Virus record (IMG/VR): IMGVR_UViG_3300027985_000627
Location: 1 to 64,000 of that record
Direction: 5' to 3' (one strand)
Length of the DNA stretch: 64,000 nucleotides
From: a virus
Shown: positions 1-64,000 of the stretch, piece by piece
Layout of the letters: each line of letters begins with the position of its first letter
Numbering within the stretch: position 1 is the first letter of the stretch
Notes under the pieces: generated by a model
Told to the model about the DNA's origin: nothing
The model's database searches: none
The model's input: only the letters and a program-made list of their open reading frames with translations
Translations under genes and position numbers: made by a program

Positions 1-554
<554 letters not shown>

Positions 555-600
555 GTAAACGGTTACAATTAATTTACAACCTCTACTTTAGGAGAAGAAA

Positions 601-646
601 ATGGCAAACGAAACTACGTTTAAGAACGCCAAAATAGGTGACCGTG
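601..646 (+). repeat. 46-bp repeat, original copy
   Basis: The first 46 bases of the gene at 601 occur again, without mismatch, at 20924-20969. Here they lead into a coherent family protein, so this looks like the donor copy. Confidence 0.9.
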
Positions 647-786
647 TGTGGTCGCCGCACTATGGTAACGGGCAAGTGGCGTGTAATAGTGAAGACCACA
701 TACATGTGAATTTTGCACATGGCTTAAATTGCAGATACAATATTGAAGGTTCGCTATGGAACCGCAATCCCTCTTCTGGTCCGTAG
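601..786 (+). CDS. Small phage protein, N-terminal part of a frameshifted gene
   Basis: Sixty-one residues starting MANETTFKNAKIGDRVW, with GGAG 6-10 bases upstream of ATG. The pattern KIGDRV-x5-G-x-V then a loop ending in an EG turn and NP resembles small beta-barrel phage proteins; the gene at 4719 starts in the same way. The reading frame ends soon after NRNP. The frame one base back (next entry) continues with LFW-SVV-x-ITPPPRPKR, which is how this family normally carries on. The two entries are therefore probably one gene with a -1 shift near 769-773. Function unknown. Confidence 0.6.
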   Translation: MANETTFKNAKIGDRVWSPHYGNGQVACNSEDHIHVNFAHGLNCRYNIEGSLWNRNPSSGP

Positions 787-983
787 TCACCATCACCCCT
801 CCGCCACGTCCGAAGCGGATGGTGGAGAAGGAGTTTGTGCGTTGGATAAACGCATTTGACAACGGTACCATCACAACTCACGAAACTCTGTTTGAAGCGG
901 ACCATTTTGCCGAGAATATTCGCAAATCAAATCGTCTTGGTGAAGCAGAACGCATCGTCATCAAACGCCTGGTGGAGGAATAA
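756..983 (+). CDS. Small phage protein, C-terminal part of the frameshifted gene
   Basis: Seventy-five codons overlapping the previous frame by 31 bases. The first useful residues, SLFWSVVTITPPPRPKR, continue the preceding frame if one base is re-read at ccc (769-771). The rest contains a W-I-N-x-F-x-N-G-T-I motif and a FEADHFAENIRK helix. The ATG at 756 has only a weak upstream GAAGG, which argues against an independent gene. Whether translation is by programmed slippage, reinitiation, or not at all (mutation or sequencing error) cannot be told. Stop lies just before the next gene's ATG at 987. Confidence 0.55.
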   Translation: MEPQSLFWSVVTITPPPRPKRMVEKEFVRWINAFDNGTITTHETLFEADHFAENIRKSNRLGEAERIVIKRLVEE

Positions 984-986
984 AAA

Positions 987-1697
987 ATGGCAAACGAAGA
1001 AATGCTGACAAAACTCAAAAAGCTTTTGGCTTTGGCTGCTAACGCCGGCAGCGAACAGGAAGCTGAAACCGCTATGCGGATGGCTTCGAAAATCATGGCT
1101 AAGTACGGACTTGAATCTGTTTCTCTGGAAGAAGAAAAGTCCGGCCCGTTCATTGATTCGTTTTCTTCTGAAACCTGGATTGATTCGAACTCGGAATGGG
1201 AAGGAACGTTGTCGGTCATCGTCGTCGAATGCTTCAACTGTCGGCAGATCAGACAGAAACCCATTCAGAAATACGGCATCAAAGGCAAAATCATTTTCGT
1301 AGGCGAAAAGAAAGACCTGGTACTGGTTGAATGGTACTACAAGTACCTGAAACTGGCTATCTCTCGCAGGGCGGAACAGCATTCCAAGAAGAAGCGTGAC
1401 CAACACGCTTTCGCTATCGGAATGATTCTCTCTCTCAGGGAACGGTTACAGAAACTCCACAAGTACGTCGAGGAAGAACGCACCGAGGACACAACGGCTA
1501 TCGTTCTTCGGACTCAGGCTATGGTGGATAAAAAGTTCAGGGAAATGTTTCCGAGAGTAAAAGAAGTGAATGGTCGAAAAATAAGCAACCAAGATGCTTT
1601 GAAAAAAGGGCAAGCTGCTGGAGCAAAGCTTTCTCTTTCGAAGCCTATAAACGGCAGTAATGAAAGAAAATCTAACGGACCTTTGTCTTTGAGCTAA
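987..1697 (+). CDS. DUF2786-domain protein
   Basis: 236 residues, GGAGGA before the ATG. Residues 5-40 (LTKLKKLLALAANAGSEQEA, then AMRMASKIMAKYGLE) fit the DUF2786 signature: a leucine-rich helix followed by a helix ending LMxKYGL. A conserved central part (residues 85-150) contains an FVGEKKDL strand and a W-Y-Y-K-Y-L-K-L helix, followed by a basic SRRAEQHSKKKR stretch. DUF2786 proteins are common in phages and plasmids but lack a proven activity. The last 40 residues are basic and probably disordered. Confidence 0.7.
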   Translation: MANEEMLTKLKKLLALAANAGSEQEAETAMRMASKIMAKYGLESVSLEEEKSGPFIDSFSSETWIDSNSEWEGTLSVIVVECFNCRQIRQKPIQKYGIKGKIIFVGEKKDLVLVEWYYKYLKLAISRRAEQHSKKKRDQHAFAIGMILSLRERLQKLHKYVEEERTEDTTAIVLRTQAMVDKKFREMFPRVKEVNGRKISNQDALKKGQAAGAKLSLSKPINGSNERKSNGPLSLS

Positions 1698-1699
1698 AG

Positions 1700-1740
1700 G
1701 ATACAAGAACGGTGGAAGCAATTCTGCCGTTCAAAGGATC
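1700..1740 (+). other. Intergenic hairpin
   Basis: GAACGG (1707-1712) can pair with CCGTTC (1727-1732) around a 14-base loop, between the DUF2786 gene and the next ribosome site. No T-run follows, so termination is uncertain. Confidence 0.4.
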
Positions 1741-1768
1741 TTTTAACTCTAACTTGGAGGATTGAATC

Positions 1769-2074
1769 ATGGGAATCTATATCAACCCTGTGAACGGTGC
1801 CATAAAAGAACTTTTTCTTAAAAAATACGGAATGGAAATAACTTTGCAAGATGTAAAGGAATTCACCGACTACAAAGGGGAGTTCGCAGTTGTTTGCCTT
1901 GTCAATAACGGACTGTTTACAGCCGCAGCCGTTATGTACAACGAGAGAGAAAAGCAGGAGTTCACAAGGACTTCTGATCCTCGGCCTAAAACGTTTTTCT
2001 TGGTTCCAAAATCGGTTATGGAAGAAGGCGGAGTATCTTTGAAAGACCTCGAACAAGCTATCGGAGGAAATTAA
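1769..2074 (+). CDS. Hypothetical protein
   Basis: 101 residues with a strong GGAGGA ribosome site. I do not recognise the family. It begins with a short helix (NPVNGAIKELFLKKYG) and then alternates strands, including a VVCLVNNGLFTAAAVMYNE segment. It ends one base before the ATG of the DUF932 gene, so the two are probably co-translated. Confidence 0.6.
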   Translation: MGIYINPVNGAIKELFLKKYGMEITLQDVKEFTDYKGEFAVVCLVNNGLFTAAAVMYNEREKQEFTRTSDPRPKTFFLVPKSVMEEGGVSLKDLEQAIGGN

Positions 2075-2075
2075 C

Positions 2076-2951
2076 ATGACCACGAACGAAATGATCGAAC
2101 AGGCCCAGAAAATCGAAGAAATCAAAAACACCATCAGGTCTCAAAACCCGGAAGTGCAGTTCCCCAGGATCGTTAAAGAGCCTTGTTTTTCTCGCTCCAT
2201 CGACGGCACGTTTCATCGTGTGGCGAATCGCTTTAACGTGAAGAACGGCGACACGGGACTTTCGTACTCCATCCCGACGGGCGACTACAAGGTCTTCTCG
2301 CATGAAGAGGCGTTCTTCATGGCTGAGCAGGCTGTCAAAGACTTGCCCGAATACGGCAAGCCGGAATACAAAGTTCAATTCATCGGTGAAGGCGCCAAGA
2401 TGGTTCTCGGCGTCACCTTCCCGGAAGTCAAGATGGAAGTAAAAGTTGGCGACTTCGTTGCACCTGAACTTCGGATGTACAACTCCTACGATTTGCAGTG
2501 GGTGTTTCGTTCTGAATTCGGTGCTCGCCAGCTGGTCTGTACGAACGGCATGGTTGCTTTCAAGATTCAGAACCAGCAAACGAGGAAGCACCTGGTTTCG
2601 GTTCTCAATGTGGAAAGACTTACGGATGAAATCGGAGAACGTCTTGAGAACTTCTCCGAGCAAATCGGTCTGTGGTCTTCGTGGGCGGAAAGAAAGCTCA
2701 GCCAACTGGATTACGGAGTGATCGCTGAGGATCTTCCCTTCTCCGGACCTGAAAAGAAAAAGATGGTTGAGGAGATGAACATCATCGGCATGAACACGAC
2801 GGTCAAATCTTTGATTGAAAGCAACCAGCTTACGGCTTGGGACTTGCACTCTGCGGCTACGCAGTTTGCTACGCATGAGGTTCGGTCTGAAATTCGGAAG
2901 ATCGACCTTGAAGGCGATATTGAACGGGTCTTCATGCGGCACATGCAGTAA
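2076..2951 (+). CDS. DUF932-family protein
   Basis: 291 residues, GGAGGAAATTAAC before ATG. The middle of the protein carries the DUF932 hallmarks: a GDFVAPELRMYNSYDL segment (about 128-143) and GARQLVCTNGMVAFK (about 152-166). A helical C-terminal third follows. DUF932 proteins are widespread in phages and plasmids and often lie near recombination genes; no activity is established. Length is near the family norm. Confidence 0.75.
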   Translation: MTTNEMIEQAQKIEEIKNTIRSQNPEVQFPRIVKEPCFSRSIDGTFHRVANRFNVKNGDTGLSYSIPTGDYKVFSHEEAFFMAEQAVKDLPEYGKPEYKVQFIGEGAKMVLGVTFPEVKMEVKVGDFVAPELRMYNSYDLQWVFRSEFGARQLVCTNGMVAFKIQNQQTRKHLVSVLNVERLTDEIGERLENFSEQIGLWSSWAERKLSQLDYGVIAEDLPFSGPEKKKMVEEMNIIGMNTTVKSLIESNQLTAWDLHSAATQFATHEVRSEIRKIDLEGDIERVFMRHMQ

Positions 2952-2997
2952 GGTTCTTTAGATTCATAGGTTTCGGGGGCTTCGGCCCCTGGAACCA
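2952..2997 (+). other. Nested stem-loop element 1
   Basis: An inner GC-rich hairpin GGGGC-TTCG-GCCCC (2976-2989) lies inside an outer pairing of GGTTC (2952-2956) with GAACC (about 2992-2996). It sits directly after the DUF932 stop. No T-tract follows. It shares its architecture with the elements at 6371, 7276, 9786, 11328 and 13524. Confidence 0.6.
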
Positions 2998-3029
2998 AAT
3001 GAACAAGGAACAATCAGCAAAGGAGTTAT

Positions 3030-3290
3030 ATGAAAACGTTTGAGGTGGAGATCAGTTCCTTGCAAAACGAACCATTTATGGTCAAAGCAAGGACCGAGGC
3101 TGAGGCTGTTCGTCTAGCTATCGAACATTCATTGGAGAAGTATCCTGGCTTTTTTATTCGAATGGAAGAAATTTCATACGAATACAGGGATGCTGCAAAA
3201 GGGACTTTGTACGAGTGTGATGAGGAATTGTATCTTGTGGATCCTGGTTATCCGAAAGTCAAAGAGGTAAAGGAGGGTGAATGGAACTAA
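3030..3290 (+). CDS. Hypothetical protein
   Basis: 86 acidic residues with an AAAGGAG site. The start, KTFEVEISSLQNEPFMVKAR-x-EAEAVRLAIEHS, resembles small phage proteins with a beta strand followed by an x-EAE-A helix. Family unrecognised. Its last codons contain the ribosome site of the next gene, which starts 10 bases before this stop. Confidence 0.6.
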   Translation: MKTFEVEISSLQNEPFMVKARTEAEAVRLAIEHSLEKYPGFFIRMEEISYEYRDAAKGTLYECDEELYLVDPGYPKVKEVKEGEWN

Positions 3291-3556
3291 AGGTTTTGAT
3301 GATTGTAAACCGTGTCAACACGCAGGTTGCTACTGTCATAATCGACAATGGCAATCCTAAAGAAATCAACTGGAACTTCATCATGGCCAAAGGTTGGAAA
3401 GCAACCGTGGTTCTGTCTACGATTGAAGAAGTCCTTACCAACGCACACCAGATGCCCTTGTATGTCGCCAAATCTGTAGCCCACAAATTTCCAAACCTTC
3501 CCTGTGTAGACGAACTTTATGAAAACATAGGAGGAATCATCAATGGTCGAAACTGA
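3281..3556 (+). CDS. Hypothetical protein
   Basis: 91 residues starting inside the end of the previous gene behind AAAGGAGGGTGA. A strand-rich first half (VLMIVNRVNTQVATVIIDNG) precedes a helix with AHQMPLYVAKSVAHKF. No recognised motif. The stop overlaps the following small membrane gene by 14 bases. Confidence 0.6.
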   Translation: MELKVLMIVNRVNTQVATVIIDNGNPKEINWNFIMAKGWKATVVLSTIEEVLTNAHQMPLYVAKSVAHKFPNLPCVDELYENIGGIINGRN

Positions 3557-3704
3557 TTTTATATTAGAACTTGCAGGCATTGCCTTTGTTTCTGGTGCCT
3601 GTTTCGGTATGGCTGTCATGATTTGTATATTTGGTGAAGACCTAAAAAAAATACTGGTTTTTGACTGGGAAACCTGTGCTGAGCCTTATCAAGAAGGTGA
3701 GTAA
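3543..3704 (+). CDS. Small membrane protein (53 aa)
   Basis: ATG at 3543 behind AGGAGGAATCATCA, stop TAA at 3702-3704, one frame away from the preceding gene's end. One hydrophobic helix (LELAGIAFVSGACFGMAVMI) is followed by a charged tail (GEDLKK..., EPYQEGE). Probably an inner-membrane peptide of unknown role. It abuts the ATG of the next gene at 3705. Confidence 0.55.
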   Translation: MVETDFILELAGIAFVSGACFGMAVMICIFGEDLKKILVFDWETCAEPYQEGE

Positions 3705-4187
3705 ATGACGAACGAAGAAAAGCTGGTTGAAATTCGTGAAGCCCACAAAAGTTTGTGGGACTGGTTGGCTGCCAATCCTTGGAAAGAAAAAGAAGATTGG
3801 CCTGGTTGGAGCAGAAAAAAGAAAGTGAAAAAAAAGTACCTGGGTTTGAGTTACACAATTGAACATTGGTTTTTTAAATTCACTTTCGGTGAACTGTTCA
3901 TTCCAAACATGTGTTTTTGCTGTTTGGCTACAGGATTTTATCCTGGCAATGCTGTGGACGACGAAAACAGAATGGATTGCCGCTTTTGCCCGATTACTTG
4001 GACTGTGAAAGAACCGAACAAAGCCCGTCAAGACATTCAAGGCAACGAATGCGAGGAAGAGGATAACGCTGAATACGAAATTTGGAATTTTACAAACAAC
4101 GAACCGGAATATGACTGCTACGGTGAAGAAACTCCTGAACAGACCAGAATTAGACTTGCTCGTTGGATCAGCGATGCCTGGAAGTAA
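3705..4187 (+). CDS. Hypothetical Cys-rich protein
   Basis: 160 residues. A central C-F-C-C-L-x-TGF pattern followed about 20 residues later by C-R-F-C-PITW suggests one bound zinc. Tryptophan-rich N-terminus (WDWLAANPWKEKEDWPGW) and an acidic C-terminal half. Similar zinc-knuckle proteins are common in phage early regions; no function assigned. Confidence 0.6.
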   Translation: MTNEEKLVEIREAHKSLWDWLAANPWKEKEDWPGWSRKKKVKKKYLGLSYTIEHWFFKFTFGELFIPNMCFCCLATGFYPGNAVDDENRMDCRFCPITWTVKEPNKARQDIQGNECEEEDNAEYEIWNFTNNEPEYDCYGEETPEQTRIRLARWISDAWK

Positions 4188-4191
4188 GTAA

Positions 4192-4233
4192 TCAGCGGCA
4201 AGCTTTGTCAGGGAAGACGAGGCTTGCAACGGG
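4192..4233 (+). other. Intergenic hairpin
   Basis: GCAAGC (4198-4203) pairs with GCTTGC (4222-4227), loop 18 bases, in the gap before the gene at 4258. No T-tract. Confidence 0.35.
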
Positions 4234-4257
4234 TTATTAACTTCAAAGGAGGTTCTT

Positions 4258-4485
4258 ATGCACATTTCGGAAGTAAGAGAAAAGACGGCTGAAAATCTTG
4301 CTGTCGCAAACTTGGAGAAGGACCACTACCACCAGAGCATACGGCGTGGTGCTATGCTTTTGGTGAAGAAGCAGTTGCCGAAAGCTAAGTTTGTCACGCA
4401 GTACAGTTCAGGTTCTACTTTCTGGCATACTGAAAGAGGCGGATTCATGGTCACTAATGAAACTTTGTTGGAAAACCATTTGTAG
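4258..4485 (+). CDS. Hypothetical protein
   Basis: 75 residues, AAAGGAGGTTCTT before ATG. Basic helical N-terminus (REKTAENLAVANLEKDHYHQ) and a short beta-like C-terminus. Not recognised. It is followed directly by the zinc-finger gene at 4494, whose ribosome site overlaps this stop. Confidence 0.55.
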   Translation: MHISEVREKTAENLAVANLEKDHYHQSIRRGAMLLVKKQLPKAKFVTQYSSGSTFWHTERGGFMVTNETLLENHL

Positions 4486-4493
4486 GAGTGACT

Positions 4494-4709
4494 GTGCCGA
4501 AAGAAAAACTGATTTTTAACAAATCCAAGGTTCTGTTCGAAAAAGCATACATGGGAATGTGTCAAAGATGCAAAGGCACAGGCATTGCTCCGAAAGATAA
4601 AGACGGAAAATGTGTCCTGTGTAACGGATTCGGAGAACTTTGGATTTCTAGCTCTGGTTGGACTTTAGCCAAATGGGCTACACCGAACAAAGACGAAAAA
4701 CTGTATTAG
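4494..4709 (+). CDS. Small DnaJ-type zinc-finger protein
   Basis: GTG at 4494 is chosen because AGGAG (4484-4488) sits 5 bases before it; the alternative GTG at 4488 overlaps that site. Of 71 residues, the centre holds C-Q-R-C-K-G-T-G and C-V-L-C-N-G-F-G, two CxxCxGxG motifs as in the DnaJ central domain, expected to bind one zinc. Likely a protein- or nucleic-acid-binding adaptor; role unknown. Confidence 0.6.
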   Translation: MPKEKLIFNKSKVLFEKAYMGMCQRCKGTGIAPKDKDGKCVLCNGFGELWISSSGWTLAKWATPNKDEKLY

Positions 4710-4718
4710 GAGGATTGT

Positions 4719-5561
4719 ATGAGTCTGAAAGATTGCAAAATCGGCGACAAGGTTGCTGATTTAGAATTATACTGGGGCGAAGTTATGAGCATGAACGCTA
4801 ACGCCCTGTACGCCAGGTTTCCCAATCCTGAAGGACCGGCTATCATAACAGGCTACGACTACAATGGATCGAGATGGTTGGCTCCTAACCGAAAAATGCT
4901 TTTCACAATGGATGAAGTAAAGAACGGAGCTTTGAACGATTACTTGGAAAGAAAGAAAGCCATTTTTGAAGCTGGAATCCAAAAACGTACCAGAAAAAAA
5001 TATGGTGAATTTAAAACGTTTTTCGTCATGGAAAACGAACATGATGACGGTTTGTGTATAGCGTCGAAAGGACCTGTCTACTTTTCAACAGAAATTGCCA
5101 AAAAAATCAAAAACGCTTTGGACAACAGATCCTTCAACTGGGAAAACGGTCTTGAAGAAAAGAAAGAAGAACACCAACCTGAACCTTCCAAAGGTTGTAA
5201 CAAGTTTATTTTCTTATTTCGGTTGAATAAGAAAGAAAGGACCCTTGTTTCAAGCGGGTTGCTTTCCAACGTAATGATTGGAACTGGAGAAGGTCCTACT
5301 GTCGGGGCAGCTTTCAGAAATTGTCTTCTCAAAGAAGGCTGCAAACGTGGCGACGCTTTGGAAGAAGCTTACATGTCCAGCAAAGTTCACGAACTGTTCT
5401 ACTATCAGACTTTCGGCAGCGGATTGGAAGAAAATTGCGAATGGCTTAAAACTTTTCACAAAGTGATGAAAGACAGGGTTAACCAAATTCATCAATGCGG
5501 CAAAAGCAAAAGTGGATTTTCGATCTACTCCGTTCTTTCCGATGTCAGAATGTGTGGATAG
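4719..5561 (+). CDS. Hypothetical protein with KIGDKV-type N-terminal domain
   Basis: 280 residues behind AGGAGGATTGT. Residues 1-60 (LKDCKIGDKVADLELYWGEV ... YNGSRWLAPNRKMLFT) look like the small barrel encoded at 601/756: KIGD-x-V, then G-x-V, then a G turn and NR-x-LF. The remainder is helical and basic and unrecognised. It may be an elaborated paralogue of that family. Confidence 0.6.
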   Translation: MSLKDCKIGDKVADLELYWGEVMSMNANALYARFPNPEGPAIITGYDYNGSRWLAPNRKMLFTMDEVKNGALNDYLERKKAIFEAGIQKRTRKKYGEFKTFFVMENEHDDGLCIASKGPVYFSTEIAKKIKNALDNRSFNWENGLEEKKEEHQPEPSKGCNKFIFLFRLNKKERTLVSSGLLSNVMIGTGEGPTVGAAFRNCLLKEGCKRGDALEEAYMSSKVHELFYYQTFGSGLEENCEWLKTFHKVMKDRVNQIHQCGKSKSGFSIYSVLSDVRMCG

Positions 5562-5569
5562 GAGGAAAG

Positions 5570-5653
5570 ATGGAAACAATTATTTTGGTATGCGTTTTCT
5601 TGCTTGGTTTCATTGTCTGGACCTATTTGACTAGGAGGTACTGGGATGACTGA
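5570..5653 (+). CDS. Tiny membrane peptide (27 aa)
   Basis: ATG at 5570 preceded by AGGAGGAAAG. A single transmembrane helix (TIILVCVFLLGFIVWTYL) is followed by TRRYWDD, and the TGA overlaps the next ATG (5646). The ribosome site and the coupling support translation despite its size. Confidence 0.5.
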   Translation: METIILVCVFLLGFIVWTYLTRRYWDD

Positions 5654-5975
5654 AAGAGAAATGAACGAATGGGCCATAGAACTTCTTTCTTGGCTTGAAG
5701 ATGCTGTTTGGGACGTTGCTGCGTGTTGCATGAGCGATCCTGAATGGAAAAGCAAAGCCAAGAAAGCAAAAGTGAAGCTGACCAGAGATTGGTTGGCTGA
5801 CGAACTTTACAGTGACCCTGAAGAGGTTTGGGAGTTGCTTGGAGACCGTATCTGGGACGTTTGCAAAGGAGATAACGATACTATCATCGCTTTTTGCAAG
5901 ATCATCGAAGGTAGGGGCAGCTCCGCTGTAAAGAGAGCTATGCGAAAGGCTATTGAGAAGTATTCAAACTGTTAG
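5646..5975 (+). CDS. Hypothetical protein
   Basis: 109 residues, mostly helical and acidic, with AGGAGGTACTGGG upstream. Includes WAIELLSWLEDAVWDVAACC and a basic C-terminal helix (VKRAMRKAIEKYS). Not recognised. Confidence 0.6.
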   Translation: MTEREMNEWAIELLSWLEDAVWDVAACCMSDPEWKSKAKKAKVKLTRDWLADELYSDPEEVWELLGDRIWDVCKGDNDTIIAFCKIIEGRGSSAVKRAMRKAIEKYSNC

Positions 5976-5988
5976 CAAGGAGAAAATC

Positions 5989-6372
5989 ATGGGAAGCTTT
6001 TCAGAAATACTCAACGGACTCCCTTCTGACCGAGAATTGGCTGAACATGTAGAAGAAGTGGTGGACGAAACCATAAACTACGGAAATGCTGAAGGCGAAG
6101 CCAACTACGATTTCAAAGAAGAACAAGCTGAACCGTTGGTTCGTGAAATTTCGGCTATTTTGAAGAAATACGGAGTAACTGAATTCTTGTTCTTGATGCC
6201 TATCAGGAATTTTGCAACCATCAACTACTGCAAAATTACTTCTATAGCGGCGGCAAAGGTGATTAAAGTTTTCTTTTCATCCTCTCCTGAAGCAAGAGCA
6301 GTGTACGATTTGCTCAACATGCAAGCTGAGTTGAATATTGATAACAAAATAGAAATGGATCCTGACGCTTAG
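5989..6372 (+). CDS. Hypothetical protein
   Basis: 127 residues from the ATG at 5989, chosen for CAAGGAG 8 bases upstream; an in-frame ATG at 5953 lies inside the previous gene and has no such site. Acidic N-terminal half, more hydrophobic middle (EFLFLMPIRNFATINYCKI). Not recognised. Followed immediately by nested stem-loop element 2. Confidence 0.6.
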   Translation: MGSFSEILNGLPSDRELAEHVEEVVDETINYGNAEGEANYDFKEEQAEPLVREISAILKKYGVTEFLFLMPIRNFATINYCKITSIAAAKVIKVFFSSSPEARAVYDLLNMQAELNIDNKIEMDPDA

Positions 6373-6418
6373 TTCGGTATACATGAGGGGCCGAAAGGCC
6401 CCGAACAGTGGATCGAAC
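6371..6418 (+). other. Nested stem-loop element 2
   Basis: Begins within the stop codon with AGTTCGGTATAC, then the hairpin GGGGCC-GAAA-GGCCCC (6387-6402), and ends GTGGATCGAAC. GTTCG (6372-6376) can pair with CGAAC (6414-6418), while GTTCGG can alternatively pair with CCGAAC (6401-6406), so two exclusive folds exist. Near-copies stand at 7276 and 11328. Confidence 0.7.
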
Positions 6419-6438
6419 TTTAACGAAAAGGAGATTGT

Positions 6439-6606
6439 ATGGGATGGTTCATGTTTTCATTACTTGGAGTAGGAACCTTCACTTTGTTTATGGGAAAATT
6501 CACACTTACGGAATATCTGCTTTTCTCGATCATGATTGAACTTGGATTTTTTGGACAAAACATTCTTAACTACCTTCGAAGCATTGATGGAGGAGGTAGA
6601 GGATGA
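6439..6606 (+). CDS. Small membrane protein (55 aa)
   Basis: ATG at 6439 behind AAAAGGAGATTGT; stop TGA 6604-6606 overlaps the next ATG at 6603. Two hydrophobic stretches (GWFMFSLLGVGTFTLFMG and YLLFSIMIELGFFG) predict a small two-helix membrane protein. Function unknown. Confidence 0.5.
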   Translation: MGWFMFSLLGVGTFTLFMGKFTLTEYLLFSIMIELGFFGQNILNYLRSIDGGGRG

Positions 6607-6803
6607 AAGAACACAAAATGGTTGTGACGATTAGATTCCCGGATGACGTTCCTAAAAGGTTTGCTATGGACTATGTTCGGGAAGCGATCCTTAATTGGAG
6701 AGGACAATTCCATCCAGATGATCCTTTAAATTCTGTAAAGAAAAACTTCGTGAGCGTAGTTGGTTACAACCCTTACGTTCCTAAAAACGACAATTGGTAC
6801 TAA
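6603..6803 (+). CDS. Hypothetical protein
   Basis: 66 residues, start overlapping the previous stop (ATGA), GGAGG upstream. Pattern VTIRFPDDVPKRFAMDYVR suggests one strand and one helix. Not recognised. Confidence 0.55.
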   Translation: MKEHKMVVTIRFPDDVPKRFAMDYVREAILNWRGQFHPDDPLNSVKKNFVSVVGYNPYVPKNDNWY

Positions 6804-6842
6804 ATAACTTTTAAAACAAAACCCTTAACGTAGGAGCATGAA

Positions 6843-7277
6843 ATGCCCAAAACCATTTCGATGTATCAAACTGAGGACGGCAAAATTTTTCAGAACAAAG
6901 AAGAAGCCGAAAAACACGAACAAAGCTCGGAAACCTACAACAAAGTTCGAAGTGTTTTGCGGACATTCAGTGTTATGCCTCTAGTGTACCAAAACACGGT
7001 AGTTGATCTTATCGTGAAAAAGTATCCGAAATTGGTGGACAGTCTTCTTCTGAAAGAAGGAGAAGAAAAGAAAAACCACCGTAACGGGTACAACGATGTC
7101 AAGTTGCTGCTTTCCAAAGACCCGAACAAATACTGGCCTGTTTCGGAGATTCAGGAACGTCTGAATATCTCCTACAGCACTGTGAACAACCACGTGAACA
7201 AACTCCTAAAAGAAGGTCTCATTTCTCGCGCTCAGAAGGGTGTTTACCGAATCAACACTTTGACCAAGAACGTTTAG
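6843..7277 (+). CDS. Winged-helix DNA-binding protein
   Basis: 144 residues. The C-terminal 55 residues (about 83-138) read as a winged helix: a helix VKLLLSKDPN, a helix-turn-helix VSEIQERLNISYSTVNNHV, then NKLLKEGLISR and a wing with KGVYRI. The N-terminal part starts SMYQTEDGKIF-x-NKEEAEKHE, a motif shared by several phage proteins. Likely a transcription regulator of the early genes; target unknown. The gene lies between two copies of the GTTCGGTATAC stem-loop element. Confidence 0.65.
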   Translation: MPKTISMYQTEDGKIFQNKEEAEKHEQSSETYNKVRSVLRTFSVMPLVYQNTVVDLIVKKYPKLVDSLLLKEGEEKKNHRNGYNDVKLLLSKDPNKYWPVSEIQERLNISYSTVNNHVNKLLKEGLISRAQKGVYRINTLTKNV

Positions 7278-7323
7278 TTCGGTATACCAAAGGGGCCGAA
7301 AGGCCCCAAATGGTGGATCGAAC
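7276..7323 (+). other. Nested stem-loop element 3
   Basis: Same layout as the element at 6371: AGTTCGGTATAC overlapping the stop, GGGGCC-GAAA-GGCCCC, then GGTGGATCGAAC. The base changes between copies lie mainly in the loop flanks, not in the two conserved ends. Confidence 0.7.
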
Positions 7324-7343
7324 CTGTAACCTACGAGGTGAGT

Positions 7344-9356
7344 ATGGACTTCAAGTTGTTGAAATCGGCTGTAGCTGGTCAATTCGAAAAGATGAAGAAG
7401 CACAAACTTTTCATAACTGGCACAGACAAAGATGAATTGTGGAATCTGTATCTGGATTCGTTCCCTGAAGGGACGAATTTGATCTACAGAGAACGGCGGG
7501 AGTACGATTGTTCCTGCTGCCGTCAGTTCATCAAGAACATCGGCAGCGTCGTGAACATCATTGACGGCAAGCTTGTCTCCATCTGGGACTGCAAAGTTGA
7601 CAATGAGAACTACCAGACCGTTGTGGATGCTCTTGCTCAGTACGTCAAAAACAAACCTGTTGTCGGTCTGTACTACAACAGCGAAAAGGTTGTCGGCATT
7701 GACAAAAACTTCGAAGACTTGGTTGACGGCATCCAGACCTGGGAACACTTCTTTGTAAACGTTCCCCCGGCTGTCGTCAAAAAGAAAGACGAAATCAACA
7801 GTTCGAAAGGAACTCACACCGATTCTTTCAACGTCCTTAAACGGTCGTTTGAAGAAATCACTTCGGACGCCGCGAAAGAGGTTCTTGATCTTATCGCGCA
7901 GGGCTCTCTGTATCGTGGCGAAGAACACAAGATGTCTGTCCAAACGTTCTTGGATTACAAACGTCCGTACGAGTGTCTTCCCGAAGAAAAGAAAGATTTG
8001 TACGTTTGGACAGTTTCTACTTCTGTTGGAATGAACGTTTCACGAATCAGGAACACAGCAATCGGAACTCTTCTCGTTGATCTTTCTGAAGGCGTCGATC
8101 TTGAGGAGGCTGTGAGAAAGTTCGAACAGGTGGTTGCTCCGATGAACTACAAACGGCCCACTTCGTTGATCTCGCAAAGGATGATCGACAACGCGAAGAA
8201 GACCGTTGAAGAACTCGGACTGACTTCTGCCCTTGAAAGGCGCTTTGCGAATGAGAACGATATTCCGATCAATGACGTTCTCTTCTCGTACAAGACGACG
8301 AAAAGTGCCAGAGGCGGAGACTTGTTCGATGGTCTCCCGACGAAAAAGAAAGAACATAACTTCAAGAACGTTAAGGAAATGAGCATCGAAAAGTTCTTGA
8401 AGGATGTGGTTCCCACTGCTTCTGAGTTGGAAATCTTCATGGAGAATCGGCTTATGCCGAATCTGGTCAGCTTGATTGCTCCTGAAGATCCGACGGCTGA
8501 AAACATGTTCAAGTGGCACAACAAGCTGTCTTGGTCTTACAAAGGCGGTGTGACTGATTCCATCAAGGAGCGTGTCAAGGCTGCTGGTGGAAAGATCGAA
8601 GGTGACGTTTGCATTCGTCTTTCTTGGAACAACTACGACGACTTGGACTTGCATCTTTTCAGCGCCAGCGGTGGAACCCATATTTACTATGCACAAAAAA
8701 GGGATTCTTATACTGGTGCTTGGCTTGACGTTGACATGAACGCTGGAGGTCCTCGTTCACGCACTCCGGTTGAAAACATCACCATAGGAAACCGAAAGCA
8801 CCTCCATGACAAAGAGCATTGGGTAGTTAAAGTCCACCAGTTTGCTCAAAGGGAAAACATCGACGTTGGTTTCGTTGTTCAAGTTGAAACGAAAGACGAT
8901 ATTCGTGAATACGGATACGAAAAACCCGTCAGAGGTACAATTGAAGTTCTTTACTTCTACTACGACAAAAAAGAGGACAAGATCGTCATTAAGGACGTCC
9001 TTCCCGCTTCTTCGGTTCAGAAAGAAGTTTGGGGAATCAAAACCGAAGACTTCGTAAAGGTCAAGAACATCATGCTTTCCCCCAACTACTGGGGAGAACG
9101 TCCGGTTGGAAACAAGCATTATCTCTTTATGCTTGAAGGGTGCAAGAATGAGGAACCTACTCGCGGGTTCTTCAACGAGTACCTCAATCCGATTCTCGAC
9201 AAACACAGAAAGGTTTTCGAGATTCTGGGCGGCAAGCTGACGGTCCCGTACACCGACAATCAGCTTAGTGGAGTCGGGTTCTCTTCGACTTCGCAGAATC
9301 ACTTTCTGGTGCGTGTGTCTGGTTCGTTCAACCGTATCGTTAAAGTAACCATCTAA
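7344..9356 (+). CDS. Large conserved phage protein with a DUF2135-like segment
   Basis: 670 residues from the ATG at 7344, with GAGGTGAG just upstream; an in-frame GTG at 7338 lies within that site. Near residues 410-480 a segment (VCIRLSWNNYDDLDLHLFSA, then LDVDMNAGGPRSRTPVENI) matches the look of DUF2135/YfaP-type beta domains (W-x-x-x-x-DLDLH ... LDVDxNxG). The N-terminal third carries CSCC (about residue 53), perhaps zinc. Together with the next gene this pair recurs in phages. Enzymatic activity unknown. One of the longest early proteins, so probably abundant or multi-domain. Confidence 0.6.
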   Translation: MDFKLLKSAVAGQFEKMKKHKLFITGTDKDELWNLYLDSFPEGTNLIYRERREYDCSCCRQFIKNIGSVVNIIDGKLVSIWDCKVDNENYQTVVDALAQYVKNKPVVGLYYNSEKVVGIDKNFEDLVDGIQTWEHFFVNVPPAVVKKKDEINSSKGTHTDSFNVLKRSFEEITSDAAKEVLDLIAQGSLYRGEEHKMSVQTFLDYKRPYECLPEEKKDLYVWTVSTSVGMNVSRIRNTAIGTLLVDLSEGVDLEEAVRKFEQVVAPMNYKRPTSLISQRMIDNAKKTVEELGLTSALERRFANENDIPINDVLFSYKTTKSARGGDLFDGLPTKKKEHNFKNVKEMSIEKFLKDVVPTASELEIFMENRLMPNLVSLIAPEDPTAENMFKWHNKLSWSYKGGVTDSIKERVKAAGGKIEGDVCIRLSWNNYDDLDLHLFSASGGTHIYYAQKRDSYTGAWLDVDMNAGGPRSRTPVENITIGNRKHLHDKEHWVVKVHQFAQRENIDVGFVVQVETKDDIREYGYEKPVRGTIEVLYFYYDKKEDKIVIKDVLPASSVQKEVWGIKTEDFVKVKNIMLSPNYWGERPVGNKHYLFMLEGCKNEEPTRGFFNEYLNPILDKHRKVFEILGGKLTVPYTDNQLSGVGFSSTSQNHFLVRVSGSFNRIVKVTI

Positions 9357-9375
9357 CTTCTCAAGGAGAACATCC

Positions 9376-9783
9376 ATGTCCATTGACACTCTGTTCATCA
9401 AAGCTACCCGTGAAAAGTTTCGTTTCCCCACTGACTGCATCGGTCAGGTTGACGTTGAGGCTTTGTGGGACTTTCCCCTGAAGTCTACCCGAGTCAACAA
9501 ACCTGATCTGAATACGACTGCTATCATTCTGCACAAAATCTTGAAGGAGCAGGAAGAAACGTCGTTTGTGGATGAAACTCCCCGGATCAGCACTGACATT
9601 CAGGATATGCTGGAGATCGTGAAGCACATCATTTCGGTCAAGAAAGCTGAGGTTAAGGAAGCCCTCTTGCTGAAGCAGAAGAAGGAGCGCAACCAGAAAA
9701 TCATGGAGATCATCTCCAAGAAGAAGGATGCCGCCCTTGAGGAAGCTACTGTCGAAGAACTGGAAGCTCTTCTGAACCAGTAG
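9376..9783 (+). CDS. Conserved phage protein, coiled-coil
   Basis: 135 residues, AAGGAGAACATCC before ATG. The first 50 residues (LFIKATREKFRF ... VEALWDFPL) precede a long helix rich in K and E and end VEELEALLNQ. This design is familiar from many phages next to the large protein upstream. Function not established. Confidence 0.6.
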   Translation: MSIDTLFIKATREKFRFPTDCIGQVDVEALWDFPLKSTRVNKPDLNTTAIILHKILKEQEETSFVDETPRISTDIQDMLEIVKHIISVKKAEVKEALLLKQKKERNQKIMEIISKKKDAALEEATVEELEALLNQ

Positions 9784-9785
9784 TC

Positions 9786-9835
9786 TTGCATACGACGGGG
9801 CAGGAGAAATCCTGCCCCTGAACAATGCAAGAAAA
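9786..9835 (+). other. Nested stem-loop element 4
   Basis: An inner perfect hairpin GGGGCAGGA-GAAA-TCCTGCCCC is enclosed by CTTGCAT and ATGCAAG arms, right after a stop codon. Different bases from the other elements but the same two-tier fold, again without a T-tract. Confidence 0.65.
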
Positions 9836-9850
9836 CTAAAAGGAGAGTTT

Positions 9851-10123
9851 ATGTGTCATTTAAACGATTTACCAGTCGTTGTTGACAAACCAGGAACTTA
9901 CATAACAAGAAACGGCAAAACCGTCATTGTTCACGAAATAAAACCATCTAAACACAAGGACAAATCTATCACTGAATTTTTGGTCAAAGGTTCTTTAATC
10001 ATTAGAAAAAATAACCGAGTACGTTATCATTATGACATATGGCACGTTTCAGGAAGATTTGAAGCTGTAATTCCTTGTGATATGGACATCATTGGAAAGG
10101 AGGAACAGTGTACATCCAAATAA
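9851..10123 (+). CDS. Hypothetical protein
   Basis: 90 residues, AAAGGAGAGTTT upstream. Strand-rich and basic: GTYITRNGKTVIVHEIKPS then RYHYDIWHVSGRF. Not recognised. Its 3' end overlaps the radical SAM gene by 16 bases and contains that gene's ribosome site. Confidence 0.55.
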   Translation: MCHLNDLPVVVDKPGTYITRNGKTVIVHEIKPSKHKDKSITEFLVKGSLIIRKNNRVRYHYDIWHVSGRFEAVIPCDMDIIGKEEQCTSK

Positions 10124-10734
10124 CAACAAGATGCAACATGGAATGCCCGCATTGCTGTTACGCTTGTACGGCAAAGGGTGAGGACATGTCTCTGAAAACA
10201 TTTAAACAGGCTTTGGAACTGGTAGAAGACTCAGGATCAACTGTCTGTATAGGCGGGGGTGAACCAACTCTTCATCCCAAGTTCTGGGACTTCATTGTTT
10301 TAGCTTTAGGAAACGAATACATCGAGTGTGTTTGGATGGCTACAAACGGAAAGAAAACCGAGTCGGCTTTACGTTTAGCAGCCATGGCTAAGAAAGGTAT
10401 TTTGAGTGTTGCGCTTTCTCAAGATTCGTATCATGAACCAATAGAAGAAAAGGTCATTGAGGCTTTCAAAGTTGATCCAAGGAGACAACATGACCGAGAC
10501 TTTCGAGAGATTAGAAACGTTGACGATCACGTTATAAAAGCTGGGAGGGCTGAAACCGAGCAAGAATGGCAAAGGGAAAACGATTGCGTTTGCAATGAAC
10601 TTTTCGTTGATCCTAAAGGAAACATTTGGCGGTGTGGCTGCAAAGAGGAACTGCTTGGTCATGTTTCTACTGGGTACGACATGAACAGTGATTACCGAAG
10701 TTGTTCAAAAGAAGAAAAAGAGGAGGACGAATGA
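10108..10734 (+). CDS. Radical SAM protein
   Basis: 208 residues from GTG (AAGGAGGAACA upstream). The N-terminus ITTRCNMECPHCCYAC carries the CxxxCxxC motif that binds the 4Fe-4S cluster of radical SAM enzymes, followed by CIGGGEPTLHP, the SAM-binding GGE motif. A C-terminal C-V-C-N-ELFVDPKGNIWRCGC segment resembles an auxiliary-cluster (SPASM/twitch-like) region. At 208 residues it is short, but all core motifs are present. Substrate unknown; a role in modifying DNA or a phage peptide is possible. It is distinct from the queE gene at 25675. Confidence 0.75.
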   Translation: MYIQITTRCNMECPHCCYACTAKGEDMSLKTFKQALELVEDSGSTVCIGGGEPTLHPKFWDFIVLALGNEYIECVWMATNGKKTESALRLAAMAKKGILSVALSQDSYHEPIEEKVIEAFKVDPRRQHDRDFREIRNVDDHVIKAGRAETEQEWQRENDCVCNELFVDPKGNIWRCGCKEELLGHVSTGYDMNSDYRSCSKEEKEEDE

Positions 10735-11006
10735 GAAAGGTGATGGCTGTGATCGCACTGTTGGCTATGGCTTTCAACGCAAGTGTCGGACACTGTAATG
10801 ACGACGAAGGTGACTACGATGACGAAAAAACCTACAATGAGGAAAATATCCGGGTCTTCGACAAAAAGGGAAACTATGAAGGACACATTTACAAGGATCG
10901 CGTCTTTGATAGCAAAGGGAATTACCAAGGGCGGATCACCAACAGCGACAAACTTTTCAGCCCCAAAGGGGAATATCTTGGACGAGCGAAAAAGAGCGGA
11001 AATTAA
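10731..11006 (+). CDS. Secreted protein with KGxYxG repeats
   Basis: Start at 10731, with AGGAGG 4-9 bases upstream and ATGA overlap with the radical SAM gene. Residues 1-21 form a signal peptide (RKVMAVIALLAMAFNASVGHC); the Cys after GH is not a clear lipobox. Three repeats follow: VFDKKGNYEGHI, VFDSKGNYQGRI, LFSPKGEYLGRA. This periodic short-beta design is seen in bacterial secreted proteins of unknown role. A periplasmic phage factor is likely, for example for exclusion or host modification. Confidence 0.6.
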   Translation: MRKVMAVIALLAMAFNASVGHCNDDEGDYDDEKTYNEENIRVFDKKGNYEGHIYKDRVFDSKGNYQGRITNSDKLFSPKGEYLGRAKKSGN

Positions 11007-11055
11007 AGCACTTCAAGAATCAACCAAAAAGATTCTGAAAGAAGGAACATTCATC

Positions 11056-11328
11056 ATGTCTTCCATCATCGGCGAATTTGACGAGTACATTGATAAATCA
11101 GAACCAATTTGTATAGTCGGACTGATTGAAATACTTGGCAAAGTCGCTGAAACAATGAAATCCGGAACAGCGTCTTTACACATGTCCAAAATGCTTCTTG
11201 GAGAAAACACTGAACCTAATCTTGAAGAAGTAAAAATCCTAAAAGCCAAAATGGACAGTCTTATGACACTGTACGTGGAGAACGTTGACAAATCGAAAAA
11301 AGAAGTCAGTGGTATCCTAAAACAGTAA
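11056..11328 (+). CDS. Hypothetical protein
   Basis: 90 residues from ATG 11056, preceded by GAAGGAACATTCATC. The frame is open further upstream but that part overlaps the secreted protein and is low-complexity. Largely helical, with CIVGLIEILGKVAETMKSG. Not recognised. Confidence 0.5.
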   Translation: MSSIIGEFDEYIDKSEPICIVGLIEILGKVAETMKSGTASLHMSKMLLGENTEPNLEEVKILKAKMDSLMTLYVENVDKSKKEVSGILKQ

Positions 11329-11375
11329 GTTCGGTATACATGAGGGGGCTTCGGCCCCCGAACAGTGGACCGATC
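11328..11375 (+). other. Nested stem-loop element 5
   Basis: Third copy of the AGTTCGGTATACATGA type, with an inner GGGGGC-TTCG-GCCCCC hairpin and CCGAAC directly after it, then GTGGACCGATC. Compared with the copy at 6371 the loop changed from GAAA to TTCG while the stem stayed complementary, which points to selection on RNA structure. Confidence 0.7.
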
Positions 11376-11390
11376 AAACAGGAGGCACTT

Positions 11391-11600
11391 ATGGACATAG
11401 ATGATTTAAATTTCGAATACGGAAAGTTGATTTACAAAGCTTTGTCTGCTTTTCCTGGAATGTCAAGGCACGAAGCGATTTTGTACGCCAATGCCGTTTT
11501 AAAAAATAAAAAAGGAGAAACAACAACTTTCGTTTTCTCAGACAACAAACCTATTGTTGTTAGGATCAACGGTGAATTCAAATTGAAAAGAACTCAGTAA
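11391..11600 (+). CDS. Hypothetical protein
   Basis: 69 residues from ATG 11391 with ACAGGAGGCACTT upstream; the longer in-frame start at 11340 lies inside the stem-loop. Helical first half (GKLIYKALSAFPGMSRHEAI) and a strand-like end. Not recognised. Confidence 0.55.
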   Translation: MDIDDLNFEYGKLIYKALSAFPGMSRHEAILYANAVLKNKKGETTTFVFSDNKPIVVRINGEFKLKRTQ

Positions 11601-11626
11601 TGGTTTAATATCTACGGAGATTTTTT

Positions 11627-11818
11627 ATGAACGAAGTGAAAAGTTTTCTTGAATATATGGCAGAACCTTGGTTGTATACTAATATCGTGCCAAATTTACC
11701 TAAAGACGTACTCAGACAAAAACTCCAATACTACGCTGAAAAAAATTTTCCAAATTATAAAAAACTAGACATAGAAATAGAAGTGGAAAAGGTCATAAAT
11801 AAAATTACTTGGAGGTAA
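11627..11818 (+). CDS. Hypothetical protein
   Basis: 63 residues, ACGGAGATTTTTT before ATG. Helical, K/N-rich; includes PKDVLRQKLQYYAEKNFP. It ends one base before the SNF2 helicase ATG. Not recognised. Confidence 0.5.
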   Translation: MNEVKSFLEYMAEPWLYTNIVPNLPKDVLRQKLQYYAEKNFPNYKKLDIEIEVEKVINKITWR

Positions 11819-11819
11819 A

Positions 11820-13181
11820 ATGCCTCTAAACAGTCTAATGCCACATCAAACATACGGATTGCAGTTTATAGAAAAAAACAACGGAAATCTAATATTAGCT
11901 GACGATATGGGTTTAGGAAAAACCGTAACTATCGCTCAGTGGATCATGAACCACCCAGAATTACGTCCTGGTCTTATAGTTTGTCCTCAAATCATAAAAC
12001 TTAACTGGCGCAAAGAGATTCAAAAGTTCACTTCGGGAGTAAAAACCATACTCCTTGAAGGAACTCCTGATCCTCGCATATTTGGTCGGCTTAAAAAGGA
12101 CGTTGTGTTCATAGCCAACTACGACATTATTCACAAATGGCACTTGCATCTCTTAGTTGGTCAGATGAAATTCATGATTCTGGATGAAGCACATAACGTC
12201 CTCAAAATCACTTCACAAAGAACCAAAGCTGTTTGGACTCTCGCAAAAGGGTTTCAGCAGTACCCTGGTATACCGCATATCATGCCTGTTACGGGAACAC
12301 CGTCCATTAATGATTACAAAGAAGTTGCAAGACTGGTCGAATTGTTTGACCAACAAAGAGCAAGAAAATTATTGGATGCAAGAAACGAACAAGAGTTCAA
12401 CAGAATTTTAGCTCCTGTCATGTTGCGTAGAACGAAAGAAGAAGTTTTGAATCTACCGGAAAAAACAGCACACACCGTTAGAGTAAAACTATCTAACAGG
12501 GTCGAGTACGACAATGCTTATAATTCTTTTAACACGTGGATTAAGAGCGCAGGCACGTACAGGAGACTGCAATCCGCTGTGGGTTTCGCTAAAGTAGAGA
12601 TACTTAAAAAGGCTTCCGCTTTAGGCAAGATAGACGCTGTTACTGAATGGATCGAAGAAAATCTGCCAAGCAAAAAAGTGGTTTTGTTTGCTCACCACAA
12701 ATCAGTTGTATCCGAATTAAGAAAAAGATTCCCAAGCAACTCTGTAGTCATTGATGGAAGTGCTACTCCAAAACAAAAAGAACTTGCCAAGAATCGTTTT
12801 CAAAAAGATCCGAAGTTTCGTCTTGCAATCTGCAATCTCAAATCTGCTGGAATTGGAGTAACTTTGACATCTGGAACCATTCTGGGTTTCATTGAACTGC
12901 CTTGGACTCCAGCAGAAGTAGATCAAGCAAGGGACAGAATACATCGGATAGGACAAATGTTTCCCGTCGATATTGTGTTTTTCATTGGAGAAAACACAAT
13001 TGACGAAAGAATCTGTGAAATACTGGATTACAAAAGGAGGAACATTGGTTTAGGTGTTTATGGTAGAAGTCCAAGTAAGGACGAAATGTTGAAAGAACTC
13101 TTAAAAAAGGAGATGCGTAATGGCACCGAAACTTTTGCGGAAAAAATCAAAAGCTTCTTCACCCAGTGGTCTTTCGGATAA
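11820..13181 (+). CDS. SNF2-family helicase/ATPase
   Basis: 453 residues behind TGGAGGTAAA. Motif I ADDMGLGKT (about 28-36), motif II ILDEAHNV, motif III PVTGTPSIN, a C-terminal RecA lobe (VVLFAHHKSVV ... SAGIGVTLT) and motif VI QARDRIHRIGQ are all present. The HRIGQ form and D-E-A-H box are characteristic of SNF2-like dsDNA translocases. Phage versions act in replication or recombination by moving or remodelling DNA-protein complexes. First gene of the replication block. Confidence 0.88.
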   Translation: MPLNSLMPHQTYGLQFIEKNNGNLILADDMGLGKTVTIAQWIMNHPELRPGLIVCPQIIKLNWRKEIQKFTSGVKTILLEGTPDPRIFGRLKKDVVFIANYDIIHKWHLHLLVGQMKFMILDEAHNVLKITSQRTKAVWTLAKGFQQYPGIPHIMPVTGTPSINDYKEVARLVELFDQQRARKLLDARNEQEFNRILAPVMLRRTKEEVLNLPEKTAHTVRVKLSNRVEYDNAYNSFNTWIKSAGTYRRLQSAVGFAKVEILKKASALGKIDAVTEWIEENLPSKKVVLFAHHKSVVSELRKRFPSNSVVIDGSATPKQKELAKNRFQKDPKFRLAICNLKSAGIGVTLTSGTILGFIELPWTPAEVDQARDRIHRIGQMFPVDIVFFIGENTIDERICEILDYKRRNIGLGVYGRSPSKDEMLKELLKKEMRNGTETFAEKIKSFFTQWSFG

Positions 13182-13521
13182 AGAAATCCGACTTCTCGTA
13201 AACGAAGGGTACAACCTTCATTGCGATTACAAAGAGACTGAGAAAGAACTGGACAAAATCAAGAAGAAGCTGAAGGCTGAAGCTGCGAAACGAAATGTCA
13301 CCTCATTTCAAGGTGACGACTGCGTTGCTATCTTCTCTCCAAGAGAGAACTACTCCTGCAATGCCGAAGACTTTTACGACGAATGTGAAGCCAGTGACAA
13401 CATTTCTGGTTTCTGGTCGTCAATCAAAGTCATGGTCGAACTTGCCAAAGAACATGCTCCGGAAGAATACGAGAAGCTGAAAGAGTATGTCAATTCCACT
13501 ATCTCCATCACCTTCAAGTAA
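13120..13521 (+). CDS. Hypothetical protein
   Basis: 133 residues starting 62 bases inside the helicase gene; AAAAAAGGAGATGCGTA precedes the ATG. Residues 40-65 are a basic coiled coil (ETEKELDKIKKKLKAEAAKR), the rest mixed and acidic. Not recognised; translationally coupled to the SNF2 helicase. Confidence 0.6.
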   Translation: MAPKLLRKKSKASSPSGLSDKEIRLLVNEGYNLHCDYKETEKELDKIKKKLKAEAAKRNVTSFQGDDCVAIFSPRENYSCNAEDFYDECEASDNISGFWSSIKVMVELAKEHAPEEYEKLKEYVNSTISITFK

Positions 13522-13523
13522 CC

Positions 13524-13579
13524 GTAGAAAACTGAAAACCAGAGCCTTGAAAAAGGCTCTGGAAACGCGGGTTTCTGCG
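13524..13579 (+). other. Nested stem-loop element 6
   Basis: A perfect 8-bp inner stem CCAGAGCC (13539-13546) / GGCTCTGG (13555-13562) lies inside an outer pairing of CGTAGAAA with TTTCTGCG, eight pairs including one G-U. Same two-tier design as the other elements and again after a stop codon. Confidence 0.6.
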
Positions 13580-13587
13580 AATTACTA

Positions 13588-13616
13588 TTGCTAACGCTTT
13601 TAAAACACCTTACACT
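13588..13616 (+). promoter_or_regulatory. Possible sigma70-type promoter
   Basis: TTGCTA (13588-13593) and TACACT (13611-13616) are 17 bases apart, each matching four of six consensus positions. They lie in the longest gap of this region, just after stem-loop element 6 and upstream of the gene at 13636. Suggestive only. Confidence 0.3.
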
Positions 13617-13635
13617 GTAAATTCAGGAGGAAAAA

Positions 13636-14046
13636 ATGTCAGCAAAAATTGTGGCTAAAAAAGTACGTTGTTTGCTGTGCGGTCATTACAGAAAATCGAA
13701 AGTCATTGACACCGTAAACAAACGGCCTATTCGAAGGTGTGAAGAAATAGGAAAAGGAGTTCAAGCTGAAACTGAAGTATGTGAAAAATTTGTAATCACC
13801 AAATTTTTCCGATGTAAAAAAGGCGGATGTGATATGAATCCGACCGTCTGTGCCAATAGACACAAACGAAGAAGTTTTCAATACGATGAGGAATGCCGAA
13901 AATGTAAACAATACTTTGATATAACCGAAGCTCTAAAACTCCATGCAATAAACGAATACAAAAAAGGAAACCGCACCCGACTCCTCAGAAAAAAATCAAC
14001 GGTAACTGCTGAAAATAAACCGAAACTGAGAAGGAGAAGCAACTAG
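13636..14046 (+). CDS. Zinc-binding hypothetical protein
   Basis: 136 basic residues behind AGGAGGAAAAA. Cysteines occur as C-LL-C (about 12-15), a pair in the middle, FRCKKGGCDMNPTVC and CRKCKQYF, enough for two or three zinc sites. C-terminus rich in K/R/T (LLRKKSTVTAENKPKLRRRS). Could bind nucleic acid. Family not recognised. Confidence 0.6.
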   Translation: MSAKIVAKKVRCLLCGHYRKSKVIDTVNKRPIRRCEEIGKGVQAETEVCEKFVITKFFRCKKGGCDMNPTVCANRHKRRSFQYDEECRKCKQYFDITEALKLHAINEYKKGNRTRLLRKKSTVTAENKPKLRRRSN

Positions 14047-14047
14047 C

Positions 14048-14419
14048 ATGTACACACCTGAAGGTTTTGAGAATGTAAAACGTATGGATCAGCATTTACC
14101 CAACTCCATCAAAATGGCAGTCTACGCTTACGACTTCAATAACTACCTCACCCTAGACGACGCCGACCTTCGCAGTGACGCAAATATGGAACCACAAAAC
14201 ATTGTTTACCGAAAATCAATGTTTGAAAAACTCTCCAATGAAGCCAAAGAGGTCATTGATATCTTCTTGAACACTCCTGCTGAAATGATTACCGTATATG
14301 GAACACCGTCTAAAGAAATGATTAAATATTTTTTTCTGAAAAAGGGATGGAAACACATAACAATCAAAAAGGCTTTCTCTGAAGTTGAAAACTATGTGAG
14401 GAACGTTTTGGAGGCGTAA
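14048..14419 (+). CDS. Hypothetical protein
   Basis: 123 residues. The second half (LSNEAKEVIDIFLNTPAEM, then a short loop and KGWKHITIKKAFSEVENYV) resembles a helix-turn-helix of the type in small phage regulators, but I cannot place it. Stop overlaps the ATG of the next helicase (TAATG). Confidence 0.55.
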   Translation: MYTPEGFENVKRMDQHLPNSIKMAVYAYDFNNYLTLDDADLRSDANMEPQNIVYRKSMFEKLSNEAKEVIDIFLNTPAEMITVYGTPSKEMIKYFFLKKGWKHITIKKAFSEVENYVRNVLEA

Positions 14420-15774
14420 TGAAAATTCTCACACCTGATCCTCTGGTGTGCCAAATAGACTCTGACGGAAAAAAACTCCTTCAGAGTCTTTTGTCCTACC
14501 CTACCGAATATTGGATTCAAGGCAAATTCAAAAAAGAACGCAAGATCAACACCAAGTGCATGATATACGGCAGAAAGCCAAAATACTATTTCCCAGCTGG
14601 TCTTCTGCACAAAGTCACGGAGCACCTCAAAAGCAAAAATATCAAATTCACTGTAGAAGAACCGGAAACCCTTGAAAGTAGCTGGCCTCCTTCTATCGAA
14701 GGGATCACTTTCAGGGACGATCAACTCCGATCAATCAAAGCTGCCGTCGATCTTCAACGGGGAGTCTTGAAACTCCCTACTGGTACAGGCAAAACCGTTG
14801 TAGCTTCTGGCATTATATCCTGCTTTGACGGCTACAATGTTCTGTTCCTGGTTCACACAAAAAGCCTTTTGTACCAGACTGCTGACGAACTTGAGAAGTT
14901 CTTAAAAGAACCTATCGGTTTGATTGGCGACGGACACAAAAACACCAACGAACGAATTACAGTTGCAATAACCAAATCCTTTATTACAATGGACCCTGAC
15001 TTCACACTGGATACTTACGACATGGTCATCGTTGATGAGTGTCACCACGTATCCAGTTTTGATGGAATGCACGCCAAATGCTTAAACTCCATCTTAGCTC
15101 CTATGCGTATCGGTCTGACTGCTACCATGCCTGACAAAGATGCGCAGAAAGCGGCTCTTGAAGGTTTGATCGGACCTGTTATTGATACGCTGTCTTTGAA
15201 GGAGGGAAACAAGCTTGGAATACTTGCTAAACCTAAAATTCGGATAGTGAAGGTTCCTTACTCTCACAACATACGAGGCGAGAAGAAATACCCGGACGTT
15301 TATAAACGTGGAATCGTTACGTACAAAGCAAGGAACGAACTGATTGCTTCTTTGGTTCAAGAAGAAGCAAAACTTGGACACACTGTTCTTATCAACATTA
15401 CGAATCTGGAACACGGAGACTATATCTCTGACAAACTTACGGACGCTGGCATTGACCATGAATTCGTTGAAGGCATGACTGACGGACAAGCTAGAGAAGA
15501 AATCAAAAAACTTCTAAATGACGGTCATATTCAATGTGTTATCAGTTCGAAAGCTTGGAGAGAAGGTGTAAACATTCCGACTTTAAATACTGTCATCAAT
15601 GCTGCTGGTGGTAAATCTGAAATCGGAACTTTGCAATTCATTGGTCGTGGTTTGAGAAAAACTGAGGACAAGGACGTTGTAACAATCATTGATTTGTTCG
15701 ATCCATCGCACCCGTACTTAATTTCACACTTTGGAGAGCGCATATCGTTGTATTGTGAAAACGGTTGGATTTAA
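14419..15774 (+). CDS. Superfamily II helicase, UvsW/XPB-like
   Basis: 451 residues, GGAGGCGTA before ATG. Walker A LPTGTGKT (about 116-123), motif II IVDECHHV, motif III GLTATMP, and motif VI QFIGRGLRK place it in the SF2 group that includes T4 UvsW and XPB. In T4, UvsW unwinds R-loops and branched recombination intermediates and helps switch replication mode. The N-terminal 100 residues probably form a DNA-binding domain. It works beside the recombinase and nucleases encoded further on. Confidence 0.85.
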   Translation: MKILTPDPLVCQIDSDGKKLLQSLLSYPTEYWIQGKFKKERKINTKCMIYGRKPKYYFPAGLLHKVTEHLKSKNIKFTVEEPETLESSWPPSIEGITFRDDQLRSIKAAVDLQRGVLKLPTGTGKTVVASGIISCFDGYNVLFLVHTKSLLYQTADELEKFLKEPIGLIGDGHKNTNERITVAITKSFITMDPDFTLDTYDMVIVDECHHVSSFDGMHAKCLNSILAPMRIGLTATMPDKDAQKAALEGLIGPVIDTLSLKEGNKLGILAKPKIRIVKVPYSHNIRGEKKYPDVYKRGIVTYKARNELIASLVQEEAKLGHTVLINITNLEHGDYISDKLTDAGIDHEFVEGMTDGQAREEIKKLLNDGHIQCVISSKAWREGVNIPTLNTVINAAGGKSEIGTLQFIGRGLRKTEDKDVVTIIDLFDPSHPYLISHFGERISLYCENGWI

Positions 15775-15833
15775 CTTGTAAAAAAGGCGGTTGTATGGAC
15801 AATTTCACCGACGCTTACCTAGGGAGGAAGACA

Positions 15834-16301
15834 ATGGTTTGCCCTGATTGTGGGGCAAAAATGCTTCTGAAAGAATCCCGATACGGGTTGTTTTACGGTT
15901 GCCAACGCTTTCCTGAGTGTACATGCGCTCATGGAGCCCATCCAGACGGCACTCCATTAGGGAAACCAGCTAATAAAGCCACTAGATTAGCACGAAAGAA
16001 GCTCCATGAACTATTCGACCAACTGTGGAATAAAGCTGACAAAGAACTGTTTCCAGTATCTGAAATAAACGAGGGATCGAAGAAACGAATACTGTATTCA
16101 GCTAGATGGAGGGCTTATTTGTGGCTTTCAGTGTACATGGGACAGACTTTTGACGAAACACATATCGGTATGTTCACGATTGAGCAGTGCCAGAAAGCGG
16201 AGAAGATTATAGCTATCAAAAAACCTGACGCAGTAAAAATAAAGGAATGGTATAATAAAGGCGGTAGGAAGTATGCCAAAGATAATACTAGAGAAGGTTG
16301 A
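15834..16301 (+). CDS. Topoisomerase-type zinc-ribbon protein
   Basis: 155 residues from ATG 15834, chosen for the strong GGGAGGAAGAC upstream; in-frame ATGs at 15795 and 15765 are possible. Starts VCPDCGAKMLLKESRYGLFY then GCQRFPEC, the four-cysteine zinc ribbon of bacterial topoisomerase I tails, followed by HGAHPDGTPLGKPA. The rest is helical with W-R-A-Y-L-W-L. A stand-alone single-strand DNA-binding ribbon next to primase is common in phages. Role inferred only. Confidence 0.65.
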   Translation: MVCPDCGAKMLLKESRYGLFYGCQRFPECTCAHGAHPDGTPLGKPANKATRLARKKLHELFDQLWNKADKELFPVSEINEGSKKRILYSARWRAYLWLSVYMGQTFDETHIGMFTIEQCQKAEKIIAIKKPDAVKIKEWYNKGGRKYAKDNTREG

Positions 16302-17223
16302 CCTTTTCGGAGTATTAGAACAGCTTGACGTTCCTTATTCGGCTGGGGTCAAAAATGTTGCCCCTGGCTGGATAGGAGTTGCTTGTCCATTCTGTGGAGA
16401 TGAAACAAACCACCTTGGAATCAATATCGAAGCTAGAACTATCTCTTGTTGGAAATGCGGCACAAAAGGGACTTTGCTAAAGTTTCTCAAGGAGTTTACG
16501 GGATCGTGGGCTAGGGTGCTTGATGTAGTGCGTTTGAACTATTCTGACGCACTTTATTTCGCGTCAGAATCACGCGAGAGCGACGATACAGCGAAAAACG
16601 TACTAGATACTACAATGCCCTCTGGGATGCGCTTAGAACTCAATTCAGCCGCGTGTAAATACTTAGAATCCAGACGTTACGATCCATATTTTTTAGAAGA
16701 AAAGTACGATTTGCGATGCACAAATGGTATTTCGTACATCCGTTGGGACAAAAACGAAGTTCCATTTGACCGAAGAATCATAGTTCCAATAAAAGACAAG
16801 AACAAAATTCTCACTTACGTGGGTATAGATTACACCAGAAAGTCCAGCATGAAGTACAAAAACTGCCCTAAAGAGTGTAGTATAGAGCCAGTCAAGAACT
16901 GTTGGTACAATCTTGATTCAGTCAGAGGGACAGCTATCGTGGTTGAAGGTATCACAGACGCTTGGAGGATGGGTGATGGAGCAATAGCCTCGTTAGGAAA
17001 AATAGTCACCGAAAATCAAATAGTGAAACTCTTACAATCTGGTGTAAACAAGGTGTTTGTTTTGTTCGACTCGGATGCTGATCGTGACGCTGAAAAACTT
17101 GCTTATACTATCGGAAGTTTCATACCCACCAAGCTCGTTTTACTTGATGAAGGTGATCCGGATGACTTGTCAGATAAAGAGGCAGAAGAAATTCGCAAGG
17201 AGTTGATTTTTTCTGTTGACTAA
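16273..17223 (+). CDS. DNA primase (zinc-ribbon plus TOPRIM)
   Basis: 316 residues. The N-terminus holds VACPFCGDETNH ... SCWKCG, a CxxC/CxxC zinc ribbon that reads template in DnaG/gp4-type primases. The TOPRIM core is clear: IVVEGITDAWRMGDG with the catalytic Glu, then VFVLFDSDADRDAEKLA with the DxD metal site. It overlaps the previous gene by 29 bases. It probably primes lagging-strand synthesis with the DnaB-like helicase at 19119. Short for a DnaG-type primase, with no attached helicase domain. Confidence 0.85.
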   Translation: MPKIILEKVDLFGVLEQLDVPYSAGVKNVAPGWIGVACPFCGDETNHLGINIEARTISCWKCGTKGTLLKFLKEFTGSWARVLDVVRLNYSDALYFASESRESDDTAKNVLDTTMPSGMRLELNSAACKYLESRRYDPYFLEEKYDLRCTNGISYIRWDKNEVPFDRRIIVPIKDKNKILTYVGIDYTRKSSMKYKNCPKECSIEPVKNCWYNLDSVRGTAIVVEGITDAWRMGDGAIASLGKIVTENQIVKLLQSGVNKVFVLFDSDADRDAEKLAYTIGSFIPTKLVLLDEGDPDDLSDKEAEEIRKELIFSVD

Positions 17224-17474
17224 TTTTTTCGGCTTATTTAGCTTGTCTTTGCTTCATCTCTCAGCCTGGTAAACTGGGAGTTACAACAAAGGTTTTTGAC
17301 TAGGTTTTTACTGGAAGGTTGTTGTATTTGAAAATTATCCACGCTGTTACAGTTTGTGGGTGAAGGTTTTAAAAGTCGGCTTACCACCGATAAAGTCCTT
17401 CCAGACAAAAACCTTTGCCTTCACCTGCAAACTGTAGCAGCGTTTTTTTGCGGCTAAATTTCGAGGAGACCGAC
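17224..17474 (+). other. 251-bp structured gap, candidate origin or leader
   Basis: The longest non-coding gap in the replication block. It contains a short hairpin near 17260-17280 (CTCAG/CTGGGAG), an 8-bp inverted repeat TACAACAA (17282-17289) / TTGTTGTA (17319-17326), a short direct repeat around GGTTTTTGACT and GGTTTTTACTGG within it, and the 26-bp inverted repeat given separately. The position between primase and replication-initiator-like genes fits a replication origin; the T-run fits a terminator or attenuator. Confidence 0.5.
17341..17449 (+). terminator. 26-bp stem with T7 tail
   Basis: Bases 17341-17366 pair along all 26 positions with 17418-17443. The three DNA mismatches are all G-U wobbles in RNA, so the structure appears selected as RNA. 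Seven T residues (17443-17449) follow. The 51-base loop contains a smaller TCGG/CCGA hairpin. It can act as an intrinsic terminator or attenuator ahead of the gene at 17475. Confidence 0.7.
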
Positions 17475-19106
17475 ATGAATACTCCCTATACAGAACACAT
17501 CCAAGAACTGCTATATTTATATTCCGGCGAATCCCACGCACCACTCTACCGAAAATTTCTACATCACTTCAAAGATGCCAACACTGCTTTAGTTTTATCC
17601 GCCATCGTTCGCTGTATTCACTTCGACCACCAACGCCTTCAATCCGGAAAAACAGTCAATCAAATTTTTGTGGCTGACAACGGTCTTATTTTTCATAAAA
17701 TAAGCATGGATTTTTTAGCTGAATCAACAGGGTTAAACCGATCCACAGTTAAAAAAATTACGGATTTTTTAGAAGAACAAAACCTCATAGTAAAAATAAC
17801 GGGTTCGGTTCAAACAAAAAGCCGCATGGTCAAAGCTTGTTACTTTCATGTCCTGTTTAATAACCTTGAACAAGAACTTAAAAAAACACCATATCCAATT
17901 TACAGCAGAGACTTTCAACCAACAGAAGTTTTTGCCACACTCGCAAATGACATTAATAATGCGAGTAAAAAAATATCAACAAAATCAACGAATGGCTCAA
18001 ACACACCTTACGATAGCGCACGGCCTTTACTTTCGAAAAAAAACAAAGAAACCGACCCACACGAAAGGGGAGGCCTACCCCATTCGAAAGGGGACACCTC
18101 CACCATATCTTATAATAAAGAAAAAAATACCATTAAAGAAAAATCTCCTCTTTCTTCGAAAGAGTACAACTGCTCTAGCCGAGCAGTTGAGTCCAACACA
18201 GGTGAAAAATTTGGTCCATCAAGGTTGTTAAGAAAGAAAAAACCTTTGACCAAGGTGGAATCAAACTTTGAACCGAACATTGAACCTAAACCTAAAGTGG
18301 ACAGGTCAAAGTTTAAGAACATTGTTCATGGCAAGGTTTCAAATGTGAAAGTCAGTAAAAAGGTTCAAGAGTACATTGACCTTTGGAATGAACATGCAGA
18401 GTCAACCAAAGGTATGAAGGTTGTTCATGAGTTTGAACGGACTGGTCCATTCAAAGGGAAACAGCAAACCAAGAACTTCAAGGCCATTGTTTCACTTTTG
18501 AGCAAATTCATTTCGGGCGTCATGTTTCAAGGATCTGACTATTCGGAATTTGTCGATGGCGTTGATATTGAAGATTTTGAAACGGCAATCATTCGCTTGA
18601 AAGAAGCTGCATTTGATACGGACGTTAAACCTGCAAAAAAAGAATGGTTGATCGAATCGTTGAACCTCAGGACATTCTTAGAAGGATCGGATCGTGGTAT
18701 TAAATGCAAACCCTTGTTCCTTGAGTTTGGTTTGCACGACCCTGAACCGATCATTCGCATTGAATCTAGGGACGACGATCTTTCTGGGTACATCGAAGAT
18801 GTTTACGCCGAAAAAGTGTTAGGCGACTACAACAGCAATTACGAATTCACCAAAGAAGAAATAATCAAAATCAATATGGCGACGAACAAGCTCCTTGACT
18901 TCAAACGACGGTTCAAAAGGAAGCTGAAAGGAGACCCTTCGAATGAAACTATGGCTCGGCTTTTGATGGAGGCATTCTTGAACAAAAAGAAATACGATTC
19001 GGAACGGTTTCAAATGAATTTAGGGAATCTTGCTTCGAACTGGATGTTTGATACGGTCTTGCCTGAATACCTTGTTGAAATCAATTCTTCAGTTTGGAAT
19101 GACTAG
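17475..19106 (+). CDS. Replication initiation/helicase-loader-like protein
   Basis: 543 residues from ATG 17475 (CGAGGAGACCGAC upstream); the in-frame ORF extends into the hairpin region but without a ribosome site. Residues 60-130 form a winged helix (FLAESTGLNRSTVKKITDFL then EEQNLIVKI), as in DnaD/phage O-type replication proteins. A low-complexity K/S/T linker (about 150-260) follows, then a helical C-terminal domain. Being directly upstream of the replicative helicase, it probably melts or marks the origin and loads that helicase. Assignment rests on layout and the winged helix. Confidence 0.6.
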   Translation: MNTPYTEHIQELLYLYSGESHAPLYRKFLHHFKDANTALVLSAIVRCIHFDHQRLQSGKTVNQIFVADNGLIFHKISMDFLAESTGLNRSTVKKITDFLEEQNLIVKITGSVQTKSRMVKACYFHVLFNNLEQELKKTPYPIYSRDFQPTEVFATLANDINNASKKISTKSTNGSNTPYDSARPLLSKKNKETDPHERGGLPHSKGDTSTISYNKEKNTIKEKSPLSSKEYNCSSRAVESNTGEKFGPSRLLRKKKPLTKVESNFEPNIEPKPKVDRSKFKNIVHGKVSNVKVSKKVQEYIDLWNEHAESTKGMKVVHEFERTGPFKGKQQTKNFKAIVSLLSKFISGVMFQGSDYSEFVDGVDIEDFETAIIRLKEAAFDTDVKPAKKEWLIESLNLRTFLEGSDRGIKCKPLFLEFGLHDPEPIIRIESRDDDLSGYIEDVYAEKVLGDYNSNYEFTKEEIIKINMATNKLLDFKRRFKRKLKGDPSNETMARLLMEAFLNKKKYDSERFQMNLGNLASNWMFDTVLPEYLVEINSSVWND

Positions 19107-19118
19107 GAGGTTGTTTGC

Positions 19119-20750
19119 GTGGTTGCGAAAAAAAGAACCAGAGTCATTAACGTCGATACCTCGATTGAGAGGTTGATTGTTACTGGCTTCATCGTTGATA
19201 CGGATTTTTGCAGAGAACTAGCCGAAATTGTATCTCTGGAGTACTTCCAGTCGAAGTATGTAAGGCTGATTGCTCAATGGGCTTTAGAATATTACGACCG
19301 ATACGAGAAAGCATGTGGCGAGGACATTGAAAAGATTTTCCAAGCAGAGAAGCACAAGAAAGAAGTTGCCGAAGAACACCTCATTGAACGTTTCCTAGGA
19401 GACATTTCAGACGAATACGGTGCTGGTGGTTTCAATTCAAAGTACACGGTTGACCAAGCAATCAAGTATTTCAAGAAACGCGACCTGCAAATCACCATGA
19501 CCAATGTTCAGATTTACTTAGAAAAGGATGATTTGGTTTCGGCTGAAGAAGAAATCTTGAACCGAAGCAAAGTCGATCTGCCTACGTTTCAGTGGTGTAA
19601 TCCATTCGGAGAAATCGAAACAGTACACAAAGCTCTTGAAGCATCGGAGAACAAGTTCTTTGAGTTTGAAGGCGGATTGAAGAAACTTGTAGGACCCATT
19701 GACCGTGGGTTTTTTATTGGTATGCTTGCTCCGATGAAACGAGGCAAGACTTTTGAAATGCTTGACTGGGCTGTAAGTTTTGCCAACCAGAAATTGAAAG
19801 TCGCGTTCATCTCACTCGAAATGTCGGAAGAGCAGGTCAACAAACGGTTGTACAAAATGATTACCGGGTACGGCGACGAAGCTGGAAAATACCATATGCC
19901 AGTTTTCGATTGCGCGAAGAACCAAACTGGTGAATGTGTACGAACCGAGCGCGAAAATTCATATTCGCTTATCGAGAGTCAAGAAGACGAAGAAAACGAA
20001 GGAGGATCGAGGAGGACGTCAAGGAGGGGTAAGAAAAAAGACGATGAAGAGCCTAAGACAGTCACAAAAGAATACGACCCTGAAAATCCGTACAGACCTT
20101 GCACCTACTGTCGTTTCAACCATCCTAAGCTTTACACTCCGGCTTTCTACCGCGAAACTCACAAAAAGAAAAAATTGTCCGTTGACAATGTATGGCGTCG
20201 AATCAAATCCCTTGAAAAAATGATGGGCAGAGGAAATCTCCAAGTCCGTTGTTTCCCAAAGTTTTCCGCAAACGTTCGTGATCTGCAACACGAACTGAAT
20301 ATGATGGAGCATCACAAAGGTTTTTTGCCTGACGTTATTGTAGTGGACTACGCGGATATTCTTGGTCCTGAAAACGTGAAAGAAACAGGACGAGAAAGAA
20401 CGAACTCTACTTGGATGACTTTGGCGCAAATGGCTTCAACTAGAAATGCTGTGGTTGTTACTGCTTCACAGTCGAACAGACCTGGTATCAAGAAGGACAG
20501 TCTGGAAGCCGAAGATACTGCGGAAGATATACGTAAAATAGCACATGTTGATTTTATGCTGTCATTGAACCAAACCAAAGCTGAAAAAGAAGCTAACGCC
20601 ATGCGATTAGGTTTACTTGCACACCGACATAAAGAGTTTTCTGAAGACAACCAAGCGTTGGTTTTGACTATGCCTTCTCTTGGTCAGATAAATTTGGATT
20701 CGATCCTTGTTAATTGCAAAGGCGATAAATATTTTTACTTAGGAGGATAG
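19119..20750 (+). CDS. DnaB-like replicative helicase with zinc insertion
   Basis: 543 residues from GTG (AGGAGG 7 bases upstream). N-terminal helical domain, then the RecA-type core: Walker A in the variant form LAPMKRGKTFEM (about 205), AFISLEMSEEQVNKRL, and Walker B DVIVVDYADIL. Between the Walker motifs a roughly 100-residue insertion carries a charged linker and cysteines (ENPYRPCTYCRFNHP) that could bind zinc. Probably the fork helicase working with the TOPRIM primase. The insertion is longer than in cellular DnaB. Confidence 0.8.
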   Translation: MVAKKRTRVINVDTSIERLIVTGFIVDTDFCRELAEIVSLEYFQSKYVRLIAQWALEYYDRYEKACGEDIEKIFQAEKHKKEVAEEHLIERFLGDISDEYGAGGFNSKYTVDQAIKYFKKRDLQITMTNVQIYLEKDDLVSAEEEILNRSKVDLPTFQWCNPFGEIETVHKALEASENKFFEFEGGLKKLVGPIDRGFFIGMLAPMKRGKTFEMLDWAVSFANQKLKVAFISLEMSEEQVNKRLYKMITGYGDEAGKYHMPVFDCAKNQTGECVRTERENSYSLIESQEDEENEGGSRRTSRRGKKKDDEEPKTVTKEYDPENPYRPCTYCRFNHPKLYTPAFYRETHKKKKLSVDNVWRRIKSLEKMMGRGNLQVRCFPKFSANVRDLQHELNMMEHHKGFLPDVIVVDYADILGPENVKETGRERTNSTWMTLAQMASTRNAVVVTASQSNRPGIKKDSLEAEDTAEDIRKIAHVDFMLSLNQTKAEKEANAMRLGLLAHRHKEFSEDNQALVLTMPSLGQINLDSILVNCKGDKYFYLGG

Positions 20751-20912
20751 ATGAGCAACTTGTGGTTGAATATCAGAATCGGTTTGTACCATTTACAAAT
20801 AGGTGAAGGTCATTGGTACAGTGTTCGCATCTCTCGAAATGATTACCATAAAGAAATCAATTATTCCAACGGATACTTTAAAATACACACTCTGAAGTTT
20901 CCTTGGATGTAG
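20751..20912 (+). CDS. Small hypothetical protein (53 aa)
   Basis: ATG 20751 directly behind AGGAGGATAG, stop TAG 20910-20912. Strand-rich: LWLNIRIGLYHLQIGEGHWY. Not recognised. It is the last gene before the foreign-looking block. Confidence 0.5.
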   Translation: MSNLWLNIRIGLYHLQIGEGHWYSVRISRNDYHKEINYSNGYFKIHTLKFPWM

Positions 20913-20923
20913 GGAGAGATAAT

Positions 20924-20969
20924 ATGGCAAACGAAACTACGTTTAAGAACGCCAAAATAGGTGACCGTG
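20924..20969 (+). repeat. 46-bp repeat, second copy at block boundary
   Basis: Exact copy of bases 601-646: the first 15 codons of the gene at 601, with a GGAGAG site upstream. After base 20969 the two sequences share nothing, so this is a recombination junction. Confidence 0.9.
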
Positions 20970-21049
20970 GAGGGAATGATGGGCTACTTATCAAAATCAA
21001 AGTTCTTCACCCCAAAGAACATCGTCGGATACATGCGTCACAAATTTAA
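20924..21049 (+). pseudogene. Truncated copy of the gene at 601
   Basis: From ATG 20924 the frame encodes MANETTFKNAKIGDR and then leaves the family, running through 26 unrelated residues to TAA at 21047-21049. It overlaps the next gene in another frame, so it is best read as a remnant made by recombination. Confidence 0.65.
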
Positions 21050-21230
21050 TAATACCCGCGTCATATTAATGCATGATGGAGAAGATTACTATTTGATATG
21101 TAAGCGATTAATCGGTCCGCGTGATATACAGGAAACAAAGTTAGTATTTACGCCAGAAGCCATTGAGGCGATAGCGGCCATGTATTTATCTGGCAATGGT
21201 CCAAAATGCGGTAAGCTGATAAAGGAGTAG
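20979..21230 (+). CDS. Hypothetical protein
   Basis: 83 residues if started at ATG 20979, behind GGAGGGA, whose first G is the last base of the 46-bp repeat; ATG 20976 is equally possible. Contains FNNTRVILMHDGEDYYLICK and a helix EAIEAIAAMYLSG. Not recognised. First complete gene of the foreign-looking block. Confidence 0.5.
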   Translation: MGYLSKSKFFTPKNIVGYMRHKFNNTRVILMHDGEDYYLICKRLIGPRDIQETKLVFTPEAIEAIAAMYLSGNGPKCGKLIKE

Positions 21231-21233
21231 AGC

Positions 21234-21470
21234 ATGGCTAACGACGACCTCCGCACATGCAAGCCTCTTGATCTTATGGAAGCTATCGTCTCGGACGTTG
21301 GTACTCTTGATGGGATTGTGTGTGACCCCTTCATGGGGTCAGGAACTACTGGAGTTGCTTGCATCAATACTAATAGGAAGTTTATAGGAATTGAGAAGGA
21401 GCCTAAGTATTTTGAGATAGCGGTTAAGCGAATTGAGGGTGCTTTAGCTAAGAAGTCCCAATGCAATTAA
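21234..21470 (+). CDS. Orphan C-terminal half of a DNA methyltransferase
   Basis: 78 residues with AAAGGAGTAGAGC upstream. The protein contains CKPLDLMEAIV (as in the HPTxKP region of beta-class N4/N6 methyltransferases), CDPFMGSGTTGVAC (motif I, SAM binding) and FIGIEKEPKYFEIAVKRI. The half carrying the catalytic DPPY/SPPY motif and target recognition is missing, and no neighbour supplies it. Without that half it should not methylate DNA alone. It may be a remnant, a regulator, or part of a split enzyme. Confidence 0.7.
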   Translation: MANDDLRTCKPLDLMEAIVSDVGTLDGIVCDPFMGSGTTGVACINTNRKFIGIEKEPKYFEIAVKRIEGALAKKSQCN

Positions 21471-21500
21471 GGTTAAATAGATGGGGGGAGGTTTTAGATC

Positions 21501-21680
21501 ATGCCTTTATATGATTTTCAATGCACTAATTGTAGAGAAGAGTTTGAAGAACAGGCTAAGGTAGAGACTATTTCAGTTCCTTGTCCTTCTTGTGGGGCTG
21601 ATAGTAAGAAACTGGTATCCACCCCAAGTTTTATTTTGAAGGGGGAGGGCTTCTACTCTACCAGGGATCAGTACGAATGA
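21501..21680 (+). CDS. FmdB-family zinc ribbon
   Basis: 59 residues: MPLYDFQCTNC ... VPCPSCGADS, the N-terminal PxYxxxCxxC and second CxxC of the FmdB/CxxC_CxxC_SSSS family, ending in SFILKGEGFYSTR. These are putative regulatory or assembly zinc ribbons. Upstream is GGGGGGAGG; the stop overlaps the start of the methyltransferase gene (ATGA). Confidence 0.75.
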   Translation: MPLYDFQCTNCREEFEEQAKVETISVPCPSCGADSKKLVSTPSFILKGEGFYSTRDQYE

Positions 21681-22843
21681 GATACTTGTCCCTTTTTTCC
21701 GGTATAGAAGCCGCTACAGCAGCGTGGAAGCCCTTGGGGTGGGAACCTGTAGCCTTTTCTGAGATAGATAAGTTCCCTTGTGCTGTTCTGAAGCATCCTT
21801 ACCCCTCTGTGCCTAATCTTGGTGATGTGACGAAGCTAGACGCCAGAATTTATCAGGGTGTGGTTGACGTGGTTGTCGGCGGATCGCCCTGTCAACCCTT
21901 CTCTATCTCGGGGATGAGAAAAGGGCTTAGGGATGCCCGTGGAAATTTAACCCTGGAGTATGCCAGTATAGTAAATGAGGTTAATCCGAAATATGTTGTA
22001 TGGGAAAACGTGCCAGGAGTCCTCTCAGACAAAACCAACGCCTTTGGATGCTTACTCGCAGCGCTTTCCGGCGAAAATGATCCGCTCATCCCTCCAGGGG
22101 GAAAATGGACAGACGCAGGTTACGTGCTTGGTCCCGAAAGAGCAGTTGCATGGCGATGCCTGGACGCCCAATATTTCGGCTTGGCCCAACGACGCAAGCG
22201 TGTGTTTGTTATCGCATGTCCTAGAAACGGGGCCGATCCACGAACGATTCTCTTTGAGTCCGATGGCTTGCGAAGGGATACTCCGCCGAGCAGAAACCAG
22301 AAAAAAGAGGATTCCTTTATTTCTGGAGAAAGTCTTGCGTTTGGTGGCGGGAACCAGGCAGGAAGTATAGATGTAGCTACTACTACTAAAACGGGGCTGC
22401 GTTTGGATTTTGATAGCGATACTTTTATCTGCTTTCATCCAACACAAGACCCCATCAGCAATGCGGAAGACATCTGCCACAGCCGAGGCTGTGGCAGTAG
22501 TGGCGGTGCTTGTACTGCTGCAATTGCATTTACACAGAACCAGTGCGGAGATGTTTTAGTTGGGGGTGTTATTCCTGCTTTGGGCACAAACCAGAATGCC
22601 ACAGGCAGGAATTCTCCGAAAGTCTTTTGGAATTGGCTTGTAAGGAGGCTAACCCCCAAGGAGTGTGAGCGTCTTCAGGGATTTTCAGACGACTACACTA
22701 ATATCCCTTATGGAAGACCTAAGTGGGAAGGTGAAATTTGTCCTGACGGACATAGGTACAAAGTGCTTGGAAATAGTATGGCGGTAAATGTCATGCGGTG
22801 GATTGGGAGACGTATCCAGACGGCGGAAGAGGGTAGACTATGA
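21677..22843 (+). CDS. C5-cytosine DNA methyltransferase
   Basis: 388 residues. Motif I LSLFSGIEAATAAW, motif IV GGSPCQPFSISG with the catalytic Cys, motif VI VWENVPG, motif VIII AQRRKRVF, motif IX LTPKECERLQGF and motif X GNSMAVNVMRWIG are all intact. It should transfer a methyl group to C5 of cytosine in a short DNA target; the recognition region is residues 195-310. No restriction enzyme is adjacent, so it likely protects phage DNA. It starts by ATGA overlap with the FmdB gene. Confidence 0.9.
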   Translation: MRYLSLFSGIEAATAAWKPLGWEPVAFSEIDKFPCAVLKHPYPSVPNLGDVTKLDARIYQGVVDVVVGGSPCQPFSISGMRKGLRDARGNLTLEYASIVNEVNPKYVVWENVPGVLSDKTNAFGCLLAALSGENDPLIPPGGKWTDAGYVLGPERAVAWRCLDAQYFGLAQRRKRVFVIACPRNGADPRTILFESDGLRRDTPPSRNQKKEDSFISGESLAFGGGNQAGSIDVATTTKTGLRLDFDSDTFICFHPTQDPISNAEDICHSRGCGSSGGACTAAIAFTQNQCGDVLVGGVIPALGTNQNATGRNSPKVFWNWLVRRLTPKECERLQGFSDDYTNIPYGRPKWEGEICPDGHRYKVLGNSMAVNVMRWIGRRIQTAEEGRL

Positions 22844-22968
22844 GACTCCTCTTTGTAGTTGCTCTTATTTTCTTTTTAGTCGCATGTTCAGTAAAAACAC
22901 CAAGTAAAGATACTGTTCAGGATATTCTTGATGCGGAACATGAGAACCTACAGCAAATGAGGGAGTAA
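22840..22968 (+). CDS. Small putative lipoprotein (42 aa)
   Basis: ATG 22840 overlaps the methyltransferase stop; TAA 22966-22968 overlaps the next ATG. RLLFVVALIFFLVAC is a lipoprotein signal with Cys at the LVAC lipobox, leaving a mature peptide of about 27 residues. Possible envelope or exclusion peptide. Confidence 0.55.
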   Translation: MRLLFVVALIFFLVACSVKTPSKDTVQDILDAEHENLQQMRE

Positions 22969-23354
22969 TGGAGCACTATACAGAAGAGGCAGTAAGGGCT
23001 GTTTTGGAATTCACTCCTGACCCAATCGAGCGCGAGACGCTACTAAACTATTTATCTGAATCCCCTATTGGTGATGAGTATGGTCTTTTGCCTGAAAATG
23101 GGTGGGATTTAATAGGAGATAAAGTACCGTACTACTCCACCGACATATCCTCCGCCTTCAAGGTTGTGGAAGAGATGCGTCGGCGTGGGTTTGATGTTGA
23201 AATTGTTTGCAGGGCTTTCTGGAATATTGCGTGGCTTTGCATATTTAGCCTTAGAGAAGGGCAGAGGAATCATCTTTTTGATGGTAATGGTGACACAGTA
23301 CCGCTTGCCATCTGCAAGGCGGCTCCCACGGCGTTGGAAGCGGTGACGAAGTGA
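22968..23354 (+). CDS. Phage ABA-sandwich-like protein
   Basis: 128 residues. The pattern YYSTDISSAFKVVEEMRRRG, then a strand and DTVPLAICKAAPTALEA, is typical of the small phage proteins grouped as the ABA sandwich domain. Function unknown; common in tailed phages and prophages, which supports acquisition of this block from another phage. Confidence 0.65.
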   Translation: MEHYTEEAVRAVLEFTPDPIERETLLNYLSESPIGDEYGLLPENGWDLIGDKVPYYSTDISSAFKVVEEMRRRGFDVEIVCRAFWNIAWLCIFSLREGQRNHLFDGNGDTVPLAICKAAPTALEAVTK

Positions 23355-23695
23355 GCAATAAACAGATTTGTTCTACGATGGGGAGGGTGAAGCTGGCAAT
23401 ATTGAAGAAGCGTATAAGCAGTGGCGCACACTCCGAGATGGAGGGGAGAATGCATAAATGTGCTATATGTCACGCAGGGGGTGGGGTAGCTAATTGGTAT
23501 AGGTATGGTAATGGGTATGCACACGGGGGCTGTATCGCGCGTAAGATTGTTAAAGCTGAGTTGGTTGTAGAAGCGGCCCGCAAAGTAGCGGAACAGCATC
23601 ACCTGCCCGTGCAGGACTATGACAGTGATGCGGTTGACAGGATGATTGTCGCTATTGCCGCATATGACGGCAAGGATGGTAGTGATGACTCCTGA
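23351..23695 (+). CDS. Hypothetical protein with zinc motif
   Basis: 114 residues from GTG 23351 overlapping the previous TGA. C-A-I-C-H-A-G-G and H-G-G-C-I-A-R about 20 residues apart could bind zinc. The rest is helical. Not recognised. Confidence 0.5.
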   Translation: MSNKQICSTMGRVKLAILKKRISSGAHSEMEGRMHKCAICHAGGGVANWYRYGNGYAHGGCIARKIVKAELVVEAARKVAEQHHLPVQDYDSDAVDRMIVAIAAYDGKDGSDDS

Positions 23696-23855
23696 ATCAT
23701 TGGTTCAGTTTGGTCAAATGCTATGGAGTTGGGTCTTCGCCGTATCTTACATATCGCTTCCACTTATGGCGGCATTTTGGGTTATCGCGCTCATCATTGC
23801 GCTACTATGGTTTGGGGTTAATGTGGCCAAGAGACTTGTTGGAGGTAAACAATGA
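23685..23855 (+). CDS. Small membrane protein (56 aa)
   Basis: ATG 23685 lies 11 bases before the previous stop, and the frame continues with FAVSYISLPLMAAF and VIALIIALLWFGVNVA, two possible membrane segments. Holin-like in size but placed far from the lysis cassette. Ends by ATGA overlap with the next gene. Confidence 0.5.
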   Translation: MTPESLVQFGQMLWSWVFAVSYISLPLMAAFWVIALIIALLWFGVNVAKRLVGGKQ

Positions 23856-24214
23856 GCAAGATTGATATGGAATGGGAAAAAATTGGAGAAGTAGGCGTAG
23901 ATTCTGGAATGATACTGATAACCGACCCACACTACATAAAAACACAATGGGAACCTGGGGAGCCGGACCCTACAATAGACCTGAACCGGCTGCGTTTTGA
24001 ATCTGTACCGCCGCAACTGCTGGGTTACGACGGATGCAGAAAGCTCGCGTTGTCTCGTGATGGTGGAGGACAACTCATCTACAGGGAAGGCCATGCTGGT
24101 GCGGGTGTAGTTGTCAAGTCTGGAGACAGTGACGGTGTGTTCGGAGTGTATGTAAAACGTAAAGACGACCTGATTGTAGCTGTCAAAGTTGAATTGGTAA
24201 TTACCAATAAATAA
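23852..24214 (+). CDS. Conserved phage hypothetical protein
   Basis: 120 residues, GGAGGTAAACA upstream. The phrase IGEVGVDSGMILITDPHYI and the later FGVYVKRKDDLIVAVKVE recur in many phage proteins with a beta-rich fold. Function unknown. Confidence 0.6.
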   Translation: MSKIDMEWEKIGEVGVDSGMILITDPHYIKTQWEPGEPDPTIDLNRLRFESVPPQLLGYDGCRKLALSRDGGGQLIYREGHAGAGVVVKSGDSDGVFGVYVKRKDDLIVAVKVELVITNK

Positions 24215-24319
24215 AAAGAAAACGGTGGTTCTTTTATGGATGCTATCGTAGCAGTAGATGATAAAGACACCGAATTCGTTAAGAAAACACAGAGTTATCA
24301 AACAAAAGGATGTTGCGCG

Positions 24320-24631
24320 ATGGTATCACCGATAAAGAGCAATTCCGAAACAAACCCCTGGTTTGATGAGGTTGCTAGACCCCAAGAAACCAACTCCGCT
24401 CTTGAGAAAGAGCGTGACGCGCTGGTCGAGAAGTTCAAGTGTCACGAGACAGCAGTGAGGAAGTTGGTTCGTGAATTTAACAAACTGGAGGTTCAACGGC
24501 CATGTCCATATTGTTTTGGGGTGAATCGTATCGTCGGTTACATGTCTGTATTTGAGCATGATGATACATGCGAATGGTACATTTTTACAAAAGCCCTCGC
24601 TGCTTTAGAGGCACTGTATGAAACGACTTAG
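24320..24631 (+). CDS. Hypothetical zinc-motif protein
   Basis: 103 residues from ATG 24320, preceded by AAAAGGA; the frame is open from an ATG at 24236 with a poor site. Coiled region NSALEKERDALVEKF, then C-P-Y-C and H-D-D-T-C as a candidate zinc site. Last gene of the foreign-looking block. Confidence 0.5.
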   Translation: MVSPIKSNSETNPWFDEVARPQETNSALEKERDALVEKFKCHETAVRKLVREFNKLEVQRPCPYCFGVNRIVGYMSVFEHDDTCEWYIFTKALAALEALYETT

Positions 24632-24708
24632 ACAATGTTTTTTGGAAAATCTTTGGCATTTTCAATGTTCGACTTAATGGTTCGTGGAGCAAAGGGAGGA
24701 GAATAGTC

Positions 24709-24921
24709 ATGAGAAAGGTCATTCTTATCATTGTGTTGTTGGCTATGTTTGGAACTTCCGGTTGTCGTTACTGGCAAGCTATGTACGCTTTGAACGCCAG
24801 CATGATGGCGATGTCTCTGGTTCAACGGCAGCAAATGATTAACGCTTATCGGTCAAGTCTTCATAAGCCGAAGAAAGTCATAGTTGAAATTCACGATTAT
24901 CGTCTGAACAAAGGAGACTGA
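24709..24921 (+). CDS. Small lipoprotein
   Basis: 70 residues behind GGGAGGAGAATAGTC. RKVILIIVLLAMFGTSGC is a lipoprotein signal with the acylated Cys at position 19. The mature part is Met-rich then basic (NASMMAMSLVQRQQM, KPKKVIVEIHDYR). Its strong ribosome site resembles the main genome rather than the preceding block. Confidence 0.6.
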   Translation: MRKVILIIVLLAMFGTSGCRYWQAMYALNASMMAMSLVQRQQMINAYRSSLHKPKKVIVEIHDYRLNKGD

Positions 24922-24922
24922 C

Positions 24923-25033
24923 ATGACATTCTTGACTTGGATGGACTACACTGCTATGGTTTCCCTTTCTTTATCCATACTCTTATTCGGATATTTGATT
25001 TATTCTTGTATCAAAGATGGAAGCTGCACGTAA
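24923..25033 (+). CDS. Tiny membrane peptide (36 aa)
   Basis: ATG 24923 behind AAAGGAGACTGAC, stop TAA 25031-25033. A single transmembrane helix (MVSLSLSILLFGYLIYSCI). Expressed with the lipoprotein just upstream. Confidence 0.45.
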   Translation: MTFLTWMDYTAMVSLSLSILLFGYLIYSCIKDGSCT

Positions 25034-25089
25034 ATACTTCATGGAATCTCTGGATAACATTGATAATCTGCAAATAAAAAGGAGCCAAT

Positions 25090-25287
25090 ATGTCTGCTAA
25101 AGCTAAATCCGCTGAAACTGACAACGAGTTTGAAAAGCAATTCACTTGCAAAGCTGGTATCGCTGGTCGCAAGCGCGGACTTACTGGACAAAGGTTAATT
25201 GATTTTATTAACAATCATCGGAAGGACCCTGCTGGTCATCGTGGTCGTCGCTTCTACCAATCCTCCACCTCCATCTTGGAGAAATAA
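25090..25287 (+). CDS. Hypothetical protein
   Basis: 65 residues, AAAGGAGCCAAT upstream. Basic, with CKAGIAGRKRGLTGQRLIDF and a G-H-R-G-R-R-F end. Not recognised; immediately upstream of queD. Confidence 0.5.
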   Translation: MSAKAKSAETDNEFEKQFTCKAGIAGRKRGLTGQRLIDFINNHRKDPAGHRGRRFYQSSTSILEK

Positions 25288-25288
25288 A

Positions 25289-25678
25289 GTGCTTACAGTA
25301 ACCAAACGGTTTCATTTCTGCTACGGGCACCATTTGCCTGGTCATCAAGGTAAGTGCAAAAACTTTCATGGACACAACTGTATATTGGAAGTTACCGTGT
25401 ACAAGAAAGGGTCTTCCAAAAAATCTAGCGAAGAAGAGTTTTATTTGGATCAAGCTATGGTTATGGATTTCGGTGATCTTAAAAAAGTTGTAAATCCGTT
25501 GATCGAGAAACTTGATCACCAAAATATTAATGAGGTTCTGCCTGAAAAGTACCTTCCCTCCACCGCAGAAAACATGTGTTTGTGGTTTTTGGATATGTTG
25601 GTGAAAGAGGGTATCGGTGTCGATAAAATTCGAATTTACGAAACCCCAGATAACTGGGCTACGTGGAGTAGTCGATGA
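25289..25678 (+). CDS. queD: 6-carboxy-tetrahydropterin synthase
   Basis: 129 residues from GTG 25289 (TTGGAG upstream). All QueD landmarks are present: FHFCYGHHLPGH with a zinc His, GKCKNFHGHN with catalytic Cys23 and zinc ligands His27/His29, MVMDFGDLK, LDHQNINE, PSTAENM and RIYETPDNWATW. It converts 7,8-dihydroneopterin triphosphate to 6-carboxy-5,6,7,8-tetrahydropterin, step two of 7-deazaguanine synthesis. Overlaps queE by 4 bases. In phages the pathway supplies modified bases for DNA. Confidence 0.9.
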   Translation: MLTVTKRFHFCYGHHLPGHQGKCKNFHGHNCILEVTVYKKGSSKKSSEEEFYLDQAMVMDFGDLKKVVNPLIEKLDHQNINEVLPEKYLPSTAENMCLWFLDMLVKEGIGVDKIRIYETPDNWATWSSR

Positions 25679-26334
25679 TCGTAAATGAAATTTTTCGATC
25701 CATTGACGGGGAAGCCAACTTCTACGGTCAAGGGATTCTCACTACGTTTATCCGACTTCAAGGATGTAACGTTCGGTGTGCTTTTTGCGACACCATGTAT
25801 TCTCAGGGACCGTATGATAAAGATGGCACGTCCATGTCTATCAACGAGATTTACGAAAAGGTTTGCAAACTCGGAAATGACAAGGTTACCATCACTGGTG
25901 GCGAGCCTTTGTTTCAGTTGGACGATGCAGCCACTTTAGCTCGGAAACTTTTGAGAAGTGGGACGAAAGTAACAATTGAAACAAACGGAACGATCATGAT
26001 TCCGAAAATCGGAAACGTTGGTTGGGTCGTTGATTTCAAGTTGCCTTCTTCTGGTGTGACTGATAAAATGTGTATGGAAATTTTTCCTGAACTGGGAGAA
26101 AAGGACATTATTAAGTTTGTAATTTCTGACAAATCGGACTTTGACAAAGCCATGCATGTTATTGCTAGCGGTGCTTTGGGAATTACCAAACCCAGAAACA
26201 AAAGGCCTAGGTTTGCATTCTCTCCCATTCTGCATCGTTTGGAACCAGTCAAATTGTTGAATTGGATGATGATGGCTGATTTGCAGGATTCGTTTCTAAG
26301 TGTTCAGGTACACAAACTTTTGAGCGTCAAATAA
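25675..26334 (+). CDS. queE: 7-carboxy-7-deazaguanine synthase
   Basis: 219 residues, ATGA overlap with queD. FIRLQGCNVRCAFCDTMYS carries CxxxCxxC (Cys31, 35, 38) for the radical SAM 4Fe-4S cluster and is a classic QueE start (EIFRSIDGEANFYG). VTITGGEPLFQ supplies the SAM-binding motif. It rearranges carboxy-tetrahydropterin to 7-carboxy-7-deazaguanine (CDG). No queC follows here, so CDG may be the last free base this phage makes itself. Confidence 0.9.
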   Translation: MIVNEIFRSIDGEANFYGQGILTTFIRLQGCNVRCAFCDTMYSQGPYDKDGTSMSINEIYEKVCKLGNDKVTITGGEPLFQLDDAATLARKLLRSGTKVTIETNGTIMIPKIGNVGWVVDFKLPSSGVTDKMCMEIFPELGEKDIIKFVISDKSDFDKAMHVIASGALGITKPRNKRPRFAFSPILHRLEPVKLLNWMMMADLQDSFLSVQVHKLLSVK

Positions 26335-26409
26335 TTTTCACGGAAATATGGCTAAGGTTCGATATCATAAGAACGAAAAACAATTTAACCACCCTTTGGA
26401 GGGAATGTC

Positions 26410-27027
26410 ATGAGCGATGGAATCAACATGAAGGAACTGAAGCAGGCCGTCACCGAACTTAACGAAGCTGGTGTTCTCGACAAGAAAATCAAGATTGTCG
26501 GCGTTGGCAAGGATGATCTGGCTGCCGCGTTTGAGGAAGCTGTCAACGGTCTGGACGATGAGAAGGCTGAAAAGCTGACCGCTTTCACCATTGATTTCTT
26601 CAACAACAACTTCGGTGAGGATGAGAATACCGAAGAAGGCGGCGTCGAAGCTTCGGATGAAGAAGAAACTGACGGTGAGGAATCTGAAGGTGAGGAAGAG
26701 CCGGAAGAAGAATCTGAGCCGGAAGAAGAAGAAAAGCCGAAGAAGGCTGCGAAGAAAGAAAAGGCCAAGAAGGCTCCCAAGGAAAAGAAAGAGAAGAAGT
26801 CGAAGGAGCCGGTCGAGAAGTCTCGTTACGGACACACTGTCGGCTCTCAAGCGGCCTTGATTGACGACGCTATTTTTGAAGGCGGCACGATGCAGGAGAT
26901 GATGGAAGCTACTGGTCTGTCTAAGGCTCGCATCAAATCCCATATTTACCATCTTGAAAAGAAGAAAGGCATTGTCATCAAGACCACCGGCGAAGGTGAC
27001 AAAACGGTTTTCAAAGCCAAGAAGTAA
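26410..27027 (+). CDS. Acidic-linker protein with C-terminal winged helix
   Basis: 205 residues behind GGAGGGAATGTC. A helical N-terminus (1-70) is followed by an extreme Glu-rich stretch (about 80-115), a Lys-rich stretch (115-140), and a C-terminal winged helix (TMQEMMEATGLSKARIKSHI, YHLEKKKGIVIKT). Probably a DNA-binding regulator or architectural protein. It sits between queE and folE and ends at a strong terminator, so it may control the deazaguanine genes; this is inference. Confidence 0.55.
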   Translation: MSDGINMKELKQAVTELNEAGVLDKKIKIVGVGKDDLAAAFEEAVNGLDDEKAEKLTAFTIDFFNNNFGEDENTEEGGVEASDEEETDGEESEGEEEPEEESEPEEEEKPKKAAKKEKAKKAPKEKKEKKSKEPVEKSRYGHTVGSQAALIDDAIFEGGTMQEMMEATGLSKARIKSHIYHLEKKKGIVIKTTGEGDKTVFKAKK

Positions 27028-27052
27028 CACCAAGTCACATTGAAATGTCATA

Positions 27053-27078
27053 GGGGAGGGTAACACCTCCCCTTTTTT
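27053..27078 (+). terminator. Intrinsic terminator
   Basis: GGGGAGG (27053-27059) and CCTCCCC (27066-27072) form a 7-bp GC-rich stem followed by six T. Placed between the acidic winged-helix gene and folE. Confidence 0.8.
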
Positions 27079-27087
27079 GGAGGAATT

Positions 27088-27663
27088 ATGGACCTTAATA
27101 AAATGGCTGAGGGTTTCAGAACCCTCATGGAAGCTTCTGACCTTGATTTGAATGATCCCAATTTTTGCGGCACTCCTATGCGAGTGGCCAGAATGTTCGA
27201 AAACTTCTTTGAAGGAACAAAACCTGAAGCCGAAGAAGAAATAGAAAAATACCTTTCTGTAACATTCCCTGCTGAATACAAAGAGCTTATCACGTTCCTC
27301 AATATATCTTGTTGGAGCATGTGCCCGCATCATTTTCTTCCTGTGAAGTACAACGTGTCTGTCGGTTATATTCCGAATGAAAGCGTTCTCGGTGCTTCGA
27401 AGATTCCTCGGCTTGTGATCTTGCTTGGAAAAAGACCTGTTCTTCAAGAACAGTTTACGAAGGACATAACGTCTTATATAAATAGATTTGCTAAACCTGC
27501 TGGCGTCATTGCTGTGGTTGAAGGGCGCCACATGTGTATGCAATCACGTGGTGTTAAGACAACTGCAACGATGAACACAGCCTCTTTGTCTGGATGTTTT
27601 GAAACACAGCATGAGACTAGAAAAGAGTTTTATGACCTTATAGCAAGGGGTTCCACGTTATGA
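27088..27663 (+). CDS. folE: GTP cyclohydrolase I
   Basis: 191 residues, TTGGAGGAATT upstream. CWSMCPHHFLP holds zinc ligands Cys79 and His82; GRHMCMQSRGV supplies the second zinc Cys and the conserved RGV; SKIPRLV and QEQFTKDI are also standard. It opens GTP to 7,8-dihydroneopterin triphosphate, the substrate of QueD, so it starts the deazaguanine pathway. Length is slightly under the bacterial norm of about 220. Confidence 0.92.
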   Translation: MDLNKMAEGFRTLMEASDLDLNDPNFCGTPMRVARMFENFFEGTKPEAEEEIEKYLSVTFPAEYKELITFLNISCWSMCPHHFLPVKYNVSVGYIPNESVLGASKIPRLVILLGKRPVLQEQFTKDITSYINRFAKPAGVIAVVEGRHMCMQSRGVKTTATMNTASLSGCFETQHETRKEFYDLIARGSTL

Positions 27664-28010
27664 GCAAAGAAAGAGTATTCGTCATCGTCAAGAGTGCTTT
27701 CGAAGCGGTACATAGCTGGCCCGAGTGTCCTATAGACGAGGTAGCTTTTCTCAGACACCCTCACAGACATATCTTTCATGTAACCGTGAAAATCGAAGTT
27801 TCCCACGATGACCGAGACGTTGAGTTCATTGTCTTCAAACGCAAGGTAAACGAATACTTGGAAGCTTTCTATTCTGGTAAAGACATCGGAAGGGAGTCTT
27901 GCGAAATGATAGCCAAAGAAATCATTTCCTACTTTTCGGAAAAGTATTCTATCCATTCTGTTTCAGTGTTCGAAGACAACGAAAACGGAGCGGAGGTGGT
28001 TTGTGGCTAA
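27660..28010 (+). CDS. QueD-like tunnel-fold protein lacking the catalytic Cys motif
   Basis: 116 residues, ATGA overlap with folE. FEAVHSWPECP and LRHPHRHIFHVTV are reminiscent of the QueD/PTPS zinc site (His18, His35, His37), but the C-x3-HGH of the true QueD at 25289 is replaced by AFLRHPHRH, so the nucleophilic Cys is not in its normal place; Cys23 might substitute. SHDDRDVEF and the C-terminal acidic end also differ. I infer a zinc enzyme acting on a pterin or deazaguanine intermediate. Overlaps the glycosyltransferase gene by 8 bases. Confidence 0.65.
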   Translation: MSKERVFVIVKSAFEAVHSWPECPIDEVAFLRHPHRHIFHVTVKIEVSHDDRDVEFIVFKRKVNEYLEAFYSGKDIGRESCEMIAKEIISYFSEKYSIHSVSVFEDNENGAEVVCG

Positions 28011-29028
28011 GATATTCAACGTCCCCATTGAGCCGTTGGACGCCCGTTACTCCACCCAATGGTTGGATTGGTTTTCTCAAGCTTTCATTTATCATGAAAT
28101 CGAATACCAGCATGTAATAGGAAAACCTCTGACCAATGAAATTGAAGACGGTGCTTTCCTAGATATCTGCGGTACCAACTACTACAAAGCTTCCCAGTTG
28201 ATGGTTCTCATTGACCTGATTAAGAATCGTGAAATACGAGATAACGATGTTGTCTTCTTTCACGATATTTGGTTTCCTGGTCTGGAAATGTTGCAGTACA
28301 TTCGTGACGGACTAAAATTGAATTTCAAGATTTACGGCTGCCTCCACAGCGGAACTTACGATCCTACGGACTACATTTCTCTTCTTGGTATGTCTCGTTG
28401 GGGAAGGGAACTTGAAGAATCTTGGTTCAAGATTGTTGACGGTATATTCGTCGCTACGGATTTCCATCGAAATCTTCTCATAAATAATCGGAAAGTTGAT
28501 TGGAAAAAAATACACGTTACGGGCTTCCCTTTGAAAGCCCCGGATATCTGCGACGTGAAAAAGATGGAGCCGAAGCAGAAACGGGTTGTTTTTCCCCATC
28601 GTTTGAACGCAGAAAAGCATCCTGAAAAGTTTGATGAAATGCGATTTAAATGGCCTTTGGGTCAAGATTGGGTTTTCTCGAAGACTCAGGATAAGAAGAT
28701 GGACAAAAGAACGTACTACAAATTCTTGTCTGATTCTTCGGTCGTCGTCTCTTTCTCAGATCATGAGAACTGGGGAATATCAATGATCGAGGGCGTTATG
28801 CTCGGATGTGTCCCTTTTGTTCCCAATCGTTGCAGCTACCCTGAATTATACCCGAAAATGTTCGTGTACGAAAATGAAGATGATTTGTACGGCAGACTTA
28901 TTCCGAATTACCTTAAAAATGAAAGTGATTACAAAGTCTACACCTACGCTTTAGCCGAACGTTTCAAACTGAAGTTTCACCCTATGAACGTGTTGCAAAA
29001 CATGCTACCCATCATGTTTGGAAGGTGA
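28003..29028 (+). CDS. GT-B glycosyltransferase, QTMAN-like
   Basis: 341 residues from GTG 28003 (GGAGGTGGTTT upstream). The C-terminal half has the GT4 donor site: FPHRLNAEKHPEKF (about 198-210), then VVVSFSDHENWGISMIEGV (about 247-265) with the E-x7-E pattern (Glu255, Glu263), and LGCVPFVPNRCSYPELYP. From memory these match the tRNA-queuosine mannosyltransferase (QTMAN/GTDC1), which has HRWEHDKDPESF, STAKHEFFGVAMLEAV and GCYPLCP-x-LVYPEIFP at equivalent places. QTMAN attaches mannose to queuosine, a 7-deazaguanine. Lying between a QueD-like gene and dpdA, this enzyme may glycosylate a deazaguanine in phage DNA. A generic glycosyltransferase is the alternative. Confidence 0.8.
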   Translation: MAKIFNVPIEPLDARYSTQWLDWFSQAFIYHEIEYQHVIGKPLTNEIEDGAFLDICGTNYYKASQLMVLIDLIKNREIRDNDVVFFHDIWFPGLEMLQYIRDGLKLNFKIYGCLHSGTYDPTDYISLLGMSRWGRELEESWFKIVDGIFVATDFHRNLLINNRKVDWKKIHVTGFPLKAPDICDVKKMEPKQKRVVFPHRLNAEKHPEKFDEMRFKWPLGQDWVFSKTQDKKMDKRTYYKFLSDSSVVVSFSDHENWGISMIEGVMLGCVPFVPNRCSYPELYPKMFVYENEDDLYGRLIPNYLKNESDYKVYTYALAERFKLKFHPMNVLQNMLPIMFGR

Positions 29029-29031
29029 TAC

Positions 29032-29931
29032 GTGTCTAAGAAAGAAATTACCATGTTCTTGGACTCCGGAGCATACTCGGCTATGACTAAAGGGGCTGAG
29101 ATTGATCTGGACGAATACATTGCTTTCATCAAAGAGAATGGTCATTATTTCGACGCCTACGCTTGCCTTGACGTTATCGGTGATCCCAAAGCGAGTTGGG
29201 AAAACCAGATGTACATGGTGAGCAAAGGTCTTTGTCCTGTTCCTGTTTACCACTTGAACGACCGTGACCTTTCATACCTGAAAGCTATGGTTGACGAGTT
29301 CCCTTACATAGGTATCGGTGGTATGGCTGGAACGGAAGAGACAGGATTCTCGTTGACTTGGGAACAGGTTGTAGAACTTCTGGATCACCTTTGGTCTGAT
29401 TACATTTGCGACAAAGACGGTTTACCGAAAGTCAAAGTTCACGGGTTCGGTATGACTCGTCCTACAATCATGCGTCGGTATCCGTGGTACTCTGTGGATT
29501 CTACTTCTTGGGCCATCTATTCAAAGTACGGCATTGTACTATTTCCTAGAAAGAAAAACGGACAATACGTCTATGACAAAGAAGTTTGGAAGATTAAAGT
29601 ATCCAGCGTGTCTCCTGGTAAGAAAGATGAAGGAGAACACATTGAAAACGTTACCGATACAGAACGAAAAGTCCTTCTCGACTACATCAAAGAGAAGGGT
29701 TTTAAACTTGGAGCGTCTGAATTCAAAGATGTTGAAGTAGGTTACAAACTCAAAGAGAACGAGCGGTTTAATGGCAAAGGCAAAACCCGAGTGGAAGTCC
29801 TTGTAGAAACTGGTTTGGTCAATTCTGGTGAACTGCGAGATCGTTTAAACTTCATCTACTACATGGATTTTCTCGCTACAATTCCTAAGTGGCCGTGGTC
29901 ATTTAAAACCAGAAGACGTTTTATATTTTGA
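29032..29931 (+). CDS. dpdA: DpdA-like deazaguanine-DNA transglycosylase
   Basis: 299 residues from GTG 29032. TGT-fold landmarks are MFLDSGAYSAM (Asp11, the general acid/base position), YIGIGGMAGTEE, KVHGFGMTRP, and WYSVDSTSW with candidate nucleophile Asp156. The zinc-binding cysteines of tRNA TGTs are absent, as in phage DpdA. Such enzymes swap guanine in DNA for a free 7-deazaguanine base, hiding sites from restriction. The neighbouring folE, queD and queE supply the base. Which DpdA subfamily it belongs to cannot be judged by eye. Confidence 0.82.
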   Translation: MSKKEITMFLDSGAYSAMTKGAEIDLDEYIAFIKENGHYFDAYACLDVIGDPKASWENQMYMVSKGLCPVPVYHLNDRDLSYLKAMVDEFPYIGIGGMAGTEETGFSLTWEQVVELLDHLWSDYICDKDGLPKVKVHGFGMTRPTIMRRYPWYSVDSTSWAIYSKYGIVLFPRKKNGQYVYDKEVWKIKVSSVSPGKKDEGEHIENVTDTERKVLLDYIKEKGFKLGASEFKDVEVGYKLKENERFNGKGKTRVEVLVETGLVNSGELRDRLNFIYYMDFLATIPKWPWSFKTRRRFIF

Positions 29932-29938
29932 GGTCGCT

Positions 29939-30457
29939 ATGAAACAGCAAATGTTTGTTATCAATGGTCGTGGTGGAAGTGGAAAAGATACGTTTGTTGG
30001 TTTTTGCCGAATTCACGGATTAAAGTACAATGCTGGTGTCATGAACATATCAACCGTTGATCGGGTAAAAATGGCTGCGGAACTCTTAGGTTGGGATGGA
30101 TCCAAAGACTATAAGAATAGGAAGTTTCTCAGTGATTTGAAAGATATTTCAACAGCTATGTTTGATGGGCCTTTCAACTACATAGAGGCTCGTTGGGAAT
30201 CAGCTTTAAAATTCAAAAATAACATGGCTATGTTTGTGCATTGCAGAGAACCGCAAGAGATCGACAGGCTTGTGAAGTCGTTCAAAGCACAGACGGTTCT
30301 TGTTGAACGAAACGGAATAGGTGAGTACGGCAATCATGCCGACGACAACGTGAACAATTTTGCTTACGACCACTACATCGAAAATCACGGTATTCTTATA
30401 GACCTCAATGTGAAAGCTGGTTTATTCATGAAAAACGCTTTTTCGGAGCTTGAATAG
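29939..30457 (+). CDS. Deoxynucleoside monophosphate kinase-like protein
   Basis: 172 residues. VINGRGGSGKDTFV is a Walker A of the phage dNMP kinase type (x-GxxGxGKD), followed by WDGSKDYKNRKFLSDLKD and a lid-like helix. T4 gp1-type enzymes convert dNMPs to dNDPs for replication. Size is below T4 gp1 (241), so substrate range is uncertain. Directly downstream of dpdA, an action on modified nucleotides cannot be excluded, though DpdA exchange is post-replicative. Confidence 0.7.
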   Translation: MKQQMFVINGRGGSGKDTFVGFCRIHGLKYNAGVMNISTVDRVKMAAELLGWDGSKDYKNRKFLSDLKDISTAMFDGPFNYIEARWESALKFKNNMAMFVHCREPQEIDRLVKSFKAQTVLVERNGIGEYGNHADDNVNNFAYDHYIENHGILIDLNVKAGLFMKNAFSELE

Positions 30458-30458
30458 A

Positions 30459-30695
30459 ATGATAATCTACTTTGCAGGAAACTTTCCGCAGTTGTCGTCC
30501 TTTAAAAGGGAAGGAGAAATGCGTGACTTCTGCTTTGACAGGTACGACAACTACTATCGGTTGACTTCATTTTATTTCAGGAAAGAGACTGACGTTATAT
30601 TACGTTTGAAAAAAGGAGATCAAGATGCTGAAGAGCGAACTCGAAAAAGTCCTGCTGGCAGTAAAGCCCGGATTAGCAAAAAGAAAAGTCGATGA
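30459..30695 (+). CDS. Hypothetical protein
   Basis: 78 residues from ATG 30459; no clear ribosome site apart from coupling to the previous stop. Starts IIYFAGNFPQLSSFKREGEM, ends in a very basic tail (SPAGSKARISKKKS) that overlaps the clamp gene in another frame. The tail may be fortuitous read-through of coding DNA. Not recognised. Confidence 0.45.
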   Translation: MIIYFAGNFPQLSSFKREGEMRDFCFDRYDNYYRLTSFYFRKETDVILRLKKGDQDAEERTRKSPAGSKARISKKKSR

Positions 30696-31650
30696 AGACT
30701 CGGCTAAATTTCTCTTCACCGATGATTACGTGGCTACTTGCAGTGGTAATCTTTTCGTGTATTATCCTAAAGGGTTTGGTGTGAACTGCCTCGTTGATAG
30801 CTCCGACATGCTTTCGACTGTCAAAGCCATCAGTGAAAACGAAATCAAGATGGAAGTGAAGAAAGATAAACTCCACATTTCATCGAAGACTACCAAAGCC
30901 AAACTCAACGCATACATAGGCGACAACACTATCACCAAATTCATCAACAAGATGGATGTTTCTACTCTGGATTTCGAAGAGCTTCCCAAAGGGTTCAAAA
31001 CCGGATTCGAACTGTGTTCGTTTTCGTACATGAAGACGGATTGCACGAATCGGTTTTACAATGTGTTTTGTGACGGCGACTGTATTTTTTCTACGGACAC
31101 GTATAGGGTCAGTATCTACGAACTCCCTGAAGAGGACAAGTCATTGTCCTTCGCGATACCAGGGCCCCAGAGCGAAGTTTTACGCGATTACGACATTGTG
31201 GGTTACTGTCTTCTCGAAAACTGGCTGGTGCTAGAAACCGCTGATGGGGCAATCATAGGAACCACGTTGTCGAAGGCTGAACCTTTCGATTGGGAAAAAT
31301 CATTTGAGGACTTCGACGAAGACGAAGCTTCTAACATTCGTATTCCGAAAGAAGTCAAAGACGCTGTGGATTCTATCAGCTTCATGACTGATATCGACGT
31401 TAAGAAAGATCAGGTCGTTGAAGTTGAATTGACTGAAGGGTTTCTCACTCTCAGGATGAAAAAAGAAAGTGGCACTATCGAAAAGACCGTTGAAGTGAAA
31501 TATAAAGGTCAGGACGTTAAGTTCTCTATGGTGCCTGAATTCTTTTCCCAAATACTTTCTCATGCGACTGTAGCCAAGATCGGTAAAAGTTCCGCTATTT
31601 TCAAATCTCACGGTTTCACCCACAATATGCTTCTTCCTATGGAGGAATAA
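30625..31650 (+). CDS. Putative sliding clamp (beta-like)
   Basis: 341 residues with AAAGGAGATCAAG before ATG. Three repeated strand-rich segments, an ending THNMLLPMEE comparable to the VMPMRL end of DnaN, and the position directly before the polymerase suggest a beta-type DNA sliding clamp. Sequence is divergent, so the call depends on fold pattern and context: a clamp-loader gene follows the polymerase. Confidence 0.6.
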   Translation: MLKSELEKVLLAVKPGLAKRKVDEDSAKFLFTDDYVATCSGNLFVYYPKGFGVNCLVDSSDMLSTVKAISENEIKMEVKKDKLHISSKTTKAKLNAYIGDNTITKFINKMDVSTLDFEELPKGFKTGFELCSFSYMKTDCTNRFYNVFCDGDCIFSTDTYRVSIYELPEEDKSLSFAIPGPQSEVLRDYDIVGYCLLENWLVLETADGAIIGTTLSKAEPFDWEKSFEDFDEDEASNIRIPKEVKDAVDSISFMTDIDVKKDQVVEVELTEGFLTLRMKKESGTIEKTVEVKYKGQDVKFSMVPEFFSQILSHATVAKIGKSSAIFKSHGFTHNMLLPMEE

Positions 31651-34250
31651 TGGCTCTCAGAAAGGGCTTTTTCAAAGAGAAGGCTTCTGGACCCGACTGT
31701 GTAAAATGTAAACTCGGTTCTAAATGCCGTAATCCTAAGCTACCTGTTTACGGTCTTGGCAAACAGAAAGCTTTGATTATCGGTTCTCAGCCGTCTATCA
31801 TGGACGACAAGTTTGGTAAACTTGGCAACGGTGAAGCTACGGAGTTTCTGGAAGAAGAACTTGAAAAGTTTGGTTTGGATTTGTACGACGACTTTTGGAA
31901 AATCAACGCCGTAAACTGTGCTACTCCAAAAGGCCGCAAACCGACCAGAAAAGAAATAAACTGTTGTCGTCCATATATCGAAAACATCATTGAAGAACTT
32001 AAACCGAACGTCATCATCCTTCTAGGTGACCAAGCTATAGAATCGCAATTCAACGGACGTTTCAAAGACCTTTCTGTCACACGATGGAGAGGTCTTTGCG
32101 TTCCTGAAGTGAAAAATAATGCTTGGGTTGTCCCTTTGATGCACCCTGCTCACGTTGTGAAGATGAAGTGGGACGCGCATTTGAAACGGACTTTCAGAAC
32201 CGATTTGAAGTACGCTTTGTCCGTATTGAGAAAGAAAGAGAAACCTGAAGTTCTTCCTTATCAAGAACATGTTCACCTTCTCACAACGATGGGAGAAATA
32301 CGCGGATTGTTCGATTACCTGAAGAAAGAAAAACCTTTATCTGCGTATGACTGGGAAACTTCTGCCATAAAACCGTATGATTCCGATCAATTAATATGGT
32401 CTTGCGCCATCGCTACTGAAAGAGGATCCTACGCTTTCCCAATTCACTACCCGTCTGGTTCGTTTTATCCTAAAAAAGGTTCTGATTTTTATTGGGACAA
32501 ACACCTTGAAGAAGTGGAAGACCTTGTGAGTTGGTACATCAATGATCCTGAGATGAAAAAGATTGCCCACGGATCAAAGTTTGAAACTACTTGGGGAACT
32601 ACTGTTCTCGGTAAAGAAACTCGTGGAATTGAATGTTGCACAATGACCAGGCAACATGTTCTTGATGCACGAAAGAAATTCTGCGGATTGAAGTTTCAGC
32701 TTTTCATTCGTTACGGCATCGAAGGGTACGAGAAAGGAACAAAGAAGTATTACCCTGAAGGTCACGGCAACACCAAGAACGAGTTGTTTAAGATGCCGTT
32801 GAAAGAACTCCTTACGTACAACGGCATTGACGCTTTCGGAACTCTGAAACTCTATCATGACCAAAATGACGAACTCAGAATAGGAACAAAAAGTCCTAAA
32901 GAAGACTTGATAAAGTGTAGCCAACTGTTTCAAGATGGTCTTGAGGCTCTTGGTGAAGCCCAGATGAACGGCATACGAATGGATTTGAAGTTGCTCCATT
33001 CTATGAAAGATGATCTTACAAAGACCATCGACAATCTGGCTTTGCTTCTGAATGAATCCAGAGAAGCCGTAGAGTTCAAAAAGTTCACTGGTGAAGAATT
33101 GAATTTCAATTCTTCAAAGCACCTTGGAACTTTACTGTTCGATGTAATGAAGTTGGAGCCGACAAAGAAAACATCGTCAGGGTCTAACTCAGTCGATAAA
33201 GAAGCACTGACAGCTTTTGATAGCGAATTTACGCGCAATCTGCTCGAATACCGAAAGTTTTTGAAGATACGTGATACGTACATCGCTCAATTCGTCAACG
33301 AGATAGGCGAAGACGGATTACTGCATCCTTTCTTTGATCTGCATACAGCCAGAACTGGTCGTTCCAGTAGTTCATCCCCTAACTTCCAGAACATCCCTAT
33401 CAGAACGGATGAAGGCAAAGAACTCCGAAAGATTATCATTCCAAGAAAAGGACATAAGATTTCTGAGAATGATTATGGATCAATCGAAGTTCGCATTGCC
33501 GCTTGCTACACAAAAGATCCTGTTCTCATTTCGTACATCAATGATCCAACTACAGACATGCACCGAGACCAAGCACAAGAACTGTTCTTGCTCAATTCTG
33601 AAGAAGTGAACAAGACGCTTCGGTTTTATGCAAAGAATGGTTGGGTGTTCCCTCAGTTTTACGGTTCATACTACAAAAACTGTGCTTCTGGACTGTGGGA
33701 AAACTGTCATAACTTACCGGTTGGTAAGAACAACGACGGCTTAATACTCACGGAACATTTACGGAAGAAGGGCATAAAGTGTTACGATGATTTTGTTGAA
33801 CACTGCAAACATCATGAGAAAGCCTACTGGGACCGTTTCACTGTATTCAAAGAGTGGCAAGAGTCTGTCAAGCAGTTTTATTTGAAGTACGGTTACACCA
33901 AATCGTTCTTTGGATTCAGACGTTCTGGTTATCTTTCACAGAACGACGTAATAAACACACCGATTCAGGGAACAGCTTTCCATTGTCTTCTATGGTCGTT
34001 TGCTAGGATCAGCAAGATTGCCAAGAAAGAAAAATGGAACTCTAAGCTGATCGGACAGATTCACGACTCCATCATCATTGACTTGGATCCTGCTGAAGAA
34101 ACACATGTTCTGAAGACGGTTAACAAAGTCATGACCATCGACATTCGTGAAGACAACGACTGGATCATTGTTCCTCTTGAAGTGGAACCTGAACTTACTG
34201 GTGTTGATGAACCTTGGTACTACAAGAAAGCAGTACCGTTACCTGCGTAG
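31650..34250 (+). CDS. Uracil-DNA glycosylase fused to family A DNA polymerase
   Basis: 866 residues, TAATG overlap with the clamp gene. Residues 1-190 resemble family 4 UDG: C-V-K-C-x-L-G-S-x-C (Cys17, 20), ALIIGSQPS, INAVNCATPKGRKPTRKEIN then CC, consistent with four iron-sulfur cysteines. Residues 200-430 are a 3'-5' exonuclease: YDWET (ExoI), AHGSKFETTW (ExoII, with Glu where Asp is usual), YNGIDAFGTLKLY (ExoIII). Residues 440-866 are Pol A: motif A NDYGSIEVRIAA, motif B LRFYAKNGWVFPQFYG, then FFGFRRSGYL, motif C QIHDSIIIDL. The replicative polymerase with built-in uracil surveillance. No 5' nuclease is fused; that is the gene at 38345. Confidence 0.9.
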   Translation: MALRKGFFKEKASGPDCVKCKLGSKCRNPKLPVYGLGKQKALIIGSQPSIMDDKFGKLGNGEATEFLEEELEKFGLDLYDDFWKINAVNCATPKGRKPTRKEINCCRPYIENIIEELKPNVIILLGDQAIESQFNGRFKDLSVTRWRGLCVPEVKNNAWVVPLMHPAHVVKMKWDAHLKRTFRTDLKYALSVLRKKEKPEVLPYQEHVHLLTTMGEIRGLFDYLKKEKPLSAYDWETSAIKPYDSDQLIWSCAIATERGSYAFPIHYPSGSFYPKKGSDFYWDKHLEEVEDLVSWYINDPEMKKIAHGSKFETTWGTTVLGKETRGIECCTMTRQHVLDARKKFCGLKFQLFIRYGIEGYEKGTKKYYPEGHGNTKNELFKMPLKELLTYNGIDAFGTLKLYHDQNDELRIGTKSPKEDLIKCSQLFQDGLEALGEAQMNGIRMDLKLLHSMKDDLTKTIDNLALLLNESREAVEFKKFTGEELNFNSSKHLGTLLFDVMKLEPTKKTSSGSNSVDKEALTAFDSEFTRNLLEYRKFLKIRDTYIAQFVNEIGEDGLLHPFFDLHTARTGRSSSSSPNFQNIPIRTDEGKELRKIIIPRKGHKISENDYGSIEVRIAACYTKDPVLISYINDPTTDMHRDQAQELFLLNSEEVNKTLRFYAKNGWVFPQFYGSYYKNCASGLWENCHNLPVGKNNDGLILTEHLRKKGIKCYDDFVEHCKHHEKAYWDRFTVFKEWQESVKQFYLKYGYTKSFFGFRRSGYLSQNDVINTPIQGTAFHCLLWSFARISKIAKKEKWNSKLIGQIHDSIIIDLDPAEETHVLKTVNKVMTIDIREDNDWIIVPLEVEPELTGVDEPWYYKKAVPLPA

Positions 34251-34258
34251 GAGTCCAC

Positions 34259-35185
34259 ATGCCACCTCTCCAGTTGAAGTACAGACCGAAAGATTTCAAA
34301 GAAGTTCTTGGCAATGAATCTACGATCAAAAGTCTGGAATCACTTTTGCGTAGGAATAAGGACGACATTCCCAAAGCATTCCTTTTCACTGGTCCTTCTG
34401 GTTGCGGCAAAACTACTCTGGCCAGAATCGTTGCAAACAAACTTGGATGCGACGACATGGACTTCCACGAATACAACGTTGCCAGTGTTCGTGGAATAGA
34501 CACTGTTCGGGAAGTAGCTGCGAATGCTCCGTTTGCTCCTATGAGCGGAGAAATCAAAGCTTACTTGTTCGATGAATGCCACGGCATGACCAAAGATGCC
34601 AAAGAAGCCATGCTAAAACTCCTCGAAGACGGACCGAAGCATGTTTACTTTTTCTTGGCGACGACCGAACCGCAGCAACTCCTGAAGACTTTGAAAGGAC
34701 GTTGCACTGCTTACGAAGTCCAATCTCCGACTACAAAATCTTTACTCGGACATTTGAAAAGCATCTGTGCTAAAGAAGGGATTGAAAACTACCCTTCCGA
34801 AATTCTCCAAGAGATCGTTAAAGTGTCGGACGGCAGTATCCGCGAAGCTGTAAAGGTTCTTGACGCTGTAATCGACATTGAAGACGACGAAGAAGCTTTG
34901 CAAGCGGTACAGAACGCGGTAGTGAGCGAGGTAGACACAAAAGAACTGTGTCAAGCACTCATTGCAACAAGTGGCAAGCGATGGGATACATGCAAGAAAA
35001 TCCTGAAAGGTACGACCGACGATCCTGAAAGATTGCGTAGAGCAATACTTGGTTACCTCAATGCTGTTTTGTTGAGCAACGGTACAGAGCGCCATGTTGA
35101 AATTATGGAACTGTTCATGGAACCAACATTCAACACCGGAATGCCTGGATTGTGTGTGAATGTTTTTCTTGCTTGCAAGCTTTAG
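34259..35185 (+). CDS. Clamp-loader ATPase (DnaX/RFC-like)
   Basis: 308 residues from ATG 34259 (GTAGGAGTCCAC upstream). AAA+ motifs: YRPKDFKEVLGNE, Walker A FTGPSGCGKTT, Walker B YLFDECHGM, sensor 1 FLATTEP, and GRCTAYEVQ, the S/G-RC motif of RFC/DnaX loaders. Loads the clamp at 30625 on DNA for the polymerase at 31650. Only one loader gene is visible, whereas T4 uses two (gp44/gp62), so a homo-oligomeric loader or an undetected partner is implied. Confidence 0.85.
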   Translation: MPPLQLKYRPKDFKEVLGNESTIKSLESLLRRNKDDIPKAFLFTGPSGCGKTTLARIVANKLGCDDMDFHEYNVASVRGIDTVREVAANAPFAPMSGEIKAYLFDECHGMTKDAKEAMLKLLEDGPKHVYFFLATTEPQQLLKTLKGRCTAYEVQSPTTKSLLGHLKSICAKEGIENYPSEILQEIVKVSDGSIREAVKVLDAVIDIEDDEEALQAVQNAVVSEVDTKELCQALIATSGKRWDTCKKILKGTTDDPERLRRAILGYLNAVLLSNGTERHVEIMELFMEPTFNTGMPGLCVNVFLACKL

Positions 35186-35217
35186 GAAAGCAACTTCTAA
35201 CGTGATAAGAAGGGGAT

Positions 35218-35730
35218 ATGGACGACTTCAAAAAATTACTCACAGTTGACAAGGACAACCTTGATTTGGCTCTTGTCGAGCAAGCTTCCCTCATGTACGA
35301 TTACGGACTGGAGTACGCGGAAGCTTTGCGTAAAAGGGACAAACTCAAGGACAGGTTGGATGTTGTCAAAGCTGAATTGGATTCGGAGATTCGTTCCAAT
35401 CCTGAAGGATTTGGCTTCGACAAGAAACCGACTGAATCAGCAATAGCCAACGCAATTCTGCTTGAGAAAGAGTACCGTGCTGCTTCCGAACGTTACTTGG
35501 AAGCCTGTTACGAAGTGAATGTAATCCTGGCTGCCAAGAATGCTTTGGAACATAAGAAGTCTGCGGTTGAAAACCTCATCAAGCTCTATTGCTCCAATTA
35601 CTGGGCTGAAGGAACCTCTTTGCCTGCTGAAGACAGACAGCAAATAAAGAAGGAAGCTTCTGATATACGGTCTGAACAAGCAAGAAAAGGAATGAAATCT
35701 CCCAGACTGAAGAGGAACAAGGATGATTAA
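35218..35730 (+). CDS. Coiled-coil hypothetical protein
   Basis: 170 residues, almost entirely helical: ALRKRDKLKDRLDVVKAELD, then EYRAASERYLEACYEVNVIL. Similar helical proteins lie before SSB genes in many phages and may help recombination or replication. No enzyme motif. Confidence 0.6.
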   Translation: MDDFKKLLTVDKDNLDLALVEQASLMYDYGLEYAEALRKRDKLKDRLDVVKAELDSEIRSNPEGFGFDKKPTESAIANAILLEKEYRAASERYLEACYEVNVILAAKNALEHKKSAVENLIKLYCSNYWAEGTSLPAEDRQQIKKEASDIRSEQARKGMKSPRLKRNKDD

Positions 35731-35863
35731 CCCGTGGCTGTATCTGGTTGGCTCTTTTGGAGCAATCGTCCTTGTGTATCTTATAACGAGGCTTGTCTCC
35801 AAAGCGTGGTATCGTTCCATGTTTGAGGAGCATATTCGTTTTCACAACTTGAACCGTAAGTGA
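35723..35863 (+). CDS. Small membrane protein (46 aa)
   Basis: ATG 35723 overlaps the previous gene's end, with AGAGGAACAAGG upstream. NPWLYLVGSFGAIVLVYLIT is a membrane helix followed by a basic cytoplasmic-type tail. Stop TGA 35861-35863. Unknown role. Confidence 0.5.
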   Translation: MINPWLYLVGSFGAIVLVYLITRLVSKAWYRSMFEEHIRFHNLNRK

Positions 35864-35870
35864 GGCTAGA

Positions 35871-37157
35871 ATGGCAAGAGACAGAAAAGCGATGAAAGCG
35901 GCTCTTTTGAAACGGACCGCTGAGTCTGACAGAACCAAGAACGATTCTGGAAAGTTCGGGAACATCTTCATTGATGATCTGGACGTTGATTTCTGGAAGT
36001 GCAAAGAGGGTGAACACCTCATTGACATCATTCCTTACGAAGTCGGTAAGAACCATCCGACGGTTGCTGAGGGAGAATCCGATTACAAGCTTGACATTTG
36101 GGTCCACTACAAGGTTGGTCCGAATGAAGATGCTGTTATCTGCATGGCCAGGACCAAGAATGGCCGTTGTCCGATCTGCGAACACCAGAACAAGATGCGG
36201 AAGGACGAATCGTACACCGATGACGACATCAAGAAACTCAATCCGAAACGTCGGTGTATCTACAACATCCTGTGCTACGATTCCACCAAAGAAGAGCAAG
36301 CTGGTGTCATGCTTTGGGATGCTTCGCATTTCTCGGTTGAGTCGAACATTCTTGCCATCGCTCGCCGTCCTCGTGGTGGTGGACTGATTTCCTTCAGTGA
36401 TCCTGACGAAGGGAAATCTATTTTGTTTACTAGGGAAGGATCGGGCGCGTTGAACACCAAGTACGTTGGTTTTCGTCTCGAAGAACGCGAGGTCGAAGTG
36501 TCTGACGCCGCTCTTGACGAAGCATTGACTTTGGATGAGGTCGTTATTTGGCCTGATTACGATGAAGTCAAGGAGAAGTTCTTGGCTGGTCTTTCCGAAG
36601 ACGATGCGGATGAAAAGCCTGGTCGTCGCAAGAAAGACGATGACGAGGATGAGAAGCCTCGTCGTAGACGTACGGAAGAAGACGAGGATGAAGACGCTTC
36701 TCCTAGCCGTCGTCGCCGCCTCAAAAAGGACGATGCTGAGGAAGACGAGGAAGAAGAAAAGCCTCGTCGTCGTCGCAAAGCTGAACCTGAAGAGGAAGAA
36801 GAGGAAGAGAAACCTCGCAGGGGTCGGCGTAAGGCGGAACCGGAAGAGGAACCTGAAGAAGACGAGGAAGAAGAAAAGCCTCGTAGGCGCAGAAAGCCTG
36901 AACCGGAACCTGAAGAAGAGCCGGAAGAGGAAGAAGAGGAAAAGCCTCGTCGCAGGAAGCTCCGCAAGCCTGAAAAGGACGACGAAGAGGATGAAAAACC
37001 GAAGAAAAAGTCTTCGGGTGAATGTCCTCACGGCGGTGAATTCGGAACCGACCTCGATGAGCTTGACCAGTGCAATAAGTGCAAAGTCTACGATGACTGC
37101 GCCGCTGCCAAAGAAGCTGCCGAGGAAGAGAAGCCCAAACGTCGCCGTCGCGGGTAA
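35871..37157 (+). CDS. ssDNA-binding protein with charged repeat tail
   Basis: 428 residues. Residues 25-190 resemble gp32-type phage SSBs: FWKCKEGEHLIDIIPYEVG, DYKLDIWVHYKVGP, C-x-A-R-T-K-NGRCPICEHQNK, with a likely zinc site. Residues 240-385 are a long low-complexity array of acidic runs alternating with KPRRRR blocks, then ECPHGGEFGTDLDELDQCN and C-K-V-Y-D-D-C, and a basic end KPKRRRRG. Classical SSB tails are acidic; this tail is mixed and ends basic. Position before the recombinase gene supports the call. Confidence 0.7.
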   Translation: MARDRKAMKAALLKRTAESDRTKNDSGKFGNIFIDDLDVDFWKCKEGEHLIDIIPYEVGKNHPTVAEGESDYKLDIWVHYKVGPNEDAVICMARTKNGRCPICEHQNKMRKDESYTDDDIKKLNPKRRCIYNILCYDSTKEEQAGVMLWDASHFSVESNILAIARRPRGGGLISFSDPDEGKSILFTREGSGALNTKYVGFRLEEREVEVSDAALDEALTLDEVVIWPDYDEVKEKFLAGLSEDDADEKPGRRKKDDDEDEKPRRRRTEEDEDEDASPSRRRRLKKDDAEEDEEEEKPRRRRKAEPEEEEEEEKPRRGRRKAEPEEEPEEDEEEEKPRRRRKPEPEPEEEPEEEEEEKPRRRKLRKPEKDDEEDEKPKKKSSGECPHGGEFGTDLDELDQCNKCKVYDDCAAAKEAAEEEKPKRRRRG

Positions 37158-37170
37158 TTAAACCCCAACA

Positions 37171-37200
37171 GGGGAGGGGAGAAATCTCCTCCCCTTTTTT
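37171..37200 (+). terminator. Intrinsic terminator
   Basis: GGGGAGGGGAGA pairs with TCTCCTCCCC (one bulged G, two-base loop) followed by six T. Lies between the SSB and RecA-like genes and resembles the terminator at 27053. Confidence 0.82.
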
Positions 37201-37209
37201 GGAGTATGT

Positions 37210-38352
37210 ATGACTCTACTCAAAAAGAAAACGAAAGTGTCGGAAGTGAAAGAAGCCATCGAAGACGACGGCGAACCGCTTAACGAAAAAGAAGTTTTCG
37301 ACCCGACCAGGACTTTAAGTTCTGGTTCCACTTTGCTTGACCTCGCTATGACCGAATCTGAAGGTGGATTTGTTCAAGGCAAGGTTGTCAATCTGATCGG
37401 TGATTCCCACGCTGGCAAATCTCTTCTCGCTTTGACCATGCTTGCTGAAGCCGCCCACGATCCGAAATACGACGAATACGATCTGATTTATGATGACGTT
37501 GAGGCTGCTTCTGAAATGAATCTTGCTGTAATGTTCGGCAAGAAAACCGCCAAACGCATAATGCCTCCCTTCACATACAAAGACGGAACCAACGGCCAAT
37601 CCGATGCTATTCAGGACTTTTACGCCAATCTCAAAAATGCAATCAAACGTGGCAACCCGTTTGTCTACGTTCTTGATAGTTTCGATGCTTTGACTTCTCT
37701 TGAAGAACAGGAAAGAGCGGACAAAGAAGCTGAAGCCTTTGAAGCTGGAACGAAAGTCAAAGGTTCTTACAAGATGGAGAAGCCGAAGATTGTCAGTGAA
37801 ATTCTCCGTGTTGTGAAAAAAGACCTGCAAGACCTCAATTCTATTCTTATCGTAATTTCTCAGACGAGGGACGATATCAACCCGATGACCTTCACGAAGA
37901 AGACCAGAAGTGGTGGTCGTGCTTTGAAGTTCTACAGCACCCATGAAATTTGGTTGGCTGTCGGCAAAAAAATCAAAAAGAAAGAGCGTACCATCGGTGC
38001 CGAAGTCATTGCCAAGATTACAAAGAACAAAATAACTGGAAAATCTCGGGAAGTCATGTTTCCGATATACACCAGCTACGGTGTTGATGACATAGGTTCT
38101 TGCATTCAGTTTTTGATTGAAGAAGGTGTTATTACCGGTGGCAAAAAGAAAAAAGACAAAGATTCGGATGACAAGGGTAAAGGAAAGACTTTGAAATTTC
38201 CTGAACTTGATTTTGAAGGAACGCAAGCCAAGTTGATTCAAATGATTGAGGATGATCCGAAACTACTCAAAAAGCTCCGCAAGATAACCAAAGAAACGTG
38301 GATGGACATTGAAGATTCTATCAAAGTTGATAGGAAGCCGAAGTATGAATAG
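37210..38352 (+). CDS. RecA-like recombinase
   Basis: 380 residues, TTGGAGTATGT upstream. LSSGSTLLDLAM matches the N-terminal RecA signature; NLIGDSHAGKSLLALTM is Walker A; FVYVLDSFDAL Walker B; ILIVISQTRDDI and a GGRALKFYSTHEIW segment complete the core. Phage RecA/UvsX relatives catalyse strand exchange for recombination-dependent replication and repair. Partners here are the SSB, UvsW-like helicase and SbcCD-like nuclease. Confidence 0.85.
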   Translation: MTLLKKKTKVSEVKEAIEDDGEPLNEKEVFDPTRTLSSGSTLLDLAMTESEGGFVQGKVVNLIGDSHAGKSLLALTMLAEAAHDPKYDEYDLIYDDVEAASEMNLAVMFGKKTAKRIMPPFTYKDGTNGQSDAIQDFYANLKNAIKRGNPFVYVLDSFDALTSLEEQERADKEAEAFEAGTKVKGSYKMEKPKIVSEILRVVKKDLQDLNSILIVISQTRDDINPMTFTKKTRSGGRALKFYSTHEIWLAVGKKIKKKERTIGAEVIAKITKNKITGKSREVMFPIYTSYGVDDIGSCIQFLIEEGVITGGKKKKDKDSDDKGKGKTLKFPELDFEGTQAKLIQMIEDDPKLLKKLRKITKETWMDIEDSIKVDRKPKYE

Positions 38353-39226
38353 GCAGCCGAGGCTCGTAATAGACTCCAGCTGCCTTTGCTATCGTGCAAA
38401 GCTGTCTTTGGCTGATATGTCGTATGAGGATCAGGAAACCGGAGTTATATTCGGTTTCCTGATCCAATTACGTTCTCTGGCTAACATGTTCAAAACCAAC
38501 GACTTTGTGTTCGCTTGGGACTCCAGAAAGTCTATCCGCAGAGATATGTACCATTGGTACAAAAGCAAACGCAGAGACAAAACTCCCGAAGAAAAAGAGA
38601 TTGACGAAATTGCTTTGCCTCAATTCGGACTTCTCAGAACACAGGTTCTTCCTGGTATCGGATTCAACAATAACTTCATACAAACAGGATTGGAAGCCGA
38701 CGATATCATTGCCGCAGTTGTCATGTCTGGACAGTCAGACGGTGGAAATGTGGTTGTGTCCACTGACAATGATCTTTTGCAGCTTCTGGATTTCTGCGAT
38801 ATTTTCAATCCTCAGACCAAGAAAACAATTACATCGGAAGACTTCACAGATAAATGGGGAATCGAACCAATGCAATGGTCGTTGGTTAAGGCTATGGCCG
38901 GTTGCACTTCTGATTCTGTGCCTGGTATTTCCGGTATAGGTGAGAAGTCAGCAGTTGCTTTTCTACGCGACGAATTGAAGAAAACGAGTAAGAAGTACGA
39001 AAGTATTGTTTCAGAAGACGGCAGGGCTATTACCGAGAGAAATGAAGCTATCGTAACGCTGCCCTTCGCTGACACAGAAACCCCTGAGGTTATCGAAAAC
39101 GATTTTGACCTCGATTACTTCTCCATGATCTGTGGTAAATACGGTTTCGGTTCTTTCTTGAAGCAAGATGCTTATCTTGGGTGGTGCAAGATATTCGAAG
39201 GAGACTTTGATGGCCGCAAAAGGTAA
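38345..39226 (+). CDS. 5'-3' exonuclease / flap endonuclease
   Basis: 293 residues from ATG 38345, overlapping the RecA-like gene's end. LVIDSSCLCYRA (first metal Asp), FAWDSRKSIRRDMYHWYKSK, GLEADDIIA, VVSTDNDLLQLL and AMAGCTSDSVPGISGIGEK (helix-hairpin-helix) are the ordered motifs of T5 D15/Pol I small-domain nucleases. Removes RNA primers and flaps, making up for the missing domain in the polymerase. Confidence 0.9.
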   Translation: MNRQPRLVIDSSCLCYRAKLSLADMSYEDQETGVIFGFLIQLRSLANMFKTNDFVFAWDSRKSIRRDMYHWYKSKRRDKTPEEKEIDEIALPQFGLLRTQVLPGIGFNNNFIQTGLEADDIIAAVVMSGQSDGGNVVVSTDNDLLQLLDFCDIFNPQTKKTITSEDFTDKWGIEPMQWSLVKAMAGCTSDSVPGISGIGEKSAVAFLRDELKKTSKKYESIVSEDGRAITERNEAIVTLPFADTETPEVIENDFDLDYFSMICGKYGFGSFLKQDAYLGWCKIFEGDFDGRKR

Positions 39227-39845
39227 AGGAAGCTCTTATGAAAGAGAAATATGCCGACTTCTTTCATTGTGGTGGACTGAAGGTGTATCCGACGATTACT
39301 TTTGGCGAACTGCTGGTTCAGGCGCTATGGCTAAGACACGCTCTAAAGTCGGAAAAAAAACACACGGTCACTACGGTGATATCCAAGCCGTTCATCCCGA
39401 TGGAGAACCTTTGATTCGGGTATGTCTTTTCGAACTGAAACGTGGCTACAAGAACTGGTCGCCTTTGGACGTTATCGACAAAGGAAAACGTTCTGCTACA
39501 CAAACTCTGGAAAAGTTTTTCGCTCAGATGGACGAAGACAAAGCGAATGGAGATATCCCTTACTCAGCTTTGGTATTTCGCAGAGACAAACGACAATCGT
39601 GTATTGGAATTGAAACCCAACTGTACCGAAACATAGACACGTACCAAATGGGTAATGGTCCGATTCCACAACTTCGTTTAATAACCGAAACACACGATTT
39701 CATTTTTCTTAATCTGGAAGATTTTCTTGGCTGGGCTAATCCTAAATACTTCGTGGAGAAATATAATGACCTTACAACTTGTTCTCAACGCACTGGAAAG
39801 AATAGCCGAAAACCCGTCCTTAAAAGAAAAGGAAAAGAGGATTAA
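39210..39845 (+). CDS. PD-(D/E)XK nuclease, resolvase-like
   Basis: 211 residues from ATG 39210 (GAAGGAGACTTTG upstream). KGSSYEREICRLLSLWW, a GS-G-A-M turn, HYGDIQAVHP and LFELKRGY give the E...D...ExK active site of archaeal-type Holliday resolvase and related nucleases. It follows the flap nuclease and precedes ligase, so it fits recombination-intermediate processing. Exact substrate unknown. Confidence 0.65.
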   Translation: MAAKGKGSSYEREICRLLSLWWTEGVSDDYFWRTAGSGAMAKTRSKVGKKTHGHYGDIQAVHPDGEPLIRVCLFELKRGYKNWSPLDVIDKGKRSATQTLEKFFAQMDEDKANGDIPYSALVFRRDKRQSCIGIETQLYRNIDTYQMGNGPIPQLRLITETHDFIFLNLEDFLGWANPKYFVEKYNDLTTCSQRTGKNSRKPVLKRKGKED

Positions 39846-40980
39846 AGAAGCACTCAAGATTGAGTGGTTCGTTCCGGTTGTCGAATACGCTTTGAATCCG
39901 TTTTTGAAGTTCAACATTTCATCCATCGAAGCTATACAAGATTTGCGATCAACCAGACCGGTCTATCCAATATTTGATTACCTGGACATGTTGAACGGTC
40001 TGCGTGGAGCAACAAACGAGCATCGGACTATTCTTACGAGAAAAGCCAGCATTGATTCAGATACAATTGAAGTTGTGAACAGAATTTTAGCCAAAGACCT
40101 TCGATGCGGAGCGGCTATAAAGTTGTTCAAGAAATACATACCCGATCTGCCTATTCATGAAGTTGGTTTGTGTATTGATGACATTGACAAATACTGGAAA
40201 TACACAAAAGGGCAAACTCGAATTTGGCAAATCAAACTGGACGGTGTTCGTAACTGGGCTGTCGTGGAAGAGCAAACTGTTCGGTACGTTTCCAGAAACG
40301 GAAAAGAGTTTCCCAACTTCTCAGTGTTCGACAAGGAGCTTGTAGAGTTAGCTGAAATTCTGGTACGTGACCACGGGTACAGCTACCCGATCATTTTCGA
40401 TGGTGAAGTCATTTCTGTGGAGAAGGATTTTCAAAAGCAGATGACACAGGTCAGGAGAATAAAGCAAGCTGATCCCAGTTGTTTCCGATTTGTGATCTTT
40501 GACCTCGTAAAATCTGGTATGTATGGTGATCGTTTTGGGGACGTCATTCTTGCTGAAACAGATTTGCAGCCTCGTTTAATATCGACTATTTCCTCTGTAG
40601 AATTTACAAAACGTGAAGAGATAGACGACGCTCTTGAAAAAGTTACGAAAGACGGTGAAGAAGGATTAATCCTAAAAACGTGGGAACACTCTTATGAGTA
40701 TAAGCGGACTCCTTTCTGGTGCAAAGTGAAAAAGTTTTACACTGAAGATTTGCCTGTTCTAGCCTGGGAATACGGCACTGGCAAAAATTCGGATAAACTT
40801 GGCTACATGATTTGTGATTTCAACGGTGTTGAAGTTCATGTTGGATCAGGATTTTCTGACCAAGAACGTCGTGATTTCATGACCGACACTCCAAAGATGA
40901 TCGAAGTGAAGTACCAGGAGATAACTAAGGACGGTTCTATGCGATTCCCAACCTTTGTCCGTGTGAGGGATGACAAATGA
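39766..40980 (+). CDS. ATP-dependent DNA ligase
   Basis: 404 residues from ATG 39766 (TGGAGAAATATA upstream). The adenylated lysine lies in motif I WQIKLDGVRNW; other nucleotidyltransferase motifs follow: YVSRNGKEFPNF, IIFDGEVIS, RFVIFDLVKSG, EEGLILKT, and WCKVKKFY, then an OB domain to residue 404. Seals nicks after replication. It resembles T7-group and other phage ATP ligases. Confidence 0.9.
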   Translation: MTLQLVLNALERIAENPSLKEKEKRIKEALKIEWFVPVVEYALNPFLKFNISSIEAIQDLRSTRPVYPIFDYLDMLNGLRGATNEHRTILTRKASIDSDTIEVVNRILAKDLRCGAAIKLFKKYIPDLPIHEVGLCIDDIDKYWKYTKGQTRIWQIKLDGVRNWAVVEEQTVRYVSRNGKEFPNFSVFDKELVELAEILVRDHGYSYPIIFDGEVISVEKDFQKQMTQVRRIKQADPSCFRFVIFDLVKSGMYGDRFGDVILAETDLQPRLISTISSVEFTKREEIDDALEKVTKDGEEGLILKTWEHSYEYKRTPFWCKVKKFYTEDLPVLAWEYGTGKNSDKLGYMICDFNGVEVHVGSGFSDQERRDFMTDTPKMIEVKYQEITKDGSMRFPTFVRVRDDK

Positions 40981-41174
40981 ATTGGAAAGAAATTATTTTT
41001 GCTACAATTAGTTCAACCGTTGCTTTTTCTATTTTGGCCTTCATTATTCTATTTGGTTTAGGTTGGATTTTTGGTAAATGTATAAAACCTTATTTCTCGT
41101 TATCTGATACTATGGACCTGTTTTTAAATGTTTTAATCATTTTGATTATAGGTTTTATAAACGGTGTAAGGTAA
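40977..41174 (+). CDS. Small membrane protein (65 aa)
   Basis: ATGA overlap with the ligase. Two hydrophobic helices: IIFATISSTVAFSILAFIIL and DLFLNVLIILIIGFI. Possible inner-membrane effector or antiholin-like peptide; unknown. Confidence 0.5.
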   Translation: MNWKEIIFATISSTVAFSILAFIILFGLGWIFGKCIKPYFSLSDTMDLFLNVLIILIIGFINGVR

Positions 41175-41184
41175 GGAGATACAA

Positions 41185-41409
41185 ATGAACGTAGTCGAAG
41201 CAAAACTGCACGTTGAAAACCTGGCTAAGGAATTCACAAAAGCCATTCGGCAATTCGAAGTTGGTTCGGGACTTGAAATTGGCGACTTAGTTATTAGTCG
41301 GAAAGAGAAAGACAAACCCTTAGTATCCATAGTATGTTTCGTCCCGTACGATTACGAGGGCATTGACAAACCTAAGTCAAGAGAATTGGGACAAGCTGTT
41401 TCTAAATAA
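41185..41409 (+). CDS. Hypothetical protein
   Basis: 74 residues behind AAGGAGATACAA. Helical N-terminus (VVEAKLHVENLAKEFTKAIR) and a strand-like end. Not recognised. Confidence 0.55.
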   Translation: MNVVEAKLHVENLAKEFTKAIRQFEVGSGLEIGDLVISRKEKDKPLVSIVCFVPYDYEGIDKPKSRELGQAVSK

Positions 41410-41451
41410 ACTTTTGGATAGCAAAAATAACTGTGTTATCGTGGGGTTACT

Positions 41452-41760
41452 ATGGAACGGGTCGTTGAAACTATTATTGGAAAAATTCCTGATTGTGAGC
41501 CTAGAATCCTTCAATTTGAAGTAAAAAAGAATTGTGAAATTCTGTGTGTTCGCGCAACGGATTATACCGACGTGAACAACTGTGTAGCTTTGGATATCGA
41601 ATGTTCTCCGAATGAAACTGAAAAAGTCGGCAAAAGTATTCGATTTGTGAAGCCGAACGAGCAATTTGCCAAAACAGTCAATGATAAGTTCCTGGGTTTA
41701 GTCCGATCATGGCAAACCATCTATTACGTTTACGAGGTAAGGTGCAAAAATGATTGCTGA
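41452..41760 (+). CDS. Hypothetical protein
   Basis: 102 residues; weak ribosome site (GTGGGG). Mixed strands with several cysteines (IPDCEPR, KNCEILCVRATD, NNCVALDIECS). Overlaps thyX by 11 bases and contains its ribosome site. Not recognised. Confidence 0.5.
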   Translation: MERVVETIIGKIPDCEPRILQFEVKKNCEILCVRATDYTDVNNCVALDIECSPNETEKVGKSIRFVKPNEQFAKTVNDKFLGLVRSWQTIYYVYEVRCKNDC

Positions 41761-43387
41761 TCTGAAAGTTGAATTACTGGCTAAGACTCCGAATATGGAA
41801 GAGTTAGCTTTATCGGCAATGAAACAGTGCTATTCCAATGGATATGCTGGTGACATATACGTTGGTATGCTTATGTGCAAAACTTTCGATCCTAAAATGC
41901 TTCTTTCTGTCATGTCTTCTGGTCATGTCAGCCCCATCGAACATGGATCGTTTACGTTTGCCATTGCTGGTGTTTCAAGAGCATTGACCCATCAACTTGT
42001 TCGGCATCGTCTGGCGTCGTACTGCTTATCTGGTGATTCTAAAATAGTTTCCTACAACTCCGTAAAGAGTAGGAGTTCCCGTGTTCGCACAATACGAGAA
42101 TTGTATGAAATGAGTAAAAACCCCAAAAGGAACGGTCCATTTTCTTTAATACGAATCAGAAGTGTAGATGAAAATGGAATAATAGTTTCAAATAAAATTG
42201 TGAAAGTATTTAAAACAGGGAAAAAACCAGTTTACAAAGTCACCACTGTTAGCGGTAGATGTATAAAGTCTACTAAAGAACACCGATTTAAAACAAAGGA
42301 AGGGTTCGTAAGACTGAGTGAACTATCTGTTGGTGATACTGTAATTGTCAACGGTCTACCTTGTTATAAAAATAAAGAATGGTTAGAAGATCAGTACCTA
42401 AACAAGAACAAAACCAGAGATGAAATCGCTGAATTAGCTGGTGTTAGCAACCCTTGCATTGGAAATTGGGTGAAGAGGTTTAAATTAGTTAAACCTAGAT
42501 CGGCGTACCCCAATAGAAAACCGGGACACGGAGTACCGGGAATGTTTTCTGAAAAAGTGAAAAAGAAATTAAGCGAACAAAAGTTAGGAAGCAAGAACCC
42601 AGCTTGGCTTGGTGATGGTGCTTCTGAAAATGCAGGAAGACTACGTGCCCAAAAAATGTATCCTGCTTGTGAGTGTGAAACTTGTGGAGCCAAAACCAGA
42701 TTTGAACGACACCACATTGATGGAAACACCAAAAATAACGACCGCAGTAACATTTTAGTTTTATGCTCGGCTTGCCATCGTAGTCACCACAATCTGAATG
42801 GCGCTGTTTTAGCCGTACATTCTGATAAAATAGTTTCCATAGAGTACGTGGGAGAAGAAGAAACATACGATTTGGAAGTTGGAAATCCACACAATTACGT
42901 AGCAGATGGATTCGTTGTTCATAATAGCCAACAATCACAACGTTACGTTGACGCTAAAAACGTTAGTTACATCATGCCACCCGAAATCGCCAAAATACCC
43001 GAAGCCAGAAGACTATTCGAATCGTTCATGGACACTTCAGCTTTGGTTTACGAAGACTTGCAGGAAATTCTCATCAAGAACGGTAGAAGAAAAACCGCTA
43101 ATGAAGACGCCAGATTTGTTTTGCCGAATGCTTGTGAAACAAGGATCGTGGTCACAATGAATTGCCGATCTTTGATTCACTTCTTTTCTCTTCGTTGCTG
43201 CAAACGTGCCCAATGGGAAATCCAAGCAATGGCCAACCAGATGCTTGAGATTTGCAAAGCGAATGCTCCTACTATTTTCTCTTCGGCTGGGGCTAATTGT
43301 GATCTTTTAGGATACTGTCCTGAAGGAGAACGATCTTGTGGAAAAAAGAAAACTTTAGCAGAATTACAAGGAGTAAAAAATGATTAG
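41750..43387 (+). CDS. thyX: Flavin-dependent thymidylate synthase precursor with intein
   Basis: 545-residue precursor. Extein 1 (1-91) ends HQLVRHRLASY and extein 2 begins SQQSQRYVDAKN; joined they give the ThyX motif RHR-x7-S-QRY exactly. The intein (residues 92-392) interrupts that motif, so enzyme activity requires splicing. The spliced product is 244 residues, normal for ThyX, with a cysteine-bearing end (LLGYCPEGERSCG). ThyX methylates dUMP to dTMP using folate and FADH2. The phage thus makes dTMP independently of host ThyA. Confidence 0.92.
   Translation: MIADLKVELLAKTPNMEELALSAMKQCYSNGYAGDIYVGMLMCKTFDPKMLLSVMSSGHVSPIEHGSFTFAIAGVSRALTHQLVRHRLASYCLSGDSKIVSYNSVKSRSSRVRTIRELYEMSKNPKRNGPFSLIRIRSVDENGIIVSNKIVKVFKTGKKPVYKVTTVSGRCIKSTKEHRFKTKEGFVRLSELSVGDTVIVNGLPCYKNKEWLEDQYLNKNKTRDEIAELAGVSNPCIGNWVKRFKLVKPRSAYPNRKPGHGVPGMFSEKVKKKLSEQKLGSKNPAWLGDGASENAGRLRAQKMYPACECETCGAKTRFERHHIDGNTKNNDRSNILVLCSACHRSHHNLNGAVLAVHSDKIVSIEYVGEEETYDLEVGNPHNYVADGFVVHNSQQSQRYVDAKNVSYIMPPEIAKIPEARRLFESFMDTSALVYEDLQEILIKNGRRKTANEDARFVLPNACETRIVVTMNCRSLIHFFSLRCCKRAQWEIQAMANQMLEICKANAPTIFSSAGANCDLLGYCPEGERSCGKKKTLAELQGVKND
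42023..42925 (+). mobile_element. Intein with HNH homing endonuclease in thyX
   Basis: 301 codons beginning CLSGDSKIV (splicing Cys1) and ending FVVHN before Ser+1, the canonical C...HN/S junctions. The splicing block B is VSGRCIKSTKEHRF and the C-terminal block is NPHNYVADGFVVHN. Internally there is a helix-turn-helix (KTRDEIAELAGVSNPCIGNW), a NUMOD3-like segment (SEKVKKKLSEQKLGSKNPAW) and an HNH nuclease CETCGAKTRFERHHIDG ... CSACHRSHH. All parts look intact, so splicing and homing may both be active. Confidence 0.9.
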
Positions 43388-43586
43388 GATTGATGGAGTC
43401 CAGTATTCGTTCACTCAGTTTGCCAAGCACATGGCCAAGAAGCTGATTGAAGACGGAATGCGAGGCACGTACTTTGAGGACGAATTCTCCGATCAGTACA
43501 CTAAGATGACTGATCGTGAGAAAGAAAAGGTACGCGAGCAGTTGGAAAAGGTCACGGAAAGGATGCTCCGATTTACCAAAATATAA
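43380..43586 (+). CDS. Hypothetical protein
   Basis: 68 residues, GGAGTAAAAA upstream, overlapping the thyX end by 8 bases. Helical and charged (TDREKEKVREQLEKVTERML). Not recognised. Confidence 0.55.
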   Translation: MIRIDGVQYSFTQFAKHMAKKLIEDGMRGTYFEDEFSDQYTKMTDREKEKVREQLEKVTERMLRFTKI

Positions 43587-43592
43587 ATCAAA

Positions 43593-43608
43593 GCCGGGGA
43601 AACCCGGC
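43593..43608 (+). terminator. GC hairpin, possible terminator
   Basis: GCCGGG-GAAA-CCCGGC, a 6-bp stem with a stable GNRA loop, in the gap before 43625. No T-tract, so it may stabilise mRNA rather than end it. Confidence 0.4.
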
Positions 43609-43624
43609 GATAATAGGAAAAACA

Positions 43625-43837
43625 ATGAGCTTTGAATACGAAAAGAGTTCTGTTAAGGTTCTTTGTTTAGAATGCGGATGGGAAGGGTTCAAAGATAGTA
43701 CCGAGGTACACTGGGTAGTCGGTGACAAATCCACCATCTACGATCTATGTCCGTTATGTGGATTAAATAACCTTGAAATTCAGGAGAGTGATTGTGGGCA
43801 TGTCCAAAGCAGTTCGCAAACAGTTGGTGACTTCTGA
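43625..43837 (+). CDS. Small zinc-ribbon protein
   Basis: 70 residues. C-L-E-C-G-W-E-G and C-P-L-C-G-L, about 35 residues apart, form a two-CxxC zinc ribbon. The final part overlaps the next gene. Role unknown. Confidence 0.55.
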   Translation: MSFEYEKSSVKVLCLECGWEGFKDSTEVHWVVGDKSTIYDLCPLCGLNNLEIQESDCGHVQSSSQTVGDF

Positions 43838-44240
43838 TTTGGTGAAATTCACTGCAACTTCCTTTGTAAATTTTCACAAACAGAATGACTTGGAATTCAC
43901 AAAAGACAGAGTTGAACTTTCTAACAATTTGTATAACAATGCGGATCGTGCTGCTCGAATTCTGTACACCAATGTTGACGAAGACGGTCGGTGGATTCTT
44001 TCTAAAAGAGAACACCGGTCTTATGCTCAATCTTTGAAAGACACTATAAGCAGTCTGTTCGGTGACAACGAGAGAAGCCATGAGGCTATCGTGACTGTAC
44101 CTGCTTCAATTGTGGCTGTGAAAGACCTTCTCGGTTTTCTCCCTGTTGAAAGTAAAAAGAAGCGCACACTTTGGACTGAAATATTAAACGATCTGGAAAA
44201 GGCGCTCAGTCTTTTACCGAAAGAGGAACAAGCCGCATGA
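43794..44240 (+). CDS. Hypothetical protein
   Basis: 148 residues from GTG 43794, 7 bases after AGGAG (43782-43786); ATG 43800 is the alternative. Helical: SKAVRKQLVTSDLVKFT, then ILNDLEKALSLLPKEEQ. Not recognised; coupled by ATGA to the MazG-like gene. Confidence 0.55.
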   Translation: MGMSKAVRKQLVTSDLVKFTATSFVNFHKQNDLEFTKDRVELSNNLYNNADRAARILYTNVDEDGRWILSKREHRSYAQSLKDTISSLFGDNERSHEAIVTVPASIVAVKDLLGFLPVESKKKRTLWTEILNDLEKALSLLPKEEQAA

Positions 44241-44908
44241 AACTTGACATTTATATTGAAGGTGCCAGGCAAACCGCCATTTACCCTGGTCGTCTAGGCA
44301 TGTTTTGCCAAAACGCAGCACAGGTTACGTCACCTGATGGTTCAATGGCGCCATTGACAACTAAACCCGATATTCGTGGTTTATGTTACGCAGTAATGGG
44401 TTTAGCTGGTGAGTGCGCAGAACTTAACCAAGTTCTTTGGTTTGATGATTCTGTCCTTCATGAAAATATTGTATCCGAACTTGGGGATATTCTTTGGTAT
44501 ATAGTTGCCGTTTCAGATGAACTAGGATTACTCGATTTCGAAATAGGGTATAAACCTGATCGGTGTGGAATTGCTTTATGTGATCCGTATGTTCTTCTTT
44601 CGGATGATGAATACGGGTACAATTATGGAACAACACCATTTTCCAATTTAAAAATGGCAACACAACTTTTGGTTCATGCCGGTTTACTTTGCGATAAAAC
44701 GAAGAAAATTATTCGGGATGATGCGTGTATTTTATCGAAAGAAAAACTTTGTGTTTTAGGAAACCTACTGACCAAAGTGATATTCTTTTACAAGAAAGTT
44801 GTTTGCCAACACGCAACTACTGTAAGTGTTATTGGGGAATACAACCATAAAAAACTCATGTCCAGAAAACACAGAGGAGCTATTTCTGGATCAGGTGATA
44901 ACCGATAA
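44237..44908 (+). CDS. MazG-like nucleotide pyrophosphohydrolase
   Basis: 223 residues. VMGLAGECAELNQVL and VSELGDILWYIVAVSDELG give the ExxE and ExxD metal-binding pairs of the all-alpha NTP pyrophosphatase fold (MazG/dUTPase-like). Such phage enzymes hydrolyse (d)NTPs, often dUTP, or the alarmone pool. With ThyX and the UDG-polymerase nearby, dUTP removal is plausible. The long loop between motif and C-terminus (about 100-170) is not typical. Confidence 0.7.
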   Translation: MKLDIYIEGARQTAIYPGRLGMFCQNAAQVTSPDGSMAPLTTKPDIRGLCYAVMGLAGECAELNQVLWFDDSVLHENIVSELGDILWYIVAVSDELGLLDFEIGYKPDRCGIALCDPYVLLSDDEYGYNYGTTPFSNLKMATQLLVHAGLLCDKTKKIIRDDACILSKEKLCVLGNLLTKVIFFYKKVVCQHATTVSVIGEYNHKKLMSRKHRGAISGSGDNR

Positions 44909-45100
44909 TATAAATCCGTGATTCCCTTCTTCGGCGGGTTCGTAGTCGAGGGCGCAATTGCGAAGCTGCGCTGGTTGAGGATACGCCCTATCCGGGAAAA
45001 GCGACCCGGATAGGGTTTAAAATAAATATAACTCCAATCATTGCATTTACTCTAAACATCAATCCTTCCTTTTGTCACCAACTTCCACAACGAGCATTAA
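44909..45100 (+). other. 192-bp structured leader
   Basis: Contains a GGGCG (44950-44954) that can pair with CGCCC (44984-44988), and a perfect 11-bp terminator-like hairpin CCCTATCCGGG/CCCGGATAGGG at 44986-45015 followed by TTT. CCC at 44986-44988 belongs to both helices, so the two folds exclude each other. No tRNA or ORF of note. Ends in an A/T-rich stretch before the gene at 45101. Confidence 0.55.
44986..45018 (+). terminator. 11-bp hairpin with short T-run
   Basis: Stem CCCTATCCGGG / CCCGGATAGGG with loop AAAAGCGA, followed by TTT. Strongest hairpin in the gap after the MazG-like gene. Confidence 0.65.
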
Positions 45101-45592
45101 ATGACAAACAATTACCGGTTATGCCAAAACCCAGAATGCCAGAAAAAATTAAAAAACTACCAAGAAAAATATTGTTCACAAAATTGCTACAGGAAAATGA
45201 AACAAAAATTTGTAGATGTGGTTTGTTTTGAATGCGGAAAACCTAAAAAAATTCTTCTAACAAAGTACCGTAGTAGCAAATCTAAAAAATTCTTTTGTGA
45301 TTCAATTTGTGTTGGAAAATCACAAAGAAGGAAAATAAATGCTTCTGTAATGTGTGCTGATTGCGAAAAACCAATAGACCTAAACAACCGAGTAGACCAT
45401 AAAAATGCCAAATTTTGTAATCTTCAATGTGCTGGTTCTTACTACGCTAAAACTTTTACTAAAGATTCTCCTGGAGCTAAAGCTCTTATAGAACATAGAC
45501 GAAGGGTTCTCGCCGGTGAAATATCGTACACGAACATTATTGAATCTGATCTTGACGAGACCTTTCAAAACCTAGAAGGAGTGTGGTTTTGA
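45101..45592 (+). CDS. Multi-zinc-finger protein
   Basis: 163 residues; weak ribosome site. At least three Cys clusters: C-Q-N-P-E-C ... YCSQNC, C-F-E-C-G-K ... FFCDSIC, C-A-D-C-E-K ... FCNLQC, each spaced like the treble-clef fingers that accompany HNH nucleases, but no HNH core is visible. Basic. Could be a decayed homing nuclease or a nucleic-acid-binding protein. Confidence 0.5.
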   Translation: MTNNYRLCQNPECQKKLKNYQEKYCSQNCYRKMKQKFVDVVCFECGKPKKILLTKYRSSKSKKFFCDSICVGKSQRRKINASVMCADCEKPIDLNNRVDHKNAKFCNLQCAGSYYAKTFTKDSPGAKALIEHRRRVLAGEISYTNIIESDLDETFQNLEGVWF

Positions 45593-45942
45593 AAATTTTA
45601 ATTTTGCTATTCGTGCTAGTTGTTTGCCCTACGTTGGTGTGTTCTTCTTCACTTCCTTTAAAAGTTGACGTATCAGCTTATTGGCCCTCCCCTGAATGCG
45701 GGGAAGGTGATTGGACTGTAGGAGCAATGGGAACAGAGATTCGTCCTGGAAAAACATGTGCTGTATCGCGTGATCTTCGCCATCTACTTGGAACTGAAAT
45801 TTACATTGAAGGTGTCGGTTGGAGATTCGTAAACGATTTAATGCATAAACGTTGGACTAAAAAGATTGACCTTTGCGTGAAAAGCAAGAAACGGGCTTAC
45901 GAATGGGGAGTCCGCAAGAAAACCATAACCCAAGTGTTTTAA
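45589..45942 (+). CDS. Exported 3D-domain (double-psi barrel) protein
   Basis: 117 residues if started at TTG 45589, which has AAGGAG at the proper 7-base distance; GTG 45583 is an alternative. KILILLFVLVVCPTLVCSSS is a signal peptide. The mature part reads VDVSAYWPSPEC, RPGKTCAVSRDLRHLLGTEI, then FVNDLMHKRWTKKIDLCV, the strand order and Asp positions of the 3D domain found in MltA-type lytic transglycosylases and cell-wall proteins. Probably acts in the periplasm on or near peptidoglycan. Confidence 0.6.
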   Translation: MKILILLFVLVVCPTLVCSSSLPLKVDVSAYWPSPECGEGDWTVGAMGTEIRPGKTCAVSRDLRHLLGTEIYIEGVGWRFVNDLMHKRWTKKIDLCVKSKKRAYEWGVRKKTITQVF

Positions 45943-45954
45943 AGGAGAAGCGCG

Positions 45955-46533
45955 ATGGCTATCCGATTGAACAAAAACATGCGTGAAGTTCTCTATGAGT
46001 TGGTGGAAGCCTTAGTTCAAGACACGGAACTTCGAAAAGAACTGGAAAGCAAAAGGAAAAATTTGGAAATAGAAGCACATGCCTATTCCGAGAACTGGAT
46101 CACAAAAGAAGATCGTGCTGTTCTTTCCAAATTTGGGTATCTTGAGCAATGGAAAGGGATGTCGAAAAGCAAATGGAATCCGCCTGATAAAAGATTGGGT
46201 AATTTGAGAATGGAATTCGACGTTCCTGTGACCATTGTCTACGACAAACGGCACAAAATCCAAGAAGCCAAAGAAGTATCTTTCGCTTATGATTTATGCT
46301 GGAACACAGCGCAGGCTCTTTTTGAATCGGAAGACCTGCTTCAAGCTCCGTACAAGACCTTGATTCGAAAAGCACAAACGTATGAAGCAGTTTTGAAAGT
46401 CTGGCCTGAAGCGGAAGCTGTCAGAGACAAAATGGTTCCAACTGTAAAAATCAAACCGGACACCCCTTTGTGTGAAGCTATTCATGCTGATATGGAACGT
46501 AGAGGTGTCCAGGTTAAAACCGAATGTGAGTAA
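45955..46533 (+). CDS. Hypothetical protein, possibly Nmad5-like
   Basis: 192 residues, AAAGGAGAAGCGCG upstream. N-terminal helix RLNKNMREVLYELVEALVQD followed by another long helix and a strand-rich middle. The beginning reminds me of the phage Nmad5 (nucleotide-modification-associated) family, but I cannot confirm this by eye. Placed just before the SbcC-like operon. Confidence 0.45.
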   Translation: MAIRLNKNMREVLYELVEALVQDTELRKELESKRKNLEIEAHAYSENWITKEDRAVLSKFGYLEQWKGMSKSKWNPPDKRLGNLRMEFDVPVTIVYDKRHKIQEAKEVSFAYDLCWNTAQALFESEDLLQAPYKTLIRKAQTYEAVLKVWPEAEAVRDKMVPTVKIKPDTPLCEAIHADMERRGVQVKTECE

Positions 46534-46535
46534 AA

Positions 46536-46703
46536 ATGACAGACGCGCAGTACGCTCTTTGGTCCAATCCTGATCGCTGCATCCGTTGTAAGTTTTTGAA
46601 AAGAACCAACAAGCTGATTCGTTACTGTTGGTGTTTGAAGTACAAATGCGAAGCCTGGGTTGTTATGGGGTGTATAAAAAGGATTGGACCAGCTACTGCG
46701 TAG
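46536..46703 (+). CDS. Small Cys-rich protein (55 aa)
   Basis: ATG 46536, stop TAG 46701-46703. C-I-R-C-K-F-L and Y-C-W-C-L-K-Y-K-C give a compact zinc site. Weak ribosome site, but the stop contains the ribosome site of the next gene (TAGGAGG), which suggests real translation. Confidence 0.45.
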   Translation: MTDAQYALWSNPDRCIRCKFLKRTNKLIRYCWCLKYKCEAWVVMGCIKRIGPATA

Positions 46704-46711
46704 GAGGTTCC

Positions 46712-47758
46712 ATGTTTAAAAAATTGACGCTCAAGAACTTTCAAAACCACACCAAATCAACTCTTCTGTTTCATCCTGGTGTAAATGTCATATCAGGTCC
46801 TTCTGACAACGGTAAATCCTCTATCATTCGAGCTTTGCGACTTGTGCTTGAAAATAAAGCGCAAGGTGATTCATACAGAAAGATTGGTACCGATAAAACT
46901 TCTGTAAAACTGGAATTAGACGGTCACACCATTGAGCGGATTCGATCCAAAAAAGAAAACGAGTACGTACTAGATGGACAATCCTTCAAAGCTGTGCGTT
47001 CATCTGTTCCAGATGAAATTTCTGGAATAATAAATTTATCTCCGTCAAGTCTTCAAAGTCAATTCGATCCGTACTTTCTCCTTTCTGATTCACCTGGTGA
47101 AGTTGCTAAGAAGCTAAATGAGCTTGCCGACATTTCCATAATCGACAAGTCCATCAAAGCTATCAACTCCAAAGTGGCTTCTGCCAAGTCAGAAATCAAG
47201 TTTACCCAGAAAGCTGTAGCCGACATTGAAGATGAATTACTAGCTTTCGATGGATTGAACGAGATTGAAAAGCTGGTAAACGAGATTACTGAGCTTCATG
47301 ATGATACACAAGAGCTTGTCAGAGACATAGCGGATTTACAAGGACAAGTCGATGCCGCTGACGTTTCAGAGAAAAGCATAGCAGAGATCGTTCTTTTTCT
47401 GAAACATGAAACGGAAGTCAATTCTGCCGAGAAGAAACTCGCTGAGGTGACCAATTTAAAGGCTGACATTGAAATGGTTTCTGGTTTCGTCGCTTACTCG
47501 GAACAGTTCAAATTCGACATCAATCGGTTCAACGAAATTTTGAAATTGGAACCTGAAGTAACCAAAGCCGATGAAATGTTCGACCTGTACGATTACAAAC
47601 TAACCGAACTCACACTGCTTCAGAAATCCATACTTATGACAGAAGAAATTACGGATCAACTATCTTTGTGTGATACAACGAATTTGGAAGATGAATTAAA
47701 GGAACTTTGGAAAGAAAACCCTGTTTGTCCTGTTTGTGAACAAAAGGTGAGAGTATGA
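46712..47758 (+). CDS. SbcC/Rad50/gp46 N-terminal half, ending at zinc hook
   Basis: 348 residues from ATG 46712 (TAGGAGGTTC upstream). Starts FKKLTLKNFQNHTKSTLLF and has Walker A ISGPSDNGKSSIIR (about 28-41), the Rad50-type ATPase N-lobe, then a coiled coil from about 150 to 330. It ends ENPVCPVCEQKVRV: the CxxC zinc hook (about 339-342) is six residues from the C-terminus. The second coil, signature motif and Walker B are missing here and are found in the gene at 48911. ATGA overlap with the nuclease gene. Confidence 0.85.
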   Translation: MFKKLTLKNFQNHTKSTLLFHPGVNVISGPSDNGKSSIIRALRLVLENKAQGDSYRKIGTDKTSVKLELDGHTIERIRSKKENEYVLDGQSFKAVRSSVPDEISGIINLSPSSLQSQFDPYFLLSDSPGEVAKKLNELADISIIDKSIKAINSKVASAKSEIKFTQKAVADIEDELLAFDGLNEIEKLVNEITELHDDTQELVRDIADLQGQVDAADVSEKSIAEIVLFLKHETEVNSAEKKLAEVTNLKADIEMVSGFVAYSEQFKFDINRFNEILKLEPEVTKADEMFDLYDYKLTELTLLQKSILMTEEITDQLSLCDTTNLEDELKELWKENPVCPVCEQKVRV

Positions 47759-48681
47759 AATTCCTTTGCACAGGTGACTGGCACATCAGGAAAAACAACC
47801 CTGTAAACCGAACGGACGTTTATTATGATGGTTTATTTAGCAAGCTCCGATTCATCTACGACCTCGCACTTGACACCATTGACTGCTGGGGAATACTGCA
47901 ACCAGGAGACTTCTTCGACCGACATGACCTGCCCTACGGAGTTGTGGAGAGGACGATCCGTCATCATTCAGATACAGAACGAATCACACCTGTCAAACTC
48001 GCAGCCTGCTTCGGTCAACATGACCAGCGTTTCCACACCTCGGATAAAACAAACACACCACTTGGTGTGTTTATGGCAGGAACAACAAGCTCTTTCATCC
48101 TTGAAAAAGAGCCGTTGGAGATTCCTAGATTTGAAGAATCGCCGATTCATATCTACGGGTCTTCATGGGGAGAAGATATTCCCGAAATCCAAGATTCGAG
48201 CGCATTTAACATCCTGGTCACGCACCGGATGGTCACGAAGAACGGCCCGCTTTGGTCCGAACAAGAGCATTACGAAGAAGCGGACATACTGCTTAAAAAA
48301 CTCGATTTCAACCTCATAGTATGCGGAGACAACCACAATGGATTCGTACATCGTTATCGTTCTCGGTATCTCATTAATTGTGGTTCTCTTATGCGCAGCA
48401 CACTTGACCAAATGGATCATCGTCCATTTGTTGTCTTATTTGATACAGAAACGAAAAAACCAGAAACCGTCTATATTCCCGTAATACCTATCCATGAAGT
48501 CATGAACATGGAAAAAGTCGAAAAAGAGAAAGAAAAAAATGAGCAAATGGATTTGTTCATATCCAAATTGAAAATGAGTAATGATCGGAGTTTAGACTTC
48601 AAATCCAATTTGCAAAATTTCTTGGATGAAAACAAAATTTCACCTTCTGTTAAACAGATCATTTCGGAGGTCATGTCATGA
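47755..48681 (+). CDS. SbcD/Mre11/gp47-type nuclease
   Basis: 308 residues. Phosphoesterase motifs in order: LCTGDWHIRK, LQPGDFFDRHD, ACFGQHDQRF (normally GNHD/E; Gln replaces Asn), ILVTHRMV and VCGDNHNGF. The metal-binding Asp and His residues are kept. With its ATPase partner it should trim DNA ends and hairpins and feed recombination-dependent replication. Encoded between the two halves of the ATPase. Confidence 0.85.
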   Translation: MKFLCTGDWHIRKNNPVNRTDVYYDGLFSKLRFIYDLALDTIDCWGILQPGDFFDRHDLPYGVVERTIRHHSDTERITPVKLAACFGQHDQRFHTSDKTNTPLGVFMAGTTSSFILEKEPLEIPRFEESPIHIYGSSWGEDIPEIQDSSAFNILVTHRMVTKNGPLWSEQEHYEEADILLKKLDFNLIVCGDNHNGFVHRYRSRYLINCGSLMRSTLDQMDHRPFVVLFDTETKKPETVYIPVIPIHEVMNMEKVEKEKEKNEQMDLFISKLKMSNDRSLDFKSNLQNFLDENKISPSVKQIISEVMS

Positions 48682-48917
48682 AAGATGCTGCAAAAAGAAT
48701 TTCAGCTTTGAAAGATAAAATCGAAGAAGCAAAAAACAAGAAGGCTAGGCTAGAAGGACGACTTGAATCAGCGATGTCTGATTTGAAAAAAGAATTTGGA
48801 ATAAAATCCTTGAAAGAAGCCAAAGTTACTTTGGAAAAGTGGAGAAAAGACTTAGGCATTCAAGAAAAAGAACTTGAAGAAAAACTGGATGAAATAGAGG
48901 AGAAATTCGGATGGTAA
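48678..48917 (+). CDS. Coiled-coil protein between nuclease and ATPase C-half
   Basis: 79 residues, all charged helix (AKRISALKDKIEEAKNKKAR, KEAKVTLEKWRKDLGIQEKE), ATGA overlap with the nuclease gene. It could be a detached piece of Rad50-type coil or a clip joining the two ATPase halves. No cysteines. Confidence 0.6.
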   Translation: MKDAAKRISALKDKIEEAKNKKARLEGRLESAMSDLKKEFGIKSLKEAKVTLEKWRKDLGIQEKELEEKLDEIEEKFGW

Positions 48918-49513
48918 AAGATCGGATAGCAGAACTCAAAAAGACTCTAGCTAGTGCGAAAGCTACGGTTAAAGTTCTCAAAGACAAAAAGAAAGCTACG
49001 CTGAAAAAGATTTCCGACTTAGAAAATACTCTCAGTGACACGGAGAAAGCAAGAGAAATCATTTTGCTTGTTGGTCGTGACACACAGCAAATGTTAGAAA
49101 TAAAAGTCAGTGGTTTGGTTACGCTTGCTTTGGAAGCTGTCTTTCCTGATCCATATGAGTTTAAAGTAGTGTTTGAAGAACGCAGAAATTCCACTGAAGC
49201 CGATTTATTCTTTTGCAAGAACGACGATTTGTTCAAACCTCTGGATTCTTCTGGAGGAGGAGCTATCGACATTGCTTCATTTGCTCTACGTGTGTCTGAT
49301 TGGAAGCTACGTGGAACGAGAAACGTTTTGATTATGGACGAACCGTTTCGAAATCTTAGCGCCGATTTGCAACCCAAAGCCAGTGAAATGCTTCATCGGA
49401 TAAGTTCTGACCTTGGGTTGCAAATTATTATGGTTTCGCATCAAGAGGGTGTTAATGAGGAATGTGATCGGCTGTTCTCTGTTAAGAACGGGGAAACTAC
49501 TCAGGTTTGGTAA
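48911..49513 (+). CDS. SbcC/Rad50/gp46 C-terminal half
   Basis: 200 residues. A short coil (IAELKKTLASAKATVKVLKD) leads into the C-lobe: signature motif LDSSGGGAIDIASFALRVS, Walker B NVLIMDEPFRNLS, and H-loop MVSHQEGV. These complement the Walker A protein at 46712. No CxxC is present. Starts inside the previous gene's end (GAGGAG upstream). Its stop touches the stop of the opposing gene. Confidence 0.85.
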   Translation: MVKDRIAELKKTLASAKATVKVLKDKKKATLKKISDLENTLSDTEKAREIILLVGRDTQQMLEIKVSGLVTLALEAVFPDPYEFKVVFEERRNSTEADLFFCKNDDLFKPLDSSGGGAIDIASFALRVSDWKLRGTRNVLIMDEPFRNLSADLQPKASEMLHRISSDLGLQIIMVSHQEGVNEECDRLFSVKNGETTQVW

Positions 49514-50020
49514 TTACTTAGGGACAGCTTTGTAAGCTGCTTCGAGGACTTTAAGAAGACCATTGGTGTTATGGTATAAATAAAGGAAATAAAGAAAAGA
49601 CGGTACGCATATAACAGAAATGAACCACAAAATCTTTTTAACGGTTTTAAGATCATCTCCAAGTTTTTTAACGTCACCAAAAGCAGCAAGTTTCGCATCA
49701 AGAGCTTCAATGGCTTCCGTCAAAACAGTTTTAGCATTATCCTCATCCGCTTCCATCGTTGTAGCATGTCTACCAGAGCATGTTTCATCATGTTCTTCAA
49801 TCGTTTTCAAAAACTCTTCCCGCATATTACCAACTGAATCTCGGACAAAATCTTTTAAAGATTGCCGAGTGGGCTCCGCTTTAGCCAAATCTGCAATACG
49901 ATCAACTTGAACTGCCATACTCGAAACGTTATCTTGAACACCCTTCATGCCGTCTAAAACTTGCACAAGCATGGATTTGAACATATCGAGAAGGATTTTT
50001 ACGAATTCATTCTCTCCCAT
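49514..50020 (-). CDS. Membrane-anchored coiled-coil protein coupled to REC-PAS
   Basis: 168 residues from the start codon at 50020; AGGAGG lies 9 bases upstream, inside the end of the REC-PAS gene, and the two overlap by 14 bases. A long soluble helical part (about 1-125; NVSSMAVQVDRIADLAKAEP, TEAIEALDAKLAAFGDVKKL) precedes a single transmembrane segment ILWFISVICVPSFLYFLYLY and a 20-residue tail. The tight coupling suggests a complex with the REC-PAS protein. Function unknown. The stop abuts the + strand SbcC C-half gene. Confidence 0.65.
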   Translation of the reverse strand: MGENEFVKILLDMFKSMLVQVLDGMKGVQDNVSSMAVQVDRIADLAKAEPTRQSLKDFVRDSVGNMREEFLKTIEEHDETCSGRHATTMEADEDNAKTVLTEAIEALDAKLAAFGDVKKLGDDLKTVKKILWFISVICVPSFLYFLYLYHNTNGLLKVLEAAYKAVPK

Positions 50021-51011
50021 CTCGTAAAGCCTCCTGAATATCATTCCAGTTTTTTAAAACGCTGTTAGAAGTGCCTTCATTGGCTTTTTTAGCTGCTATC
50101 ATTTCTTCGGCTTCATCTATGGTTTTTTCCAAAGCCGCAATTTTTGTCTTTGCGTAGTCTTCCGATATCTTAATTTCTTTTTTAACGTTTGACAAGAATT
50201 TCTTCATGGAGTCAGCAACATCCATGAACTGGTGGTAAAATTGCGTCTTGTCTTCACCAACACTTTGAATTTCGAGAAGGTCTCCGTTGTCATCGAATAG
50301 CCCAACTTTTCTCCAAGCTACCCAGTATTTGTTACGATGACGAAATTCCGATCCATAAACCCAAGGTGTTTTGGGTGTCAACTTGTTTATATTTTTCCTG
50401 GCTAATTCGCGATACTCAGGGTCAATGAAATCAAACATATTTAAACCAACAAGGTTTTCGTATGTTGTGTCGAACGCATCGCATATGGTCTTGTTGACAA
50501 AGGTGATCGTTCCATCAGGCTTGTGTCTGCAAATCCATTCAGGTGAAATGTTGACTACAGATTCGTACAAGTTTTTGGCTTTACGAAGCTCATTGTTCAT
50601 TTCAGTGAGGGTAGATAAGGTCTGTTCTAATTCTACCTGATTTTTGCACCTAACAATGGCTGATTTAATGTTGTGCGCCAATGATTTAAATTCCCAAGTT
50701 TTCTTAAAAAAATTATCAGCTCCTTCTTCTACAGCTTGCAGACCAATTTCTTCTTCATCCTCTCCAGAAAGAATTATAACAGGAGTATGCGGACAGACCG
50801 ATTTGATTATATGAAGAGTTTCTATTCCTCGGGAATCAGGAAGATTCAGGTCCAAAAGAACCGCATCAAAGCAACCTTCGCATAAAAGAACTTCTGCCCT
50901 GTGGATACTTTCCACAGGTGTAACGGAAAAGTCAGAAGACTTTTCTAAAATCCTTTTGATAACAGTCTGAAAACAAGTGTCATCTTCAACGTGTAAAATA
51001 GTGTAACACAT
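50007..51011 (-). CDS. Response-regulator receiver plus PAS protein
   Basis: 334 residues. Residues 1-120 are a complete receiver domain: ILHVEDDTCF (Asp10/11), AVLLDLNLPDSRG (phospho-acceptor Asp54), PVIILSGEDE (Ser82) and GADNFFKKT (Lys104). A coiled linker follows, then a PAS domain (about 146-260): YESVVNISPEWICRHKPDG, FVNKTICDAF, VGLNMFDFIDPEYR, FRHRNKYWVAWRK. The C-terminal 70 residues are coiled coil. No DNA-binding or kinase output domain. REC-PAS proteins are bacterial signalling parts; one in a phage late operon is unusual. Confidence 0.85.
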   Translation of the reverse strand: MCYTILHVEDDTCFQTVIKRILEKSSDFSVTPVESIHRAEVLLCEGCFDAVLLDLNLPDSRGIETLHIIKSVCPHTPVIILSGEDEEEIGLQAVEEGADNFFKKTWEFKSLAHNIKSAIVRCKNQVELEQTLSTLTEMNNELRKAKNLYESVVNISPEWICRHKPDGTITFVNKTICDAFDTTYENLVGLNMFDFIDPEYRELARKNINKLTPKTPWVYGSEFRHRNKYWVAWRKVGLFDDNGDLLEIQSVGEDKTQFYHQFMDVADSMKKFLSNVKKEIKISEDYAKTKIAALEKTIDEAEEMIAAKKANEGTSNSVLKNWNDIQEALRDGRE

Positions 51012-51042
51012 GGTACCTCACAATTCAGACTGTGTAAAAACT

Positions 51043-51387
51043 TTATTCGGAAGAATCAACTAGTGCCGATCCCTTTGAAAATAATTTCCTAGCTATTTCC
51101 GATTGCTCATCGTAGCATTTCTTTGCTTTCTTCCAAAGTTCACTTGTGGCTTTTATAACTTTGTGGTTGTAACCTAAAGCCCAAAGGTTGTCAGGGTGTG
51201 AAATGTATAGTTCTCGATTTATTTTCAAAAGTTCAATTTCTGGAATATCCGGACATTTACTGTAGCTGTACGTTTTCTTCAGTTGCAGGAATTGCGTGAG
51301 TTCTGGATTTGGTTTCGGACTGCATGACATCACCATTGTACCAATCAATCCAATTAGCAGAAGTTTCTTTATCAACGCCGCCTTCAT
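51043..51387 (-). CDS. Outer-membrane spanin subunit (o-spanin), putative
   Basis: 114 residues from the ATG at 51387, with AAGGAG 6 bases upstream. KAALIKKLLLIGLIGTMVMSC is a lipoprotein signal with acylated Cys near residue 22, followed by a Pro-rich start (SPKPNPE) and a helical mature part. It begins inside the i-spanin gene in another frame (131-base overlap), the classic Rz/Rz1-type layout. The pair fuses inner and outer membranes at lysis. Confidence 0.7.
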   Translation of the reverse strand: MKAALIKKLLLIGLIGTMVMSCSPKPNPELTQFLQLKKTYSYSKCPDIPEIELLKINRELYISHPDNLWALGYNHKVIKATSELWKKAKKCYDEQSEIARKLFSKGSALVDSSE

Positions 51388-51808
51388 TTTTAACTCCTTC
51401 AAGGTTTATGCATTCACGTTTTCTAAGAACCCACTGAAGATCATTCAAATCCTTAAGAAGAGCCGTATAGTTCTTCTGCATTTCTTCAAAAGACGTACTC
51501 AACATCGTATTTTTCATTTCAAGATCGGAAATCGTCTTGTCCTGCTCATCCAAAGCTTGTTTGTATTGTATCTCATTTGCTTTGTATCGTTCGATATTCT
51601 TTTCCAAGAAATTTATTTTATCCATAAGATCATTTTTTGTTTTTTCATGAAGGTACTTTTCGGCTGACAAAGATGATTCCAAACTAGTAACTTTGTACAT
51701 GTGCCAACTAAAAAGACCAATAAGAGAAAGAAACAAAACAACGATCAAACCGAAAGAAATTTTCGAACCTAAATCACCAGAGATGAATCCAAGTATACTT
51801 GATAACAT
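51257..51808 (-). CDS. Inner-membrane spanin subunit (i-spanin), putative
   Basis: 183 residues from the ATG at 51808 (GGAG AATAAA upstream). A transmembrane segment near the N-terminus (FGLIVVLFLSLIGLFSWHMY) is followed by a periplasmic coiled coil (LESSLSAEKYLHEKTKNDLM through LSTSFEEMQKNYTALLKDLN). Topology and partner gene fit an Rz-type i-spanin. Slightly longer than lambda Rz. Confidence 0.72.
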   Translation of the reverse strand: MLSSILGFISGDLGSKISFGLIVVLFLSLIGLFSWHMYKVTSLESSLSAEKYLHEKTKNDLMDKINFLEKNIERYKANEIQYKQALDEQDKTISDLEMKNTMLSTSFEEMQKNYTALLKDLNDLQWVLRKRECINLEGVKNEGGVDKETSANWIDWYNGDVMQSETKSRTHAIPATEENVQLQ

Positions 51809-51809
51809 T

Positions 51810-52136
51810 TTATTCTCCAGATTGCTCGTCTTTTGGTTTTTTATCACCACCAAACAATGGGGCTTTTTTCAAAATGTTGTACGTTATGGCTGAAGTATAA
51901 CCAAGCTCTACAAATCTAGCAAAATACTGGTTTGGTTCTTTAAAAGCAAATGTCAAACCTAAACCAATGAAAAACCAAAAAGACAACCTGCCTAAAGAAA
52001 CACCACCTTTTTCACAAAAAAGTGGAGTTAGATCGTACTCACTTTTCCAGATGTACGTCACTACGAGAGCGTAGGTCACGTAGATCAGTATGGGTCCTGA
52101 ATTAGTCAAGATAAAAAATATGATCGGCTTTAGCAT
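51810..52136 (-). CDS. Putative holin
   Basis: 108 residues with a first membrane helix IIFFILTNSGPILIYVTYAL, a second near LGRLSFWFFIGLGLTFAF, possibly a third near VELGYTSAITYNIL, and a charged tail (KKPKDEQSGE). Size, topology and its place between endolysin and spanins suggest a holin. Family not identifiable by eye. Confidence 0.55.
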   Translation of the reverse strand: MLKPIIFFILTNSGPILIYVTYALVVTYIWKSEYDLTPLFCEKGGVSLGRLSFWFFIGLGLTFAFKEPNQYFARFVELGYTSAITYNILKKAPLFGGDKKPKDEQSGE

Positions 52137-52272
52137 ATTTCAAATCTTCATTGGTTTGAACAAACTTGCTACAATAGGAACCATTCTTGTGGTTGCTACA
52201 AAACTCTTTGTGGTTGTACCAAAAACATCGAGAGCAAAGATCATCTAGGATTTCTATTTTGTCGGATTCCAT
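52102..52272 (-). CDS. Small Cys-rich protein in lysis cassette (56 aa)
   Basis: Start codon at 52272 with GGGAG upstream, stop at 52102, overlapping the putative holin start by 35 bases. C-S-R-C-F-W, K-E-F-C-S-N-H and Y-C-S-K give four cysteines and a histidine, fitting one zinc. Role unknown. Confidence 0.5.
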   Translation of the reverse strand: MESDKIEILDDLCSRCFWYNHKEFCSNHKNGSYCSKFVQTNEDLKYAKADHIFYLD

Positions 52273-53004
52273 TTACGGTCTCCCGAAAACCTCAAATAAG
52301 GCTTTCCAAGTTGCTGAACCAACGATACCATCAGGGACTAAATCATGGTCCATCTGAAAAATTACGACCTGGTTGTAAGTGATCTGTCCGAAAACACCGT
52401 CTGCTTTCAATCCAAATACAGTTTGTAGCCAAGAAACATCCTGGCCACGAATCGCTTTTCTGATAATACGAGAACCAGGAGCATACGGCATAGCGACCTG
52501 TTGTTTTTCAATGGACTTGAAATCTTCGATTCTGTTATTCACCGGAACACTGTACGCAGTGTGTTCGTGGCCAATACCAAGTTCCCCTCGATAGTCGAAA
52601 ACTGGACAAGCTTTGGCAGAAACTTCACAATGACCATGCCAGGTTAAAGTCCCAGGTCCAAAAGCGTTTTCAATACCTTTAACCAGGGTATGTAGCGTCT
52701 CAAACTGCATAGCGTTAAATTGTTCAACGTAAAGACCGTCTAAGCACATGGCGATGGTCCTTGAGTTATTACCAGCCTGTGCTACAGGGTTCTCTTCGAT
52801 GTTTCTTCCCTTCAAAAGTGTGCCTTGACAGTCAATGAGAAAATGGTATCCTATGTTATGTCCGTTCTTATCAGCCGAAAATTCTCTTTTCTTATGCCAA
52901 TCATTGACAGCCACAAGAAGGTTATCACCTACAAGGTCTTGACGAGGGTATGCAGTACAATGTATGAAAACCCGTTCTATCCGTCTGGCAGGTTTGTCAA
53001 ACAT
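52273..53004 (-). CDS. Endolysin: N-acetylmuramoyl-L-alanine amidase with PG-binding domain
   Basis: 243 residues from the ATG at 53004 (GGAGATCGT upstream). Amidase_2 motifs: VFIHCTAYP (zinc His), NIGYHFLID, AQAGNNSRTIAMCLDG, and LTWHGHCEVSAKACPVFD (zinc His/Cys region). The C-terminal 70 residues form a PG_binding_1 repeat (GQDVSWLQTVFGLKADGVFG, VVIFQMDHDLVPDGIVG). Cuts the amide bond between muramic acid and the peptide stem. No export signal, so it needs the holin. Confidence 0.9.
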   Translation of the reverse strand: MFDKPARRIERVFIHCTAYPRQDLVGDNLLVAVNDWHKKREFSADKNGHNIGYHFLIDCQGTLLKGRNIEENPVAQAGNNSRTIAMCLDGLYVEQFNAMQFETLHTLVKGIENAFGPGTLTWHGHCEVSAKACPVFDYRGELGIGHEHTAYSVPVNNRIEDFKSIEKQQVAMPYAPGSRIIRKAIRGQDVSWLQTVFGLKADGVFGQITYNQVVIFQMDHDLVPDGIVGSATWKALFEVFGRP

Positions 53005-53012
53005 ACGATCTC

Positions 53013-53978
53013 CTATTTCCCCAATTTGTAAGTTGACCAGAAAATATCTGGATATCGGAATAAAGTAGTTTCCGTAGTGGCACAATCAGGCGACCACGAT
53101 TTCCACTCATCCATATTGTAAAACAATCCGGCAGTTCTGAAAAGACTTCCAGCCCAATTGTTAGAAGTTGGAATATGGAAATCGCTACCAGCAGACCATA
53201 TGCGCTGTTGCAACCATCCTAGTGGGCCCCACAGCTTTTTATAAGGAAACCTCTTAGGCCAGTTTTGATCCTTGCAATAGTACCAATATTTTCGTATTAC
53301 CGGGTAGAGTTTTTCAGCCAGTATCTCGTGCATCATTGCCGCTCTAAGTGTTGGCGTAATGTAAAAACTCATGTACGACATACAGTAGTTATTCCTATAA
53401 GCCTCAGTCCATAAATCACCTTCTTCAACAAACCAGAACCTCTTTGTTGAATTCTGAAGATGAGTCACGAACCCGTCACCCTCAGTGGTTAGATTGGCTA
53501 GCATACCGAGATAAGCGTAGACCATCATACGTCCAAGTCTTCCCCATGCTCCCCAATTACCTCTGGAACCCCAATTTCTAGCATTTATGATAGCATCACA
53601 AGCGGGTAGGTACGTGTTCACGGCCCAAACCGACACATCACATCCGCACATGGCGGCAGCTTCAAATATGCGCTGACCTTTGTAAACCAAAGTTAAAGCA
53701 CCCTCTAAATTACCGTAACCAGTATTAGAACTACACCAAGAACTAATAGCCTGATTAGCACGACCAGTATATCCAAGACCAAGCACTTCAGCTTGTGCAT
53801 ATACAAGTGGAGCGGCCGTTCCATTTTCTAGTGGTAATTTTTCTTGTGTAGATACTTCAGTATTATCGTAATTTGGAGTAATTGTAACAACTCCCATTTG
53901 ACTCCAATGACCATTTACAGAGTATTCCATCTCGTAGTTCGAAAGAAATAAATTTAAGGAATCTAGTTGATTTTTCAC
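53013..53978 (-). CDS. Tail-associated protein, possible polysaccharide lyase
   Basis: 321 residues from GTG at 53978 (GGAG upstream). Helical and aromatic, with NARNWGSRGNWGAWGRLGRM and THLQNSTKRFWF segments like the alpha/alpha-barrel of alginate-lyase-type proteins, which phages use as tail depolymerases. A starting strand domain (VNGHWSQMGVVTITPNYDN) may dock it. The lyase idea rests on residue pattern and place among fibre genes; it may be purely structural. Confidence 0.45.
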   Translation of the reverse strand: MKNQLDSLNLFLSNYEMEYSVNGHWSQMGVVTITPNYDNTEVSTQEKLPLENGTAAPLVYAQAEVLGLGYTGRANQAISSWCSSNTGYGNLEGALTLVYKGQRIFEAAAMCGCDVSVWAVNTYLPACDAIINARNWGSRGNWGAWGRLGRMMVYAYLGMLANLTTEGDGFVTHLQNSTKRFWFVEEGDLWTEAYRNNYCMSYMSFYITPTLRAAMMHEILAEKLYPVIRKYWYYCKDQNWPKRFPYKKLWGPLGWLQQRIWSAGSDFHIPTSNNWAGSLFRTAGLFYNMDEWKSWSPDCATTETTLFRYPDIFWSTYKLGK

Positions 53979-54307
53979 TATGAAATCTCCGAAAGTTCTG
54001 ACCGCAACGCAACTGCTTGCGCGTCCAGATCAACGAGCTTATCCGTGTCCGCCGTCGTAGCCGTCCCGGCGGACACAGCCCGTAAAGAACGGATAGACGC
54101 CGTGTCGATGGCCTCTAACTCGGCCAGGATTTCCGATTTTCGAACGGAGTTGATTGATTTTTGTGCAAAGGAAGTATCTGCCTCTACTTCCTCCCGAGTC
54201 AGAATCGTTTGAACAGAAAGCAGCCCATCAGCCAGTCCAACTGCTACCGCATCCTCAAGAAAGCCAACAATGCTTTTATCCTCTTTCCGTATAATGACTG
54301 TATTCAT
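53978..54307 (-). CDS. Tail fibre accessory/assembly protein
   Basis: 109 residues. The C-terminal part (EILAELEAIDTASIRSLRAV, then AGTATTADTDKLVDLDAQA) is the helical pattern of small phage proteins encoded after tail fibres and thought to help their assembly. Stop overlaps the next start. Confidence 0.55.
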   Translation of the reverse strand: MNTVIIRKEDKSIVGFLEDAVAVGLADGLLSVQTILTREEVEADTSFAQKSINSVRKSEILAELEAIDTASIRSLRAVSAGTATTADTDKLVDLDAQAVALRSELSEIS

Positions 54308-54308
54308 T

Positions 54309-55205
54309 TTATGCTCCTGTCACAGTGCCGGTGCTGATTTTAATGGTTCCGTTGTTGAGAATAGCCATACTTCCAGAGGATATGCTATAAGCGGAAGTAG
54401 CCCCAGCAAGGTCCGCCTGCTCAACTGCTATTTTTGACCCGTACATCAAACTCACACCATAAGTAGGAGGGTACGTCGTATGGCAAGCGTTTCCGTTTCT
54501 GATAATATTTCTAGCGTTTGAGAGTGCTATAGCAGCACTCCCGTAGGTAAAAAAGTTAAGTTCATGCCGTCCCGAACTTGCTATCAAGTACAAAAGGATG
54601 CTGGTGTACCCAGAAGTAGTAAAAGCGCAAGCGGTGAACGAGATATTAGGGCAGTTGTCAGCGTACACCGTATGATACGAACCGCCAGTGTGGTAGAACC
54701 GAATGTAGGAAACTGCTATTGTGGCTTTGCACCTGTTAAATCGAATTACAGGGTACGAATTGTTAGATGAAGCAAGGTTTACTGCTTTTGAAGAAGAAGC
54801 CGTGTTGTCGGAAGATTTTCCTAGGACATTTATTGAGCCGCCGTGAAAACAAGAGATATAAAGCTGTCCACCAAAAGAATAGTTTCCGTCCGCGAACTGA
54901 ATGGTCAATGTAAAACCGTTAAGATTTTTAGGTACAGCGTCTATCAGAGCTTGCATCTCCGCAAGAGTCATGGTGTTGTCGAGGGTTACAGTGACGCTAG
55001 CTTCAAGCGCAGCGTTTTGCACCTCAACGACAGCCAAACCGAAAGCGTTTGCCGCAGCAATGAAAGCATTAAGCTCGGTTCGCAGAGTCGGAAGCGCTCC
55101 TAAAAAAAGGTCAGCATTGTAATCAAATTTTGAGGCCGAGGATGTACTAGGAGGAGTAGGTATCTCGCTGATAGTAATGCCGATAGATTCAACTGATTCG
55201 CTCAT
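54309..55205 (-). CDS. Tail fibre/spike protein, paralogue A
   Basis: 298 residues. A short N-terminal helical region is followed by a beta-helix-like body: AVPKNLNGFTLTIQFADGNY, GQLYISCFHGGSINVLG, AVNLASSNNSYPVIRFNRC, and a long run of S/T/N-rich strands ending GTIKISTGTVTGA. It is homologous along its length to the next gene. Likely receptor-binding or decorating fibre. Confidence 0.7.
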   Translation of the reverse strand: MSESVESIGITISEIPTPPSTSSASKFDYNADLFLGALPTLRTELNAFIAAANAFGLAVVEVQNAALEASVTVTLDNTMTLAEMQALIDAVPKNLNGFTLTIQFADGNYSFGGQLYISCFHGGSINVLGKSSDNTASSSKAVNLASSNNSYPVIRFNRCKATIAVSYIRFYHTGGSYHTVYADNCPNISFTACAFTTSGYTSILLYLIASSGRHELNFFTYGSAAIALSNARNIIRNGNACHTTYPPTYGVSLMYGSKIAVEQADLAGATSAYSISSGSMAILNNGTIKISTGTVTGA

Positions 55206-55206
55206 T

Positions 55207-56136
55207 TTAGGCTCCTATAACTTCACCGGAATATATTTTAATAGCACCTTTACTTAAAAAAACTATACTTCCAGGGGATAGTACATAATCAGCAGTGCCT
55301 CCATATAGGCCCAACTGCAACATCGAGACTTCTGCTCCATAAATAAGACCAATCCCGTAAGAAGGCGGGGTAATGCTGTATGTCTCGTTGCCAGATTCAA
55401 GAACACACGTTGAGTTTCCCACATAAAGGCCATAGGAACCCTTTGCGAAGTAGTTATTTGTGAGTCGCCCAGTTTTACTGTCTGATATATACAAATTGGG
55501 ATGGGTGTAGGCCGTATGCACAAATGAACAACAATCAAAGGTTATATCGCTACAAGAATAAACGTACACATTAGTAGCCGCACCCCCAGAATGTGTGAAG
55601 CTCAGGGAGCGCACTATAACTGTTGCAAAACAATGGCTGAACCTAATGGTGTTGTCAGAGTTGTACGATGAACTCAGCATAACGGCTTTAGATGCGAACG
55701 TATAATTGTCTGATACGTCACCCTGGACGATCACGGTGCCGCCGTGGAACCCAAAGAATAAGAGCTTCCCGTCCGTAAAAGAATATGTTCCGCTTGCAAA
55801 TTGAAATGTAACAGTATGCCCATTAAGATTTTTTGGAACGGCATTAATTGCCGATTGTATTTGGGAACGTGTCATTGACGGCGTAATGTTTACAGTTGTA
55901 TCCGTTGTGAGAACAAAATCAGGATCAGGGGAAATCATCGAACCGAAAGAATTCATGCTAGATATAAAGTCATTCACTTCTTCGGCTAATTGAGGAAATA
56001 AATTGAAAAACGAATCGGCTTGAGAATTAAAATAGTATGGGTCAGAAGAAGATGGAGCAGTAGGAAAATTACCGCATCCAATAAGATTAAGGGCTGCACT
56101 GGACATTATATTAATCCCTCCACTTCCACCGAGCAT
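55207..56136 (-). CDS. Tail fibre/spike protein, paralogue B
   Basis: 309 residues. Shares with paralogue A the NAVPKNLNGHTVTFQFASG segment, GKLLFFGFHGGTVIVQG, IRFSHCFATVIV, and the end GAIKIYSGEVIGA. Divergence is greatest in the middle loops. Start overlaps the upstream tail gene by 31 bases. Tandem duplicates with variable middles suggest host-range diversification. Confidence 0.7.
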   Translation of the reverse strand: MLGGSGGINIMSSAALNLIGCGNFPTAPSSSDPYYFNSQADSFFNLFPQLAEEVNDFISSMNSFGSMISPDPDFVLTTDTTVNITPSMTRSQIQSAINAVPKNLNGHTVTFQFASGTYSFTDGKLLFFGFHGGTVIVQGDVSDNYTFASKAVMLSSSYNSDNTIRFSHCFATVIVRSLSFTHSGGAATNVYVYSCSDITFDCCSFVHTAYTHPNLYISDSKTGRLTNNYFAKGSYGLYVGNSTCVLESGNETYSITPPSYGIGLIYGAEVSMLQLGLYGGTADYVLSPGSIVFLSKGAIKIYSGEVIGA

Positions 56137-57023
56137 TCACTGACGGTAGGACCGGAAACAACAACCTTAAAATCCTTGTAAAAACCGTAAACAATAGAAC
56201 TTCTATAGGTAACTTCTTCCCCGTCAGAATTATCGACGATAAAAACGGAAGGTGTGGCCCTTATAGACTCAAGGTATGCCACGGCATCGTCTACATCGTC
56301 GTTGTCTATGTATAAATCTAACGACCTTGTTTTTTTGTAATTTCCTGTTTTCAGATAAGTAGCGCCGAAGTCGTCTGTGCTTTTTATCGAATAATCACTG
56401 ATACCCATCTCAAGACCAAACCGTACTGCGCCAATCCGTTTCGATTTTCCTATGATAGCAGCACCACAACTAGCGTTGTACCCGCGAAGAACCAAGTTTG
56501 CCCGAGAATTGTAGAATTTTGGTATCGTAAAAACTGCCGAAGTTAAGTAGGAAAATTCATCGAAAAAGTAATCCGACCAAGTTGTGGATGTTCTTTTGTC
56601 CGTCATGTACAAATAGGAACTTGAATAGGCTACGCCGGAGGCGTCTTTTGCAGCAACAAAAGCCTCGTTGCATAGGCAATCCACAAGGACCACTGTATCG
56701 CACATGGAGGAACTTACAAGGACATTGATCCCTTCTTCCTCCTCGCCAACAGTACTGGTGTTGACGTAAGAATCGAACATTCGCCAACGATTGGTATAAC
56801 CGCAATCGAGCCAATAAGGATCAGTGGTGTCGCAGTTATCCGGCGGATAGTGGTTGAGATTAGACGCTTTCAACGACTGGTATATTTTGTGAGTAGCCGT
56901 TACTATAACGTAGTCGCCAATGGCATACGTGGTTGCCGAACTGTAAGCATCGTAATCATCTTCCGCTACACTGGTAGAAATAAGTTTTGAGCCTGTTATC
57001 TCTCTTGGAACAATGACTCTCAT
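56106..57023 (-). CDS. Conserved tail protein with a CBM5/12-like N-terminus
   Basis: 305 residues. YSSATTYAIGDYVIVTATHK then IYQSLKASNLNHYPP and DPYWLDCG is the aromatic pattern of chitin-binding-type (CBM5/12) folds common in phage tail-tip proteins. The body (WRMFDSYVNTSTV ... GISDYSIKSTDDFGATYL) is conserved across siphovirus tails. Lies directly downstream of the tape measure, as tail-tip proteins do. Confidence 0.65.
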   Translation of the reverse strand: MRVIVPREITGSKLISTSVAEDDYDAYSSATTYAIGDYVIVTATHKIYQSLKASNLNHYPPDNCDTTDPYWLDCGYTNRWRMFDSYVNTSTVGEEEEGINVLVSSSMCDTVVLVDCLCNEAFVAAKDASGVAYSSSYLYMTDKRTSTTWSDYFFDEFSYLTSAVFTIPKFYNSRANLVLRGYNASCGAAIIGKSKRIGAVRFGLEMGISDYSIKSTDDFGATYLKTGNYKKTRSLDLYIDNDDVDDAVAYLESIRATPSVFIVDNSDGEEVTYRSSIVYGFYKDFKVVVSGPTVSECSVEVEGLI

Positions 57024-60000
57024 TGCGTGGTCCTCTCTTTCGGAAGTCCTTCATCGTCCCACCGGCTTATCTTATCAGCCAGCTTTTGAGTGTCTTTCCT
57101 CAGCAAATACAAACGGTCATTCATGTCTTTTCGCATCTCGCGCATTTCGGCCTGCAAGCCTTCAGACGAAAACTCCCCACTCAAAGTTACGGGAATGGTA
57201 TGCCCATCAGGGAGGGGAACATAGGCTTCTGGGATTGATCCTTCACCGTAAATAGCTACTTGGGGGGTGTTTGCTATTCCACCACTGGAATAGAGGTTGA
57301 TAGGACCACGAGAGGTCATGATTCCACCATTGGCGAATCCATATTCTTCTCTAAGATCAAGATAATCCTGATACGCTTCGAGGTATGCATCATACAAAGC
57401 ATTCGTATTGGAATCTAAGCGGTTGGAAGAGTTGAATTGGTTCAACACCCAGGACCAATCAACATACCCACTTCCTTCTCCGTAGCTTTGCTGCCACCAA
57501 TCCAACCAACTGCTTCTTTCAGAGGCAGATGCGCTATTCCACCAATTGATTCCATAGGCATTCTGGAAAATGTTATTAGCCATTTGGTATCCAGCGCCGG
57601 AATTAGCAATGCCTTGAACCATCGTTCCTTGTGTGGAATTCTGTATCGAAGAAATGGCTTGCTGCTGTAGAGCTTGGTATTGAGATTGTAAAGCGGAAAG
57701 CTGGGTTTCAGCTTGCAACTGTTCCGCAAGATCGTTTACCGCTCCCACTACGTCTCCAGTCACGCTTATAAGAGAGGCCGTGTGTCCATTTATTCCGCTG
57801 AGATAGCCGAGACCAGTCTGACTATCCGATTGCATAGCGTTCCAGATTTCATCGTCGAAGGTGATGCCGCTTTGGAGAAGATTGTAGGTAGCCATCTGGT
57901 ACCCAACTCCAGCACCGACCCTGGAACGTAATGCCTGTGCTTCAGTCAGAGACGTTCCAGCTACGTCAACCGTTGTGGTTGTCTGGCTTCCTATAAGTTC
58001 TCCAACTATGCCTATAGCAGTGGCGTTTTGAGCCAGTAGTTCGGTTTGCGTCCCTCCCTCTTCCAAAAGCTCTTTCTGTAGTTCAAGCAAGCTGATTTGG
58101 ATTTCAAGAAGTTGAGACAGGGTGTCCTGTCTCGCGCCTTCCAAGTCTCCAAGCACTTCCAAAGACGCCAGCTGGCTTGTCACCCTTCCGAAAGTCTTTG
58201 AGTATTCAAAAGGATCAGTGGTAGAACTTTTAGCAGCTTCAAGGTACGCTTGTGCATAATCAGCCACACTTTCAGCAGCATCTATATCGCCAGACATAGC
58301 CTTGGCATATGTTTCTTCGTACCAAGACTTTGCCGTGGTAGTTTTTTGGTCGGCAGTAAGGTTGGAACTGTCACCAAGAAGAAGGTCTTCAAGGAGCCCT
58401 TGGACAGTATCAGCTACAGCATACCAACGGTCCCGCAGTTCGTCGGCTGCGTCTTTCGCGGCATTTGCACCGTCCAGCATGTAATCTACTTGGTCTATAG
58501 CGGCCTCAAGCGCATCATCCAAAGCATCCTGCAGCCTGTCAGCCAAAGAATCAGCGGAGTCGGCAGCGTCATCAAGGGAGTCCTGTATATCAGACCAGTA
58601 TTTAGCCATCTCGCGAAGTTGCACATTCTGCAATTCGGTAATTTCAGATTGGGACAGGCCGTTGTCGTAAGCTTCCTGAAGTTCTTTGGCTTGCTCCACG
58701 AGTATCTGTGCAGCTTCCGCTTCCTCTTCTTTACCTTCTAATACAAGGTTGCGATAGCGCATATCTTGTTCAAAGGCTTCTTTTGTGGCTTGCAATTCCG
58801 CATTTTTCGCAGAAACGTAAGCGTACTTTTCAGCCTTCATGGCCGCTTCTAAAGCATCAGCCACCTCTTGGCCGTATTTCCAAGTGGTGTCGTAAAGCTC
58901 TTTAACGTTGTTGGCCTGCTCCATAGCAAATAACGACGTTTCATCTTCCACAGCATCATAATACCGTTTATTGGCACTGGCTAAAGCTTCCAGCCGTTCT
59001 TCTTCTTTGTCAGCAGCTAGTTTCTTCAATTCAATTTCTTGAACTTCAGCAAGGTACGCCAACTGTGCAGCCGACGCGCCAGCTTCTCTTGCCTCAACAA
59101 GCTCCCACTCGTGGGAAGTCAATAAATCCAAAAGATCAGCTTCGTCTTCCCGACCTTCCGCCGCTAACTTTCTTTGCTCAAGGGACTCACTCCATTTTTG
59201 CCAAGTACGACGATTTTCTTCAAGTTGGTCATTAACTTCAGCCAGAGAATCAGCGTACTTAGCTGCTTGGTTCCAATAAGCAAAGGCTTCTGGATCCATA
59301 TAAGAATTCAAGGCTTCCTCAAACTTGTCCCAGAAATTTTCAACGGTTATGCCCGAATCACCGATAATTCCTTCAAGGTTTTCTATAGCGTTGGAAGCAT
59401 TCGCGGTATAATAGATAACAGCCGAATCCAGTAACTCCCAAGATTCCTTTGTTCTATTAGAAATACGCTCCCATGCAGCATCCCACTCTTCATCACCACC
59501 AACAGCTTCGATAAGTTTGGAAGCGTAGTCAGCAAGGGCAAACGTTTTCAATTGTTCGTCGGTTACGTCGAGGACAACCCCCACGCTTTCTAAAGCTTCT
59601 GTCGTAGTATCGAGAGTAGTAGATAAGCTGTCCACAGCTTCCGTAGCTGTGTCGAATGTTCCGTAAGCATCGCTCCAACTTTCACTCATACCCTGTGCGG
59701 CAAAATCAGTTTCAGAAGCAATGTTCTGCGTTGCACTGGTTATAGTGTCCATAGAAACCGAAGCATTCACAGAAGCCCCTTCTATTCCTTCCATCATAGA
59801 AGCAGCTTGTGACATGGCGTTAGACATAGCTGTATCGTACGGTTCCAAAGTAGAAGCAGTCTCTTCTGCGGAAGACCTCATAGCATCAAGGGTTTCTTGC
59901 GTTACCCCGGCTAACGTTTCTAAACTGTAACCGTAGTAAAAAGTAGTTTCATTGGCTTTCACATAAGCCGACTGTAACCTATTGAGCGTTTCGAGAAGTG

Positions 60001-63000
60001 TTTCGCTATCTTTTTGTAAATCGGTCACTACAGGAAGAAGTCCTTCAGAATCCAACTTGAAGTAAGCCATAGCGTTACCGAGATTCTTGAAGTAATCTTC
60101 CAACTGTTCATCAGTAACGTCAAACTCGGGAAAATCCCAGTTTGACAAATCAGTGTCAAAATCAAACAAAGTTCCAGCTTCTTTGAGAGCTTCGACGTTG
60201 GTTTGATATGCATCCTCAATGGACTGTATTGCTTCAGGATCTAAAGAAACGGTTCTGATTTCATGTGAGGTATTTTCACCAAACATGGACTTTTCTTCAA
60301 CCGTGTAGTATTCAGAACCAGAACCGTACATCATGCCGTCTACGACGCCGAGTTTGTAACCAGTTCCAGTTTGAGTTTCTGTTTTCTTTGTATCAAATCC
60401 TCCGGTAAGAGCAGTAAGACCAAGACCAATAACAGCTCCTATACCTGCGGTAGCTAATCCAGACATAAGGCTAGCACCCACACCAGTAGCAGCAGGTATT
60501 GCAGCATCAAGGCTCGCTCCTATCATTCCGGCTATTTCGGTATCCAAAGTAGTGGTGGCTGTTTCAGCTATCGCTATGGTGGCTTCTGATCCAGCCGAAC
60601 TGAAAAAGCTACCCATGGAACTTTCTATAGCACTACCTAAGTAGGAGTCTAAAGCATCGCCGCCTATACTGGTCGCAATATTGGTGGCTGAATTGGAACC
60701 AGACCCAAAAGAGCCTGTCAAATTGTCTATTCCACCTCCAATAAAACTTTCCATCATGGGACCAATAACCTGAGCTTTTAAGAACTCAGCAATCATTTGT
60801 TCCACGAAAGAAGCAACCATATCGAGCATTCTGGACAACATGTTCTGCCAAAGGTCTTCCAAAGAAGCAGAACCATCGGCAAATCCACGTATCATGTCAC
60901 CAAAAGAACCAGAAATACCTGAAACCATATCATCCGTAGCTGACTTAATAAACGACGCTGTTTCAACAGCAAGTTCACGTTTCTTAGTGTCTGCGGACTT
61001 GTAAAGATCGTATTCTAAGGCTAACTGGGCTTTGAAGGCTTCGCTGGATGAGCCAGTCTTAGTCTTCTCTTCCAAACTGTTCTGGCGCTCCGCTTCTGCT
61101 TTAGCCTGTGAGAACGCAGCTACTTCGGCATTTCCAGCAGCCTGAGCTTTAGCAGCAATACCATCCCACATACTAGCCCGAGTAGCGTATATGGCAGCCG
61201 AATTTTCGAGGAGATATTCGAGGACCTTTTGTGCTGCCTCTCTTTCTTTCGAACCGCCTTCTTCATATTTAACAATTTCTTTATTGACAAGGTCCTCAGT
61301 ATCTTCAAAGGAAAGCTCTCCGTATTTGATCTTAGCTTCAACTATCTTATCCTGAATTTTCAGAATTTCAGTTTTTTTCCAATTTTCAAGCTGAATGGTA
61401 TCTGAACCGTTCTTTTTAGCTACTTTGTACAGTTCATCATACATAGCAAGGATGCTTTTTTCTTCACCACCACCTGGTTTTGTACCAAAAACCTCTTGGT
61501 AAGTATCAGACAAAGCAGCCTCAACCTTCAACTCCCTAAGCTGTTTAATTTGATCGACAAGACCTTCTACCGACTCGCCAGCAGACTTAGCCTTTTGCTC
61601 TGCGTTGTACAACATGTTAGTCATTTCTTTATCAATGTTGGCCAACGTTTTCGCAAAGTCATTTCCTGATATATCAGCCAAAGTAGCGTCAACAGCCGCC
61701 TTGATTGTATCGTTGTAGTGATCGTAGGCATCGGATTTCTTTTCAGCAGCGGCAGCGGCAGCTAAAGCCGCGTTTGCGGCTAGCTCATCGGCTTTGGTGA
61801 TTTTATCTATCTCGTTCTTTTGGTTTTCAAGAACTTGCTGGTAATCCGCTTGCGCTCTCGTCCTGGTTTCCAAAGAAAGTTCTTCGTTGTTAGCTATAGA
61901 AAGCAGCGATTCCAAATGCTTCGCATACTTGGCATTAAGCTCCTCAATCTTTTGTGCGGAGTCTTTAGCTGTTTTAGGAATATCTTTGAGTAGGTTATCC
62001 ATTTTTCTCTGGGCAGCCGCATTAGCTAAAGCCGAATCTTTCGACCTATCAATGGCGTCAGATAGTTTACCAATAGGGTCGAGGGACTCTTCTATATTAT
62101 GAGATATGGTTTTTCCCATATCGGGGTTGGCCGCAGCCAACATCATATCCCCAAGGTCATTGTAGTTACTGGCTAACTGAGCGATGTCCTTTTGTAAGGC
62201 TTTACCGGTAGCAGACTCCTGGCCCATAAGATTAAGTTGGTCGTACTTAGCCGCCATCTGCTTCTTAATCAACTCTTGTTCTTCTTTAAGAAGCTCCTCA
62301 TTGGTACGGATCAGACCAACCTTCTTTTCCCATCTGTCCTGAATATTCTGCTCTAAAGCGGCTACGCCCTTCTGAGCTTCCTCGTATTCCTTTGAACCAA
62401 CAGACAAGCCAGACAAAGCCTCTCGTTGCTTATCCAAAAGAGTGTTTCCATACTCTATGGAGTATGACATTACTTCGTAAGAATTAGTGGCTTTGTAAGC
62501 CACAGCAGCTATCACACCAGCAATAGCTATACCTTTCGGACCCAACATGATAGCTCCGATTAAACCCAGTTCACGGATGATCGGAGGAAGAGAATTGTAA
62601 ATGCTTATGACAGTATTGGCAAAATCTGTTGCGGCTGTGATACCGGAAGCCAACGCTGTGATTGTTTTCCCTATTTCTTCACCAAAACGACCAACAGCCT
62701 CAATGAAATCCGGAGATTGAAACTGCGTTGTAAGTTCATTGATAAAATTGACTGCGGCGTCGAGAAAACCGTTCTCAGACATAGCGATTTTCAAATCCAT
62801 CCAAGCCATTTGAAAACGGTCTATAGCACGAACAGCTAAACCAACAGCTTTCTCAGCAGTTCCAGCAAATCTATCTTCGAGAGCCCGGGCAAACTTGGGT
62901 ATAAATTCCTCAGTGGCTAATTCACCCTCTTTAACCATACGCATAAGCTCGGTAGTAGTTGCCCCCATAGCTTGTGCTGCTATTTGGAAAGCACCAGGCA

Positions 63001-64000
63001 ACTGGTTACCTAACTGTCTACGGAGTTCTTCCATAGATATGGTGCCTTTTGAAATCATCTGTTCGACAGCGTACAAGGAGCCTTTTATTTTATCATTGGA
63101 AAGACCAAGAGCGGAACCTGCGGTTATCAAAGCCTGGTAAATTTTGTGGACTTCTTGTCCTTCCAAAGCAGTACCCATAGCCGCAGCGGAAATGCTTTTG
63201 TAACCATCAGCCAGAGAATAAAAATTCAAACTCAATTTTTCCGATGTATCACGTAGCCACGCAAGCTCTTTCGAAGCCCCTTGTGCGCTGCCAGCAATAC
63301 CTTCAAAAGAAAGTTTCAATTGTTGGTAATCGGCTCCAGCTTCAAAGATGCTTCTAATCATCGAACCGATACCGTAACCAACAAGAGCGTAGTACAGGTT
63401 CCTGATCGTGAATACAACCGAGTTCAAATCCCTGGCGTGTTGTAAAGCGGATTTAGAACCAGAGGCATGAGAACTGTTGAGGCGCTTCTGGGCTTGTTCC
63501 AAAAGTCTAGCCTCTTTAGCCCCTTGTTTAGCAGCTTCAGCCAAATCTTTTTCCGCTTGCTGCAATTTTCTGGCAGAAGATATCGAAGCAGCCTCTTCAC
63601 CACGTTGGGCTTTGTACGCCGCAACGACTTCCCGCACCTTTTCCTTCAACTTATTGAAAGCATCGGAAAGCTCTTTCTTTGAAACGACACCTGCCTTCTC
63701 CAGACGTTTAATCTCTCGATATGCGTCAGTGTACCCCTTCAACTGTGCCTTAAGCTCAGACGTTGAGGTAAGACCCAAGGTACCCATACTCTGAGTCTTA
63801 GACTGCGAAGAAGTGTTTCCCAATTCAGAGTACAAACGCTTGGATGTAGCAATGAACTCGTTCAACTTCTTTTCGGCCGCAGTGATCGGACCAGTCAAAG
63901 AGTCTTTGTTTCTTTCACCAACAGAGCGAAGTTCAGAATATAAATTTTTAACGTTAGCAAGGTATTCTCTGGTGAAGTCTTTCAATTCACCAGTATTACC
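57020..64000 (-). CDS. Tape measure protein, 5' end outside window
   Basis: The frame is open to the window edge; at least 2,321 residues lie inside and the true start is beyond 64000. The tape-measure N-terminal domain is clear (LSFEGIAGSAQGASKELAWL, LNFYSLADGYKSISAAAMGT, TISMEELRRQLGNQLPGAFQ, LATEEFIPKFARAL). A hydrophobic stretch LGLIGAIMLGPKGIAIAG follows, then long coiled coils and a Gly-rich hydrophobic region (SAATGVGASLM-type, near 60.4-60.7 kb). The C-terminus (NGGIMTSRGPINLYSSGGIA, PEAYVPLPDGHTIPV) is typical. At about 1.5 angstroms per residue the tail would exceed 300 nm; this is an estimate from the usual relation. Confidence 0.93.
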   Translation of the reverse strand, partial: GNTGELKDFTREYLANVKNLYSELRSVGERNKDSLTGPITAAEKKLNEFIATSKRLYSELGNTSSQSKTQSMGTLGLTSTSELKAQLKGYTDAYREIKRLEKAGVVSKKELSDAFNKLKEKVREVVAAYKAQRGEEAASISSARKLQQAEKDLAEAAKQGAKEARLLEQAQKRLNSSHASGSKSALQHARDLNSVVFTIRNLYYALVGYGIGSMIRSIFEAGADYQQLKLSFEGIAGSAQGASKELAWLRDTSEKLSLNFYSLADGYKSISAAAMGTALEGQEVHKIYQALITAGSALGLSNDKIKGSLYAVEQMISKGTISMEELRRQLGNQLPGAFQIAAQAMGATTTELMRMVKEGELATEEFIPKFARALEDRFAGTAEKAVGLAVRAIDRFQMAWMDLKIAMSENGFLDAAVNFINELTTQFQSPDFIEAVGRFGEEIGKTITALASGITAATDFANTVISIYNSLPPIIRELGLIGAIMLGPKGIAIAGVIAAVAYKATNSYEVMSYSIEYGNTLLDKQREALSGLSVGSKEYEEAQKGVAALEQNIQDRWEKKVGLIRTNEELLKEEQELIKKQMAAKYDQLNLMGQESATGKALQKDIAQLASNYNDLGDMMLAAANPDMGKTISHNIEESLDPIGKLSDAIDRSKDSALANAAAQRKMDNLLKDIPKTAKDSAQKIEELNAKYAKHLESLLSIANNEELSLETRTRAQADYQQVLENQKNEIDKITKADELAANAALAAAAAAEKKSDAYDHYNDTIKAAVDATLADISGNDFAKTLANIDKEMTNMLYNAEQKAKSAGESVEGLVDQIKQLRELKVEAALSDTYQEVFGTKPGGGEEKSILAMYDELYKVAKKNGSDTIQLENWKKTEILKIQDKIVEAKIKYGELSFEDTEDLVNKEIVKYEEGGSKEREAAQKVLEYLLENSAAIYATRASMWDGIAAKAQAAGNAEVAAFSQAKAEAERQNSLEEKTKTGSSSEAFKAQLALEYDLYKSADTKKRELAVETASFIKSATDDMVSGISGSFGDMIRGFADGSASLEDLWQNMLSRMLDMVASFVEQMIAEFLKAQVIGPMMESFIGGGIDNLTGSFGSGSNSATNIATSIGGDALDSYLGSAIESSMGSFFSSAGSEATIAIAETATTTLDTEIAGMIGASLDAAIPAATGVGASLMSGLATAGIGAVIGLGLTALTGGFDTKKTETQTGTGYKLGVVDGMMYGSGSEYYTVEEKSMFGENTSHEIRTVSLDPEAIQSIEDAYQTNVEALKEAGTLFDFDTDLSNWDFPEFDVTDEQLEDYFKNLGNAMAYFKLDSEGLLPVVTDLQKDSETLLETLNRLQSAYVKANETTFYYGYSLETLAGVTQETLDAMRSSAEETASTLEPYDTAMSNAMSQAASMMEGIEGASVNASVSMDTITSATQNIASETDFAAQGMSESWSDAYGTFDTATEAVDSLSTTLDTTTEALESVGVVLDVTDEQLKTFALADYASKLIEAVGGDEEWDAAWERISNRTKESWELLDSAVIYYTANASNAIENLEGIIGDSGITVENFWDKFEEALNSYMDPEAFAYWNQAAKYADSLAEVNDQLEENRRTWQKWSESLEQRKLAAEGREDEADLLDLLTSHEWELVEAREAGASAAQLAYLAEVQEIELKKLAADKEEERLEALASANKRYYDAVEDETSLFAMEQANNVKELYDTTWKYGQEVADALEAAMKAEKYAYVSAKNAELQATKEAFEQDMRYRNLVLEGKEEEAEAAQILVEQAKELQEAYDNGLSQSEITELQNVQLREMAKYWSDIQDSLDDAADSADSLADRLQDALDDALEAAIDQVDYMLDGANAAKDAADELRDRWYAVADTVQGLLEDLLLGDSSNLTADQKTTTAKSWYEETYAKAMSGDIDAAESVADYAQAYLEAAKSSTTDPFEYSKTFGRVTSQLASLEVLGDLEGARQDTLSQLLEIQISLLELQKELLEEGGTQTELLAQNATAIGIVGELIGSQTTTTVDVAGTSLTEAQALRSRVGAGVGYQMATYNLLQSGITFDDEIWNAMQSDSQTGLGYLSGINGHTASLISVTGDVVGAVNDLAEQLQAETQLSALQSQYQALQQQAISSIQNSTQGTMVQGIANSGAGYQMANNIFQNAYGINWWNSASASERSSWLDWWQQSYGEGSGYVDWSWVLNQFNSSNRLDSNTNALYDAYLEAYQDYLDLREEYGFANGGIMTSRGPINLYSSGGIANTPQVAIYGEGSIPEAYVPLPDGHTIPVTLSGEFSSEGLQAEMREMRKDMNDRLYLLRKDTQKLADKISRWDDEGLPKERTTQ

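Follow-up and report, generated by a model that had tools for sequence, protein, structure and literature searches.

A QTMAN-related glycosyltransferase in phage 7-deazaguanine cassettes and its probable role in the sugar decoration of DNA

Many phages that carry 7-deazaguanine genes also encode a glycosyltransferase (GT) related to QTMAN, so their DNA probably bears a sugar-decorated deazaguanine. QTMAN (GTDC1, PF12038) is the tRNA-queuosine mannosyltransferase, and its acceptor is a 7-deazaguanine derivative within a nucleic acid. It is likely that the phage enzyme works as a retaining GT and attaches a sugar to a 7-deazaguanine derived from 7-carboxy-7-deazaguanine (CDG) in phage DNA, after this base has been inserted by the transglycosylase DpdA. 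The gene lies in a window of 64 kb, the whole stretch of DNA analyzed here, which is part of an IMG/VR virus record of 87,318 bases, possibly itself a fragment. Comparison of the window with phages at the DNA level gave no similarity. Outside the region of interest, the window holds an ORF of 2321 amino acids on the minus strand (57020–63985).

Organization of the cassette

Eight genes, all on the plus strand, run from 25199 to 30457 in the order queD, queE, a gene for an acidic/basic protein, folE, queD2, GT, dpdA and a gene resembling deoxynucleoside monophosphate kinases. The queD-like gene (25199–25678, true start ambiguous within 25199–25300) encodes a canonical PTPS protein with the CxxxHGH motif (PF01242, E = 2.3e-31; phrog_2389, 2e-20). 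The queE-like gene (25675–26334) encodes a radical SAM protein of the CDG synthase type, matched by phrog_2076 (1.5e-35) and by the NCBIfam QueE models. The acidic/basic protein (26410–27027) has no clear family match and a possible C-terminal helix-turn-helix; it recurs in the close cassette relative L178 (4810–5475; profile match, E = 1e-20). A folE-like gene for GTP cyclohydrolase I follows (27088–27663; PF01227, 4.4e-49), overlapping by 4 bases with queD2 (27660–28010), which encodes a divergent protein of the PTPS fold (phrog_17812, 4.7e-22; PF01242, 0.0012). The GT gene (28003–29028) starts with GTG and encodes 341 amino acids. The initial annotation had placed it between a QueD-like gene and dpdA, overlapping or abutting both, and the junctions agree, since it overlaps queD2 by 8 bases and is followed after 3 bases by dpdA. 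The latter (29032–29931) encodes a DpdA1-like DNA-guanine transglycosylase (phrog_887, 1.1e-52) with related places in 258 phage records. The kinase-like gene (29939–30457; phrog_139, 1e-06), 7 bases downstream, ends the run and is a putative cassette member.

The window holds what marks dpd-type modification, namely a DpdA transglycosylase together with the base-synthesis genes for FolE, QueD and QueE, whereas QueC (PF06508) had no match in the 87-kb record, possibly a fragment. Compared with known dpd-type systems (DpdA with FolE, QueD, QueE and QueC), the cassette shares the base pathway and the DNA transglycosylase but lacks QueC and carries in addition QueD2 and a glycosyltransferase.

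Fold of the glycosyltransferase and its kinship to QTMAN

Sequence searches with the window protein by itself revealed little. Pfam gave weak GT4 matches alone (PF13439, 1.7e-5; PF00534, 0.0037), phmmer against the PDB gave no matches, and single-protein scans of viral and genome contigs returned no relatives. An AlphaFold (AF2) model, folded from an alignment of 37 sequences consisting of the window protein and IMG/VR homologues, adopts a confident GT-B fold (mean pLDDT 92). By Foldseek, its closest PDB structures are the GT4 enzymes MshA, GlgM and BshA (E about 1e-11 and TMq 0.69–0.74 for MshA and BshA), and among viral models the homologue of phage ACP17 is the closest. The signature motifs R200-x4-K205 and E255-x7-E263 are present, with R200 conserved in 36 of the 37 GTs, K205 in 35, Glu or Asp at position 255 in 36 and E263 in all 37. 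These four residues are presumably catalytic, as is generally the case in GT4 enzymes. Both the modelled fold and the signature residues thus point to a GT4-like retaining enzyme. Such a fold alone would also be compatible with an ordinary enzyme of LPS or capsule synthesis that sits in the cassette by chance, as GT4 enzymes often act on surface glycans.

Kinship was evaluated against 22 bacterial PF12038 proteins collected from 261 genomes (5 in 61 genomes and 17 in 200 genomes). A profile built from the 37 phage GTs was searched against the same genomes, and all 22 PF12038 proteins outranked every other bacterial GT (47–77 bits versus at most 26 bits), ranking immediately beneath the cassette GTs themselves in both genome sets. 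The single other match of intermediate score covered 60 columns and came from a Magnetospirillum genome that carries a cassette of its own. Profile–profile comparison by hhalign aligned the phage GT family with QTMAN over 262 columns in both domains (E = 4.9e-21), with the HR-x4-K, [ED]-x7-E and SYPE blocks in register. In a tree of the 22 QTMANs, the phage GTs and the best-scoring other GT4s as controls, the QTMANs formed one branch (support 100) and the phage GTs a separate one (88) that does not fall inside the QTMAN clade; the grouping of both to the exclusion of the controls received a weak support of 62. In addition, PF12038, the QTMAN_N domain, had no match in the window GT at E < 1 and none in the whole record. 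Among the cellular families found, QTMAN stands closest to the phage GTs by these sequence comparisons, and the phage GTs represent their own lineage rather than members of that family.

The first reading had described the protein as QTMAN-like on the basis of three motifs in its C-terminal half and their resemblance to QTMAN. All three motifs are present (residues 199–210, 247–265 and 268–284), and the 22 PF12038 proteins carry the same motifs in the same order. As a statement of nearest kinship the description holds by profile rank; as a statement of membership it does not, given the missing PF12038 match and the separate branch. For the same two reasons the phage GT is not QTMAN itself. That it might nevertheless act as a true QTMAN, glycosylating queuosine in host tRNA during infection, would accord with QTMAN being the nearest cellular family, yet its neighbors are DNA transglycosylases and the cassette has no queuosine gene beyond CDG. 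Together with the domain and tree results, this makes a tRNA substrate highly improbable. The phage GT therefore resembles QTMAN in being a GT4-type enzyme that can be aligned over both domains with common HR-x4-K, [ED]-x7-E and SYPE blocks and, as proposed here, in using a 7-deazaguanine derivative in a nucleic acid as acceptor, and differs in its domain content, its lineage, its DNA-modification neighborhood and a cassette that makes no queuosine.

Linkage to deazaguanine genes in other phages

In cultured phages, GTs sharing about 30% identity with the window protein occur in five mutually unrelated groups, with deazaguanine genes alongside in every case. The groups are Acidovorax ACP17, the Pseudomonas PA5oct/PAC2 group, Synechococcus BUCT-ZZ01, Sinorhizobium Phosso and Xanthomonas X1. 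In all five the GT clusters with queE and queD2 (phrog_17812), and in most also with folE and a TGT-like protein; the queD2 homologue adjoins the GT in four of the five, and PAC2 has its folE outside the cluster, at another place in the genome. QueC was not found in ACP17, PAC2, BUCT-ZZ01 or Phosso. A distant GT was seen in one further group, Xanthomonas PhiXhv and Erwinia Ep032. In PhiXhv-15 (L006/L013) the neighbors of this GT include a Gat-QueC-like gene, a PIG-L deacetylase and an oxidoreductase, and neither QueD2 nor DpdA was detected with the profiles used here. Other acceptors may thus exist for the GT family, and the locus is possibly another hypermodification system. Its reading as a case of glycosylated archaeosine was dropped, as no DpdA was found by profile and the neighbors include proteins that appear FemAB-like by eye.

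Two surveys of IMG/VR extended the linkage. The first, selected by queD2, comprised 80 loci, of which 51 carry the GT, 27 a short phrog_20335 protein that folds in models as a tRNA-guanine transglycosylase (TGT), and none both. A DpdA1- or DpdA2-like transglycosylase accompanies the GT in 45 of the 51 loci, and the GT is found in 0 of the 27 loci with the short protein. The queD2 loci thus fall into two modes, one with the short TGT-fold protein and no GT, the other with a DpdA1/DpdA2-like enzyme and the GT. The Fisher values for these associations (2e-13 and 3e-19) are overstated, as the loci are related and some look to be near copies (L032/L033, L077/L078). For the phrog_10773 group, the name DpdA2-like is based on TGT-type motifs (DSGGLQ, SFDEIP) and on the annotation in X1; searching the PDB by sequence gave no confirmation of it. 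The second survey, selected by GT sequence with search patterns from the GTs of the queD2 loci, gave 78 new loci, and every one of them (78/78) holds at least one deazaguanine gene; where full flanks were available, queD2 and a transglycosylase were both present (32/32). queC occurred in 0 of these 32 loci and, by a local single-seed profile, in 0 of the 80 queD2 loci. The pattern recurs in lineages as far apart as ACP17, Phosso and X1, which makes for a strong link, at the level of gene content, between the GT and genes for 7-deazaguanine in DNA.

The five cultured groups and the 78/78 and 32/32 loci bear out the initial view that the GT belongs to a phage 7-deazaguanine DNA-modification cassette, and the dpdA link expected in other phages recurs. 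Assignment to an unrelated wall or capsule family, which had been named as one outcome that would overturn this view, was not seen. A surface-glycan function is very unlikely in light of the 78/78 count and of the other bacterial GT4s scoring far below QTMAN on the phage-GT profile. To our knowledge, the phage DNA GTs described so far act on modified pyrimidines, which would favor a different target, such as a derivative of cytosine or thymine, with deazaguanine used by the same phages as well. A gene for a C5-cytosine DNA methyltransferase precedes the cassette by a few kb (21677–22843; PF00145, 1.8e-45). Nevertheless, no gene for pyrimidine hydroxymethylation is among the record's 25 commonest families listed, and the GT is linked to folE, queE, queD2 and dpdA, so that a pyrimidine acceptor appears quite improbable.

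Related islands also occur in bacterial genomes. Magnetospirillum genomes (L099, L100, L102, L105) contain a GT-queD2-DpdA-queD island, of which one genome has two copies; regulator genes and integrase-like genes lie close by. Three actinobacterial loci (L106–L108) have the arrangement DpdA1-queD2-queD-queE-folE and no GT; L107 is probably a prophage, because its neighbors look like terminase and portal genes.

Cui in 2023 is said to have described one DpdA subfamily that replaces all guanines, as well as phages with carboxy- or plain 7-deazaguanine. Cellulophaga phiST, which belongs here to the short TGT-fold mode with no GT, may presumably be one of the latter.

Proposed pathway and its implications

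FolE, QueD and QueE, which yield CDG by an established pathway (PMC6884629, PMC13329287), would convert GTP into this base. Because queC is absent, the precursor is probably CDG-derived and would remain on the CDG branch, where QueD2 probably tailors it. DpdA would then exchange guanine in phage DNA for the CDG-branch base, and the GT would move a sugar from an NDP-sugar onto the base in DNA. The product would be bulky, restriction-resistant DNA, its purpose comparable to that of glucosyl-hydroxymethylcytosine in T4. The T4-type glucosyltransferases are likewise phage GT-B enzymes that sugar DNA bases, as proposed for the window GT, although they belong to another GT family and their acceptor base is hydroxymethylcytosine.

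The role of QueD2 is suggested by its residues. Its alignment retains the three metal-binding histidines of the PTPS fold and the base-binding glutamate (H18, H35, H37, E105), and the catalytic cysteine of the CxxxHGH motif is missing; its ligand should therefore be a pterin-like or deazaguanine ring, and its chemistry other than that of QueD. In two phages queD2 is fused to a further N-terminal part (L008, 8197–9378; L009, 8458–9342). CDG decarboxylation is one speculative candidate activity; a CDG decarboxylase named DpdL is reportedly described in Cui 2023, and phrog_17812 might correspond to it. A correspondence to the decarboxylase of the tubercidin pathway found no support, as the enzyme proposed there is the UbiD-family TubF (PMC6112128). 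Close cassette relatives carry extra radical SAM genes beside the GT, a Pfam Radical_SAM gene in L014 (6257–7633) and a CxxxCxxC radical SAM-like protein in L178 (7993–8643), which may suggest further tailoring of the base. The window, too, encodes a small radical SAM-like protein (10108–10734), which resembles the one in L178 (6e-10). A phosphoribosyltransferase recurs in 33 loci (e.g., L002, 10333–10767; L003, 3081–3554) and perhaps salvages the guanine released by DpdA.

Several attachments of the sugar can be envisaged. With CDG as the DNA base, the carboxylate could carry the sugar as an acyl glycoside; plain 7-deazaguanine would leave a C-glycoside at carbon 7 or an N-linked sugar as options; and if another enzyme tailors the base, the new substituent could serve as acceptor. 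The evidence favors none of these options over the others. The specific combination in which QueD2 is a CDG decarboxylase and plain 7-deazaguanine, having no substituent to glycosylate, is joined by the GT directly to a sugar at carbon 7 is considered doubtful. If true, hundreds of phages, cultured Pseudomonas jumbo phages among them, would have a C-glycosylated base in their DNA. As to the donor, NAD epimerase/GDP-mannose dehydratase-like genes occur in 17 GT loci, near the GT, versus 3 loci of the other mode, a weak enrichment (p about 0.05–0.11). Relatives also have a DegT aminotransferase and other sugar-nucleotide enzymes near the GT, each as a single case. No sugar-nucleotide gene is present in the cassette of the window, so the GT there would use an NDP-sugar of the host.

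Glycosylation could also precede insertion. Soluble glycosides of this kind include huimycin and the pterin glucosides of cyanobacteria. The GT might accordingly act on the free base or on a pterin intermediate, with DpdA inserting a pre-glycosylated base or the glycoside remaining a soluble metabolite. FolE and QueD both act in pterin chemistry, the Foldseek matches include a pterin glucosyltransferase (9v0w) at rank 50, and HuiG of huimycin biosynthesis is a proposed GT for the attachment of N-acetylglucosamine to a 7-deazapurine (PMC7439116). HuiG, however, serves a small-molecule natural product of an actinomycete and not DNA. Moreover, QTMAN as the nearest cellular family acts on 7-deazaguanine already in a nucleic acid, a sugar would need to fit the base pocket of the transglycosylase, and the coupling of the GT to particular DpdA types points to a step at the DNA level. 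Glycosylation of a free intermediate is therefore unlikely, and we infer that deazaguanine already placed in DNA is the acceptor.

No report of a glycosylated 7-deazaguanine in DNA was found in the literature searched, nor any published mass spectrometry or chemical measurement for these phages; a mention in Cui 2023 or in the 2024 MMBR review is possible. The 2019 paper on phage deazaguanines contains no word beginning with "glycos" (PMC6884629). On the reading given here, glycosylated 7-deazaguanine is a predicted new class of DNA hypermodification in widespread phages, several of them already cultured, and the cassette points to a pathway branch that lacks QueC and has a conserved paralog of QueD. 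If this is true, the glycosylation of queuosine in tRNA would be linked to the glycosylation of phage DNA, and the glycosylated deazaguanine may serve as a counter-defence against restriction.

What the first reader, a model, noticed from the sequence alone, without database searches (positions are those of the whole stretch)
46712..49513. Rad50/SbcC homologue split into two genes exactly at the zinc hook
The first gene has Walker A and a coil and ends six residues after CPVC. The second has a short coil, signature motif, Walker B and H-loop. The nuclease gene and a 79-residue all-coil protein lie between them. Splitting at the hook removes the hairpin connection of the two coil arms, and the N-half coil is much longer than the C-half coil, so the small coil protein may complete it. 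All three joins are ATGA or overlapping, so it is not a sequencing break.
Basis: partly seen in the sequence, partly recalled or inferred. Interest (0 to 1): 0.68.

Follow-up and report, generated by a model that had tools for sequence, protein, structure and literature searches.

The report
Rad50 split into three phage proteins
This phage makes its Rad50-type DNA-break-repair motor as three separate proteins cut at the zinc hook instead of one; the same design recurs in over a hundred phage fragments and, re-fused in swapped order, on bacterial megaplasmids, so it is a real and apparently unreported architecture.

Summary
In detail: four overlapping genes encode a Rad50 N-half ending six residues after CPVC, an Mre11/SbcD-type phosphoesterase (M), a 79-aa helical protein (S) and a Rad50 C-half. 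It is not an error. Of 124 distinct related loci, 83 carry all four genes, always in the order N-M-S-C. A CxxC lies within 20 residues of the C-terminus in 107 of 108 complete N-halves, and no ORF joins two parts. S is a conserved family (85 distinct sequences), predicted helix-turn-helix.

Megaplasmids and an Acidithiobacillus contig carry one protein in the order C-lobe, N-lobe, arm, hook: a circularly permuted Rad50 with its ends at the hook. In most examined a separate S-like gene lies upstream, and M (sometimes degenerate) downstream. In an N-lobe tree this form nests inside the split proteins.

S plus C (279 aa) matches the hook-to-end part of T4 gp46 (269 aa), but the N-arm varies by units of about 47 residues while S and C hardly change.

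Verdict: a split Mre11-Rad50 (gp46/gp47) complex, a new variant of a known kind, not found in the literature searched. S's exact role is open.

The parts
46712..47758 (+). N-half of Rad50/SbcC/gp46 (348 aa): N-lobe, long helical arm, C-terminal CPVC hook
46796..46819 (+). Walker A, GPSDNGKS (residues 29-36)
   Evidence: G29, G34 and K35 invariant in 74 sequences
47135..47716 (+). N-arm, residues 142-335: predicted helices 142-178, 182-231, 233-278, 280-335; built of units of about 47 residues
   Evidence: AlphaFold2 model, mean pLDDT 89.8; repeat lag 47 and 94
47726..47737 (+). zinc-hook motif CPVC (residues 339-342), six residues before the stop
   Evidence: both Cys invariant in 74 sequences; 107/108 complete N-halves
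47755..48681 (+). M: Mre11/SbcD/gp47-type calcineurin-like phosphoesterase (308 aa), with the GQHD / GDNH metal-motif variant
48678..48917 (+). S: 79-aa helix-turn-helix protein, third piece of the split Rad50
   Evidence: conserved family; AlphaFold2 helices 2-40 and 45-77, pLDDT 96.9
48911..49513 (+). C-half of Rad50/SbcC/gp46 (200 aa): short arm of about 50 aa and the C-lobe
49247..49261 (+). ABC signature SSGGG
49325..49345 (+). Walker B VLIMDEP
49439..49441 (+). H-loop histidine (H177)
   Evidence: invariant column

Best explanation
The four genes encode a split Mre11-Rad50 (gp47-gp46) complex of the phage recombination and replication machinery. The N-half (N) and C-half (C) polypeptides associate without a covalent link to form one ABC ATPase head (inferred). 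Two N subunits are joined at their tips by a zinc ion held by the C-terminal CxxC motifs (inferred from the invariant hook). The phosphoesterase M binds the head/arm base and supplies the nuclease (inferred from family). S, a helix-turn-helix, is the arm piece that together with the short arm of C takes the place of the single-chain descending C-arm, lying against the base-proximal part of the N-arm (inferred, moderate confidence). In this phage and most relatives the N-arm carries one or more extra units of about 47 residues that S and C cannot cover, so part of the arm must pair otherwise: with the other N-arm, with further S copies, or not at all. Shown here: the four-gene anatomy, its conservation, the hook-terminal split, the S family, the repeat-unit N-arm, and the circularly permuted C-N version on megaplasmids. 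Inferred: assembly, stoichiometry and function.
For: Motifs and families. N-lobe fold: Rad50/SMC/RecF heads at VIA Z 11-15, Rad50 top in Foldseek. 124 distinct loci, 83 with all four genes, all N-M-S-C; S to C overlap or gap of at most 30 nt in 59 of 87; no ORF combines parts. Hook Cys invariant in 74 N-halves. S is kept everywhere, including Alkaliphilus (M-N-S-C) and Bacillus velezensis (N-S-C..M) plasmids, i.e. in the order of the ancestral polypeptide. Circularly permuted C-N proteins (546-772 aa) end in the same CxxC; S-like gene upstream, homologous to phage S (hhalign 94%, E 1e-7, score 41.7; reversed control 18.5); nested among split N-lobes, C-N one clade 99/99. S+C 279 aa vs 269 in T4 gp46. 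Precedents: Rad50 N and C pieces form one head as separate chains (1F2T/1F2U A and B); human Rad50 expressed as N-half (FKBP in place of the hook) plus separate C-half purifies as a complex and activates ATM when dimerised (PMC3642328). RecA-type recombinase and helicase genes in the same window.
Against: No complex was modelled or measured. S has no detectable homology to single-chain C-arms, so 'S = distal C-arm' rests on length and gene order. N-arm length does not track S or C length. In L055/L056 S lies 3 kb from C, and in Tunturi_5 C is 109 kb from N and S. One N-half (Magritte, L014) lacks the hook. In the major phage clade M has unusual metal motifs (GQHD, GD.H), so nuclease activity is not certain. 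No defence or transport role was tested.
Confidence: 0.8

Rival explanations
1. S is not a 1:1 arm segment but a separate subunit that binds along the N-arm, possibly one copy per 47-residue unit (N helix plus S hairpin as a three-helix bundle), so that N-arm length sets S copy number.
For: N-arm length classes near 173, 213-224 and 268 residues differ by one internal insertion of 41-50 residues; S constant at 79-85 aa; S never fused to N or C even where C and N are fused; S predicted as two helices with a tight break.
Against: No stoichiometry data; S always beside C in gene order; S+C length matches the gp46 C-side, which needs only one S. Length classes may be inherited within lineages.
Confidence: 0.3
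2. The halves act as independent proteins, for example C as a regulatory ATPase lobe and N as a zinc-bridged DNA tether, rather than as one ATPase.
For: Halves are far apart in Tunturi_5 and annotated in databases as separate families.
Against: Neither half has a complete ATP site: Walker A in N, signature, Walker B and H-loop in C. Natural C-N fusions and strict co-occurrence argue for one unit.
Confidence: 0.05
3. The halves are joined after synthesis (split intein, trans-splicing or frameshifting) into an ordinary single-chain Rad50.
For: A true intein occurs in the same genome, in ThyX.
Against: No intein domain in N or C; each has its own start codon and stop codon; M lies between them; N ends a few residues past the hook in 107 of 108 complete N-halves; gene order is permuted and distances are large elsewhere.
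Confidence: 0.02
4. Assembly error or decaying pseudogene.
For: One relative (L008) has the C-half broken into two ORFs.
Against: Over 100 independent contigs and several complete genomes share the layout with conserved motifs; overlapping intact ORFs.
Confidence: 0.01

Closest known systems
T4 gp46/gp47, T5 D13/D12 (single-chain phage Rad50/Mre11)
   Same: Lobes, hook motif, neighbouring phosphoesterase gene, recombination/replication context; S+C equals gp46 hook-to-end length, and the shortest N-halves equal gp46 N-to-hook (about 289 vs 287).
   Different: One chain there (3,797 phage records match gp46); here three chains, N-arm of 47-aa units, S subunit, M with GQHD/GD.H in the major clade.
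Archaeal/eukaryotic Rad50 and bacterial SbcC
   Same: Same ATPase lobes and CxxC hook.
   Different: Antiparallel arms of one chain joined at the hook there; here the connection is absent and the arm sides are unequal.
Engineered split Rad50 (PMC3642328) and P. furiosus Rad50 crystallised as separate N and C chains (1F2T/1F2U)
   Same: N and C pieces as separate polypeptides still form a working head.
   Different: Laboratory constructs; no S subunit; natural hook replaced (FKBP) or absent.
Mre11-Rad50 fusions of Mimivirus and others (PMC3175470)
   Same: Another viral rearrangement of the same gene pair.
   Different: Fusion of M to Rad50, the opposite event. Two of the fusions there (Anaerostipes and Bacillus phage 0305phi8-36) were reported to lack one P-loop NTPase segment and deserve a check for a separate C-half.
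PHROG 16465 'exonuclease' and PHROG 15167 'ATPase'
   Same: These families match the N- and C-halves.
   Different: Catalogued as unrelated families; S has no family and the split system is not described there.

Membership tests
Rad50/SbcC/gp46 ABC ATPase | Walker A and Q-loop in the N-lobe | tested here: met
   G29, G34, K35 and Q117 invariant in 74 N-halves
Rad50/SbcC/gp46 ABC ATPase | Signature, Walker B and H-loop in the C-lobe | tested here: met
   D143, H177, G117 invariant in 12 C-halves
Rad50/SbcC/gp46 ABC ATPase | CxxC zinc hook at the arm tip | tested here: met
   107 of 108 complete N-halves; zinc binding itself not tested
Rad50/SbcC/gp46 ABC ATPase | Single polypeptide whose two arms are joined at the hook | tested here: not met
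   N and C are separate ORFs in all 124 distinct loci; C-N order in the fused version. Hence filed as a split variant, not an ordinary member
Rad50/SbcC/gp46 ABC ATPase | The two arm sides are of matched length | tested here: not met
   N minus (S+C): 12, 54.5, 89 aa in three length classes; single-chain mostly 11-29 aa, one (allotria) 57
Rad50/SbcC/gp46 ABC ATPase | Genetic partnership with an Mre11/SbcD phosphoesterase | tested here: met
   M between N and S in 83 of 83 complete loci
Rad50/SbcC/gp46 ABC ATPase | ATP-driven head dimerisation, DNA tethering, nuclease control | not testable with these tools
   No complex prediction or assay available
Mre11/SbcD nuclease | Canonical metal motifs GNHD/E and GHxH | tested here: inconclusive
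   Major phage clade has GQHD and GD.H (74 of 107); Bacillus phage and several plasmids are canonical; three plasmid M proteins have lost the motifs
SMC proteins | Globular hinge domain between the arms | tested here: not met
   CxxC tail and no room for a hinge: N ends within 20 residues of the hook, S is 79 aa of two helices
Split-intein or trans-spliced gene | Intein halves at the break | tested here: not met
   No intein match in N or C, while the ThyX intein is found

The most novel reading that the evidence does not exclude
A new architecture within the SMC/Rad50 class: the arm is asymmetric, made of an N-only rod that lengthens in steps of about 47 residues and of a freely associating helical subunit S whose copy number may follow the rod length; the open tip allowed the gene to be re-fused as a natural circular permutation (C-lobe then N-lobe) on megaplasmids.
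Probability: 0.35. Interest if true: 0.82.

Novelty: new variant of a known kind. Interest (0 to 1): 0.73.

Why it matters
All textbook models of Rad50 and SMC machines rest on two arms of one chain, joined at hook or hinge, that transmit ATP-driven changes along their length. Here nature has cut that connection, kept the hook, added a third arm protein, let one arm side grow in discrete units, and in one lineage re-joined the lobes the other way round. This gives a natural test of whether arm continuity and equal arm length are needed for DNA tethering and nuclease control, and a ready set of separable parts for structural work. It also identifies unannotated components in many phage genomes and on megaplasmids.

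Tried and rejected
S versus single-chain C-arms and N-arms: no homology (6% and 3%). The S profile against PDB gave only marginal coil hits, one to a Rad50 hook construct (6zff, E 0.05); not used as evidence. S versus the base of the N-arm gave 81%, possibly a coil effect; left open. PHROG and PADLOC scans of S: no consistent family. The many PADLOC matches of N are general ABC ATPases; a defence system was considered and not favoured because of the replication/recombination gene context. Arm-length correlation: a first regex measure gave none, a second gave Spearman 0.50 for N-to-hook vs S+C, but the change in S+C is about 13 aa against about 97 in N, partly from uncertain start codons of C. 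The Rayleigh period of arm lengths (about 48) is confounded by relatedness; the repeat is better supported by profile self-comparison. Circularly permuted form in viral contigs: not found in two scans, so it is so far a plasmid/chromosome form. Of 274 genomes searched around Acidithiobacillus only that one had it in full. One search was an incomplete submission, corrected here. Literature: no report of a natural split or circularly permuted Rad50/SbcC in the held library; subscription journals are not covered.

Full report
What is there. The window is part of an 87,318-base IMG/VR virus record. Four genes overlap at 46712-49513: N-half (348 aa), phosphoesterase M (308 aa), small protein S (79 aa) and C-half (200 aa), with ATGA, ATGA and 7-base overlaps. 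N carries the Rad50 N-lobe with Walker A, a long helical arm and a CPVC six residues from its end; C carries a short arm and the C-lobe with signature, Walker B and H-loop. Family scans agree: NCBIfam Rad50 models align with N at their N-terminal part (PRK03918, 4-108) and with C at their C-terminal part (Rad50_Sulf, 665-865 of 872). No other AAA_23 match lies in the virus record.

It is conserved. Scans of IMG/VR with small C- and N-half alignments gave 41 and 80 loci (160 N relatives were found, the best 80 kept); a scan of bacterial and archaeal genomes gave 13 more, mostly contigs of metagenome bins. Annotated phages with the system infect Bacillus bogoriensis (vB_BboS-125), Microbacterium (Magritte), Tunturiibacter (Tunturi_5) and Microcystis (Mvi-JY20); one uncultured 485-kb phage has an N-half. 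HMMs for N, M, S and C over all ORFs of the loci give 124 distinct loci; 83 hold all four genes and all 83 have the order N-M-S-C, often with other genes in between. Of 108 complete N-halves, 107 have CxxC within 20 residues of the end (one Magritte N-half has none). No ORF combines two of the four. Single-chain gp46 is far commoner among isolates (3,797 phage records match T4 gp46), but no single-chain N-hook-C protein appeared among the close relatives of the split form. Plasmids of Alkaliphilus (M-N-S-C) and Bacillus velezensis (N-S-C then M) show N, S and C side by side in the order of the ancestral polypeptide.

S is a real part. S has 85 distinct sequences in these loci, mostly 76-90 aa, aligned almost without gaps, with a nearly invariant glycine and leucine and an 'LK.EF...S..EA' middle. 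AlphaFold2 with 58 sequences predicts helices 2-40 and 45-77 with a four-residue break (pLDDT 96.9, pTM 0.64). No library names it.

A circularly permuted Rad50. One genome hit, from Acidithiobacillus sulfurivorans (L151), is a single protein of about 692 aa in the order C-lobe, N-lobe, arm, CPFC, with its termini at the hook. tblastn finds relatives on 21 large plasmid records (Variovorax, Bosea, Methylorubrum, Rhizobium, Acidiphilium, Pseudomonas, Vibrio, Alteromonas, Aeromonas). Six examined proteins of 546-772 aa all have the same order and a terminal CxxC. Just upstream there is a small helical gene, of 97-134 aa in five of the six plasmids and in L151; in Alteromonas the upstream gene is 176 aa and was not included in the S comparison. 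The S-like genes resemble phage S by profile comparison (94%, score 41.7; reversed control 18.5; other coil slices at most 28.3). Downstream lies M, in three plasmids (Vibrio, Alteromonas, Pseudomonas Leaf58) without the catalytic motifs. In an N-lobe tree the permuted proteins are one clade (99/99) inside the split phage proteins and apart from single-chain phage Rad50s. Lobe fragments of the single-chain rows were short, one split row (Mvi-JY20) falls by the single-chain group on a very long branch, and inner support is moderate. The gene orders N-M|S-C and S-C|N-M are cyclic permutations of each other, so the fusion most likely arose from a split ancestor with swapped cassettes (inference).

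The arm. AlphaFold2 of the N-half (74 sequences) gives the lobe plus helices 142-178, 182-231, 233-278, 280-335 (pLDDT 89.8, pTM 0.48); the lobe matches Rad50, SMC and RecF heads. N-arm lengths from Q-loop to hook cluster near 173, 213-224 and 268, with a few longer. Alignments between the classes place the difference in one internal insertion of 41-50 residues, and the arm profile resembles itself at lags 47 and 94 (self-comparison E 7e-12). In eight single-chain phage Rad50s the two sides of the hook covary (Spearman 0.98; N minus C side 11-29 aa, one 57); in the split system N-to-hook goes about 289, 339, 386 while S+C goes 279, 283, 292 (medians). The shortest split N (about 289) and S+C (279) have nearly the dimensions of T4 gp46 (287 and 269), which supports the view that S stands in for the distal C-arm and that extra N-arm units came later. 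S has no detectable homology to single-chain C-arms, so its origin is unproven.

Mechanism. Neither half can bind and hydrolyse ATP in the ABC manner alone, so N and C must meet in one head (inference from known ABC chemistry). This is feasible: Rad50 lobes crystallise as separate chains (1F2T/1F2U), and human Rad50 made as two polypeptides with FKBP in place of the hook gives a dimerisable, functional complex (PMC3642328). The Rad50 hook can be replaced by an SMC hinge and acts mainly as a dimerisation device (PMC6969161), so a hook at a free C-terminus could still join two N subunits by Cys4-zinc. S probably packs on the N-arm; the arm units beyond S+C reach must pair with something else, another N-arm or more S, or stay single. 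The window also codes for a RecA-type recombinase and a DEAD/ResIII helicase, fitting a gp46/gp47-like role in recombination-dependent replication (inference).

Novelty. Searches of the open library for split, separate-gene or circularly permuted Rad50/SbcC found none; the known rearrangement is the opposite, Mre11-Rad50 fusion (PMC3175470). Subscription journals are not covered. I file it as a new variant of the Mre11-Rad50 kind; the defining feature 'one chain joined at the hook' was tested and not met.

Noticed in passing
47755-48681 and M genes of related loci: In 74 of 107 M proteins, including this one, the Mre11 metal motifs read GQHD and GD.H instead of GNHD and GH.H; Bacillus phage and several plasmid versions are canonical.
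   Followed up: partly
L159, L160, L162 (Vibrio, Alteromonas, Pseudomonas megaplasmids), gene downstream of the C-N protein: The nuclease subunit is kept but has lost its catalytic motifs, which suggests a non-nuclease role of the complex there.
   Followed up: partly
L013:4924-5904 (Bacillus phage vB_BboS-125): A phosphoesterase ORF of 326 aa (HMM E 1e-22) is not annotated in the RefSeq record; an AP2-domain gene lies between N and S instead of M.
   Followed up: partly
L014:2839-3891 (Microbacterium phage Magritte): The only complete N-half without a CxxC; its C-half lies at the other end of the record.
   Followed up: no
L008:4980-5615: C-half split into two ORFs, either a frameshift error or decay.
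   Followed up: no
50007-51011 (-): Response-regulator receiver domain followed by a PAS domain in a phage genome (Pfam E 2e-20 and 1e-7).
   Followed up: partly
41750-43387 (+): ThyX thymidylate synthase gene interrupted by an intein (Pfam Thy1 7e-61, intein splicing domain 3e-18).
   Followed up: partly
25199-27663 (+): 6-pyruvoyl tetrahydropterin synthase/QueD-type, radical SAM/QueE-type and GTP cyclohydrolase I genes: likely 7-deazaguanine synthesis, possibly for DNA modification (domains, role inferred).
   Followed up: no

Follow-up and report, generated by a model that had tools for sequence, protein, structure and literature searches.

A receiver-PAS protein without an output domain at the end of a phage lysis gene run, and receiver genes in the same genome part of three distant relatives

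An uncultured phage, known from an 87,318-bp IMG/VR virus record whose first 64 kb (64,000 nucleotides) are hereafter called the window, encodes in its lysis region a protein made of a receiver domain (REC) and a PAS domain. The active site of the receiver is intact, the protein has neither kinase nor output domains, its gene is translationally coupled to that of a membrane protein, and related phages have receivers in the corresponding genome part. Control of lysis by a host kinase acting through this protein is the leading but unproven hypothesis (probability about 0.38), with a phosphate decoy or passenger cargo almost equally likely.

Results and discussion

A receiver-PAS protein with a conventional active site

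The 334-aa protein consists of a receiver (about residues 5-115), a PAS domain (about 147-257) and a charged C-terminal helix (about 258-330). The receiver matches Pfam Response_reg (2.3e-20) over residues 5-115, corresponding to positions 1-110 of the 111 in the model, and the PAS domain matches PAS_9 (1.2e-7) over residues 164-257, with PAS_9, PAS_3 and PAS_4 all exceeding their curated cut-offs. A functional receiver is defined by five active-site residues, namely two acidic residues, an aspartate, a serine or threonine, and a lysine (PMC12632262). When aligned with solved receivers, NtrC1 among them, the window protein shows all five (E9/D10, D54, S82 and K104), and, as judged from sequence, this confirms that the predicted active site is intact. 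An earlier note on this DNA had read the acidic pair as D10/D11, which the NtrC1 alignment corrects to E9/D10; its other phosphorylation residues and its view of the receiver as intact are upheld, and its open reading frames, strand and coordinates for this gene and the adjoining one are correct. Threonine follows K104, where proline is usual. After the receiver there is only the PAS domain: no DNA-binding domain was found there, as the note had stated, and the protein contains no DHp, HATPase, GGDEF, HD-GYP or other enzymatic output domain. Lacking DHp and HATPase_c, it is not classed as a hybrid histidine kinase. Heptad periodicity in the C-terminal helix is not significant (48 of 500 shuffles scored as high), and structure predictions run without an alignment reached mean pLDDT values of 41 and 47.

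No relatives of the exact REC-PAS gene were found in viral collections at the sensitivity used, nor any homologue of the pair that it forms with the adjoining coil-TM gene by single-sequence searches of cultured phages, IMG/VR and GTDB genomes. Among 147 genomes from the class of a Desulfobacterales metagenome-assembled genome (MAG; see below), the best cellular matches correspond to portions of larger sensors, with 37% identity over the PAS domain and 29% to a REC-PAS protein with HD-GYP, the closest types being PAS-GGDEF proteins, PAS-HATPase-REC hybrid kinases and REC-PAS-HD-GYP proteins. By its domains, the phage protein looks like a host sensor minus its output, and no donor was found among these 147 genomes. 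Such a REC-PAS arrangement minus the kinase core resembles a truncated host sensor, and, together with the replacement of proline by threonine after K104, it might be taken for a decaying remnant of a hybrid sensor kinase that is being lost. We consider this very unlikely, as the 334-codon frame is open and has a good ribosome site, all receiver residues are kept, and the downstream gene is coupled.

Source of the phosphate

HATPase_c was found neither in the genome of the window phage nor in 17 large kin, and the control matched in 14 of 14 genomes. A phage-encoded cognate kinase is ruled out by this absence, and the host would therefore have to supply any phosphate. A relative of the phage terminase (TerL) occurs in MAG contigs of Desulfobacterales, 'Desantisbacteria' and 'Mollicutes', which gives a weak host hint only, because the binning of phage contigs is unreliable; the Desulfobacterales MAG is very rich in receivers (82 matches). 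An intact receiver with no output and no cognate kinase, in a phage whose host hint points to so receiver-rich a genome, is also what one would see if the protein were a phosphate decoy, that is, an output-less receiver that drains or blocks host histidine kinases late in infection and leaves the lysis proteins untouched, with the outcome that host surface or stress responses may be altered, e.g. in superinfection exclusion. PIT4 of phage LSL4, which binds several host histidine kinases, offers a precedent (PMC10714779). However, PIT4 is an early gene (PMC10714779), and a decoy would be expected to be expressed early and not from the end of the late strand; nor does a decoy explain why four phages have their receivers next to membrane genes, or why one of these receivers is a pseudo-receiver (see below). 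On balance we regard interference with host kinases as nearly as likely as control of lysis.

The REC-PAS gene lies at the end of a lysis gene run

The REC-PAS gene and the gene of a 168-aa single-TM protein terminate a run of endolysin, small-membrane-protein and Rz/Rz1-like genes on the same strand (Table 1). The earlier note had listed endolysin, holin and spanins as neighbours; the endolysin is the only firm identification, the Rz-like match is weak, and neither the holin candidate nor the Rz1-like lipoprotein has a family match. The same note had the genes read together, which accords with their common strand and close spacing; since promoter and terminator scans returned matches at the level of shuffled sequences, we infer operon membership from strand and spacing. 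The stop of the REC-PAS gene ends at 50007 and the ATG of the coil-TM gene is at 50020, an overlap of 14 nt, and AGGAGG stands 8 nt before this ATG within the REC-PAS frame; the overlap and a ribosome site inside the upstream gene had been described in the note. The overlap and the strong Shine-Dalgarno sequence indicate that the REC-PAS gene is translationally coupled to the TM gene.

Table 1. Features of the lysis region of the window and single-TM genes of kin phages without a receiver
Feature	Position	Strand	Evidence or remark
SbcC-like C-terminal ATPase half	48911..49513	+	PHROG 15167, 4.2e-24; converges on late strand; landmark for finding kin
Helical single-TM protein, 168 aa; late membrane protein	49514..50020	-	TCSGRH motif upstream of TM; short tail
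REC-PAS-helix protein, 334 aa	50007..51011	-	Response_reg, PAS_9, active-site alignment; GAGG preceding ATG
Probable outer-membrane lipoprotein (o-spanin/Rz1-like)	51043..51402	-	Signal-like N-terminus ending in Cys; partly embedded in 3' end of i-spanin gene
Probable i-spanin (Rz-like), N-terminal TM then coil	51257..51853	-	PHROG 739 Rz-like spanin, weak (E 1.1e-3)
Small hydrophobic protein, holin candidate by position only	51810..52136	-	Hydrophobic segments slightly below usual threshold
Endolysin, N-acetylmuramoyl-L-alanine amidase with peptidoglycan-binding domain	52273..53025 (start approximate)	-	Amidase_2 2.5e-8; PG_binding_1 5.3e-10; PHROG 822 1.3e-24
Helical single-TM gene of REC-free kin	L098 4861-5364
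Helical single-TM gene of REC-free kin	L112 12138-12518
Helical single-TM gene of REC-free kin	L124 12800-13126
Helical single-TM gene of REC-free kin	L178 10473-10829		Between tail gene and spanin-like lipoprotein gene

The SbcC-C gene that converges on the late strand is conserved in six large kin and at about 80 IMG/VR loci. In the window, the SbcC-like protein is split over 46628-49513 (plus strand) into N-terminal, short coil and C-terminal frames with an SbcD-like gene between them; in kin, too, the C-terminal part is a gene of its own. Elsewhere on the plus strand, two thymidylate-synthase parts of a ThyX frame at 41750-43387 enclose an HNH endonuclease domain, probably an intein, and QueD/QueE/FolE-like genes of the 7-deazaguanine pathway were seen by eye at 25199-28010.

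Receivers recur in the same genome part of kin phages

We collected kin via the terminase (alignment A1) and via SbcC-C (alignment A2), each with about 80 IMG/VR records; they are mostly 45-52% identical in TerL, and the terminase has no match in the annotated phage collection. The Response_reg search covered 117 kin virus records (40 + 50 + 27) with 4.3 Mb in total and some redundancy left; 12 of these records reach 80 kb or more. It returned only three further RECs, in G006 (154 aa), G026 (147 aa) and G049 (148 aa), all of them receiver-only genes. Each lies on the strand converging with SbcC-C, 1.2 to 4.5 kb from its end (0.5 kb in the window), among membrane and lysis genes of the late strand, so the assignment of the receiver to a late or lysis region in the earlier note holds beyond the window. 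With the window supplying the hypothesis and the other three records its test, the chance that three of three RECs fall in one 4.5-kb stretch of a genome of 88 kb is about 1e-4 with strand ignored. This figure presupposes independent placement, and it speaks to clustering at one site and not to function.

In G006 the receiver gene is followed after 3 nt by that of a 154-aa helical single-TM protein, then by genes for a secreted HNH-type protein and a GH108 endolysin. In G049 it directly abuts the gene of a 56-aa single-TM protein, after which come the gene of an unassigned 166-aa protein, whose His/Asp spacing resembles that of M15 peptidases by eye only, and then one that is lipoprotein-like. 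The G026 receiver gene shares an overlap with the end of a hydrophobic 131-aa gene; next come a lipoprotein-like and a two-TM-like gene, with no endolysin seen in the cluster. A single-TM gene thus stands directly after the receiver in the window and in two of the three kin (G006 and G049; gap 0-3 nt). The earlier note had named missing conservation of the pair in relatives as a refutation, and the outcome is mixed: sequence searches found no homologue of either member of the exact REC-PAS/TM pair, but those two phages share with the window a late cassette in which a single-TM gene comes straight after a receiver. Two observations on these records stand apart from the receivers: beside the late cassette of G006 there are a YVDD reverse-transcriptase-like frame and a small companion gene (L099 6644-7692, minus strand), by eye a diversity-generating retroelement; and the end of the G026 record consists of strongly repetitive, low-complexity coding sequence (L213, about 5200-8850), a tail or fibre gene by eye. 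G026 is probably a complete genome, as its record has a 127-bp terminal overlap.

The three kin receivers are 24-26% identical to that of the window, which is the background level for unrelated receivers, and the PAS domain is found in the window protein only among the four. All five receiver residues are kept in G049 and G026. G006 has E27/Q28 at the acidic pair, as read from the register of the Pfam match, and is hence a pseudo-receiver by the published definition (PMC12632262); with glutamine at its second acidic position, it speaks against a shared mechanism based on phosphorylation. The four REC phages lie scattered over the SbcC tree, requiring four changes, at least two of which are forced by well supported branches, and their exact placement is unsure because three of the tips have long branches. 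This scatter fits repeated acquisition and an old acquisition with many losses alike, and the two cannot be told apart; it is compatible with repeated recruitment to one place.

The same scatter and low identity, together with slot contents that differ between kin and nearest cellular matches that are pieces of larger sensors, would also be expected if the 3' end of the late strand, where it converges with the SbcC genes, were a permissive slot and REC-PAS a captured fragment of a host sensor, with incidental neighbours. Random sampling of host domains should, however, yield many domain types; instead, receivers recur and keep their active-site residues in three of four cases, and in G006 and G049 they lie inside the cassette and not at its far end. 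We rate passenger cargo as nearly as likely as control of lysis; the late strand may just end in a site that tolerates insertions.

Receiver-profile scans of IMG/VR turned up other RECs (a 629-aa sensor, a prophage flanked by a host kinase, and a plasmid-like contig), none beside lysis genes. Most REC matches in the 'phages' collection were set aside as apparent bacterial contamination (OmpR, BaeR, NtrC and similar proteins on bacterial-sized or unannotated records).

The membrane neighbour is a common late gene

The 168-aa protein has one clear TM segment (KD 2.17, at about residues 130-148 counted from the start at 50020), in line with the single membrane anchor described earlier; the long coil described with it has only modest heptad periodicity in the soluble part (13 of 500 shuffles as high). 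No family above chance was found for it in Pfam, PHROGs or NCBIfam, and no holin, XhlA or spanin match. Kin devoid of REC genes also have helical single-TM genes in their late-strand region (examples in Table 1), several of which carry a C-x2/3-H/C motif before the TM. No significant match was found among the coil-TM proteins of the window, G006 and G009, and between the window and G006 proteins one pair gave an E-value of 0.027, which is not significant. Since comparable genes are present in REC-free kin and homology among the REC-adjacent proteins is not detectable, the suggestion that the membrane protein is a dedicated partner of the receiver is rejected. We conclude that the coil-TM gene is one of the common late membrane genes in this group of phages and did not arrive with the receiver. 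Its occurrence in REC-free kin is nevertheless compatible with the putative role of its product as a target of the receiver.

A possible route from host phosphorylation to lysis

According to the leading hypothesis, the receiver would be expressed late, together with the lysis genes, and a host histidine kinase or a small phosphodonor would phosphorylate it on D54. As it has no output domain, REC-PAS would then act by protein-protein contact, presumably through the PAS domain and the helical C-terminus; the likeliest target would be the adjacent inner-membrane late protein, here the 168-aa single-TM protein, and the timing of lysis would become dependent on the state of the host. Several observations speak against this model. 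The coil-TM type of protein needs no receiver and occurs without one in many kin, and its role as lysis effector is putative; and in G026 the neighbour after the receiver is a lipoprotein, in a cluster without a visible endolysin. For phosphorylation-gated lysis as a shared mechanism, the REC-free coil-TM genes and the G006 pseudo-receiver are the main points against. Accepting a wider proposal, that environmental phages have repeatedly recruited host-type receivers into the lysis or late membrane cluster and that two-component signalling gates lysis as a phosphorylation-dependent clock, seems to us improbable at present.

Comparison with known receiver proteins

Receivers are already known in phages, from PHROG 731, the Bhz63 pair and the cREC domain of jumbo phages. 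PHROG 731, a family of phage receiver-domain proteins, matches the receiver part of the window protein (2.3e-22) and the G026 receiver (1.7e-22). It covers the receiver stretch only (match 3-132 of 227) and has no assigned function, whereas the window protein adds the PAS domain and the C-terminal helix. Cellular REC-PAS sensors, hybrid histidine kinases and REC-PAS-HD-GYP proteins (such as a 459-aa protein in L204) share the REC-PAS order, with 29-37% identity over parts, but bear output modules (HATPase, HD-GYP, GGDEF) that the phage protein lacks. Stenotrophomonas phage vB_SmaS_Bhz63 (OR797046) likewise encodes a receiver protein; this is a 239-aa PhoP-like regulator beside a kinase-like protein in a region of nucleic-acid genes, whereas the window gene lies in a lysis region and has no kinase and no DNA-binding domain. 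The Bhz63 genes (L217 5998-7544), a PhoP-like response regulator and then a gene annotated as kinase superfamily domain, are apparently a whole two-component pair. The cREC domain of jumbo phages is a divergent receiver-like family tied to NAD/ADP-ribose enzymes (PMC7824862), while the window receiver is conventional by Pfam. In phage N4, the lysis regulator and pinholin gp62/gp63 provide a late regulator on the cytoplasmic side of the holin, linked to lysis inhibition (PMC12642591). The 'Receiver domain' of gp63 was rejected as a parallel, since it is a patch of gp63 and not a REC domain; the naming is a coincidence, and the comparison, made by description, implies no homology. A limited literature search, with most subscription papers outside its reach, turned up no paper describing the repeated occurrence of receiver genes in phage lysis clusters.

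Significance

The usual account of lysis timing invokes holin accumulation and membrane energy. The presence of receivers in the same genome part of three distant relatives suggests that a host signal would influence the end of the infection. If this is true, a receiver in the late membrane or lysis cluster of several phages only distantly related would be a direct wire from a host phosphorelay to the lysis decision, for which D54 offers a one-residue test; and even if the protein were a decoy, it would mark a place in the genome where phages acquire host signalling domains.
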